A DNA stretch of 34,113 nt from Fretibacterium sp. (GTDB lineage Bacteria; Synergistota; Synergistia; Synergistales; Aminobacteriaceae): contig JAAYOR010000032.1 in NCBI GenBank assembly GCA_012520235.1, positions 1 to 34,113 on the forward strand, in the 5' to 3' direction. Below are positions 1-34,113 of the stretch, piece by piece. The position numbers and the translations under genes were made by a program. The notes below the pieces were generated by a model that ran no database searches, had not been told where the DNA came from, and worked only from the letters and a program-made list of their open reading frames with translations. Positions within the stretch are counted from its first letter, which is position 1. Every line of letters starts with the position of its first letter.

Positions 1-1
1 A

Positions 2-589
2 GTGGTCGCCTTCTTTACAGGAATAGTCCTTGTGATGCTGATAGATAAGTTCGTGCCCTCCACGGAAAACCCGCATGAGGCGCATCGGGTGGAGGAACTG
101 AACCCCTCTGCAGTCCCTCAGACACAGAAGAAGGACGGGGACCTGATGCGCACGGGGGTCCTCACGGCTCTCGCCATCGCCATCCACAACTTTCCGGAGG
201 GTATCGCCACGTTCATGGCCGGGCTCCAGGACCCCGGGTTGGGCGTGCCCATCGCCGTGGCCATTGCGATGCACAACATCCCGGAGGGCATCGCCGTCTC
301 CGTCCCCATCTACTACGCCACCGGAAGCAGGAAGAAGGCCTTCTGCCTCTCCTTCCTTTCCGGGCTCGCCGAACCCATCGGGGCACTCCTGGCCTTCCTC
401 GTCCTGACCCCATTCCTGAGCGAGACCCTCTTTGGGCTCCTCTTCGCTGGCGTGGCCGGCATCATGGTCTTTATCTCGGTCGATCAGCTGCTGCCTGCCG
501 CCCGCCAGTACGGAGAGCATCACATCTCCATCTACGGCCTGATCCTTGGCATGGCTGTGATGGCTGTCAGCCTGTTGCTTCTGGAATAA
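2..589 (+). CDS. ZIP family metal (zinc) transporter, 5'-truncated
   Basis: This is the C-terminal about 195 residues of a ZIP-type divalent metal importer, an inner-membrane protein that brings Zn2+ and related ions into the cytoplasm. Two ZIP signature motifs are visible, HNFPEG (residues 62-67 of this fragment) and HNIPEG (91-96). Their His and Glu residues form the binuclear metal site in transmembrane helices 4 and 5. A charged, His-containing loop (residues 20-50) precedes them, as in the family's variable cytoplasmic loop, and further hydrophobic helices follow to the C-terminus. ZIP proteins usually have 250-300 residues, so the gene starts upstream of the window and the GTG at nucleotide 2 is only the first readable codon. 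Metal specificity (zinc, iron or manganese) cannot be told from the fragment. Confidence 0.9.
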
Positions 590-629
590 AAAAAAAGCCT
601 GAGGGAAGGTCAGACCTTCCTTCAGGCTT
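588..629 (-). terminator. Intrinsic terminator between convergent genes
   Basis: Arms of 17 nt at 595-611 and 613-629 pair with one G-U wobble (starting AAGCCTGA). On the minus strand the hairpin is followed by a run of T (complement of the A run at 588-596), so it should end the PilZ transcript. It may also stop the convergent ZIP transcript, although there is no T run on the plus side. Confidence 0.8.
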
Positions 630-655
630 GGCTCCAGCACACGTACCCTGCTTCA

Positions 656-1039
656 TCAGGTGGGCCGGTTACGAAACTCCGCGTAAAGGGCCACAAGCTT
701 GAACTGATCTTCCGGTTCGGCGTTCAGAAACTCAACCCCCGCCGTGAAACTGCCCCCTTCTTTTACGTAGACCTTCAGAAAACATCCGTCCAGATAAAAA
801 AACTCCCGGTCCAAAGTAAAGCGAAAACGGGCTCCCTGCCACTCGATGTCCGCCTCAGAGAGAGTTCTGCCCCCCTGCCTCTGTCGAAAACGAAGCTTGA
901 CCCCCGCAATGCTGAGGTCCAGAACCTCCGCATCAATCCAGTCCGTCTCCCCTTCCAGGAGAAACGCAGCGGAGAGTTGGCATTCCACTCGCAGGAATCG
1001 CCGCTTTTCCACGCTTCGTTCATTTTTGTTCTCTGCCAT
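656..1039 (-). CDS. PilZ domain protein (probable c-di-GMP receptor)
   Basis: This 127-residue protein is essentially one PilZ domain. The two cyclic-di-GMP binding motifs are present: RRFLR (R13 to R17, the RxxxR motif) and DLSIAG (residues 41-46, the D/NxSxxG motif). The beta-barrel follows and ends in a short helix near the C-terminus. PilZ proteins change partner interactions when they bind c-di-GMP and often act on motility, exopolysaccharide or secretion; no partner is adjacent here. A GGGG stretch lies upstream of the ATG. The gene runs convergently with the ZIP gene and divergently from the deaminase gene. Confidence 0.85.
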   Translation of the reverse strand: MAENKNERSVEKRRFLRVECQLSAAFLLEGETDWIDAEVLDLSIAGVKLRFRQRQGGRTLSEADIEWQGARFRFTLDREFFYLDGCFLKVYVKEGGSFTAGVEFLNAEPEDQFKLVALYAEFRNRPT

Positions 1040-1172
1040 CTTTTTGACCCCGTCCAGTGTAAAATAAAGAAGCCTACGCTCTTAGGATACCATGTTGGAG
1101 AAACATAGGCTATACATCGACCATACATCTTGAAACTTTTTTTATTTTTTTTCTTTTATGAAAGGAGCAGCC

Positions 1173-1688
1173 ATGTCCTCCCGTTTTTCATTTTTCGGTC
1201 CAAAAAAGGACACGCTTTACCTGATGCAGGCCCATGAGGCCGCAAAAAGATCCCTGGCTGACGGGAACCATCCCTTTGGAGCAGTGCTGGTGAGCCAGGA
1301 CGGAGAAGTGCTTTTGTCCAGCGGCAACGTGGAGGTGACCGAGCGAGACTGTACCGGGCACGCAGAGACAAACCTCATGCGGCTGGCCTCAAAACGCTTC
1401 TCCCCCTCGTTCCTCTGGGACTGTTCGCTCTACACCACCGTGGAGCCCTGCGCCATGTGCAGCGGCGCCATGTACTGGGGTAACCTGGGGCGTCTCGTCT
1501 ACGGAGTTGAGGAGAGAAAGCTCCTGGCCCTGACCGGGGATAACCCCCTGAACCCCACCTTCGACCTGCCCTGTCGGGAGGTGTTTGCCCGCGGACAGAA
1601 AAACATCGTCGTCGTGGGGCCAACCTCCGACTCCAAGCTGGAGGCGGAGCTCCTCTCCCTGCACAGGGAGTACTGGAAGAGAGATTAA
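1173..1688 (+). CDS. CMP/dCMP-type zinc-dependent nucleoside deaminase
   Basis: This 171-residue cytosolic member of the cytidine deaminase-like fold has the zinc site HAE (H63-A64-E65) and PCAMC (C93 and C96), which is the full catalytic set. It presumably deaminates a purine or pyrimidine base, nucleoside or tRNA adenosine. The HAETN context and length resemble the guanine deaminase/TadA-like group, but the substrate cannot be fixed by eye. The start at 1173 is chosen because AAAGGAG at 1161-1167 sits 5 nt before it; an in-frame ATG at 1158 lies upstream of that ribosome binding site. The ankyrin gene follows 38 nt later, probably on the same transcript. Confidence 0.85.
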   Translation: MSSRFSFFGPKKDTLYLMQAHEAAKRSLADGNHPFGAVLVSQDGEVLLSSGNVEVTERDCTGHAETNLMRLASKRFSPSFLWDCSLYTTVEPCAMCSGAMYWGNLGRLVYGVEERKLLALTGDNPLNPTFDLPCREVFARGQKNIVVVGPTSDSKLEAELLSLHREYWKRD

Positions 1689-1690
1689 AC

Positions 1691-1707
1691 GGCTCCGCAC
1701 CGGAGCC
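1691..1707 (+). other. Small hairpin upstream of ankyrin gene
   Basis: A perfect 7-bp inverted repeat, GGCTCCG and CGGAGCC with a CAC loop, lies between the deaminase stop and the ribosome binding site of the ankyrin gene. There is no T run, so it is more likely an mRNA processing or stability element than a terminator. Confidence 0.4.
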
Positions 1708-1726
1708 GCGGCAAGGAGGCCATTCT

Positions 1727-3745
1727 ATGATTTTTTTATCCCGTGCCCTGCAGCTTCTCGTGAGGCTGCTCCTGTTTTTTGTGCTCTTTTGTCCCGCCTG
1801 TCTTGTCACGGAGGCGCGCGCTGCCCCAGCGGATTTTGAGCGCCTTTGCTCCTCAGGCTCTCCTGAGGAGCTGGCTGAGGCGCTGAAGTTCTTCTCCGCT
1901 GACGTGGAGTTCCCAAACGGCAACCGCCCTCTGCACGTCGCCGCCGAACATGCCTCCAACCCGGAGGTCGTGGAGCTGCTGATCCGGGAGGGTGGCTCTT
2001 TGACGGCCCTGGGGCTGGAGCGCCGCACCCCTCTGATGATGGCGGCTGCTTACAACCCCTCCGACTCCGTCCTCCAAGCCCTCTTGGACGCGGGGGCGGA
2101 CCCTGACGCTCCGGATGAATCCGGGCGGACGTCCCTGCACCTGGCCGCGGCCACCAACCCCTCCCCCAGACCTTTGGCCGAACTGCTGAGCCGGGGCGCC
2201 TCCCCCAACGTCCTTGACGGGGGCGGTCGGTCCCCGCTCTGGCTGACAGCCTCCCTTGGCGATGCGGACAAGACGCGCCTCCTGCTGGAGGCCGGGGCCC
2301 GGGTGGATGAATTCGACTCCGAAGGTCTGACGCCCCTCCTCGCCGCCGCAGAGGAGCCGGACGCCGAGGTCTTCCGTCTTCTCCTCCAGGCGGGGGCAAA
2401 CGTCAACGTACGCGCTCCCAACCGCCTGACACCACTGATGAGCGCCGTCCTGAGGGGCGCCGACGTGCCGGCCCTCAAGGCTCTGATAGAGGGCGGAGCC
2501 GACATCCGGGCCGAGGACGACCAGAACCGCAGCTCCCTCTTCCTGGCCGCCTCCCGCGCTGCGTCCAAAGAGGTCCTGGAGCTTCTGGTCGCATCCGGGA
2601 GCCGAGTTGACGGGCGCAACTCCTCTTTCATGACCCCTCTGATGGAAGCCTGCCGGGCCAACGCGGAGGGCTCCGTCCGGGCCCTGCTGGAGCTGGGCGC
2701 GGACCCCGAGGCACAGGACAGCAAAGCCCTTACCCCCATGATCCACGCGGCCAGGTCCGGGGCCTCCAAGAGCCTTCTCGGCCTTCTCATAGAGTTCGGA
2801 GCCAAGGTGGACGGGACGGACCGTCGGGGCTTCACTCCCCTCATGCGCTCCATTGAGAACAAGACGGCGCCCGAGACCACCGTGAGCCTGCTGGAGCTGG
2901 GTGCGGACCCCAACCACAAAAATCTGGACACCCTGACGCCCCTTATGGTCGCGCTCTCTGAGGGCAACAACGCAGCCCTATCGGCGCTCCTCTCCGCAGA
3001 CGCCGATCCCTCGCTCGCCACCTGGGATGGCCTGACCCCCCTGATGATCGCTGCCCGCAAGGACGCTACCGAGAGCGTGTTCACAGAGCTTGCCGAGGCC
3101 GGGGCATCCATAGATCAGACCAGCAACCAGGGGATGACAGCCCTCATGGTGGCAGCAGCATCGGGCTCCGTCACAGCCACAAAAGCCCTCCTGGCGCTGG
3201 GGGCAGACCTGACCTTGTGTGACCTGGACGGCGTCGCCGCCCTGACCCAGGCCATCCAGTCCCCGGCGGAGAGCGCGGAGCTGCTGGAGCTTCTGTTGGA
3301 GGCGGGCGCGGACGTGGAGGCACGTAACCTTCAGGGTGCCACCCCTCTGATGATCGCAGCTCTGGTCGGGAAGCCGGCTGCAGTCCGTCAACTCCTGGAG
3401 GCGGGCGCAAAGCCCGAGGCCCGCGACGTGGCGGGCTGGACCCCTCTGCACTTTGCCGCGCGCAGCGAGCAGAGCCTTGACGCCCTGGCTCTCCTGGCCT
3501 CATCAGAGACGCTCCCCGAGACGGACCTCCCGGACTTCGGCGGCACGACGCCCCTGATGATCGCGGCGGCCTACAACAATCCCAAAGGGCTCTCACTCCT
3601 TCTCAAGGCAGGGGACAACCCTACGCGAAAGGACGACACGGGGCGCAACGCCCTGGATTACGCCCGACTCAAGAACGCCTCCGACTGCATAGGTCTGCTT
3701 GAGGCAGCTGCCAAGTCGACTGAAGAGCCCTCGGTCGTCCCCTGA
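1727..3745 (+). CDS. Exported ankyrin-repeat protein (about 18 repeats)
   Basis: The 672-residue product starts with a signal peptide (hydrophobic core about residues 8-26, likely cleavage after ARA near residue 32), so it should act in the periplasm or outside the cell. Residues about 65-660 form a solenoid of about 18 ankyrin repeats of 33-36 residues. Each has a recognisable TPLMxAA turn and a LLxAGADP stretch; the last repeat is shortened. No enzymatic domain or membrane anchor was seen, so its role is probably protein binding. Ankyrin proteins can be effectors in host-associated bacteria, but exported housekeeping ones also exist. AAGGAGG at 1713-1719 precedes the ATG by 7 nt. The repeat-rich, GC-rich sequence produces many long false reading frames on the opposite strand. 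Confidence 0.9.
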   Translation: MIFLSRALQLLVRLLLFFVLFCPACLVTEARAAPADFERLCSSGSPEELAEALKFFSADVEFPNGNRPLHVAAEHASNPEVVELLIREGGSLTALGLERRTPLMMAAAYNPSDSVLQALLDAGADPDAPDESGRTSLHLAAATNPSPRPLAELLSRGASPNVLDGGGRSPLWLTASLGDADKTRLLLEAGARVDEFDSEGLTPLLAAAEEPDAEVFRLLLQAGANVNVRAPNRLTPLMSAVLRGADVPALKALIEGGADIRAEDDQNRSSLFLAASRAASKEVLELLVASGSRVDGRNSSFMTPLMEACRANAEGSVRALLELGADPEAQDSKALTPMIHAARSGASKSLLGLLIEFGAKVDGTDRRGFTPLMRSIENKTAPETTVSLLELGADPNHKNLDTLTPLMVALSEGNNAALSALLSADADPSLATWDGLTPLMIAARKDATESVFTELAEAGASIDQTSNQGMTALMVAAASGSVTATKALLALGADLTLCDLDGVAALTQAIQSPAESAELLELLLEAGADVEARNLQGATPLMIAALVGKPAAVRQLLEAGAKPEARDVAGWTPLHFAARSEQSLDALALLASSETLPETDLPDFGGTTPLMIAAAYNNPKGLSLLLKAGDNPTRKDDTGRNALDYARLKNASDCIGLLEAAAKSTEEPSVVP

Positions 3746-4092
3746 GGGCGGAGCCAAAAAATCGTCATCGCTCAACGATATAGCGATATATTCTAGCTAT
3801 GGTCTTCGCCCTTCGGTCCTGTTTATGTCGAAGCGGAGCCCCCACGGCTTCGCCTTTGGCTGATGTCTTAGTGGCATGGCATGTTGAAAAGAGAATTAAC
3901 CGCAAAAATCGCGAAAGTTTGCATGCCCTGTTTTTCTTTTTTCGTTTCTTCTTCATATTTTTCTCATGTCTTTTTCGTATCTCTTTTCGTTTTTTTGTTC
4001 TTTCTGTATTTTCCGTGTATTCCGTGGTTAATTATTTTTCCGTGGTTCCTGTTTTTATGTCTCAGATTCTTGAACTCGGGGACCAAAAAAAC
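3746..4092. other. Non-coding stretch with degenerate intergenic repeat
   Basis: No convincing gene lies between the ankyrin stop and the infC promoter. From about 3920 to 4055 the plus strand is a pyrimidine-rich, degenerate tandem array. Read on the minus strand it contains units like AACCACGGAA, TACACGGAAAA and GATACGAAAAAGA, each about 11-13 nt long. The same kind of array recurs at about 13304-13412 in the opposite orientation. The segment 3746-3880 contains a few short inverted repeats (for example ATCGCT at 3767-3772 with AGCGAT at 3782-3787) but no clear terminator. Confidence 0.5.
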
Positions 4093-4121
4093 TTGTGTTT
4101 GCCCACAAAATGTGTTATAGT
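4093..4121 (+). promoter_or_regulatory. Sigma-70-type promoter for the infC operon
   Basis: TTGTGT (4093-4098) and TATAGT (4116-4121) are separated by 17 nt. Transcription would start near 4128, giving an infC leader of about 258 nt. Confidence 0.65.
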
Positions 4122-4127
4122 TGCCTC

Positions 4128-4385
4128 CGCAATGAGATTCGTACAAAGTGGAGGGACCCCCTCTCGCCTGAATCGACTCCGAGCAGCTACGTGAGTTAAG
4201 TAGGTATGCGCGGATGTTGGCGGGCACGAGAAATTCGAGCGGCTGTGCGTTGACGTCCAAAGTCAAAACTGTCCATCGAAGGGGGGCGGCGAGAGCGTCG
4301 TCCCCTTTTTGTTTTTGTGTTTTCCTGTCAGGAACTCAGGTTCAAATAATTTCAGGCTTTTTATCACAATCGGAGGTGAAGCGTT
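4128..4385 (+). promoter_or_regulatory. Structured infC leader with putative attenuator
   Basis: The long leader contains a clear intrinsic terminator (4282-4320) and, upstream, CTCTCGCC (4161-4168). That segment is perfectly complementary to GGCGAGAG (4288-4295), which overlaps the left arm and loop of the terminator. This gives mutually exclusive terminator and antiterminator folds. In Bacillus, infC-rpmI-rplT is known to be controlled by L20-dependent premature termination in a long leader. The same logic is inferred here from layout only; an L20 binding site was not identified. Confidence 0.55.
4282..4320 (+). terminator. Intrinsic terminator inside the infC leader
   Basis: Arms GGGGGCGGCG (4282-4291) and CGTCGTCCCC (4296-4305) pair over 10 bp with two G-U wobbles around an AGAG loop, followed by TTTTTGTTTTTG. 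It lies about 65 nt upstream of the infC start and so is a leader attenuator rather than an operon end. Confidence 0.75.
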
Positions 4386-5048
4386 ATATTCAGAACTGAT
4401 AGCGACGCTCCAAAAGTCAACCGTGAGATCATTGCTCCCAACGTGCTTCTGGTAGACGAAGAGGGAGTCAAGATCGGACAGGTTCCTACAGCTGAGGCTG
4501 TGAAGATGGCTGAGGAGCGTTCGTTGGACCTCGTGGAGGTAGCCCCGCTTGCAAAGCCGCCGGTGTGCCGCATTATGGACTACGGCAAATATCGCTACCA
4601 GCTTCAAAAGAGAGAAAAAGACGCGAGAAGGAAACAGAAGGTCCAGACCCTTAAGGAAATCAAGATGCGCCCGAAGATCGACGATCACGACTTCAACTTC
4701 AAAGTGCGGGCTGTCAGGAGCTTCCTGGAGGACGGGCATCGGGTGAAGGTCTCCATCTTCTTCCGCGGCCGTGAGATGGCCTTTCTCTCCCGAGGGGAAG
4801 AGGTGCTGAAGCGCGTCGTAGCGATGTGCGAAGACCTGGGCAAGAGCGAGGGAACCCCCAAGATGGAGGGGCGCTACATGCGCCTCATGCTGACCCCTGT
4901 CGCTCCTCCTCCTAAGTCCGCAGGAAAGTCGGTACCCCGCTCGTCCAGGGACAGCGAGGGGAAGGAGAAGCCGGCGTCGGACGCAAAGCCTGCAGCTCCG
5001 GAGTCTCCTGAGAAGACAGAGGTCCCTGTCGAGGACAAACAAGCCTGA
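4386..5048 (+). CDS. infC: Translation initiation factor IF-3, probable AUA start
   Basis: IF-3 binds the 30S subunit, keeps it apart from 50S and proofreads start codons. The N-domain (NREIIAPNVLLVDEEG, then the KPPVCRIMDYGKYRY linker region) and the C-domain (EIKMRPKIDDHDF, then FFRGREMAF) are both complete. In this frame the conserved N-terminus lies upstream of the first GTG/ATG candidates. The frame is open back to a TGA at 4377-4379, and the only start-like codon matching the strong GGAGG at 4372-4376 is ATA at 4386, 9 nt away. IF-3 genes are known to use AUU, AUC or AUA so that IF-3 represses its own translation. A start at GTG 4443 would remove conserved residues. The product would be 220 residues, with an unusual Pro/Glu/Lys-rich tail of about 48 residues. 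Confidence 0.93.
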   Translation: MFRTDSDAPKVNREIIAPNVLLVDEEGVKIGQVPTAEAVKMAEERSLDLVEVAPLAKPPVCRIMDYGKYRYQLQKREKDARRKQKVQTLKEIKMRPKIDDHDFNFKVRAVRSFLEDGHRVKVSIFFRGREMAFLSRGEEVLKRVVAMCEDLGKSEGTPKMEGRYMRLMLTPVAPPPKSAGKSVPRSSRDSEGKEKPASDAKPAAPESPEKTEVPVEDKQA

Positions 5049-5248
5049 GCCCAAGCTCCTTTGGGACAGTTCCAGGGTTTAGCGGAAGGTCCTGCTGGAG
5101 AGAAACAAACCTGACCAAGGCTTCCACTGGAGGCAAACAGTCCTTTGGTCTGACGTCCTTTGTTGGTTTTCATAAAATTCCATAAAAAAGCTCATGGGAA
5201 ATTCCAAATGGGGCTGATGCGCCCCGTTTTTGAGAGGAGTCCGTGTTT
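5049..5248 (+). promoter_or_regulatory. infC-rpmI spacer with hairpins
   Basis: This 200-nt gap is unusually long for a ribosomal operon. It includes a hairpin GGGGC (5210-5214) with GCCCC (5221-5225) followed by GTTTTT, which resembles a weak terminator just before the rpmI ribosome binding site. In E. coli, L20 represses rpmI translation by binding structured mRNA upstream of it. A similar role is possible here but not shown. Confidence 0.35.
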
Positions 5249-5452
5249 ATGTCCAAGGTCAAGATGAAATCGCATTCCGGCGCCAAGAAAAGGTTTTCGC
5301 GCACGGCGTCGGGGAAGTTGTCCTATCGTAAGGTCTGCCGTTCCCATATCCTGGTCAACAAAAGCGCTAAACGCATGCGCAGGCTGCGCCGGAAGGGCTA
5401 CGTCACCAAGACGCTGATGGATCATATGAACAAACTGCTTCCCTATGCCTGA
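5249..5452 (+). CDS. rpmI: 50S ribosomal protein L35
   Basis: This 67-residue basic protein has the L35 hallmark [19 protein letters not shown] at its N-terminus and [15 protein letters not shown] in the middle. It is a structural component of the large ribosomal subunit. The start at 5249 matches GAGAGGAG at 5232-5239 with 9-nt spacing; the in-frame GTG at 5243 is too close to it. It lies in the conserved infC-rpmI-rplT order, 38 nt before rplT. Confidence 0.95.
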
Positions 5453-5490
5453 GGAACTTTTGGATTCACAAGAAAGAAGGATGATGAAAT

Positions 5491-5847
5491 ATGCGCGTTA
5501 AGTCAGCGTCCGCCAGCGACAGAAAAAGGAAAAAACTTTTTTCGATCACCAAAGGCTATTGGGGCCGGCGTAAAAACGTCTTTCGCCGGGCCAAGGAGGC
5601 TTATCTCAAAGCTTTGTCCCGGGCCTATGGGGACCGTAAGCGCAAGAAGCGCGACTATCGTCGGCTATGGATCACCCGCATCAGCGCCGCGACCCGCGCC
5701 GAGGGTATGAGCTACAGCGCATTCATGAACGGGCTCAAGAAGGCCGGCATCGTCATGAACCGCAAGATGCTCTCCGAGCTGGCCATTCATGACATGGAGG
5801 CCTTCCGCGCTCTCATGGCTCAGGCAAAGATAGCCCAGAATCAGTAA
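5491..5847 (+). CDS. rplT: 50S ribosomal protein L20
   Basis: The 118-residue product matches L20: a very basic N-terminal extension (ASDRKRKKLFSITKGYWGRR, then FRRAKEAYLKALSRAY), then a globular C-terminal half (RLWITRISAATR, GLKKAGIVMNRKMLSELA). L20 is an early 23S rRNA assembly protein and in Bacillus and E. coli is the repressor of this operon. An AAGAAGG element lies 10 nt before the ATG. It is the last gene of the operon; a 276-nt gap with a strong hairpin separates it from pheS. Confidence 0.96.
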   Translation: MRVKSASASDRKRKKLFSITKGYWGRRKNVFRRAKEAYLKALSRAYGDRKRKKRDYRRLWITRISAATRAEGMSYSAFMNGLKKAGIVMNRKMLSELAIHDMEAFRALMAQAKIAQNQ

Positions 5848-5942
5848 AAAACGGGGCTACCGGTGGGAGGCATCGGTCCCTCTCCCCCACTCCATCGCCA
5901 TGAAAACCTACAGCTCTCAAGGTCGAACAAGCGATCGTCATC

Positions 5943-5973
5943 GGGTTCCTGTCGGTCATATCGGCAGGAACCC
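5943..5973 (+). terminator. Hairpin between rplT and pheS (terminator or attenuator)
   Basis: GGGTTCCTGTCG (5943-5954) and CGGCAGGAACCC (5962-5973) pair over 12 bp with one wobble around a 7-nt loop. The following TGTTTATAT is only moderately T-rich. It could end the ribosomal operon or act as an attenuator in the pheST leader. No T-box sequence and no phenylalanine-rich leader peptide was found nearby. Confidence 0.5.
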
Positions 5974-6123
5974 TGTTTATATGGACACATGGGCTTTGGA
6001 CCACTTCGCTTCATAATAATGGGCCCAAACCAGGACCTTGAAAGGCTGATGACCTGCATAAAAGGCGCGGACGAGACCCGTCCGGACCTTGGCAACATCG
6101 ATTAAGGAAGGGAGCAACGGAAG

Positions 6124-7158
6124 ATGAAGTCATTGCTGGAACAGGTGGAAGAGGTCCGACGCTCCTTTGAGGAGAGCGCCGCAAACTCCACCGAGCAGCT
6201 TCAGGAGCTGAGGGTCCGATACCTCGGGAAGAAGGGGGCTCTGACGACCCTCCTGAAGACCCTGGGCACTCTGCCTCCGTCCGAGCGGCCGACCGCCGGC
6301 GAGAGACTGAACGAATTCCGCGACGAGTTGGAGCGGAGGCTGGAGCAGAAAAGGCTGGAACTCCGAAATGCGGAGAACGCGCGTCAGGAGGCAGCGGAGC
6401 GGATAGACGTCAGCCTGCCTCCGCGGGGACGCCGGGCAGGCGCCTTCCACCCCGTCACCCAGACGCTGCATGAGATCGTGGGGATCCTGAAAGGAATGGG
6501 CTATTCCGTGGCTCTGGGGCCTGAGAAGGAGGAGGAGTTCTACAACTTCGAAGCCCTCAACATGCCTTCCTGGCACCCGGCGCGCGACATGCAGGACACG
6601 TTCTACTTCCCGGACGGCTCGCTGCTGCGGACCCACACCTCTCCCGTGCAGGTCCGCTCCATGCTGGAGCATGGCGCTCCGCTTCGCATCGTGTGCCCCG
6701 GCAAGGTGTATCGCCGGGACAGCGACCCCACCCACTCCCCCATGTTCAACCAGATAGAGGGACTTCTGGTGGATAAAGACGTCTCCTTCTCCGTCCTCAA
6801 GGGCTCCATGGAGGAGCTGATGCGCGCCTTTTTCGGGCGCAGGCTGAAGAGCCGTTTCCGTGCCAGCTACTTCCCTTTCACCGAGCCCTCAATGGAACTG
6901 GACGTAGAATGCGTGGAGTGCGGGGGCAAAAACCCCAGCTGCCGCGTCTGTAAAGGCACGGGCTGGCTGGAGGTCTGCGGCATGGGCATGGTACACCCCT
7001 TCGTCATCCGGTCGGGAGGCATCGACCCGGATCGCTACAACGGCTTTGCCTTCGGCATGGGGCTCGACCGCATGGCAATGCTGAAGTACGGCATCAACGA
7101 TCTGAGACTGCTGTTTGACGGCAATGTCTCCTATTTCCTCGCGGGGAGGGACGCTTAA
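6124..7158 (+). CDS. pheS: Phenylalanyl-tRNA synthetase alpha subunit
   Basis: This 344-residue class II synthetase subunit carries the catalytic site that joins phenylalanine to tRNA-Phe. The N-terminal coiled coil (about 1-90) binds tRNA. Motif 2 (RIVCPGKVYRRDSDPTHSPMF) and motif 3 (GFAFGMGLDRMAMLKYGI) are intact. A Cys cluster, C263xxC266 and C273xxC276, sits in the acceptor region as in many bacterial PheS and may bind zinc. AAGGAAGGGAG lies about 9 nt before the ATG. The stop codon directly abuts the pheT start, which implies translational coupling for the alpha2-beta2 enzyme. Confidence 0.97.
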   Translation: MKSLLEQVEEVRRSFEESAANSTEQLQELRVRYLGKKGALTTLLKTLGTLPPSERPTAGERLNEFRDELERRLEQKRLELRNAENARQEAAERIDVSLPPRGRRAGAFHPVTQTLHEIVGILKGMGYSVALGPEKEEEFYNFEALNMPSWHPARDMQDTFYFPDGSLLRTHTSPVQVRSMLEHGAPLRIVCPGKVYRRDSDPTHSPMFNQIEGLLVDKDVSFSVLKGSMEELMRAFFGRRLKSRFRASYFPFTEPSMELDVECVECGGKNPSCRVCKGTGWLEVCGMGMVHPFVIRSGGIDPDRYNGFAFGMGLDRMAMLKYGINDLRLLFDGNVSYFLAGRDA

Positions 7159-9591
7159 ATGTTGGTATCCTGGAATCTTTTGAGCCAGTGGCTTGAGCTC
7201 TCCGCCACGCCTGAGGAAGCTGCGGAAAGACTGACGATGTCCGGTGCTGAGGTTGAAGGCATTGAGAGGCCTGCCGGCACGATGAAGGGCGTCCTCGTGG
7301 CGGAGGTGAAGAAGCTGGAGCCCCACCCGACGCGCGACCAACTGCTGCTCGCGGCCCTCGACCTGGGGGGCCCGGAGGCCCGCTGTGTCACAGGCGCTCA
7401 CAACCTGAAGGTCGGAGACCGCGTCTTTTACGCGCCTCCCGGCGCCGTGCTTCCGGATGGGACCTCCCTGGGCACACGCGACTTCGGCGGGGTCGCCAGT
7501 CAGGGGATGCTCCTCTCAGGGGAGGAGTTAAGCCTCTCTGAGATAGACGACGGTTCCGGCATCCTGGTCCTGCCTCAGGACGCTCCGCTAGGTACCGACG
7601 CCCGAACGCTCTATGGGCTGGATGACGTCGTCCTGGACGTCTCCATCACTCCAAACCGGGGCGACCTCCTGAGCCTGGCGGGCATGGCCCGAGAGCTGAA
7701 GGGGCTCTTCCCCGATTCCGTCCTGAAGACGGTTCTCCCCCCAACGCCCGGCAGCCTCAAGGAATGGCCTGTAGAATTTCAGTTCCAAAACATCTCCCTG
7801 CCCGACCCAGGCTGCCTCTGCTACCACCTGGGGCTGGCCACAGGTGTCCGCATCGGGCCGGCACCTCTGGAGGCGCGCGTGGCGCTGCTTCGCATGGGCA
7901 TGAGGCCCATCTCCAACGTCGTCGACGCGACCAACTACGCCATGCTGATGCTGGGGCAGCCCCTGCACGCCTTTGACCTCAACACGCTGCCGGCCCGGGA
8001 GATTACGGTGCGGGGCGCGGAAGAGGGCGAGAGAATCGTGACCCTGGACGGCAAAGACAGGCTTCTGACCTCCGAAGACATGCTGATAACCAGCGGAGGG
8101 ACCGCCATCGCTCTGGCCGGGGTCATGGGCGGGGACACCACGGAGATTCGGCCCGACACCCGCATCGTGGTCCTTGAGAGCGCCTGCTTCTCGCCCCGGC
8201 GCGTGGGGCACACCTCGCGCCGTCTGGGTATCCCCTCCGAGGCCGCGTTCCGCTTCTCCCGCACCGTGGACGCCACCCTCAGCTCCACGGCCGCGGACTA
8301 CGCCCTCTCACTGATAGCCCTCTGGAGCGGTGCTACGACCGGCTACAAAAAGATATCCGCCGTCAACTCGCTCCCAAAACCCACCCCTGTGACCCTCACG
8401 AAGCGGAAGCTGCGGGTCTATCTGGGCTGGGACGACATGGACGCGGCGAGTGATATCCTTGAGGGCTTCGGACTTCGCTGCACCGAGGGCGGAGAGGAGA
8501 GTCGGACCTTCCTGCCGCCCACAGCGCGCCCCGACATCTCCATCGAGGAGGACCTCATTGAGGAGATAGGCCGCTTCCGAGGCTACAACGACACCCCGGC
8601 CTCGCTCCCGGGCGAACCGGACCGTCCCGGTAACGAGGGGCCCAAGACTCGCCTGTCCGCAGAGCTGCGGGCTCTTCTGATCGCCAGAGGCTACCTGGAG
8701 GCTATGACCTACAGCTTCCTGCCCCTCTCGTTCCCTCAGAAGCTGTTCCTGCCGGAGGACGACCCGCGCGCGCATCCCCTGACCCTGGCGAATCCCATCA
8801 GCAAGGATCAGATAGCCATGCGCACGACTCTGATCCCAGGGCTTCTGAACGCCCTGAAGACCAGCGTCGCCTCCGGCTGGCGCGGGCCCGTCCGACTCTT
8901 TGAACAGGGCAGAGTTTTCCTGAGGACCGACGACGGGCATCAGGAGCACGACTGCCTTGCGGGGCTCGTCTTCAACGGCTCGGACCCGCGCACCCCCTGG
9001 AAGGAGAACGCGGAGGACTTCCTGAGCGTTAAAGCCGACGTCTGCGCCTTGCTGGAAACGCGTGGCCGCTTTGCCCGCTTCGTCCCCGGCTCGGAGCCCT
9101 TCGGGCACGCCGGCCAGACGGCACAGATTCAAACTCAAACTCAAAAAAACTCCGCCGGCGGAGCGCCCCAGGCCGTAGGGTTTCTGGCACGCCTCAAGCC
9201 CTCTCTGGAGCAGGACCTGGACGTGGGGAGCGCCGTGTACGTCTTTGAGCTGCGGCTTGAGGGCCTTGAGGAGAGCCTCCGCCCCGTCCTGAGACCCGCC
9301 AGCCCCTTTCCTGCCTCCTTCCGCGACATCTCACTGCTCGCGCCTCGGGAGAGACTTCAGGAGGAGGTCGCGTCCGACATCCGGGCCGCGGCAGGCGCGG
9401 ACGGCAAGCTTCTGGAGAGCGTGACGCTCTTTGACGTCTACGAGGGCAAGAACATCCCCGAGGGCTCCCGGAGCCTGGCCTTCTCCCTGGCCTATCGGGC
9501 CCCGGACCGAACCCTCCAGGACGCAGAGGTGGAGAAAATCCACCTTCAGGTGCGCGACACTCTGACCGAAAAAGGGTACAATATACGTTGA
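7159..9591 (+). CDS. pheT: Phenylalanyl-tRNA synthetase beta subunit
   Basis: The 810-residue beta subunit has the usual full length. Domains in order are the tRNA-binding EMAP/OB domain (about 40-150), the B3/B4 editing domain that removes mischarged tyrosine (about 210-390), B5 (about 410-480), the catalytic-like core (about 490-690) and the C-terminal ferredoxin-like anticodon-binding domain (about 715-810, SPFPASFRDISLL to VRDTLTEKGYNIR). Its ATG directly follows the pheS stop, and its ribosome binding site (GGGGAGGGA) lies inside the end of pheS. Confidence 0.97.
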   Translation: MLVSWNLLSQWLELSATPEEAAERLTMSGAEVEGIERPAGTMKGVLVAEVKKLEPHPTRDQLLLAALDLGGPEARCVTGAHNLKVGDRVFYAPPGAVLPDGTSLGTRDFGGVASQGMLLSGEELSLSEIDDGSGILVLPQDAPLGTDARTLYGLDDVVLDVSITPNRGDLLSLAGMARELKGLFPDSVLKTVLPPTPGSLKEWPVEFQFQNISLPDPGCLCYHLGLATGVRIGPAPLEARVALLRMGMRPISNVVDATNYAMLMLGQPLHAFDLNTLPAREITVRGAEEGERIVTLDGKDRLLTSEDMLITSGGTAIALAGVMGGDTTEIRPDTRIVVLESACFSPRRVGHTSRRLGIPSEAAFRFSRTVDATLSSTAADYALSLIALWSGATTGYKKISAVNSLPKPTPVTLTKRKLRVYLGWDDMDAASDILEGFGLRCTEGGEESRTFLPPTARPDISIEEDLIEEIGRFRGYNDTPASLPGEPDRPGNEGPKTRLSAELRALLIARGYLEAMTYSFLPLSFPQKLFLPEDDPRAHPLTLANPISKDQIAMRTTLIPGLLNALKTSVASGWRGPVRLFEQGRVFLRTDDGHQEHDCLAGLVFNGSDPRTPWKENAEDFLSVKADVCALLETRGRFARFVPGSEPFGHAGQTAQIQTQTQKNSAGGAPQAVGFLARLKPSLEQDLDVGSAVYVFELRLEGLEESLRPVLRPASPFPASFRDISLLAPRERLQEEVASDIRAAAGADGKLLESVTLFDVYEGKNIPEGSRSLAFSLAYRAPDRTLQDAEVEKIHLQVRDTLTEKGYNIR

Positions 9592-9629
9592 AGCATCACC
9601 CCTGCCGGGGCCTCAAGGAGGGTTAGGAC

Positions 9630-9905
9630 ATGGCGAACCTGGACCACCTGATAGAACAACTGGCGGAGCGCGTTGACACCATTCTGGAGGAGCGCGACGA
9701 GCTGTGGCAGGAGGTTGTCCGTCTCTCGGCATGTCTCGTCGAGTTCGATGAGACGTGCGTGCGACAGAACCGGGAGGCGTGCATTCTCCAGGAGAGAGCG
9801 CGGGAGGAGGGCCTGCTCCAGGCGCGGGAACAGGCCTCCATTGAGTCCAAGATCCAGGGGCTGAGCGATCGTCTGATTGCCCTCGTGAAGACCCAGAGAC
9901 TGTGA
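9630..9905 (+). CDS. Small coiled-coil protein upstream of zapA
   Basis: The 91-residue product is predicted almost entirely helical, with heptad-like spacing and many Glu/Arg/Gln residues (ERVDTILEERDELWQEVVRL). I do not recognise a specific family. Its place between pheT and zapA, 7 nt before zapA, and its short coiled-coil nature recall ZapB-like or TIGR02449-like cell division accessory proteins found beside zapA in other bacteria; that is inference from context. A GGAGG element lies upstream of the ATG. Confidence 0.7.
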   Translation: MANLDHLIEQLAERVDTILEERDELWQEVVRLSACLVEFDETCVRQNREACILQERAREEGLLQAREQASIESKIQGLSDRLIALVKTQRL

Positions 9906-9912
9906 GGGAGCC

Positions 9913-10185
9913 ATGAACCGGCCCCAGGACGTTCGAATCCGCCTCGGAAAGCGGACCTACAGCGTCAAGACTCCATTGGATGAGCGGACGATGGCGCGCC
10001 TCGAAGCTCTGATCCACACCGCCTCTCCTAAAGCGGAGGAACAGTTTATCGAGCAGGAGCATCTGCTGATGCTGACTTGCCTGAAGTTGGCCTATGATCT
10101 GGACACAGCTTCCCAATCCCTTTCTGAGCTCCTATCACGCCTGGAGGAGGAGCCCCGAGGCCAAGATAAGGAGAAACACTCATAG
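9913..10185 (+). CDS. zapA: ZapA-like cell division protein
   Basis: The 90-residue product has the ZapA layout: an N-terminal beta-rich head (VRIRLGKRTYSVKTPLDERTMARLEAL) and a long C-terminal helix for coiled-coil dimerisation and tetramerisation. ZapA binds FtsZ at midcell and bundles its filaments. Location downstream of pheT is a common arrangement for zapA in many bacteria. It forms a tight unit with the preceding coiled-coil gene, and a strong terminator begins at its stop codon. Confidence 0.75.
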   Translation: MNRPQDVRIRLGKRTYSVKTPLDERTMARLEALIHTASPKAEEQFIEQEHLLMLTCLKLAYDLDTASQSLSELLSRLEEEPRGQDKEKHS

Positions 10186-10213
10186 GGCGCGGGCTTATCC
10201 CGCGCCCCTTTTT
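10185..10213 (+). terminator. Strong intrinsic terminator after zapA
   Basis: A perfect 9-bp stem, GGGCGCGGG (10185-10193) with CCCGCGCCC (10199-10207), and a CTTAT loop are followed by CTTTTT. It ends the pheS-pheT-zapA transcript. Confidence 0.92.
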
Positions 10214-10280
10214 GCCGCCCAACCCCTTTCCCTGGAAAAACTAAAAAGGTGGATGGGCAGTAGTAAAAACCGATAAAAAT

Positions 10281-10299
10281 GCCATGATAAAAACATGGC
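10281..10299. promoter_or_regulatory. Short inverted repeat upstream of lipoprotein gene
   Basis: GCCATG and CATGGC flank a 7-nt A-rich loop in an AT-rich stretch between the zapA terminator and the lipoprotein ribosome binding site. It may be an operator or a chance palindrome. Confidence 0.25.
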
Positions 10300-10327
10300 A
10301 AAAACACGATCAAGGAGGCCGGTTGTC

Positions 10328-10849
10328 ATGAAAAGATTGAATTTGATAGGGTTTCTGTTCCTGGCGCTCCTCGCCACGCTGCTCTTCCTGGGAGGGTGCG
10401 GCGGGAGTGGGGACGGCAGGCCAGTAGGGCACGCGGCTGACCCCTCGCTCAACGAGATCGCCGGGACCTGGGAGGCGTCGGATGGGGCCGGAGAGATCAT
10501 ACTGGGCGAAATCGTGGTGCCCGTAACCTCCGTCCTGGTGAAGATGACCCTCTCACCGAGCGAGCCCCCTCTTCTCTCCTGTTCCTACGGTCTCAAGCCC
10601 TCTGACCTACCCCCGGGCCTCCTGCCCGACGCCCTCCAGAAGGAGCGGGAGTACCAGCGGGAGGATTTTTCGAAAATAGAAAAGGCCAAAGAAGGCGTCT
10701 TTATCTTCACCTTCAAAAAGACGTCCCAGCGCTCCGGCTCCATCACCTTCACCCTCCGTGATCAAAACACCCTTGACGTCGTCGAAAAAGGGACCAGGAG
10801 CCTCGGGGACGAGGTGAGGGAGCTGAAGTACCGCCTCTCTCGCATCTGA
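10328..10849 (+). CDS. Putative lipoprotein of unknown function
   Basis: The 173-residue product has a lipoprotein signal peptide: positive start MKR, a Leu-rich core, and a lipobox LGGC with Cys24 as the acylated residue. The rest is a beta-rich globular domain with no family I recognise; IAGTWEAS at its start resembles the opening strand of lipocalin-like or small copper-binding-type lipoprotein barrels, but this is weak. The start at 10328 matches AAGGAGG at 10312-10318 with 9-nt spacing; upstream in-frame ATGs lack a site. It stands alone between the zapA terminator and the chemoreceptor gene. Confidence 0.8.
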   Translation: MKRLNLIGFLFLALLATLLFLGGCGGSGDGRPVGHAADPSLNEIAGTWEASDGAGEIILGEIVVPVTSVLVKMTLSPSEPPLLSCSYGLKPSDLPPGLLPDALQKEREYQREDFSKIEKAKEGVFIFTFKKTSQRSGSITFTLRDQNTLDVVEKGTRSLGDEVRELKYRLSRI

Positions 10850-11044
10850 GCAGCCCCGTTTTTCTTCCCCCTCGCCCAAGGCGCCCGCCTCAAGAGCTGA
10901 CGAGTCGCTGATGGCCAGGACGGCCAGAGATGAGCGTAAGAAGAATGTAGGCTTCCACAGAACCCCAGTAATCCTGCAAGGCTAAAAAAGTCTTAGCGAG
11001 CAAGGCTCTTTGTGCAGATGCATCATTCAGGGAGGCTTAATAAG
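10850..11044 (+). other. Leader region of the chemoreceptor gene
   Basis: 195 nt without a gene. It contains a 24-nt-spaced direct repeat of GCAAGGCT (10976-10983 and 11000-11007) and several short stems, but no riboswitch class or promoter that I can name with confidence. Confidence 0.3.
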
Positions 11045-13204
11045 GTGTTCAGGAACATGAGGATTGCTTTGAAGTTATCGATGGGGTTCGCCCTGGTTTT
11101 GCTGGTGTTCATCATTGCCGTCGTGTTCGGCTGGTTCAGAATGACCGCGGTTCAGGAGGACAACCGTCTTCTGAGCAAGGTTTTAGACATACTGAATCTT
11201 TCGGCCGAGCTGTCCGATGAGGTATTTCTGACGCGCCTCAATATGAGCGAATATCAGAACACCGAAAAACCGGAAAGCCTCAAGGTGATCCGTGGCAGCC
11301 TGAACTCGTCGCTGGAACTCATCGCCAAAGGGGAGAAAATGTACGCGGAGGCTCCCCGCCTGACAGGGCTGAAGTCGCTGCCGGAGATAAAGGGCTTCCT
11401 CGCGGAGTACTCCCGGAACGTGGACGCCATTGAGAAAGTGGCGGAGGAAAAGGGCAGGACCGTTCAAGCTCTGCAGAAGGACTCAGAAGCGTTTCTGTTC
11501 TCTCTGGGAGAGATGATTGCCTCGCAGCATAAACTCATGGTAGAGGAGAGTGCAAAGGCCGAGCTTAGGATGATCATGAGGGCTGATCTTAAGGCTATAA
11601 TGCTGAGAGCCGAACAAATCTACATGGCCGAAGGACTGGTGACGCAAACGGGAGAGATTCGATACAGATATTCCTCAGCCATGCTCGACCGGGACACCAA
11701 AAAATTGGAAGAAGTCCTTCCTTTGGTGGAGGCAATCAATAGGGATTGCAAAAAACTTCACAGCATGACTTATCAGATAGATATCAAAGAGAAGCTGGAT
11801 GAGGCGATAAAACTGCTGGACGTCTTCTCCGCCGGGATCAAGGTTCTCGTGGAAGAGTACACCCAGATGAGCGAGCTGCATCAGGTCAGCCAGGTCTGCG
11901 GCGACAATCTGATGGCCTCCGTCAATAAAATGTACGCATTCTCGGAGGAGCGGGTTCGAACCCTCAGCGAGACCTCGGACGCCTCCCTGGGCTCCGCCAT
12001 CCTGACCCTACTCGCTCTGACACTCGTCTCCGTCGTCGCAGGTCTGGTGATCGCGTACCTGATCTCGCGAATGATCACGAAGCCGCTGGGGCACCTGGTG
12101 ACTCTGGCGGGGCGTGCGGGGCAAGGCGACCTGACGCTGACCCGCTCGGACCTGGACTACCGTAGTCGCGACGAGCTGGGGACGCTGTCGGATGCACTGC
12201 TGGAGATGATCGACGCTCAGCGCGCAACCGTGACGGAAACGATTGAGATCGTCGGGTTGAATACGGAGAGCGCGAACGCGCTGCTGGAGTCGGCGAGCCA
12301 AAGCCAGGAGTTCATGCAAGACGTGAAGGGCTCGGTAGAGAGCGTGGTGGCTCTGGCAGAGTCGAACTCCGCGTCGCTTCAGGAGAGCAACGCGGGGACG
12401 GAGGAGATGTCCGCGGCGTCCATGACGGCGGCTCAAGCCTCTACCGAGTGCGCGGAGTTCATCTCGCACACGACGGAGATCGCGAACAAGGCCGCGGAGA
12501 CGGTGCATGGGACGATCCAGGACATGGGGCTGCTTCAGAGGAAGACGCAGGAGAGTGGGGAGAAGCTCCAGGAGCTGGTGAACGCCGTGGAACAGATAGG
12601 CGGGTTTGTGGGCGTGATCACCTCCATCGCAGACCAGACGAACCTCCTGGCTCTGAACGCGGCGATTGAGGCAGCGCGCGCGGGTGAAGCGGGTCGCGGA
12701 TTCGCTGTGGTTGCAGAGGAAGTTCGCAAGCTTGCGGAGGAGTCGGGCCGCGCGGCAAACAACGTGAGGAGTCTGATCGATACGCTCCAAAGCGACGCGC
12801 AGGAGACGATGACGTCGAGCACGGAGACCTCGGAGCTTCTGACTCTGACGGTGAGCAAGGCGGACGAGGCGAAAAGCTCTCTGTCTGAGGCAATGGCAGA
12901 GCTCGACAAGGCGAACGACCGGATCCAGAACATCGCGGCGGTCGCGGAGGAGCAGGCGGCATCCAGCCGTGAGATCGCCACGGGGATCGACAATGCGACG
13001 AGGTCGACGGCGGATATGCTCCGGAACATGGAGCACATCCAGAGCGCGACGGACGAGACGACGAAGCTCGCAGATGGCGTGGCGGGACAGGCAAACGAAC
13101 TGGTGGAGCTTGCCCAACGCTTGAAGGACGTGCTGTCGCGCTTCAAGGTGACGGACGAGGCCGCCAGGGCAGCCAAAACCACACCCAAAGCGCTGAAAGG
13201 TTGA
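11045..13204 (+). CDS. Methyl-accepting chemotaxis protein
   Basis: This inner-membrane chemoreceptor of 719 residues signals through CheA/CheW. Layout: TM1 (about 12-32), a periplasmic helical sensor of about 280 residues (helical-bundle type, no Cache or PAS motif seen), TM2 (about 315-340), a HAMP domain ([15 protein letters not shown] to about residue 395) and a long cytoplasmic signalling coiled coil. The conserved hairpin tip ([20 protein letters not shown]) is intact. No NWETF-type CheR/CheB pentapeptide is seen at the C-terminus, which ends in a flexible Ala/Lys tail. GTG 11045 is favoured because GGGAGG (11030-11035) is 9 nt upstream; ATG 11057 or GTG 11012 are alternatives. No other chemotaxis genes lie in the window. 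Confidence 0.93.
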
Positions 13205-13231
13205 GCACAGCGATAGAAAAAGCGACGATGA

Positions 13232-13250
13232 GCGGGCCACAAAGGCCCGC
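13232..13250 (+). terminator. Hairpin after the chemoreceptor gene
   Basis: GCGGGCC (13232-13238) and GGCCCGC (13244-13250) form a perfect 7-bp stem with an ACAAA loop. The following CTGATTTTG is a poor U tract, so it is a likely but weak terminator. Confidence 0.55.
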
Positions 13251-13303
13251 CTGATTTTGATCTGGACTCAAACTTCGCACAAACTACTAAAAAAGGACTC
13301 ATT

Positions 13304-13412
13304 TCATGAACCGCGAACCACGCGAAAGACACGAAAAAAAACAAAAACTATAAACCACGGAAAACACGGAAAAGGAAAAACCACGGATGGACACGAATAA
13401 ACACAGATCCAA
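13304..13412. repeat. Degenerate intergenic repeat array (CCACGGAAAACACGG type)
   Basis: The plus strand reads as a degenerate array of short A-rich units: AACCGCG, AACCACGCG, AAAGACACG, AAACCACGG, AAAACACGG, AAACCACGGATGG, ACACGAATAAACACAG. The first array (about 3920-4055) carries the same units on the minus strand. A run based on TTTGAACTTTGAATTGTG follows up to the end of the GTPase gene. Similar arrays occur between genes in many unrelated bacteria. No coding capacity is apparent. Confidence 0.55.
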
Positions 13413-13445
13413 ATCCACTTTGAACTTTGAATTGTGATTTTGAAG

Positions 13446-14408
13446 TTACGATATCGACGGGGTGTCGCCGCAGTGCTCGGTCCAGAGGCTGCGTAAGAGA
13501 TCCGGAAGGTCCTCTCCGCCCCGGCAGATGACCACCAACCTGTGGCGTGCAGCCGGGCTGACGCTCTCCTCGGCGGCCTCTCTCAGCTCCGTCCCGCCGG
13601 AGGTCCCGTCCACATGCACCCAGCCCTCCATCCCCGGAGAGCGCAGGAAGCCCTTGATCCTCCAGATGTGTCCTTGTACGGCCTCGCAGAAGGCGCTCAG
13701 GGCCTCAGGCTCGTACTCCCCTTTGGCCTGGAGCACAAAGGTGTTCATCCGATAGGGAATCCCGCTGGTGGACGACTCCCCCTGATAGCCGTGGTTGCTG
13801 AGGCGCGAATCCAAAAGCTCCAGAGGGATCTCGGCGTAGGATGTGTCGTAAACGAAGGCGCCCGGGTTCAGCTCCCCTATCTTCTCGTGGATCTCCTCAA
13901 TTTGCTCCGGGGGGACCAGGTCGGTCTTATTGACGAGGATGAGATCGCTGCTCCGGATCTGGTTCTGGGTGGGCATGAGCAGCTCCACATAGTCCAGAAA
14001 GGTCTGGCTGTCCACCAGGCAGATGGAGCCGCGGTAGTCGTAAGGACGTTTGAAGTAGGGCGCCATCCGCTCCAGGATGCTGTTCATGGACGAGGGGTCC
14101 GCCATGCCCGAGTTCTCGATGATCAGGGTGTCGATAGGCTGTTCGGTGAACGCCTTGAGGGTGCGCATGAATCCGTCCTTCAGACAGGCACAGAAGATGG
14201 ATCCGTTGTTGATCTCCACCATCTTGACGTCCTGATCCTTCATGGTGCCTCCATCGATGCCGACGCTCCCGAACTCGTTGACGAGGAGGCCCAGACGCCG
14301 CCGGTCCGAATAGCCATCGATCAGGCGCTTGAGTAACGTCGTCTTGCCTGAGCCCAGAAATCCGCTGAGCAGATACAGTTGGATGGGTTGTTGTTCCATA
14401 TTGTTCAT
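13446..14408 (-). CDS. CobW/G3E-family GTP-binding protein
   Basis: The 320-residue cytosolic protein belongs to the SIMIBI/G3E GTPases that deliver metals or cofactors to target enzymes (CobW, UreG, HypB, MeaB relatives). Walker A is SGFLGSGKTT (15-24) and the guanine-specificity motif is NKTD (160-163). Where CobW proteins have a GCxCC metal motif this one has FCAC (C73, C75), after NNGSI. The C-terminal CobW_C-like half is present and degenerate. ATG 14408 is chosen because GGGAGG lies 5 nt upstream; a TTG at 14411 is also in frame. It is the last gene of the minus-strand operon, 36 nt after the lipoyl-domain gene, which suggests a chaperone or activator role for another operon product. 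Confidence 0.85.
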   Translation of the reverse strand: MNNMEQQPIQLYLLSGFLGSGKTTLLKRLIDGYSDRRRLGLLVNEFGSVGIDGGTMKDQDVKMVEINNGSIFCACLKDGFMRTLKAFTEQPIDTLIIENSGMADPSSMNSILERMAPYFKRPYDYRGSICLVDSQTFLDYVELLMPTQNQIRSSDLILVNKTDLVPPEQIEEIHEKIGELNPGAFVYDTSYAEIPLELLDSRLSNHGYQGESSTSGIPYRMNTFVLQAKGEYEPEALSAFCEAVQGHIWRIKGFLRSPGMEGWVHVDGTSGGTELREAAEESVSPAARHRLVVICRGGEDLPDLLRSLWTEHCGDTPSIS

Positions 14409-14444
14409 CAATACCTCCCGCTTCTAAATCTTTTGACGAACCCC

Positions 14445-14750
14445 TCACGCTCCCACAGCAATGTGGCCAAGGACGGAGGAGGCGTCAAACTCGTCGCCCT
14501 CCGCCACCAGGATATCGCAGAGCACGCCGGAGGCGGGGGAGGGCAGCTCCACCGTCATCTTCTCGACCTCTGCCTCACAAACGGTCTCACCCTCCGCCAC
14601 TGCGTCGTCCAGCGCCTTGAGCCAGAAGACGATCCCGGTCTTGAAGGTCATCTCCACCGGACGATCCTGGCAGGGACAGGGATTTTCAAGATCCTTTTTG
14701 GGCATGAGGAACTCCGGCACCGTGATGGGGACTTTTTTTATGTCTTTCAT
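14445..14750 (-). CDS. Stand-alone lipoyl/biotinyl-domain protein
   Basis: The 101-residue protein is a single lipoyl-type swinging-arm domain, resembling the E2 lipoyl domain of 2-oxoacid dehydrogenases (ETVCEAEVEKMTVELPSPAS). K64 in the EVEKM turn is the expected modified lysine. The tight turn and following PSPASG favour lipoyl over biotin attachment, which normally shows an MKM signature. The N-terminus is unusual, with a CPC pair (C25, C27). No E1, E2, E3, glycine-cleavage or carboxylase partner lies nearby, so it probably carries an acyl, sulfur or methylene group for an operon enzyme. GAGGAGGTGG precedes the ATG; the DUF5714 gene ends 13 nt upstream. Confidence 0.85.
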   Translation of the reverse strand: MKDIKKVPITVPEFLMPKKDLENPCPCQDRPVEMTFKTGIVFWLKALDDAVAEGETVCEAEVEKMTVELPSPASGVLCDILVAEGDEFDASSVLGHIAVGA

Positions 14751-14763
14751 TTAGGCCACCTCC

Positions 14764-15360
14764 TCAGGACGCTTTACGATAATCAGGATGGTAGGGACAG
14801 CGCACCCTGATGCACTCCTTGTTGTTATCGTGGAACTCGCAGACCACAGGCTCGTCGGGCAAATTCAGCTCCAGCAGCTCCCGGATGCGGGGAATGGCGC
14901 TGTGCAGCGCCCCGTAAACGGCCCGCTTGCAGCAGCGGGGGCCTCCCATGGCGGCCAGAGCCAGGAGCGCCTTGCCGGTCTCCTCGTTCCCGTAAGCCCA
15001 GGACTTAGTGGAGAGGGGGCTGGTGTCGGTGATGAGGCTCCAGAAGATGCCGACGCCCACCGCTGCACCGCAAGCGCCGAGGAAGCCGCAAGAGCCGCCG
15101 GGAACGCTCCGTCCCCGCTCCGTCGCCTCTTCCAGGTCTGCCCTCAGGGTCTCCTCGTCCCGGCCCTGGCGCTTGCGAACCTCGCTAAGCAGGAGGGCCG
15201 GCACCAGATAGTGGTGGATGGGGGCGTGTATGGGGAAGCTTTCGTGCTTCATCATTGCGGTAGCTCGGGCAGACAGGGGCTGGAACCCGGCGGAGGCTAA
15301 GTAGTCCAGACAGTCCCGCGTGATGACCTCAGCATACCGATCAAAAGTTTCGTCGTGCAT
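14764..15360 (-). CDS. Cys-rich DUF5714-like protein of unknown function
   Basis: The 198-residue soluble protein resembles DUF5714 members; no biochemical function is known to me for that family. It is rich in paired cysteines in conserved-looking contexts: GGSCGFLGACG, GGPRCCKRAVYGAL and, at the C-terminus, CEFHDNNKECIRVRCPYHP. That pattern would suit an iron-sulfur cluster or a metal/corrinoid site. A His-rich stretch IHAPIHHYLVPALLL lies near residue 45. The start at 15360 matches AAGGAGGA about 7 nt upstream; an upstream in-frame start at 15393 has no such site. It is followed closely by the lipoyl-domain gene. Confidence 0.75.
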   Translation of the reverse strand: MHDETFDRYAEVITRDCLDYLASAGFQPLSARATAMMKHESFPIHAPIHHYLVPALLLSEVRKRQGRDEETLRADLEEATERGRSVPGGSCGFLGACGAAVGVGIFWSLITDTSPLSTKSWAYGNEETGKALLALAAMGGPRCCKRAVYGALHSAIPRIRELLELNLPDEPVVCEFHDNNKECIRVRCPYHPDYRKAS

Positions 15361-15491
15361 CAAGATTCCTCCTTCATTACAGCTCTCTGCCAACTTTAGG
15401 CCTTTTTGTATCCATCTTTAGACGGTGCGTTTAGATTGTAAATCCAAGGACACGAACAAGCCATCCCAGACATTTCCTTGAGTCAAGATGC
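15361..15491 (-). other. Gap within the minus-strand operon
   Basis: 131 nt between the ABC ATPase stop and the DUF5714 start. It contains the DUF5714 ribosome binding site and some AT-rich sequence but no confident promoter or terminator. The last three genes could have an internal promoter here. Confidence 0.3.
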
Positions 15492-16256
15492 CTAAGCTAT
15501 AACAGCCTCCGAGGCCAGCAAATCCTGCACCTCCCGGCAAAGCCGGACAAAGGTGCCATCAAACCGGTCCCGCGGCCGACAGAGCGCTACGGGGATATCG
15601 GCCCGGATACGGCCCGGCGTGCGGCTCATCACCAGGATACGGTCCGCGAGCGTGACTGCCTCCTCCACATCGTGGGTTACGAACAGGGATGTCCCGTTCG
15701 TCTCCTTCATCAGGGAGAGGAACAGCTTGTGCATCTCCCTGCGGGTCAGCGCATCCAAGGCACCGAAGGGTTCGTCCATCAGCAGCACCCGCGGCCTCAG
15801 GATCAGCACGCGGGCTAAGGCCACCCTCTGCTGCATCCCCCCGGAGATCTGGCGAGGGAGATAATCGCCAAAGGACGCCAGCCCCACCTTCTCCAGGTAG
15901 CGGTTCACCTCCGAGTCCAGCGTTCCGCGAGGCATCTTTCGCCGCGCGCCAAAGGCGACGTTCTCCCGGACGGTCAGCCAGGGGAAAAGGGCATCCTCCT
16001 GAAACACCATGCACCGGTCCGAACCAGGGGCCGTGATCCGCTCTCCACCGATCTCAACATGCCCCGCATCGGGCAGGAGAAAGCCGGCGACAATCCGCAG
16101 CAGCGTGCTCTTGCCGCAACCGCTCCTGCCGAGCAGACACACCTGCTCCCCCTCCATGATGTCGCAGCTCACCCCGGAGAGCACTTCCAGGACATCTCCG
16201 CCGTTTCGGAACACCTTGGAGACACCCTTCAGGGAGAGGAGCGGCCGTCCGGTCAT
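15492..16256 (-). CDS. ABC transporter ATP-binding protein (SsuB/TauB/NrtD type)
   Basis: The 254-residue ATPase has Walker A GRSGCGKST (about 43-51), a Q-loop in MVFQEDALFPWLTV, signature SGGMQQR, Walker B VLLMDEPF, a D-loop (GALDALTR) and the H-switch in FVTHDVEEA. The EDALFPWLTVRENVAFG segment is typical of the nitrate/sulfonate/taurine/thiamine-precursor import subfamily. It energises uptake by the permease and binding protein encoded directly upstream; only 1 nt separates it from the permease stop. Confidence 0.93.
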   Translation of the reverse strand: MTGRPLLSLKGVSKVFRNGGDVLEVLSGVSCDIMEGEQVCLLGRSGCGKSTLLRIVAGFLLPDAGHVEIGGERITAPGSDRCMVFQEDALFPWLTVRENVAFGARRKMPRGTLDSEVNRYLEKVGLASFGDYLPRQISGGMQQRVALARVLILRPRVLLMDEPFGALDALTRREMHKLFLSLMKETNGTSLFVTHDVEEAVTLADRILVMSRTPGRIRADIPVALCRPRDRFDGTFVRLCREVQDLLASEAVIA

Positions 16257-16257
16257 G

Positions 16258-17046
16258 TTATCCTCCTATCCTCCGTGCCGAGCGAAAGCATATTTGCATC
16301 GAGGCCGTCAGCAACAGGTCGCTCAGCCGTCCCATCACGGCAATGACGACGATCCCCACGATGATGATGTCGACACGGCCCAGCATCCTCGCGTCCATGA
16401 TGACCGCCCCCAGACCGTTGGGAACCCCGGTGAGCTCTCCCAGCACCAGATAAGCCCAGGAGACCCCCAGACCCAGCCTCAACCCGGCAAGGATCTGGGG
16501 CATGGCCGCCGGAAGCAGGATAGTCCAGACGCTTCTCAAAGGCCCCACCCCCATCATTGCCCCGGCCTGACACAGGGCAGGGCTGACACCACGCACGCCA
16601 CTCGCTGTGTTAAGGTAGACCGGGAAAAACGCCGCCATGGCGACCAGGAACACCGTCGTTCCCAGCCCGATGCCGAACCACGCCATGGCCAGGGGCAGCC
16701 AGCTTATCCCCGGAACCGCGCGTGCGCCGTCAAGGGTCGTGCTCAAAAGGCTCCGCACCGTTGGGTTCCTCCCCGAAAGGACACCCAGAGGCAGGCCCAA
16801 CAGCACGGCAACACCAAACCCCAGGGCAACCCGTACCAGGCTCGCCATAACGTCGCCGGAGAAGCGCCCGGCATAGGGGGCACTTCCCGGCTGTCCAAAG
16901 ACATAGATGGAAAACGAACGCACGATCCGCCACGGTTCGGGGAGGAGATAGCCCGGCATCCACCCCATCCCACTGACAAGGACCCAGGCCGCCAGCAGCA
17001 AGGCAGGCAGCAACCAGGGCAAAAGACGCGCAGTGGCGTTCCTCAA
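16258..17046 (-). CDS. ABC transporter permease (SsuC/TauC type)
   Basis: The 262-residue inner-membrane protein has about six hydrophobic segments. Its BPD-transporter EAA loop reads QAGAMMGVGPLRSVWTILLPAAMPQI, the contact site for the ATPase. The N-terminal LPEPWRIVRSF and the SWAYLVLGELTG stretch fit the SsuC/TauC/ThiX-like subfamily. Its ATG overlaps the binding-protein stop by 4 nt, so the genes are translationally coupled. Substrate class is not set by the permease itself. Confidence 0.92.
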   Translation of the reverse strand: MRNATARLLPWLLPALLLAAWVLVSGMGWMPGYLLPEPWRIVRSFSIYVFGQPGSAPYAGRFSGDVMASLVRVALGFGVAVLLGLPLGVLSGRNPTVRSLLSTTLDGARAVPGISWLPLAMAWFGIGLGTTVFLVAMAAFFPVYLNTASGVRGVSPALCQAGAMMGVGPLRSVWTILLPAAMPQILAGLRLGLGVSWAYLVLGELTGVPNGLGAVIMDARMLGRVDIIIVGIVVIAVMGRLSDLLLTASMQICFRSARRIGG

Positions 17047-17996
17047 AGCCCCAGTTCCTCCCGCACCTTTTTGACGAAGCTCAGGTCGAAGAGCTTATCG
17101 TAGTCCGGCTGGCGGTCAATCACCTTAAGCGCCTCCATCCGGGCCCCAAGAGCCTTGGCCCTCTCGACGAAGCTCTCGTCGATCAGCCAGGCCAGCTCAA
17201 TGTTCTCCGCCGACAGGTCCAGGATCTCGCGCTCCGTGCCGAACGAGACCGCCTTCTCCAGCCAGGCGTCAGGGTTCTGCTGCAAAAACAGCGTCGCCTT
17301 GACGTGGGCGCGCACCAGATCCAGGACCCGCTCGGGGTTCTTCTCGATGTTCTCCTGCGTCGTCAGCATCCCCGCATTGATGGCCCCCACGCTATCCTCG
17401 TAATAGGGGTAGGCAAGGATATGGCCGTATCCTTCACGGACCGCCAAGGTGGGGAACGGCTCCCCCGAGAGAAAAGCATCAATGGAACCGCGCGACAGAG
17501 CCGTCCCCATATCAAAGAAGTCCACGCGCATCAGCTCAACATCCGTATCGGGAGAGAGCCCGCTACGGGTCAGGGCCTCACGGAGCAGGATCTCGTGCAT
17601 CGTCCCCGGCACATAGCCGATCTTTTTGCCTTTCAGGTCGGCGATGCTCTTAACCGGACCATCCTTCGCCACCACCAGGGCCGAGCACTTGTTGCACAGG
17701 GCCGTCACGAGCACCACCGGCTGTCCCTGGGACGCGGAGTGGATGGCATGAGCCAGGGTCGTCCCGCACATCTCCAGGCTCCCAGCCAGAAGTGCGGTCT
17801 TCTGGTCCGCGGGGTTGGTGAAGGACAAAACCTCGACATCTCCCTCAAGGTGATCCTGGTAGAAAAACGGAGCGATGGTCTGAGCCGTCTTCCACGTCCC
17901 CACCCGGAACCCCTCGGACGCATGTGCGGGGACACAAAAGACCGCCAAAACCAAGATAACCGCCGCCAAAGACCTTAAGAAATCCCTTACAGCCAT
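17043..17996 (-). CDS. ABC transporter substrate-binding protein (NMT1/SsuA-like)
   Basis: The 317-residue periplasmic binding protein has a signal peptide (about 1-26, cleavage after AHA). The mature type II fold shows ADQKTALLAGSLEMCGTTLAHAI and the linker KSIADLKGKKIGYVPGT that are typical of NMT1/THI5/SsuA binding proteins. Such proteins bind sulfonates, nitrate, taurine, pyrimidine precursors or aromatic acids. A CNKC pair (ALCNKCSALVV) is unusual for the family and could be a disulfide or metal site. The ligand is unknown. The gene sits 27 nt after the radical SAM gene, so the import system and that enzyme are likely co-transcribed. Confidence 0.9.
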   Translation of the reverse strand: MAVRDFLRSLAAVILVLAVFCVPAHASEGFRVGTWKTAQTIAPFFYQDHLEGDVEVLSFTNPADQKTALLAGSLEMCGTTLAHAIHSASQGQPVVLVTALCNKCSALVVAKDGPVKSIADLKGKKIGYVPGTMHEILLREALTRSGLSPDTDVELMRVDFFDMGTALSRGSIDAFLSGEPFPTLAVREGYGHILAYPYYEDSVGAINAGMLTTQENIEKNPERVLDLVRAHVKATLFLQQNPDAWLEKAVSFGTEREILDLSAENIELAWLIDESFVERAKALGARMEALKVIDRQPDYDKLFDLSFVKKVREELGL

Positions 17997-18023
17997 AAAA
18001 AAGCTCCTCCTTGAATTAAATTC

Positions 18024-19358
18024 CTATGCACCAGGTGATGTTTCCAGTTGTCCGATCAGGCATGTTAACGTGGAAGCGTATTCTTTCAATGTTTTTCTCC
18101 AATCGTCAAGGCAATTGGAGCCTGCATCAGTAATGGCATATACCGTTCCGTCATGATGTACTAAGCCGCGCTGTTTCATTATATTCAGGAAACGATATGT
18201 GGCAGCCATGTCCGGTATCGCATGTTGGTATGTCGCATATTCTCCCATCTGCTTCTGAACGGCATAACCGGTCTGGGCTCCTTGACTTAAAATATTCAGA
18301 ATGATGGGCTGCATGAATTTCTCCAGATTCCCGCCCTGGCAGGCGCACTTACGCCGCTTTGTATTCTGCGCCGGAGGCGAGGAAAGCTGATAACCCCCCT
18401 TTTCAAGAAGCTCCCGGGCATGCTGTATGTCCCTTTCGGCCCGGTCTTTTTCTGTAAATTCGGCGTCTCTCGGCACGGCGCCAGACTCCACGACCACAAC
18501 GTTTGCTCCGCTGCTTACGGCCTCTTGTGAGGCGGGATGGACACAGATATCCCTCACCGTGTTGCCGCCCGAAAGACGAAGTGCAGCAATGACATGAGCC
18601 AGATAGGATTCATCTACCATAGGTATACCGTCGCCAAGAGGAGTTCCTTTGACCGGAAACCGCGCCATGGCGCCGCAGATCTTCGTGCCGCAGGACACCG
18701 CGTTCAGAAAACAGTCAGCGATCTCTTGCGCGCTATGCTCCGGGCCAAGCGGTTCCACAAGGCTGATGAGCGACATTTGTGCGTCGGTGATGCTGTTCAT
18801 TGAGTAACGTCGCTTCTCGGGTGAAAAGGGCGTGTCCGTCCCCTCTCTGAGCCTGAGCGAATGATAGACGCCGTATACATCCGCCGCGGCAACGCGGTTT
18901 GCGGTCACGAAGTCAAGCTCACCCGTATTTAATATGATTTCGTAGTTTCCGGGGATCTCTCTCCGGATGTGGGGAACCAGCTCTAAAAGAGCGTCAAGAC
19001 TGTAAAACTCCGTGGTCCGCAGCACGATATATGATGCTCCTGCGGCAACATAGCCATGTACATACTCAAAGATTTCCTCTTCGGTCATGTGGCGGCTCTG
19101 CTCGATCAAGCCCCATTTCTCCCCAAAAGAACAGAATTTACAGTTCATAGCACAAGGCGCATAGTCCATGCCGATTGCGCACCATATATACCCTTTGCCC
19201 AAAGCAACACGAGAGGCTGTGCGCCGCGCGGCCTCTCTGAGTCCCTGATCTTCCGGGCTACCGACCGGGATTTCCAGAAGGGCAATGATCTCATCTCGCG
19301 ATAACACCGTGCCCTTAAGACATTTTTCTTCGCAAAGCTTGATAAGTTTCTCAGCCAT
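18024..19358 (-). CDS. Radical SAM protein (BioB-like) fused to a PadR-type regulator domain
   Basis: The 444-residue product has two parts. Residues about 1-335 are a BioB/HydE/PylB-like radical SAM barrel with the cluster motif C69xxxC73xxC76 (APCAMNCKFCSFG) and later barrel elements (YHSLRLREGTDTPFSPEKR; RFPVKGTPLGDGIP). After a linker with a CAC motif (RRKCACQGG), residues about 349-430 match a PadR winged helix (QPIILNILSQGAQTGYAVQK; ITDAGSNCLDDW). PadR proteins are normally separate repressors, so an enzyme-regulator fusion is unusual; the reading frame is continuous. The C-terminal coding part is AT-rich (24 G+C of 60 at 18061-18120, by hand count), unlike its neighbours, suggesting transfer. 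A GAGG element precedes the ATG. It heads the ABC/DUF5714/lipoyl/GTPase operon. Confidence 0.85.
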   Translation of the reverse strand: MAEKLIKLCEEKCLKGTVLSRDEIIALLEIPVGSPEDQGLREAARRTASRVALGKGYIWCAIGMDYAPCAMNCKFCSFGEKWGLIEQSRHMTEEEIFEYVHGYVAAGASYIVLRTTEFYSLDALLELVPHIRREIPGNYEIILNTGELDFVTANRVAAADVYGVYHSLRLREGTDTPFSPEKRRYSMNSITDAQMSLISLVEPLGPEHSAQEIADCFLNAVSCGTKICGAMARFPVKGTPLGDGIPMVDESYLAHVIAALRLSGGNTVRDICVHPASQEAVSSGANVVVVESGAVPRDAEFTEKDRAERDIQHARELLEKGGYQLSSPPAQNTKRRKCACQGGNLEKFMQPIILNILSQGAQTGYAVQKQMGEYATYQHAIPDMAATYRFLNIMKQRGLVHHDGTVYAITDAGSNCLDDWRKTLKEYASTLTCLIGQLETSPGA

Positions 19359-19399
19359 TCAATATATCCTCAAGTATTCTCTATACACCAAAGATCACC

Positions 19400-19531
19400 T
19401 TACAGCATTCCGAATAAATTTCCCTGCATGACTTCTTCCATTTCATCCGGCACAGCTGCCTTGAGCGCTGTCTGTTGGTCCCACTCAAGAGATTCCGCAA
19501 ATTCGCCGAATACTGCTTGGGAGCTATCCAT
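19400..19531 (-). CDS. Possible small ORF or gene relic at the operon head
   Basis: The minus strand encodes a 43-residue acidic peptide from ATG 19531 (ending QGNLFGML). The same frame is open further upstream to about 19600 without a standard start and keeps protein-like composition (KTSIKEKQALQDFGKGMDSS). It lies between the promoter at about 19616-19644 and the radical SAM gene. No good ribosome binding site was seen. It could be a conserved small protein with a non-standard start, or the tail of a decayed gene. No family recognised. Confidence 0.3.
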   Translation of the reverse strand: MDSSQAVFGEFAESLEWDQQTALKAAVPDEMEEVMQGNLFGML

Positions 19532-19600
19532 GCCTTTGCCAAAATCCTGAAGAGCCTGTTTTTCTTTGATTGACGTTTTTATCCTGGGATTAATAGCTCT

Positions 19601-19628
19601 TTGTTTACTAGACTAAGTCTAGTATCTT
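19601..19628 (+). promoter_or_regulatory. Candidate divergent promoter for the MetH-activation-like gene
   Basis: TTGTTT (19601-19606) and TATCTT (19623-19628) are 16 nt apart with the palindrome between them. Both elements are imperfect, so this is tentative. Confidence 0.35.
19607..19623. promoter_or_regulatory. 17-bp palindromic operator candidate
   Basis: ACTAGACT-A-AGTCTAGT is a perfect 8-bp inverted repeat with a 1-nt centre. It overlaps the -10 element of the minus-strand promoter and fills the spacer of a candidate plus-strand promoter, so one bound dimer could control both directions. The PadR domain encoded next to it is the obvious candidate ligand, by inference. Confidence 0.6.
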
Positions 19629-19644
19629 AGATTTATTTTGTCAA
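19616..19644 (-). promoter_or_regulatory. Promoter of the radical SAM-ABC operon
   Basis: On the minus strand a consensus -35 TTGACA (19644-19639) is 17 nt from TAGACT (19621-19616, 4 of 6 consensus). Transcription would start near 19609, about 250 nt before the radical SAM ATG. Confidence 0.65.
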
Positions 19645-19667
19645 TGCAAGCTTCCAATAACGACTAT

Positions 19668-19686
19668 TCGTTCCAAATGGGAACGA
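19668..19686. promoter_or_regulatory. Second palindrome upstream of the MetH-activation-like gene
   Basis: TCGTTCC (19668-19674) and GGAACGA (19680-19686) form a perfect 7-bp inverted repeat with a 5-nt AAATG centre, between the divergent promoters and the plus-strand gene. It could be a second operator or an mRNA hairpin. Confidence 0.4.
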
Positions 19687-19737
19687 TTGGAAGCGAATAA
19701 GCCCCGAAAAGCATTGAAGCGAAGGGAAAAGACGCCC

Positions 19738-20424
19738 ATGCCACAGGAACTTTTGCGCACAAATATGAAGTTTGTTCTGAACGAGTCGGCTCTTTTGGAG
19801 CGCCTGCACTGCGAGCCGGACAGCGATACCTTCGCCCGCGCCCTGGAGCTGGCGGACTCGGTCAAAGACCTGATTCATCCGGGATTCGCAGTCAAAAAAC
19901 TCGCCCTTGACGGGGTGGATGAAAAGGGCGTGAGGGTCGGGGACATTTTTTTTGAAAGCCGTATCGTCGCAAAGAAATTGAAGGGCGAGAGCAGTGTGTT
20001 CGCCTATGTCGCGACCTGCGGCAGAGAGCTGAGCGATCGCATTGAGGGGACGGAAGACCTGCCGGACAGGCATCTCCTGGGCGAGATTGCCTATCAGGCT
20101 TACCTCTCCGTCATGGAAGTCATGACCCTGGACGTGGAAAGGACGTTCGGGATAGAGCGGAAGATTTATCTCCGCCCTGGCTCCATCAGGGACTGGAAGG
20201 TCACTGAGATCCGGAAAATATTCACCCTTCTTGGCAGACTGTGCGACGACCTGGACGTCAGAGTGCTGGACAACGGCATGATCGTTCCTCTCAAGTCCAC
20301 ATCCGGCATCTTCTACGCCAGCGACGAGGAGTTTTCAAGCTGCGCCCTCTGCCCCCGTGCCCATTGCGAGCTGCGGACAATGCCCTTTGACGAAGAGCTC
20401 CACAGCGAGATGCACCGCCACTGA
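19738..20424 (+). CDS. Stand-alone B12-dependent methionine synthase activation-domain-like protein
   Basis: The 228-residue protein resembles the C-terminal reactivation domain of cobalamin-dependent methionine synthase, which binds SAM and re-methylates oxidised cob(II)alamin after reduction. Recognisable parts are FAYVATCGRELSDRI, the SAM-site-like YLRPGSIRDWKVTEIRKIF, MIVPLKSTSGIFY and a C-terminal Cys group CALCPRAHC (C202, C205, C210). Stand-alone forms occur in anaerobes next to corrinoid methyltransferases, but none is in view here. ATG 19738 is chosen because GAAGGGA precedes it by about 10 nt; a TTG at 19687 and an ATG at 19765 are alternatives. It is divergent from the radical SAM operon with a shared regulatory region. 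Confidence 0.8.
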   Translation: MPQELLRTNMKFVLNESALLERLHCEPDSDTFARALELADSVKDLIHPGFAVKKLALDGVDEKGVRVGDIFFESRIVAKKLKGESSVFAYVATCGRELSDRIEGTEDLPDRHLLGEIAYQAYLSVMEVMTLDVERTFGIERKIYLRPGSIRDWKVTEIRKIFTLLGRLCDDLDVRVLDNGMIVPLKSTSGIFYASDEEFSSCALCPRAHCELRTMPFDEELHSEMHRH

Positions 20425-20430
20425 TTGGCA

Positions 20431-20480
20431 CAGAGGAGGGGCTGCGCTTTTTTGCTCAGCCCCTCCTCTGCGTCTGTCTT
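20431..20480 (+). terminator. Terminator after the MetH-activation-like gene
   Basis: A perfect 14-bp stem, CAGAGGAGGGGCTG (20431-20444) with CAGCCCCTCCTCTG (20457-20470), is followed by a moderately T-rich stretch (GTCTGTCTTTTC). Confidence 0.75.
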
Positions 20481-20602
20481 TTCTCGTTCCCCAGTCGCCG
20501 CCCGGAACCTGCTTCCGGATGGCTGTGACCGTTAAGCGTAAGACCTGAAAGACTATCCGGATATAAGCAGACGACCGGCTGTTTTGGGGCAACTTGGCTC
20601 CA

Positions 20603-20761
20603 AATGGCGGGCCTCCCCAAAGTTTCGCCGTAAAGACCTTTTACAGCATCATAGATGGAGGAGAAGTCGATGTATTCAGCAATCTTTCGGAGCAGACGGC
20701 TCTGAGGTACAAAGTCCTCCCGGCAAACGGTCTCGAATTCCGCTTGTCCTTCATTATAAAG
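20603..20761 (-). pseudogene. N-terminal relic of an IS1182-like transposase
   Basis: On the minus strand an open frame reads AEFETVCREDFVPQSRLLRK, then IAEYIDFSSIYDAVKGLYGE and a GRPAI block. This matches the start of IS1182-family (IS4/IS5-like) transposases, which begin with a LVPxDHLLRKI-type stretch, then IDFSFIYDLVKxLY and GRP. There is no start codon (a stop lies 9 nt upstream of the first matching codons) and the similarity ends after about 50 residues with none of the catalytic DDE core, so it is dead. No inverted repeats of the element were identified. Confidence 0.6.
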
Positions 20762-20870
20762 TTAAAGCACAGAAAAACATTTCCTCGAAATGCTTTATCA
20801 GCTTTCCTCAGATGTATTTTATTCTAGTCCTGATTTTCCATCAAGTGTTTCCAGGAGTTTTGATAGCCTG

Positions 20871-20916
20871 AGGTTGTCCCCGGTCCGGAAATTTCCGGCT
20901 CGGGGACAACCTTTTT
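20871..20916 (+). terminator. Long hairpin downstream of the YhcH gene
   Basis: AGGTTGTCCCCG (20871-20882) pairs with CGGGGACAACCT (20901-20912); the interior CCGGAAATTTCCGG is also palindromic. The T run (20912-20916) is on the plus strand, although the nearest gene ends here from the minus strand, so it may work in both directions. Confidence 0.65.
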
Positions 20917-20953
20917 ACCTGAGGTGCCGACTCCCCCTCAAACGCTTTCGCTT

Positions 20954-21430
20954 CTAAACTCCTGCCAGCATGTCCTTGCGGATGCGGAAGACGACCTTCT
21001 TGAGCGGGGCGGGGTCACCCAGGGTGACGTAGGGCTGATGGCCGTCCTCGGGGTAGAAGAGGGAGAAACTCTTTCCCGTGTCGCTGCGCATGAGGATTGC
21101 GTCCTCATCAATCTCATAGAGCTGGACGTCCGTCTCGGCGTTGTACTCACCCTTTTTGGTCAGATACTTGATGGGACAGTACCCCAGATATTCGACGCCC
21201 CGCAGCGTGACCTGAAGGTCGGCGTGCTGCACATGATTCTCGAACGGGGCTTCGGACCGGAGCATGCTGTCCCTCTCCTGTATGAGGGCAAAGACTCGGT
21301 CCCCGTCGACCGGATAACGTCCCGGCGCAAAATTGACCAGGTCGTTGTCTCGAACGAAATTAAGCGCCAGCTTCACGCCCTCTCCCAAAACGTAGTAGCG
21401 TTCCGCATCTTCCAGCAGAGCTCGTATCAT
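20954..21430 (-). CDS. YhcH/YjgK/YiaL family protein
   Basis: The 158-residue cupin-fold protein belongs to the YhcH/YjgK/YiaL group (EbgC-like, DUF386), whose members bind a metal and are linked to sugar or sialic acid metabolism. Hallmarks: FALIQERDSMLRSEAPFENH with the metal-ligand Glu/His region, HADLQVTLRGVEYLGY, YNAETDVQLYEID and FSLFYPEDGHQP. ATG 21430 is preferred over 21469 because AAGGGGAG lies 9 nt upstream and family members start with a MI-type N-terminus. It is a lone minus-strand gene; no sugar pathway is nearby. Confidence 0.85.
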   Translation of the reverse strand: MIRALLEDAERYYVLGEGVKLALNFVRDNDLVNFAPGRYPVDGDRVFALIQERDSMLRSEAPFENHVQHADLQVTLRGVEYLGYCPIKYLTKKGEYNAETDVQLYEIDEDAILMRSDTGKSFSLFYPEDGHQPYVTLGDPAPLKKVVFRIRKDMLAGV

Positions 21431-21531
21431 CTCAAAAATCTCCCCTTCTAATATGATCTTTGAACCCATTCTACCAGTAATTTTTGTTTTTATCGAAAAT
21501 TTCTCAAAGAAATAAGGTCAAAAACTGGGAT

Positions 21532-21738
21532 GGTCCTTTAGGGCCGTCTTTTTTGTCTGTGCCGATCGGTTGGGTATAATGGTCCCGGAACACAGCTTTT
21601 ATGAACGGTTTGCTTGTCATCTCCCTGATCGTTCGAGAACTTCTGCTGCTTCCTGGGCTTACCGAAGCTGAGCTGATTGCCGGAGAAGTTCGGGGACCTG
21701 TGATGGTTCTCTATGGAGTTGATGTTATGGACGGCAGG
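21532..21738 (+). repeat. Duplicated pucR promoter and 5' end, copy 1
   Basis: This block matches 25099-25307. The segment around the promoter (from CGTCTTTTTTGTCTG to TATAATGGTC) differs at 4 of 40 positions. Similarity continues through a hairpin plus T run, the promoter and about 45 codons of the PucR N-terminus, then stops. Confidence 0.85.
21553..21580 (+). promoter_or_regulatory. Promoter upstream of the pucR relic and amidohydrolases
   Basis: TTGTCT (21553-21558) and TATAAT (21575-21580) with 16-nt spacing; the same elements and spacing occur upstream of intact pucR. With the relic untranslatable as PucR, it probably drives the two amidohydrolase genes. Confidence 0.75.
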
Positions 21739-21828
21739 GGCTTACGACGTGAAAAAAATCAGCGCCGAGCCCGGGAGCGAAGAGCCCCTGACCGGTGCAT
21801 GGAAAATTCTGAGAAGACATGGAGCTGA
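21601..21828 (+). pseudogene. Truncated pucR N-terminal copy
   Basis: The frame from ATG 21601 reads VISLIVRELLLLPGLTEAEL, which matches the start of the intact regulator (AISLTVRELLTLPELAEAEL) at 15 of 20 positions. Similarity fades after GVDVMDGRG (about residue 46), and the rest is unrelated up to the stop at 21828, which overlaps the amidohydrolase start. It lacks the GGDEF-like and helix-turn-helix parts. It is most simply a duplication relic, though a short truncated PucR-domain peptide could still be made. Only about 14 nt separate the predicted transcript start from the ATG and no ribosome binding site is visible. Confidence 0.7.
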
Positions 21829-23345
21829 TGGCTTTGAACGGAGACAGACAGCACGCGGATCTGGTCCTCAAGCGTGGGACCGTGATCACAATGGATCCGG
21901 AGCGGCGCATTCTGGAGAACGCCTCCGTGGCGGTGAAGGGGACGCGCATCGTTGCTGTGGGGCCGGCGGAGGAGATTGAGGCAAACTATCGGGCCGAGCG
22001 TGAGATTGACTGCTTTCGCAAGGCGATCCTGCCGGGCCTGATTGATGCGCACGGCCACGCGGGGCACGCGTTGCTCAAGACGATCGGTGCGGACACGCCC
22101 AGTCACTGGATGCACATTGCCACACCGACGTACCATCACTACACGACGGACGAATTCTGGTACGTTGAGGCTCGCCTTGCGGCTCTGGAGCGCCTGAAGA
22201 TGGGCGTCACCTGCGGGGTCAGCGTGATCAGCTCGGCCCAGCGGAGCGACGATCCGGTGTTCGGTAGCAACAACGCTCGGGGCTACGCCAGCGTGGGCAT
22301 TCGGGGCGTGGTGGCCGTCGGGCCCTGCAACCCCCCGTTTCCGCGCAAGTTCAGCCGCTGGAAAAACGGGGTTCGTCACGAGGTCGAGGTTTCCTTCGAG
22401 GCGATGATGGAGGGGGCCGAGGGTGTCATTGAGGCTTGGGACGGCGGCGCAGACGGACGCATTCGGGTCTTCATCGCTCCGTTTGTCCTGCTGACTTCAA
22501 TCTTCAGCTCCGGACCCTCCGCAGCGGACGTCGCGGTGAGCCTGTCGGATCACGATCGCCTGATGATGCGCCGGGTCCGTGAAGTTGCGGCGAAACATGG
22601 CGTGCGCATCCACACGGAGGCGTTTGGCGGGATGGTGCGGCTGGCTCGCCGGTGCGAGCACGCGCTGCTCGGACCGGACGTGCACATCCAGCACTGTACG
22701 GGCATCTCCTTTGAGGAGGCGCAGATATTGGCGGAGACCGGGACCCACGTGACCAGCGCACCCGGCTACGGGCAGGCCAACGGACGCTGCCCCATCCCCG
22801 AGCTGATCGGGTTGGGTGCGAACGTGGCGATCACGACGGACGGGAACTCGCCGTCCACGCCGTTCGACCTGTTTCAGGCGGCAAGGAAGACCCAGCTGAT
22901 TCAGCGCCTTCTCTGCCGTGACCCCTTTTTGCTCCCGGACGGCAAGGCGTTGGAGATGATTACGATCGACGCTGCGAAGGCGCTGGGCCGGGACGAGGAG
23001 ATCGGGTCGCTTGAGCCGGGCAAGCGCGCGGATATCGCCGTGCTGAACCTATGGCAGCCACACCTGGTGCCGAACGTCATGCCGGTGCACCGCGTGATCT
23101 GCGAGTCGGTGGGGCACGATGTAGAGACTGTCCTGGTGGACGGGCGCGTCCTCATGGAGGGGCGCCGCGTTCTGTCCGTCGACGAGGACGAGGTGCTGAG
23201 TGAGGGCGAGGACGAAGCACGCCGCCTGATCGAGCGCGCGGGGCTGGAGCGGCATATGGCGCTGCCCAAGACCTTCTGGGGCCACGCGCAGGGCTGGCTG
23301 GACGAACAACGGGTGGATTATGATGCCCTGCTCAGCCGCCCGTAA
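21819..23345 (+). CDS. Amidohydrolase (ATZ/TRZ-like metal-dependent hydrolase)
   Basis: The 508-residue cytosolic enzyme of the amidohydrolase superfamily hydrolyses or deaminates an amide, urea or heterocyclic C-N bond. The metal site is intact: H78xH80 in LPGLIDAHGH, then IHTEA, IQHCTG and the catalytic Asp in ITTDGNSPSTPFDL. The composite beta-sandwich halves (DLVLKRGTVITMD at the start; LEPGKRADIAVLNL near the end) are present. A disordered-looking 40-residue C-terminal extension follows. Both ATG 21819 and ATG 21828 have poor ribosome binding sites. It lies in a pair with the next amidohydrolase, between two copies of the pucR promoter, so a role in purine or ureide breakdown is likely; the substrate is unknown. 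Confidence 0.87.
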   Translation: MELMALNGDRQHADLVLKRGTVITMDPERRILENASVAVKGTRIVAVGPAEEIEANYRAEREIDCFRKAILPGLIDAHGHAGHALLKTIGADTPSHWMHIATPTYHHYTTDEFWYVEARLAALERLKMGVTCGVSVISSAQRSDDPVFGSNNARGYASVGIRGVVAVGPCNPPFPRKFSRWKNGVRHEVEVSFEAMMEGAEGVIEAWDGGADGRIRVFIAPFVLLTSIFSSGPSAADVAVSLSDHDRLMMRRVREVAAKHGVRIHTEAFGGMVRLARRCEHALLGPDVHIQHCTGISFEEAQILAETGTHVTSAPGYGQANGRCPIPELIGLGANVAITTDGNSPSTPFDLFQAARKTQLIQRLLCRDPFLLPDGKALEMITIDAAKALGRDEEIGSLEPGKRADIAVLNLWQPHLVPNVMPVHRVICESVGHDVETVLVDGRVLMEGRRVLSVDEDEVLSEGEDEARRLIERAGLERHMALPKTFWGHAQGWLDEQRVDYDALLSRP

Positions 23346-23409
23346 CGAGCCGGGGTCCCCCGCGCACCAAGGTGCTGTCCGGAGTTCTTGAAAGGAGCGA
23401 TTTTTTAAA

Positions 23410-24873
23410 GTGAGGACAAAACTGAGCGCAAAGTACGTCATAGCGTTCGACGGGGCGCGACACATACTGTTGCGTGACGGCCAGGTGGTGTTTGAGGGAA
23501 ACTCCATTGTCTTTGTCGGGCGCGACTATCCGGGGAGCTGTGACGAAGAACTGGACTGCGGGAACGCGATAATCAGCCCCGGCTTCGTCGATCTGGATGC
23601 GCTGGGCGACATTGACCACGGTCTGATCCACTGCGAGGCCCCGAAGGAGATCGAGAACCACCTGATTTGGAGTCGCGCGTACTACGAAAAGGGCAGCCGA
23701 GAGATCCTCTCCGCGGAGGAGGAGGCGTTCAAGTCCCTCTACGCCTACGTCCAGTTGATCCGGCACGGTGTCACGACGGCCATGCCCATCACGTCGGTGT
23801 ACTACAAGCGCTGGGCGGAGACCTACGAGGAAATTGAGGCCGCCGCGCATCATGCGGGGCGGCTGGGATTGCGGGTTTACCTCGGACCCAGCTACCAGTC
23901 GGGGATGCGGGTTGTCAACCCCGATGGGACTTGGGAGGTGCTCTTTAATGAGGACGAGGGGCGCAGAGGCCTGGAGCGCGCCGTGCGGTTCGTCGAGGAG
24001 TTCGATGGAGCTTACGACGGGCGTGTTTGCGGTGTGCTGGTCCCGGAACGGATCGAGTGCCAAACGGAGGAGAATCTCCTTGTGACGCGAGCGGCGGCCG
24101 ATCGGCTGGGGTGCCGCGTCCGTTTGCACGCCGCACAGGGCAGCTTTGAGTACGGCTGGATCCGTAATCGCCATGGGCTCACGCCGATTCAGTATCTGGA
24201 CCGGCTCGGCTTTTTGGGCCGCACGACGCTGATCCCTCATGTCCTGTACACCCAGGGGTACAGCGAGATCCACGACGATCCTGTTGGGGATGATGTGGCG
24301 TTGCTGGCCCGCACCGGGACAACCGTCATCCACTGTCCGCTGGTTTACGCCCGCTCGGGCGCAGCGCTCGAATCGTTCGGGCGTTATCGCAGGGCCGGGG
24401 TCAACATGGCGATGGGCACGGACACCTTCCCACCCGACATGCTGGCGGCCATCCGCATTGGCAGCATCATGGCCCGTTGCGTGGACCGAGCCCGGGAGGG
24501 CAACACCTACGCGGACTTCTTCGAGGCGGCGACACTGGGTGGCGCGCGGGCGCTGGGCCGCGATGATCTGGGCCGCATCGCGGCGGGCGCGCGGGCGGAT
24601 ATGATCGTCCTGGACTTGGACGGACTGGACGTCGGCACGATCGACGACCCGCTGAGGACGATCGTCAACTCCGGGACATCCCGGGAGGTACGGCACTCAA
24701 TCATCGACGGCCGCTTCGTGATGCGTGATCGCGTTATCGAGGGCGTAGACGAGGCGGAGCTGCGCGATCGGGCGCAGGCGTACTACGAGAAAATGCGCAT
24801 GGGCTACTGGGAGCGGAGCGACGGGTCTCTGACGCCCGAGCAGCTGTTCCCGGGCTCTTTTCCGGAAAAATGA
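23410..24873 (+). CDS. Amidohydrolase-like protein with altered HxH motif
   Basis: The 487-residue protein has the amidohydrolase composite fold (start DGQVVFEGNSIVFVG; end IAAGARADMIVLDLDGLDVG) with barrel elements RLHAAQG, LIPHVLY and the Asp of MAMGTDTFPPD. The usual DxHxH after beta-strand 1 is replaced by SPGFVDLDALGDIDH: the HxH positions are occupied by Asp61 and Asp63, and His70 follows. So it may bind a metal differently or have lost part of the alpha metal site. GTG 23410 fits AAAGGAG at 23392-23398 with 11-nt spacing. It probably works with the preceding amidohydrolase, perhaps as its partner subunit or on the next intermediate. Confidence 0.83.
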   Translation: MRTKLSAKYVIAFDGARHILLRDGQVVFEGNSIVFVGRDYPGSCDEELDCGNAIISPGFVDLDALGDIDHGLIHCEAPKEIENHLIWSRAYYEKGSREILSAEEEAFKSLYAYVQLIRHGVTTAMPITSVYYKRWAETYEEIEAAAHHAGRLGLRVYLGPSYQSGMRVVNPDGTWEVLFNEDEGRRGLERAVRFVEEFDGAYDGRVCGVLVPERIECQTEENLLVTRAAADRLGCRVRLHAAQGSFEYGWIRNRHGLTPIQYLDRLGFLGRTTLIPHVLYTQGYSEIHDDPVGDDVALLARTGTTVIHCPLVYARSGAALESFGRYRRAGVNMAMGTDTFPPDMLAAIRIGSIMARCVDRAREGNTYADFFEAATLGGARALGRDDLGRIAAGARADMIVLDLDGLDVGTIDDPLRTIVNSGTSREVRHSIIDGRFVMRDRVIEGVDEAELRDRAQAYYEKMRMGYWERSDGSLTPEQLFPGSFPEK

Positions 24874-25175
24874 CCATGGAGGCTCCGGCGCAAATACGAG
24901 GATTCATCGGGCGGCACAGGAGGGTTGGAGCGTCCCGAGTGGCTCGACAAGACACGGTCTCCAAGGTGCTCTTCAGCCTTGCGCCGCGTCGATTTGTCCG
25001 CAAGAACCCTGAGACCTGGCGGTATCGGGTGGGCTACCGTCTGGTGGAGCGCATCTGTCTCAAGTGCGGCTACAAGATCGAGCCGGGCAAGGGGTTGTGG
25101 TGTCCCTTCGGGCCCGTCTTTTTTGTCTGCGCCGGCCGTTTGGGTATAATGGTCTTTAGAACGCAGCTTTTGTGA
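24870..25175 (+). CDS. Uncertain small ORF overlapping the amidohydrolase stop
   Basis: The ORF starts with an ATGA overlap with the amidohydrolase gene and keeps GC-rich third positions over about 70 codons. It encodes a basic stretch then CLKCGYKIEPGKGLWCPFG, which looks like a partial zinc ribbon. Its last 30 codons run through the duplicated hairpin and promoter of pucR, which argues that this end is not under coding selection. It may be a small real protein with a frayed 3' end or a fragment of a larger lost gene. No family recognised. Confidence 0.35.
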   Translation: MTMEAPAQIRGFIGRHRRVGASRVARQDTVSKVLFSLAPRRFVRKNPETWRYRVGYRLVERICLKCGYKIEPGKGLWCPFGPVFFVCAGRLGIMVFRTQLL

Positions 25176-25307
25176 GGGGGTGGTTGCCATTTCTCTGACC
25201 GTCCGAGAGCTTCTGACACTTCCTGAGCTTGCCGAAGCGGAACTGATCGCCGGAGAGGGCGGGCTGGACCGGCCGGTGCGGAGCGTCAACGTTATGGAGG
25301 CGCCGGA
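25099..25307 (+). repeat. Duplicated pucR promoter and 5' end, copy 2 (intact)
   Basis: Partner of 21532-21738 in direct orientation, 3.57 kb downstream. This copy continues into the complete regulator gene and so is probably the parent. Confidence 0.85.
25123..25150 (+). promoter_or_regulatory. Promoter of pucR
   Basis: TTGTCT (25123-25128) and TATAAT (25145-25150) with 16-nt spacing, directly after a hairpin and T run. The predicted transcript start near 25157 leaves a very short leader of about 23 nt. Confidence 0.8.
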
Positions 25308-26763
25308 CATAGCCCGGTGGCTGCGCGGCGGGGAGCTCCTGCTCTCCACCGGCTATCAGTTCCGTGACGAGCCGGAGGACTTCGAAGATCTGGTGATGGC
25401 CCTCCACGGGGCTGGGGCGGCGGCGTTGGGGTTTAAGAACCGCTTTATCCATGAGTTTCCCGCTCACGCCAAGGACCTGGCCGAGTGGCTGAGGATGCCC
25501 ATCCTCAGCCTGCCGCTGGAGCTGCCCTATTCGGACATCATCCGCATCGTCATCCTGCGGACGGACGAGGTGGAGAACATCCGCTTCTCCGAGTCCGTGC
25601 TCCGCTCATTCTTCCAGCTCGTGGCCGAGGGCGGGGGCGCCGAGCGGATCGTCGAGAACCTGATGTACTTTCTCAAGACCGAGGTCTGTTTTATGGACGC
25701 GGTGTCGGGGCGGTGTTTCTGCGCCGCTCAGGGCAGCTTCAGCAACGTGTCGAGCGCACAGGAAAGAAAAGAGCTTCTGGAACGGCACTACAACGAACGG
25801 ATCGGCCTGGCCAATGCGACGTATGGCTACTTCATTTTCAAGCGCTGGCCCGAGGGCAACGCGTGGAGAGTCGTCCTGGAGCATGCGAAGACCGCGATGC
25901 TCTTCAGCTTCCAGAGGGACATCGCTGCCAGACAGGTGGAGTCGCGCTATCGGGACGAGTTTGTGCAGGATCTGATCACCCGAAACATCCGATACCGTGA
26001 GGAGCTCCTGAACCGGGGGCTTCAGTTCGGATGGGACCTGTCCGGAGCCGTCCGCTGTGTCATTTTCGACATCGACAACTACAAGCGGCATTTCGGCCAG
26101 CTGATGTCGGAACAGGAGGCGCAAGACCTGGAGGAGTCCCGTCAGCGCATCTACGCGCTGTGCAAGCAGGAGATGAAGGCTGTCTTCCGGGAGTGCCCGT
26201 ACTCCGCCATGAGCGACTCGATCGTCTTCCTGACGACGCCGAGCTTGAATGAGGATTTTTTGTCCAGGCTTCGTGAGGTAGTGGAGCGCGTTCGGGAGAG
26301 GGTGCGAGCCTGGACGGGCTTCACCCTGACGGTGGGTTGCGGCGATGAGAGGCCGGACTTCATGGGCTGCGAAGAGAGCTACGAGGAGGCCCGGCAGTCT
26401 ATTGAAATGATGCGCCCCTCCTGCGGGGGCGATACGTTGTATGTTTGGGAGGAACTGGGCGTCCTCACTGTGCTCGCGCAGGTGAGCGGGAGTGGGGCGG
26501 CCCGGAAGTTCTGCGCGCATCGGCTGGGGGAGCTGCGGCATCAGGACACACACTCCGAGCTGTTCGACACGCTCCAGACGCTCGTGAGGTGCGGTTGGAA
26601 CCTGAGGGAGGCGGCTCGGGAACTGCGCATCCACTACAACACCGTCCGATATCGCTACGAGCGGATTTGCGAGCTCGTCGGCGATCTCTCCGGGGTCGAA
26701 GCACGGCTGGAGATGGCTGTAGCCCTGAAGTTGTTGCGTCTCAACCCCAGGCTTCGGGATTGA
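25180..26763 (+). CDS. PucR family transcriptional regulator
   Basis: The 527-residue regulator has the PucR ligand/sensor domain (about 1-125: TVRELLTLPELAEAELIAGE, VNVMEAPDIARWLRGGELLLS), a middle region with a GGDEF-like fold (about 280-400, without a GGDEF signature) and the C-terminal PucR helix-turn-helix (about 460-515: LVRCGWNLREAARELRIHYN, TVRYRYERI). PucR of Bacillus controls purine catabolism in response to allantoin-pathway intermediates, and the same role here fits the downstream ureide genes. The start GTG 25180 has a GAGGGGG stretch that is too close for normal spacing; no earlier start exists in frame. The gene's 5' end and promoter are duplicated 3.57 kb upstream. Confidence 0.9.
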   Translation: MVAISLTVRELLTLPELAEAELIAGEGGLDRPVRSVNVMEAPDIARWLRGGELLLSTGYQFRDEPEDFEDLVMALHGAGAAALGFKNRFIHEFPAHAKDLAEWLRMPILSLPLELPYSDIIRIVILRTDEVENIRFSESVLRSFFQLVAEGGGAERIVENLMYFLKTEVCFMDAVSGRCFCAAQGSFSNVSSAQERKELLERHYNERIGLANATYGYFIFKRWPEGNAWRVVLEHAKTAMLFSFQRDIAARQVESRYRDEFVQDLITRNIRYREELLNRGLQFGWDLSGAVRCVIFDIDNYKRHFGQLMSEQEAQDLEESRQRIYALCKQEMKAVFRECPYSAMSDSIVFLTTPSLNEDFLSRLREVVERVRERVRAWTGFTLTVGCGDERPDFMGCEESYEEARQSIEMMRPSCGGDTLYVWEELGVLTVLAQVSGSGAARKFCAHRLGELRHQDTHSELFDTLQTLVRCGWNLREAARELRIHYNTVRYRYERICELVGDLSGVEARLEMAVALKLLRLNPRLRD

Positions 26764-27097
26764 GGTGACCGCTCTGGCAGCGTCACAGGGCGACGATGGC
26801 ACCGGTAGCGATGTGGCCCAGGCGGTCGCCTCTTCCCCGTGCAGTGTCCGGTGTAAAAATGCACGAGGAGCCCAGGGGTAATCACTTTGTAACATATATA
26901 CTACCATTATCTCTAATTTTTATACCCATCTTACAATGCTTTTCCTTCCCCATTTCGCTATAATCTTACTTGCAGAGAGAAAAGGTGCGTCCCTTGCGTC
27001 CTCGGAGCGCTCTGGTTGCCCCACGTTTTTGTGGTGAGGTGACTTGCGAGGAAAGGGTGTCCCTTCTCAAAAAATCAAGATAAGGCGGTGTTTTACA
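26764..27097 (+). other. Intergenic region between pucR and allE
   Basis: 334 nt without a gene. It turns AT-rich from about 26880 and holds a -10-like TATAAT. Short stems near the ribosome binding site (CCAC with GTGG around 27020; AAGGG with CCCTT around 27055-27066) are seen but not assigned. It is a plausible site for PucR binding. Confidence 0.4.
26959..26964 (+). promoter_or_regulatory. Candidate -10 element for the ureide operon
   Basis: TATAAT lies in an AT-rich stretch 134 nt upstream of the allE start. No good -35 element sits 16-18 nt upstream, which would fit an activator-dependent promoter, for instance one using PucR. Confidence 0.45.
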
Positions 27098-27871
27098 ATG
27101 GGTTATCCAAAGGGAAATCTGACGACGCGAGCTCTGGTGAAGCCTGGGATTTATACGGTGATTCCTCCAGAGGGGCGGGTCAAGAATGTGCTGCCGTTCT
27201 TCGAGGGGTTCTCCACCACGATTCTGGCCTCCCCGAAGTACGGTGCCAGTTTTGTCTTTTACATCTCCACGGTGGAGCCGGGTGCCAAGACCACGCGCAC
27301 CTGGTGCGCGGAGCCGGGCATTGAGACCTTCGTCTACTTCATGGATGGTGAGGGCGAGCTGACGGTTAAGATCGGTGGTGAGGAGAAGGTTCTGAAGCAG
27401 GGCGGTTTCGCTTATTCTCCTGAGGGAGTGGGCATGGATTTTGCCAACAAGTCCAAGGGGACAATGCGCATCCTGTTCTACAAGCAGCGCTACACGCCTC
27501 TTGAGGGGCACTCCGCGCATGTCGTCTGGGGCAACGTCAACGACATCCAGGAGACCATCTACGACGGCATGGCCAACGTCTTCCTCAAGGATCTGCTGCC
27601 CACGGACGATCTGGGCTTTGATATGAACTTCCATATTCTGAGCTTTGAGCCCGCCGGTTGCCATCCCTTCATTGAGACACACGTACAGGAGCACGGGGCC
27701 TACATGCTGTCGGGCCAGGGCGTCTACATCCTGGGCGAGGACTTCGTGCAGGTGCAGAAGGAGGACTTCGTCTGGTTTGGGCCCTTCACGCAGCAGGCCG
27801 TTTACGCCACGGGGCGTGAGCGACTGACCTACATCTATTCCAAAGACTTCAACCGGGACGCCGAGATTTAA
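27098..27871 (+). CDS. allE: (S)-ureidoglycine aminohydrolase
   Basis: The 257-residue bicupin hydrolyses (S)-ureidoglycine to (S)-ureidoglycolate and ammonia in allantoin breakdown. Two cupin domains are visible. The C-terminal one carries the manganese-ligand set in PFIETHVQEHGAYMLSGQGV (Glu, His and His) and Gln in FGPFTQQAVYATG; the closing YIYSKDFNRDA is typical of AllE. ATG 27098 fits AAGGCGG with 9-nt spacing; an upstream in-frame start at 27044 lacks a site. It is first in a plus-strand run with the carbamoyltransferase 29 nt downstream. Confidence 0.92.
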   Translation: MGYPKGNLTTRALVKPGIYTVIPPEGRVKNVLPFFEGFSTTILASPKYGASFVFYISTVEPGAKTTRTWCAEPGIETFVYFMDGEGELTVKIGGEEKVLKQGGFAYSPEGVGMDFANKSKGTMRILFYKQRYTPLEGHSAHVVWGNVNDIQETIYDGMANVFLKDLLPTDDLGFDMNFHILSFEPAGCHPFIETHVQEHGAYMLSGQGVYILGEDFVQVQKEDFVWFGPFTQQAVYATGRERLTYIYSKDFNRDAEI

Positions 27872-27900
27872 CCGGCTTATCTGAAAGGGGACACTATTTT

Positions 27901-28917
27901 ATGGCCTTGCCGAAGAGTTTTACTCCGTTCCAGATTAAGGACAAGCTGGCGGAGACAGGACTTAAGGGGAAAAATTTTGAGTTCCTCACGGATTATTCGC
28001 GCGCACAGCTCCAGAGCCTCTTCGAGGCAGGAGAGATGCTGGAGCCCTACTGGCGTTCCAAGCTGACCCTGCTGGAGGGCAAGGTGTTGGCTACGCTCTT
28101 CTTCCAGCCCAGCACCCGCACGCGTTTCAGCACGGAGCTTGCCATGCTGCGCCTCGGGGGGCAGGTGCTCTCCGAGTCAAACCCCACCACCAGCTCCTCG
28201 ACCGCCAAGGGGGAGTCGCTGTCGGACTACCTCCGCACGGTCTCGAACTATGCGGACATCATCGCTCTCCGCCATCCCGACGAAAATGAGGTCTTTCCTG
28301 CGCTTTCCGGCGCCCGTGTCCCCGTGATCAGTGGGGGTTGGGGTAATGTCACGCACCCCACTCAGGGGCTTCTGGACGTCTATACCATCTACCGGGCCCT
28401 GGGGCGTTTCGAGGGGATTAAAGTCATGATCGCCTCCTCGGATCTGTCTCGGGCGCGCAGCGGGCACTCCTTTGCGCTGGGGCTGGCTACGATGGGGGCT
28501 GAGCTGGTGTACGTCGGCACAAGCGTCAACGCCATCCCGCAGGTCATCATGGACAAGATTAAGGCGACCGGAGCTAAGGTGACGGTGCACAACGACCTGA
28601 CCCACGAGGAATATATGGAGCTTATGGCCGAGGTGGACGCCTGCTACCTTCCGGGGTGCAGTGTCCCCAAGGACGACCCCGCGGCGCGTGCGGCTTTCCT
28701 GGACACGATCAAGCCTTTCTACATCTCCCTCGCCGACCTTGAAAATATTAAGAAAAAGACCGGCAAGGTCATCGGTATCATGCACTCCCTTCCCCGCAAC
28801 GACGTGGAGTTCGAGTACGCGATTGACGATAGTGAGTTCCAGCTCTACTTCCGCCAAGTGGCTTTCAGCGTACCCATCCGCATGGCGCTCATCGCTGGAA
28901 TGGTCGGTGTGGACTAG
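27901..28917 (+). CDS. Aspartate/ornithine carbamoyltransferase family protein, probably catabolic
   Basis: The 338-residue enzyme has the carbamoyl phosphate site of the ATCase/OTCase family: FFQPSTRTRFSTE, AKGESLSDYLRTV, HPTQGLLDVYTI and MHSLPR near the C-terminus. The second-substrate region differs from aspartate carbamoyltransferase: the usual RxQxER segment is replaced by LPGCSVPKDDPAAR, so the acceptor is probably not aspartate. Placed between allE and allantoinase, it may run in reverse, splitting a carbamoylated ureide product such as oxalurate with phosphate to give carbamoyl phosphate. YgeW-type carbamoyltransferases in purine-catabolic loci are a precedent. A terminator follows the gene. 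Confidence 0.85.
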   Translation: MALPKSFTPFQIKDKLAETGLKGKNFEFLTDYSRAQLQSLFEAGEMLEPYWRSKLTLLEGKVLATLFFQPSTRTRFSTELAMLRLGGQVLSESNPTTSSSTAKGESLSDYLRTVSNYADIIALRHPDENEVFPALSGARVPVISGGWGNVTHPTQGLLDVYTIYRALGRFEGIKVMIASSDLSRARSGHSFALGLATMGAELVYVGTSVNAIPQVIMDKIKATGAKVTVHNDLTHEEYMELMAEVDACYLPGCSVPKDDPAARAAFLDTIKPFYISLADLENIKKKTGKVIGIMHSLPRNDVEFEYAIDDSEFQLYFRQVAFSVPIRMALIAGMVGVD

Positions 28918-28931
28918 CTTTACTTTGACGA

Positions 28932-28968
28932 AGACGAGGAGCTCCCAAGGGCGCCCTCGTCTTTTTTT
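28932..28968 (+). terminator. Intrinsic terminator after the carbamoyltransferase gene
   Basis: AGACGAGG (28932-28939) pairs with CCTCGTCT (28955-28962), followed by a seven-T run. Genes downstream either have their own promoter or depend on readthrough. Confidence 0.75.
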
Positions 28969-29050
28969 GGTGAGTGTTTCAGACTGGATTTTGATGGCGC
29001 TGCCTTATATTCCGCACAGCACACAACAAAATTGAAGGAGACTGGTCTCA

Positions 29051-30310
29051 ATGGAACAAAATATGCCTGCTAAGAAACCCAGATTGTCCCTGACTCACGG
29101 CATCCTGCTGGCCACCGTGTTGGGCATGCTCGTAGGGTATTTCGTGGGGCCGGCTATCGCGCCGATCAAGATCTTCGGTGACATCTTCTTGCGCCTGATC
29201 CAGATGTCCGTGCCCCTGATCATCCTGGGCGCCGTCACGGAGGCCGTAGGGCAGATCAATCCCAAGGAGCTCGGCAAACTGGGTTTCAAGCTGTTTCTGT
29301 GGTTTGGCATCTCCACCGTCTTAGCCGCCGCACTTGGTCTTGGTCTGGCCTTCGTTATTCAGCCTGGCGTCGGGCTTCCACCCATGGAGACGGCCAACCC
29401 GGTTCAGCCTCCCACCCAGACGATAACGCAGGTCATCCTCAACTTCTTCCCCGTCAACATCATCGACTCCATGGCTAAGGGGTCCATGATCCAAGTCATC
29501 GTCTTCGCGATTGTGCTCGGCATCGCGCTCAGCTTCAACATGCGCGACGATGGGAACCCTTCCCTGCTGAACGGTCTGCGTCTCTTCAACAAGTCCCTGC
29601 TGACCATGATCAAGTTGGTCATGAAGACCGCACCCTTGGGGATCTTTTCTCTCATGGCCTGGGTCTCGGGCTCAATGGGCTTTGCCATCATTATCCCGTT
29701 GGCTAAATACCTCGGAGGCATTGCCCTGGCTACCGCTATCGTCATGGTGGTTATGATCGCCATCACGGCGGCCTATGTGAAGGTCAACCCCTTCAAACTG
29801 GCTGCGAAACTCGGGGATATGACCCTCGTTGCCGCCACGACCACTTCCTCTGCGATCTCCTTGCCCATCAAGATGCAGGACTCGGAGAACAAACTGGGCG
29901 TCAGCAAGAAGATCTCGAACCTCGTCAACCCTCTGGGCATGGTGCTCAACAGCGCGGGGCAGGCCCTTTTCCTGTCCATGGGCAGCATCATGATCGCCCA
30001 GTTCTTCCACATCGAAATGCCCCTCCCCAGGGCCATTCAGGTCGTCACCATATCCACCCTGGCCTGCATGGGAACTCTTGCTGTTCCGGGCGGAGCCCTG
30101 GTTATCCTGGCCAGCCTTATGCCGACCCTGGGTCTTCCTCCGGAGGGCATCGCTATCCTGGCGAGCGTGGACTGGTTCCGAGGCATGATCACGACGATCC
30201 CCAACGTCGACTGCGACGCGCTGATCGCCCTGATCATCGCGAAGGACGAGGGCGAGTTCAACCGGGACATCTTCGATGGTAAGATCGATCCCACAAAGTC
30301 TGCGGTGTGA
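29051..30310 (+). CDS. Dicarboxylate/amino acid:cation symporter (DAACS/SLC1 type)
   Basis: The 419-residue inner-membrane transporter has the GltP/SLC1 layout: multiple hydrophobic helices, re-entrant hairpin 1 with the serine-rich ATTTSSAISLPIKM, and hairpin 2 around CMGTLAVPGGALVILASLM. The NMDGT-type sodium/substrate motif in TM7 is altered to NSAGQALF, and the TM8 region reads NVDCDALIALIIAKDEGE. So the substrate probably differs from glutamate or aspartate; import of a ureide acid or export of an end product such as oxamate is possible from context. AAGGAG lies 10 nt before the ATG. The racemase gene follows 33 nt later. Confidence 0.88.
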   Translation: MEQNMPAKKPRLSLTHGILLATVLGMLVGYFVGPAIAPIKIFGDIFLRLIQMSVPLIILGAVTEAVGQINPKELGKLGFKLFLWFGISTVLAAALGLGLAFVIQPGVGLPPMETANPVQPPTQTITQVILNFFPVNIIDSMAKGSMIQVIVFAIVLGIALSFNMRDDGNPSLLNGLRLFNKSLLTMIKLVMKTAPLGIFSLMAWVSGSMGFAIIIPLAKYLGGIALATAIVMVVMIAITAAYVKVNPFKLAAKLGDMTLVAATTTSSAISLPIKMQDSENKLGVSKKISNLVNPLGMVLNSAGQALFLSMGSIMIAQFFHIEMPLPRAIQVVTISTLACMGTLAVPGGALVILASLMPTLGLPPEGIAILASVDWFRGMITTIPNVDCDALIALIIAKDEGEFNRDIFDGKIDPTKSAV

Positions 30311-30343
30311 GACCCGCGCCGGAATGCACGAGGTGATAGCGAA

Positions 30344-31072
30344 ATGAAATTGCTGGTCATCAACTCCAACATGAACCGTGAGATCACGGATAAGATCCGC
30401 GACGTAGCCCGTAGCCTGGTGAACCCCGGTACGACCGTGGACGCTGTCTGCGCGGAGTGGGGCGTTCCTGCAATCGAGGGCAACTACGACGCGACCTTTG
30501 CCGCCCTGGCAACGGTTGAGCTGGTCAAACGCTATGAGAAGGACTACGACGCCTTCGTCATTGCCTGCTACTCGGATCCCGGACTCTATGCTGCCCGTGA
30601 TCTGACGAACAAGCCGGTCTACGGCATCGCCCAGGCCTCCATGCTGGCGGCTTGCTCCTTCGGGCATCGCTTCAGCATCCTGTCTCCCCTGAACCGGTTC
30701 AGGCCAGTGCTTGAGAGCCTGGTCCGCTACTACGGCCTGGAGTCCCTGTGCGCCTCGGTCCGGACGGTCAATATGGACGTCAAGCAATCCTTCAACGATC
30801 TGAAGGCGGCCAACACAGCCTTCGCTCTTGAGGCACGCCGGGCCGTTAAAGAGGACGGCGCCGAGGTTATCTGCCTGGGCGGGGCCGTCTTTGCTGGTCG
30901 GGATCATGTCATCGGGGAGGAGGCGGGCGGCGTGATCTGCATCGATGGGCTGTCCGCAGCCCTCAAGCAGGCGGAGGCCTACCACGCCCTCGGCTACACG
31001 AGCAGCAAGGTCGGCCTCTTTGAGACACCGCGCCTGAAGACACGGACCTTGCCCGGCGGAGCGGAGATTTAG
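30344..31072 (+). CDS. Asp/Glu/hydantoin racemase family protein (probable allantoin racemase)
   Basis: The 242-residue cytosolic enzyme belongs to the cofactor-independent Asp/Glu/hydantoin racemases. Two catalytic cysteines are visible in the expected places: IACYSDPGLYAARD (about Cys80) and VICLGGAVFAGRDH (about Cys180). The opening VINSNMNREITDKI resembles HpxA/HyuE. Next to allantoinase the likely reaction is interconversion of (R)- and (S)-allantoin. It lies between the symporter and allantoinase in one direction. Confidence 0.87.
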   Translation: MKLLVINSNMNREITDKIRDVARSLVNPGTTVDAVCAEWGVPAIEGNYDATFAALATVELVKRYEKDYDAFVIACYSDPGLYAARDLTNKPVYGIAQASMLAACSFGHRFSILSPLNRFRPVLESLVRYYGLESLCASVRTVNMDVKQSFNDLKAANTAFALEARRAVKEDGAEVICLGGAVFAGRDHVIGEEAGGVICIDGLSAALKQAEAYHALGYTSSKVGLFETPRLKTRTLPGGAEI

Positions 31073-31157
31073 TTCTAATATCCCCCCATATACAGTGATT
31101 TAGAGATGGAATCAGAGTTGGGGACTTTTTTCCCTACTAAAACGGAGGAAAAAAGGG

Positions 31158-32543
31158 ATGGACTGTGATATTCTGGTAAAAAATGGTCGGGTCGTCACGG
31201 CCAAGGGCGTTGATACGGCGGATGTGGCAGTGAAGGACGGCCGTGTGATTGCCCTGCTGGCTCCGTCCGCCCAAGGCAGTGTCCGGGCGGACCAGGTTCT
31301 TGACGCGAAGGGCAAGTTTGTCCTTCCGGGGGCCATTGACGTCCATGCGCACCTTAATGATCCCGGCTTCACCTGGCGCGAAGATTTTGCGCATGGGACT
31401 ACGGCGGCGGCGGCCGGTGGTGTGACCACGGTGGTGGATATGCCCCTACAGAACGAGCCGGCCCTGACGGATGCCGACATCTTCGCACGCAAGCATGAGG
31501 CCGTTCGGGAGAAGGCCCTTGTGGACTACGCGTTCTGGGGCGGCCTGACAGGCGACAACCTTGACAAAATGCGTGAGCTTCATGATGCGGGTGTCACCGC
31601 GTTCAAGGTTTTTCTGGGCCCCGTCTCGCCGGATTATCGCACGCTCAATTTGGGTGTCGTCCGCGAGGGTCTTGAGATTGCTGCATCGTTTGGCGGACTG
31701 GTGGGCTTCCATGCCGAGGATTATGCTATCATCCATCATGAGGAGGAGCGCGCCGCCCGGGCCGGAAGGACCGAACGTATAGACTTTTTGCGCTCGCGTC
31801 CGGTCGTCGCTGAGAAGATCGCTACTGCCGACGTTATTGAGTTGTCACGCGCAACCGGAGCTCGGGTGCATATCTGCCACGTCAGTCATCCTGAGGTCGC
31901 CGAGCTGATCCGACAGGCTCGGAACGAGGGCCTTTCCGTGTCGGGAGAGACCTGCACGCATTACCTGGTCTTTGACGAGGACGACGTTCTGGAACGAGGG
32001 ATGATCTTCAAGTGCGCGCCCCCGCTGCGGGATGCGGTGGCCCGCGAGGCGCTTTGGGACTATGTCGTCGACGGGACCCTGGTTTGCGTGGCTTCTGACC
32101 ACTCGCCCTGTGCTCCTCGGGAGAAGGATGAGTCGGAGGGAGCGCTCAAGGCCTGGGGGGGGATCAGCGGCATTCAAAGTCTGATGGCGGTGTTCTTCGA
32201 TCAAGCTGTTCATCGCCGCGGGCTCTGTCCTTCCCTCGTTGCCGCTCGCCTCTCTGAGGGGCCGGCTCGCATCTTCGGCCTCCGGGGGCGCAAGGGTTCC
32301 ATACGGGTGGGGGCGGATGCGGATCTGGTGATTCTGGATCCTGACAGGGAGTGGCGGATCACGGAGGACTCTCTCCGGTATCTCAATAAGATCTCCGCGT
32401 TCGTGGGTCTGGAGGGGCGCGGGATGCCCGAGACCACCCTGGTCCGCGGCCGGGTTGTCTGGAGCGACGGGGAGGCGCAGGCGCCCCTCGGTTACGGGGA
32501 ACTGGTAAAACGTCACTCACCTGAGGAGAAAATAGAGCACTGA
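31158..32543 (+). CDS. allB: Allantoinase
   Basis: The 461-residue amidohydrolase is of the dihydroorotase/allantoinase type and opens the allantoin ring to give allantoate. The binuclear metal site is intact: H63xH65 in DVHAHLNDPG, the carboxylated lysine K150 in AFKVFLG, His in GFHAED and HICHVSH, and the Asp in VASDHSPC. WGGISGIQ after the Asp is typical of allantoinases rather than dihydropyrimidinases. GGAGG lies 9 nt before the ATG. The next stretch contains three tandem repeats before the binding-protein gene. Confidence 0.88.
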   Translation: MDCDILVKNGRVVTAKGVDTADVAVKDGRVIALLAPSAQGSVRADQVLDAKGKFVLPGAIDVHAHLNDPGFTWREDFAHGTTAAAAGGVTTVVDMPLQNEPALTDADIFARKHEAVREKALVDYAFWGGLTGDNLDKMRELHDAGVTAFKVFLGPVSPDYRTLNLGVVREGLEIAASFGGLVGFHAEDYAIIHHEEERAARAGRTERIDFLRSRPVVAEKIATADVIELSRATGARVHICHVSHPEVAELIRQARNEGLSVSGETCTHYLVFDEDDVLERGMIFKCAPPLRDAVAREALWDYVVDGTLVCVASDHSPCAPREKDESEGALKAWGGISGIQSLMAVFFDQAVHRRGLCPSLVAARLSEGPARIFGLRGRKGSIRVGADADLVILDPDREWRITEDSLRYLNKISAFVGLEGRGMPETTLVRGRVVWSDGEAQAPLGYGELVKRHSPEEKIEH

Positions 32544-32845
32544 GGGCGAGGGACTGCACTGTCCTCGCCGGGTGAAGGGGAGGTTTTTTCCCCGTCGTCA
32601 TTCGGCTTCGTCTGGGGTGGAAGCCCCGGGAAAAGAGTGCACTACGCGTGGGGCGAGGGAACTATCCTCGCCGGGCGAAAAGGGGGCCATTTTCCTGTCG
32701 CCTTGGGGTCTCGTTTGGGGCGGAAGCCCCGGGAAAGAGAGCACTATGCGTGAGGGCGAGGGGGTGTCCTCGCCGGGCGAAAGGGGGGAGGTCTCCCGTC
32801 GCCATTCTGTTTCATCCATTTGGGGCGGAAGCCCCGGGAAAGGAG
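32544..32845 (+). repeat. Three tandem two-hairpin modules of about 105 bp
   Basis: Three direct repeats start at 32544, 32651 and 32754 (periods 107 and 103). Each has hairpin 1, GGCGAGG with CCTCGCC (32545-32569, 32652-32672, 32755-32774), and hairpin 2, GGGGC-GGAA-GCCCC with a GNRA-type loop (32614-32627 with one wobble, 32717-32730, 32822-32835). Each ends in GGGAAA and a GAG/GGAG stretch that looks like a ribosome binding site. The third module supplies the actual site of the following gene. Unequal periods break any reading frame, so the array is not coding. Confidence 0.85.
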
Positions 32846-32855
32846 TGTTTGTTGT

Positions 32856-34061
32856 ATGGGTAAGTTCTGTTTTGCATCGCGTAAGGTATTGGCATCGTTG
32901 TTGGTCGTCCTGCTTTCTCTGTCGCTGTGCGGTGCTGCGATGGCGGCTGAGAAAGAGCTGAAGATCGGCGTTTTGGGCGTCATGAGCGGCCCGGCGGCCT
33001 CTTGGGGGCTCGTCAACCGTTACTGCGCCGAGGCGTCAGCCAAGATGATCAACGACAAGGGCGGTTTCCAGATCGGCGACGACATCTACAAGATCAAGAT
33101 CGTGGCCGTCGATGACCGCAACGACCCCAAGGTCGCCGTGTCCGGCGCCGAGCGTCTGATCTATGAGGAGGGCATCCGCTACATCATCGGGCCCAACATC
33201 GACCCCACCTCCATGGCCATCGTTCCCGTTATCGAGAAGGGCAAAGCCATCAGCATCCCCTACGCCTTCTCCAGGAAGCTCTTCGCCCTCCCGGCCAGCA
33301 ACTCTATTCTGGGTATGATCGCCTCCTATCAGGCGGGTCCCGTCATCTACTCCTACCTGATGAAGGAGAAGGGCATCAAGACCATCGCCTTTGTCGCCCG
33401 TAACGACTCCGAGTCCCTGAACCAGAGGGATGAGGGCGTTGAGGCTGCGAAGAAGCTCGGACTTGATATCGTGGCGGACAAGGACACCTACGAGCCCGGC
33501 ACGACGGACTTCTTCCCTGTCGTATCGAGTGCCGTGAGCAAGAATCCGGACCTGCTGGTGCTCTCCGGCTCCGCTCCCGCAGACACGCCGCTGCTTATTA
33601 AGGCTGCCCGGGAACTCGGCTTTAAGGGCATCCTCAGCACGGAGACCGCTCAGGACGCGAAGGTGATCGCTGAGCTGGCCGGCGACGCGGCCAACGGCTT
33701 TATCTCCGTGGGCGGCGCGAGCACCCCGGAGATCCGCAGCGCCTACATGGAGGACTTCATCAAGGAGTACGAGAAGATCGCTGGAGAGTGGAACGACGAG
33801 GCGGGGACAAAGGTCTATGCGCTTGAGATCATCCTGAATACCCTCAAGCAGGCTGGCCCCGAGGCCATCGACGACATCGAGAAGTTCAAGGAGGCCATGA
33901 ACACCTTCTCCATGCCCAACCCCTACCTGAAGGACGGCAGGCCGCTGAACTACATCGGCGAGCCCTACTTCGGACAGAAGCGCCAGATCTCTGTGCCCAT
34001 GGTCGTCACCGTCTTCCAGGACGGAGAGTTCGAGACGCTCTTCGTCGGCAGCGCGGAATAA
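32856..34061 (+). CDS. LIV-type ABC transporter substrate-binding protein
   Basis: The 401-residue periplasmic protein has a signal peptide (KVLASLLVVLLSLSLCG, cleavage after AMA near residue 29). The mature type I binding-protein fold begins KELKIGVLGVMSGPAASWG, typical of LivJ/UrtA/HbpA relatives, with the usual GPNIDPTSMAIVPVIEKGKA lobe and IKTIAFVARNDSESLNQRDE hinge region. Its ligand may be a branched-chain amino acid, urea or a ureide; the neighbourhood favours the last. ATG 32856 fits AAAGGAG at 32839-32845 with 10-nt spacing; an upstream in-frame start at 32820 lies inside the repeat. LivHMGF-type membrane and ATPase genes would be expected beyond the window end. Confidence 0.9.
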   Translation: MGKFCFASRKVLASLLVVLLSLSLCGAAMAAEKELKIGVLGVMSGPAASWGLVNRYCAEASAKMINDKGGFQIGDDIYKIKIVAVDDRNDPKVAVSGAERLIYEEGIRYIIGPNIDPTSMAIVPVIEKGKAISIPYAFSRKLFALPASNSILGMIASYQAGPVIYSYLMKEKGIKTIAFVARNDSESLNQRDEGVEAAKKLGLDIVADKDTYEPGTTDFFPVVSSAVSKNPDLLVLSGSAPADTPLLIKAARELGFKGILSTETAQDAKVIAELAGDAANGFISVGGASTPEIRSAYMEDFIKEYEKIAGEWNDEAGTKVYALEIILNTLKQAGPEAIDDIEKFKEAMNTFSMPNPYLKDGRPLNYIGEPYFGQKRQISVPMVVTVFQDGEFETLFVGSAE

Positions 34062-34080
34062 TTGTGATTGATTGGGATTA

Positions 34081-34094
34081 GGGGCGGCGGCCCC
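34081..34094 (+). other. Hairpin after the binding-protein gene
   Basis: GGGGC (34081-34085) and GCCCC (34090-34094) flank a GGCG loop. It has the same stem as hairpin 2 of the three upstream modules, with a different loop, and may begin a further module in front of the next gene. Confidence 0.45.
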
Positions 34095-34113
34095 ATCCCT
34101 TAGCGGGGGAACT

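Follow-up and report, generated by a model that had tools for sequence, protein, structure and literature searches.

The closest described systems are the methylamine and quaternary-amine systems (MtmB/MttB-MtxC-MtbA-RamA; MtqB, PMC13044021; MthBCA, PMC12155760), which consist of an MtmB-family methyltransferase, a corrinoid protein, an MtaA/MtbA-like UroD protein and a reductive activase. In 2026, a pyrrolysine-free MtmB was for the first time reported to have a function (tetramethylammonium/choline), in a work that left the remaining pyrrolysine-free MtmB proteins without a function (PMC13044021). The Type 1 mlp clusters (PMC10418091) also contain MtaA-like UroD proteins, a corrinoid protein and a Ram/RACE activase. 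In addition, the selenocysteine-assisted organometallic (SAO) operon and the MbdU/TrsS selenoprotein families are listed in PMC13188914, and a stand-alone MetH activation protein of the TM0269 type has been solved (PDB 1j6r).

Within the window, a 34,113-nucleotide stretch of Fretibacterium sp. (contig JAAYOR010000032.1), we analyzed a block of seven co-directional genes on the minus strand (13446-19358) and one divergent gene on the plus strand (19738-20424) (Table 1). All eight genes listed by the first-pass annotation were found, at equal or near positions. We propose that the block is probably an accessory module, under the control of PadR, of a methyl-transfer pathway that depends on a corrinoid.

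Table 1. Genes and candidate regulatory sites of the block, with the match or observation behind each assignment.
Feature	Position	Strand	Evidence
G3E/CobW-family GTPase	13446..14411	-	PF02492 9.5e-39
Small free lipoyl/biotinyl-type carrier	14445..14750	-	PF00364 6.9e-12
DUF5714 protein, Cys-rich, all-alpha	14764..15360	-	PF18978 1.4e-51
ABC importer ATPase	15492..16256	-	Best NCBIfam model SaoA, under cut-off
ABC importer permease	16258..17046	-	PF00528 3.5e-20
NMT1/SsuA-like substrate-binding protein	17043..17996	-	PF09084 4.3e-26
BioB/PylB-like radical SAM enzyme fused to PadR regulator	18024..19358	-	Pfam, NCBIfam, stand-alone homologues of PadR part
Palindromic operator TACTAGACTAAGTCTAGTA, candidate PadR site	19606..19624	no strand	16/16 vs family consensus
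Promoter-like site TTGACA-17-TAGACT	19616..19644	-	10/12 consensus matches
Stand-alone MetH-activation-like protein, divergent	19738..20424	+	4-sequence family profile reaching 1j6r; homologue in G146

The importer ATPase and permease are 63-64% and ~71% identical, respectively, to those of one importer family (f3). The substrate-binding protein matches SsuA_fam at 9e-42, under the cut-off, and its PDB relatives are SsuA and THI5. The adjacent gene is an in-frame fusion of a radical SAM domain (approximately residues 1-330) and a PadR domain (approximately residues 331-436, window 18051-18368) that carries a CxC motif. Both domains fall under the Pfam cut-offs (8.8e-6 and 2.6e-4, respectively); in relatives, the PadR part has a gene of its own, and these stand-alone homologues match PF03551 at 1.7e-13. 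The radical SAM enzyme scores 24.6 of 348 bits against PylB and 19.6 of 225 bits against BioB, reaching neither cut-off. A pyrrolysine pathway, considered from the PylB match, was rejected on this low score and on the MtmB of contig C185 from the same genome, which has no amber codon.

Alignment of the G3E protein against YjiA (PDB 1nij) revealed that the CxCC metal-binding motif of the CobW/YjiA metallochaperones is altered, with NGCICC of YjiA corresponding to NGSIFCAC. The SIFCAC form is also present at two other loci (L152 and L033), and the window protein and the clostridial one from L152 form a single group with a support of 100/100. In the lipoyl-type protein, an N-terminal CxC motif, E61, E63 and K64 are invariant in an alignment of four homologues, which includes the conserved lysine of the E-x-E-K turn that marks a lipoyl domain; the genome also encodes the lipoate-protein ligase LplA. 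The AF2 model of this protein was poor (pLDDT 54) and left unused, and no relatives were found among viral contigs; it is a rare optional component of the module. A relic of lipoate biosynthesis or glycine cleavage was dismissed, since no such genes adjoin and the ties to corrinoid operons are strong instead. The DUF5714 protein has seven invariant cysteines among 23 homologues and an AF2 model with a pLDDT of 93.6. A PDB search for solved folds gave nothing better than an E value of 0.9, and a literature search on DUF5714 found no paper. Judged from its alignment, the protein appears to be a sequence-distant relative of MbdU.

Upstream of the radical SAM-PadR operon, a palindrome with the consensus TAYTRGAC-N3-GTCYARTA overlaps the predicted promoter, which is the joint best in a scan of the region and whose -10 element sits within the palindrome. 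A PadR domain and a palindrome over the predicted -10 are both present at the sequence level, as expected of a PadR repressor. Upstream of such operons in two phyla are eight sites that match the consensus at 15 or 16 of its 16 positions, compared to approximately zero expected. Elsewhere the sites stand 1-250 bp upstream of PadR, DUF5714, G3E, substrate-binding protein or radical SAM operons, and one 16/16 site precedes a DUF5714-lipoyl pair on a Clostridiaceae contig. No site of this strength was found in additional DNA, mostly from the same genomes, including a further 20 contigs from the genome of the window and the regions around MtmB in its sister genomes; the MtmB operon on C185 has no operator.

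Further comparison of gene neighborhoods revealed that DUF5714, lipoyl and G3E genes occur in unchanged order in a clostridial genome (G197), adjoining DUF6951 and RACo. In Synergistota, PadR, DUF5714, the NMT1-type ABC importer and G3E recur together, often adjoining a corrinoid protein, a pyrrolysine-free MtmB homologue, a thioredoxin-tailed MtaA-like UroD protein and a RACo activase. PadR-G3E-DUF5714 is contiguous with the corrinoid protein, MtmB and UroD-thioredoxin in two genomes (G099 and G140), the MtmB operon ends in RACo-METHact2-G3E in another (G012), and in that of a fourth (G176) a broken DUF5714 gene is present as well. The first-pass annotation had named a failure of the genes to co-occur in other genomes as grounds for abandoning its proposal; they do co-occur, in clostridial and Synergistota genomes, so its own test failed to refute it. 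On this comparative evidence, the gene set is evidently not a chance assembly. The loci show that PadR, DUF5714, G3E and the importer recur jointly at corrinoid/MtmB/UroD-thioredoxin/RACo operons, with a common candidate palindromic operator.

The window itself holds no corrinoid methyltransferase, as the earlier annotation stated, but the genome does: contig C185 encodes MtmB (PF05369, 5.6e-77), a corrinoid protein (PF02310/PF02607), UroD and the reductive activase RACo (PF14574) in one operon, so that the substrate methyltransferase, corrinoid protein and activase of a corrinoid methyltransferase system are all present. The module locus and this operon sit on different contigs. No MttB (PF06253) was found in the genome, and the methyltransferase is MtmB. 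Its reading frame has no internal stop and, as in MtqB, no amber codon, whereas the pyrrolysine-type MtmB genes of two other genomes (G156 and G160) each contain one TAG. Compared to the methylamine and quaternary-amine systems, the MtmB here is not interrupted by an in-frame stop at the amber position, UroD carries a thioredoxin tail, and a PadR/DUF5714/G3E/importer/lipoyl/radical SAM module is additional. Type 1 mlp clusters require at least two Mlps, whereas C185 shows a single UroD with MtmB, and the accessible part of PMC10418091 contains no PadR module.

MtmB occurs in 10/10 Synergistota genomes with this DUF5714 type, compared to 25/188 overall (Fisher p=2.7e-10), in 7/7 genera (p=2e-5), and with PadR in 12 of 13 cases (p=2e-11), values that overstate independence because the genomes are related, many of them being fragmented MAGs. 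A control DUF5714 type showed no association (MtmB in 3/23, p=0.62). This DUF5714 is absent from at least 14 of the Synergistota genomes that carry MtmB, two of which have the pyrrolysine type; the module is thus not required for MtmB. The corrinoid link suggested by the first-pass annotation is borne out by modules that adjoin or co-occur with the corrinoid protein, MtmB, UroD and RACo.

The divergent gene could also lie outside the module and serve the split methionine synthase of the genome, which we consider unlikely. Its reading frame is listed as 19687-20424, but the start is likely the ATG at 19738, after the ribosome site GAAGGGAAAAG, in agreement with the N-terminus of a homologue. 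No match was found in Pfam or in a single-sequence PDB search, and only a profile of the four-sequence family reaches 1j6r (E 7e-11). This TM0269-type fold match favors a methionine synthase partner, as does the MetH on contig C77, which is short (815-827 aa) and apparently lacks an activation domain. However, the protein is rare, being found in only 3/188 Synergistota genomes, one of them a weak case, and the operator is only 63 bp from the listed start. In addition, a 45% identical homologue (G146) adjoins MttB, a corrinoid protein and UroD-thioredoxin, not MetH; a C-terminal CxxC...C motif is a further difference from the TM0269 type.

Uptake, detoxification or trafficking of a thiophilic metal or organometal by the importer, CxC PadR, G3E, lipoyl and Cys-rich DUF5714 proteins, as a cysteine version of SAO/MbdU with an incidental corrinoid link, is improbable. 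The best NCBIfam models are SaoA and SaoP for the ATPase and permease and MbdU for DUF5714, which aligns with it; Zn-ribbon DUF5714 proteins elsewhere adjoin TrsS; the thioredoxin tail of UroD is similar to the HUIPC and ArsE families; and CxC motifs recur in PadR, G3E and the lipoyl protein, next to the seven invariant cysteines of DUF5714. Nevertheless, all of the Sao and MbdU matches are far under the curated cut-offs (SaoA 237.6 vs 360, SaoP 134 vs 295, SaoX 54.5 vs 300 and the double selenoprotein MbdU 61.9 vs 600 bits), the window genes, DUF5714 included, have no UGA, and the operon is different. No MerB-like lyase such as SaoL, selenoprotein or metal efflux gene was recognized in the window gene list, and a metal function does not predict the strong association with MtmB/RACo operons.

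Two unrelated units, the importer with the BioB-like radical SAM enzyme and the DUF5714-lipoyl-G3E trio, might adjoin by chance in this genome, a reading we hold to be improbable. The ~71% identical importer orthologues of f3 genomes adjoin a radical SAM gene, with no DUF5714 and no detected MtmB, and the trio stands on a clostridial contig with neither importer nor radical SAM gene. By contrast, the radical SAM gene is fused to the PadR type that heads DUF5714 operons elsewhere, PadR, radical SAM, DUF5714 and importer genes are consecutive in one genome (G139), and the radical SAM operon of another (G138) carries a 14/16 match to the PadR operator. By its distribution, the importer-radical SAM pair is a partly separate module that occurs without MtmB too.

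Altogether, the suggestion of an undescribed system was right that the genes belong together and have a corrinoid link, but as a whole they are best understood as an accessory regulon serving a pathway of an established type, not as a new pathway that stands by itself. In such an accessory module, the PadR domain would sit on the palindrome over the -10 and repress the operon, releasing the DNA upon binding of a ligand or metal, for which its CxC motif is a possible site. The ABC importer would take up a small compound, either the methylated substrate itself or a starting compound for the radical SAM reaction. Methyl transfer onto the corrinoid protein would be catalyzed by the pyrrolysine-free MtmB, and UroD-thioredoxin would then pass the methyl group to an acceptor, while the MetH-activation-like protein and RACo would bring oxidized cobalt back into use. 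For the DUF5714 and lipoyl proteins, as for the radical SAM enzyme, we infer the roles; together with G3E, the former two may take part in the handling of a metal or thiol, for instance in the loading or protection of the Zn or corrinoid centers. It is a long shot that the trio is a new corrinoid methyl-transfer device of bacteria without coenzyme M, under PadR control, in which a protein-bound dihydrolipoyl thiol would accept or carry the methyl group for the MtaA-like enzyme with the thioredoxin tail, or supply that enzyme with electrons or metal.

Synteny, co-occurrence and the common candidate operator tie DUF5714, an altered G3E, a free lipoyl-like carrier and a BioB-like radical SAM enzyme to a pyrrolysine-free MtmB pathway, which makes the function of these families directly testable. 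The regulator, its candidate DNA site and the importer provide handles toward the inducer and, thereby, the substrate.

Further analysis of the 34-kb contig, which belongs to a genome of 2.33 Mb in 196 contigs (here contig C155), confirmed the gene content and divergent layout of the eight-gene block delineated in the first-pass annotation. The block probably serves corrinoid methyl transfer in an accessory role. The small open reading frame beside the proposed operator has no homologue among the loci examined, and its position in genome G138 is taken by a gene for a C-GCAxxG-C-C protein. On a by-eye reading of the gene list, the neighbours beyond the block resemble purine/allantoin catabolism genes.

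Features of the eight-gene block and its surroundings
Feature	Position	Strand	Description
Minus-strand genes	13446-19358	-	G3E GTPase, small lipoyl-type domain, DUF5714, ABC ATPase, permease, NMT1 binding protein, radical SAM-PadR fusion
Small ORF	19400-19531	-	~43 codons (MDSSQAVFGEFAESLEWDQQ...), between operator and radical SAM gene
Palindrome	19606-19624		TACTAGACTAAGTCTAGTA; intergenic, between divergent genes; proposed operator
Predicted promoter	19644-19616	-	TTGACA-17-TAGACT, -10 within palindrome
MetH-activation-like protein	19738-20424 (listed start 19687)	+	family-profile match to PDB 1j6r
Neighbouring genes	21819-32543		two amidohydrolases, PucR-like regulator, cupin, carbamoyltransferase-like, hydantoinase/allantoinase-like proteins

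The nearest relatives fall in a single phylum, probably Synergistota. Among its 188 genomes examined, window-type DUF5714 (query L089, ≥140 bits) is present in 10, all of which encode the corrinoid-dependent methyltransferase MtmB, itself above cut-off in 25 genomes (Fisher 2.7e-10 by genome; 7/7 genera, 2e-5); the p values by genome are inflated by relatedness, and the genus counts are fairer. Genomes with a CxC-bearing PadR also carry MtmB in 12 of 13 cases (2e-11), compared to 3 of 23 for the Zn-ribbon type of DUF5714, a built-in control (p=0.62). As at least 14 MtmB genomes lack window-type DUF5714, the module is optional. In L012, L013, L015 and L016, the Zn-ribbon gene is directly followed by a TrsS-like radical SAM gene, the L012 product scoring 548 bits on the TrsS model against a cut-off of 490.

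In sister genomes G099 and G140, PadR-G3E-DUF5714 is continuous with a BTAD-type regulator, a corrinoid protein, MtmB, an MtaA-like UroD with a thioredoxin tail, and NhaC. Sister-genome MtmB operons further contain a class III aminotransferase-family enzyme, the corrinoid activase RACo and a second MetH-activation-like protein, which is followed by G3E in G012 and by G3E and a broken DUF5714 in G176. Contig C185 of the window's own genome encodes MtmB, corrinoid protein, UroD and RACo beside cobalamin-synthesis-like genes; this MtmB (PF05369, 5.6e-77) has no internal stop and is 87% identical to that of G099. MtqB is the first pyrrolysine-free MtmB reported with a function (PMC13044021). The pyrrolysine-type MtmB of two relatives (G156:C77 and G160:C7; one in-frame TAG, >710 bits) is clearly distinct from pyrrolysine-free MtmB.

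The block's genes recur together. The lipoyl gene adjoins DUF5714 on clostridial contigs L002 and L003, and a third, from G197, has DUF5714 (49%), lipoyl (48%) and G3E (47%) arranged as in the window, with a DUF6951 gene and then a RACo-type corrinoid activase next to them. The window and G197 G3E proteins group with support of 100/100. The DUF5714 tree places the window copy with all lipoyl-linked and most PadR-linked copies (97/97), the PadR-linked G013 copy lying outside. PadR (with an N-terminal CxC), DUF5714, NMT1-type importer and G3E reappear in sister-family loci L034, L078, L088 and L089, and variant forms of the set occur in L084 and L087. G139 has the order PadR, radical SAM, DUF5714, binding protein, ATPase, permease, its first two adjoining genes corresponding to the window's fusion.

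Copies of the palindrome precede PadR by 5-20 bp in seven sister-genome loci and by a longer distance in others; the site is also found ahead of DUF5714-lipoyl in the Clostridiaceae contig L002 (16/16 consensus positions), the radical SAM operon in G138 (14/16) and G3E in G148 (13/16). Scanning the loci gave 8 sites at ≥15/16 (0.0 expected) and 11 at ≥14/16 (0.45 expected), counts that are somewhat circular because the consensus was refined on those same sites, and L033 and L091 come from near-identical genomes. No site at ≥15/16 occurred in additional DNA, mostly of the same genomes. A palindrome over a predicted -10 is the layout of a repressor site, and PadR is inferred to bind it.

The importer's binding protein is SsuA/THI5-like in model and PDB comparisons. 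Family f3 genomes pair ~71%-identical importers with BioB-like radical SAM enzymes and have no detected MtmB; therefore, the window importer may feed its radical SAM enzyme rather than MtmB. That enzyme is BioB/PylB-like, yet a member of neither family. In the f3 loci L081-L083, an apparent fusion of two rSAM/selenodomain-associated transferases also adjoins, with a TVP38-like protein in at least one. A second BioB-like radical SAM gene of the window's genome (L093, contig C147) has as neighbours ABC transporter genes and a gene whose product weakly matches 2-thiouracil desulfurase, below the threshold. The MetH-activation-like protein had no Pfam match and was negative in a single-sequence PDB search, being recognised only via its four-member family profile (7e-11); a 45% homologue in G146 adjoins MttB, a corrinoid protein and UroD-thioredoxin.

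DUF5714 has seven invariant Cys, one fully invariant His and two nearly invariant His (23 sequences), and may have a metal or redox role; its confidently predicted all-helical structure (pLDDT 93.6) resembled none in a solved-fold search. Homologues of the lipoyl-type protein share invariant CxC, E61, E63 and K64, and the genome encodes the ligase LplA. G3E has SIFCAC in place of the YjiA CxCC motif; any metal binding it has must therefore take another form. The literature searched, covering selenoprotein papers in part, contained neither this accessory regulon and operator nor a tie of DUF5714, the lipoyl protein or the altered G3E to corrinoid chemistry. The roles of individual block proteins are much less certain than that of the block, whose pathway type, corrinoid methyl transfer, is already known.
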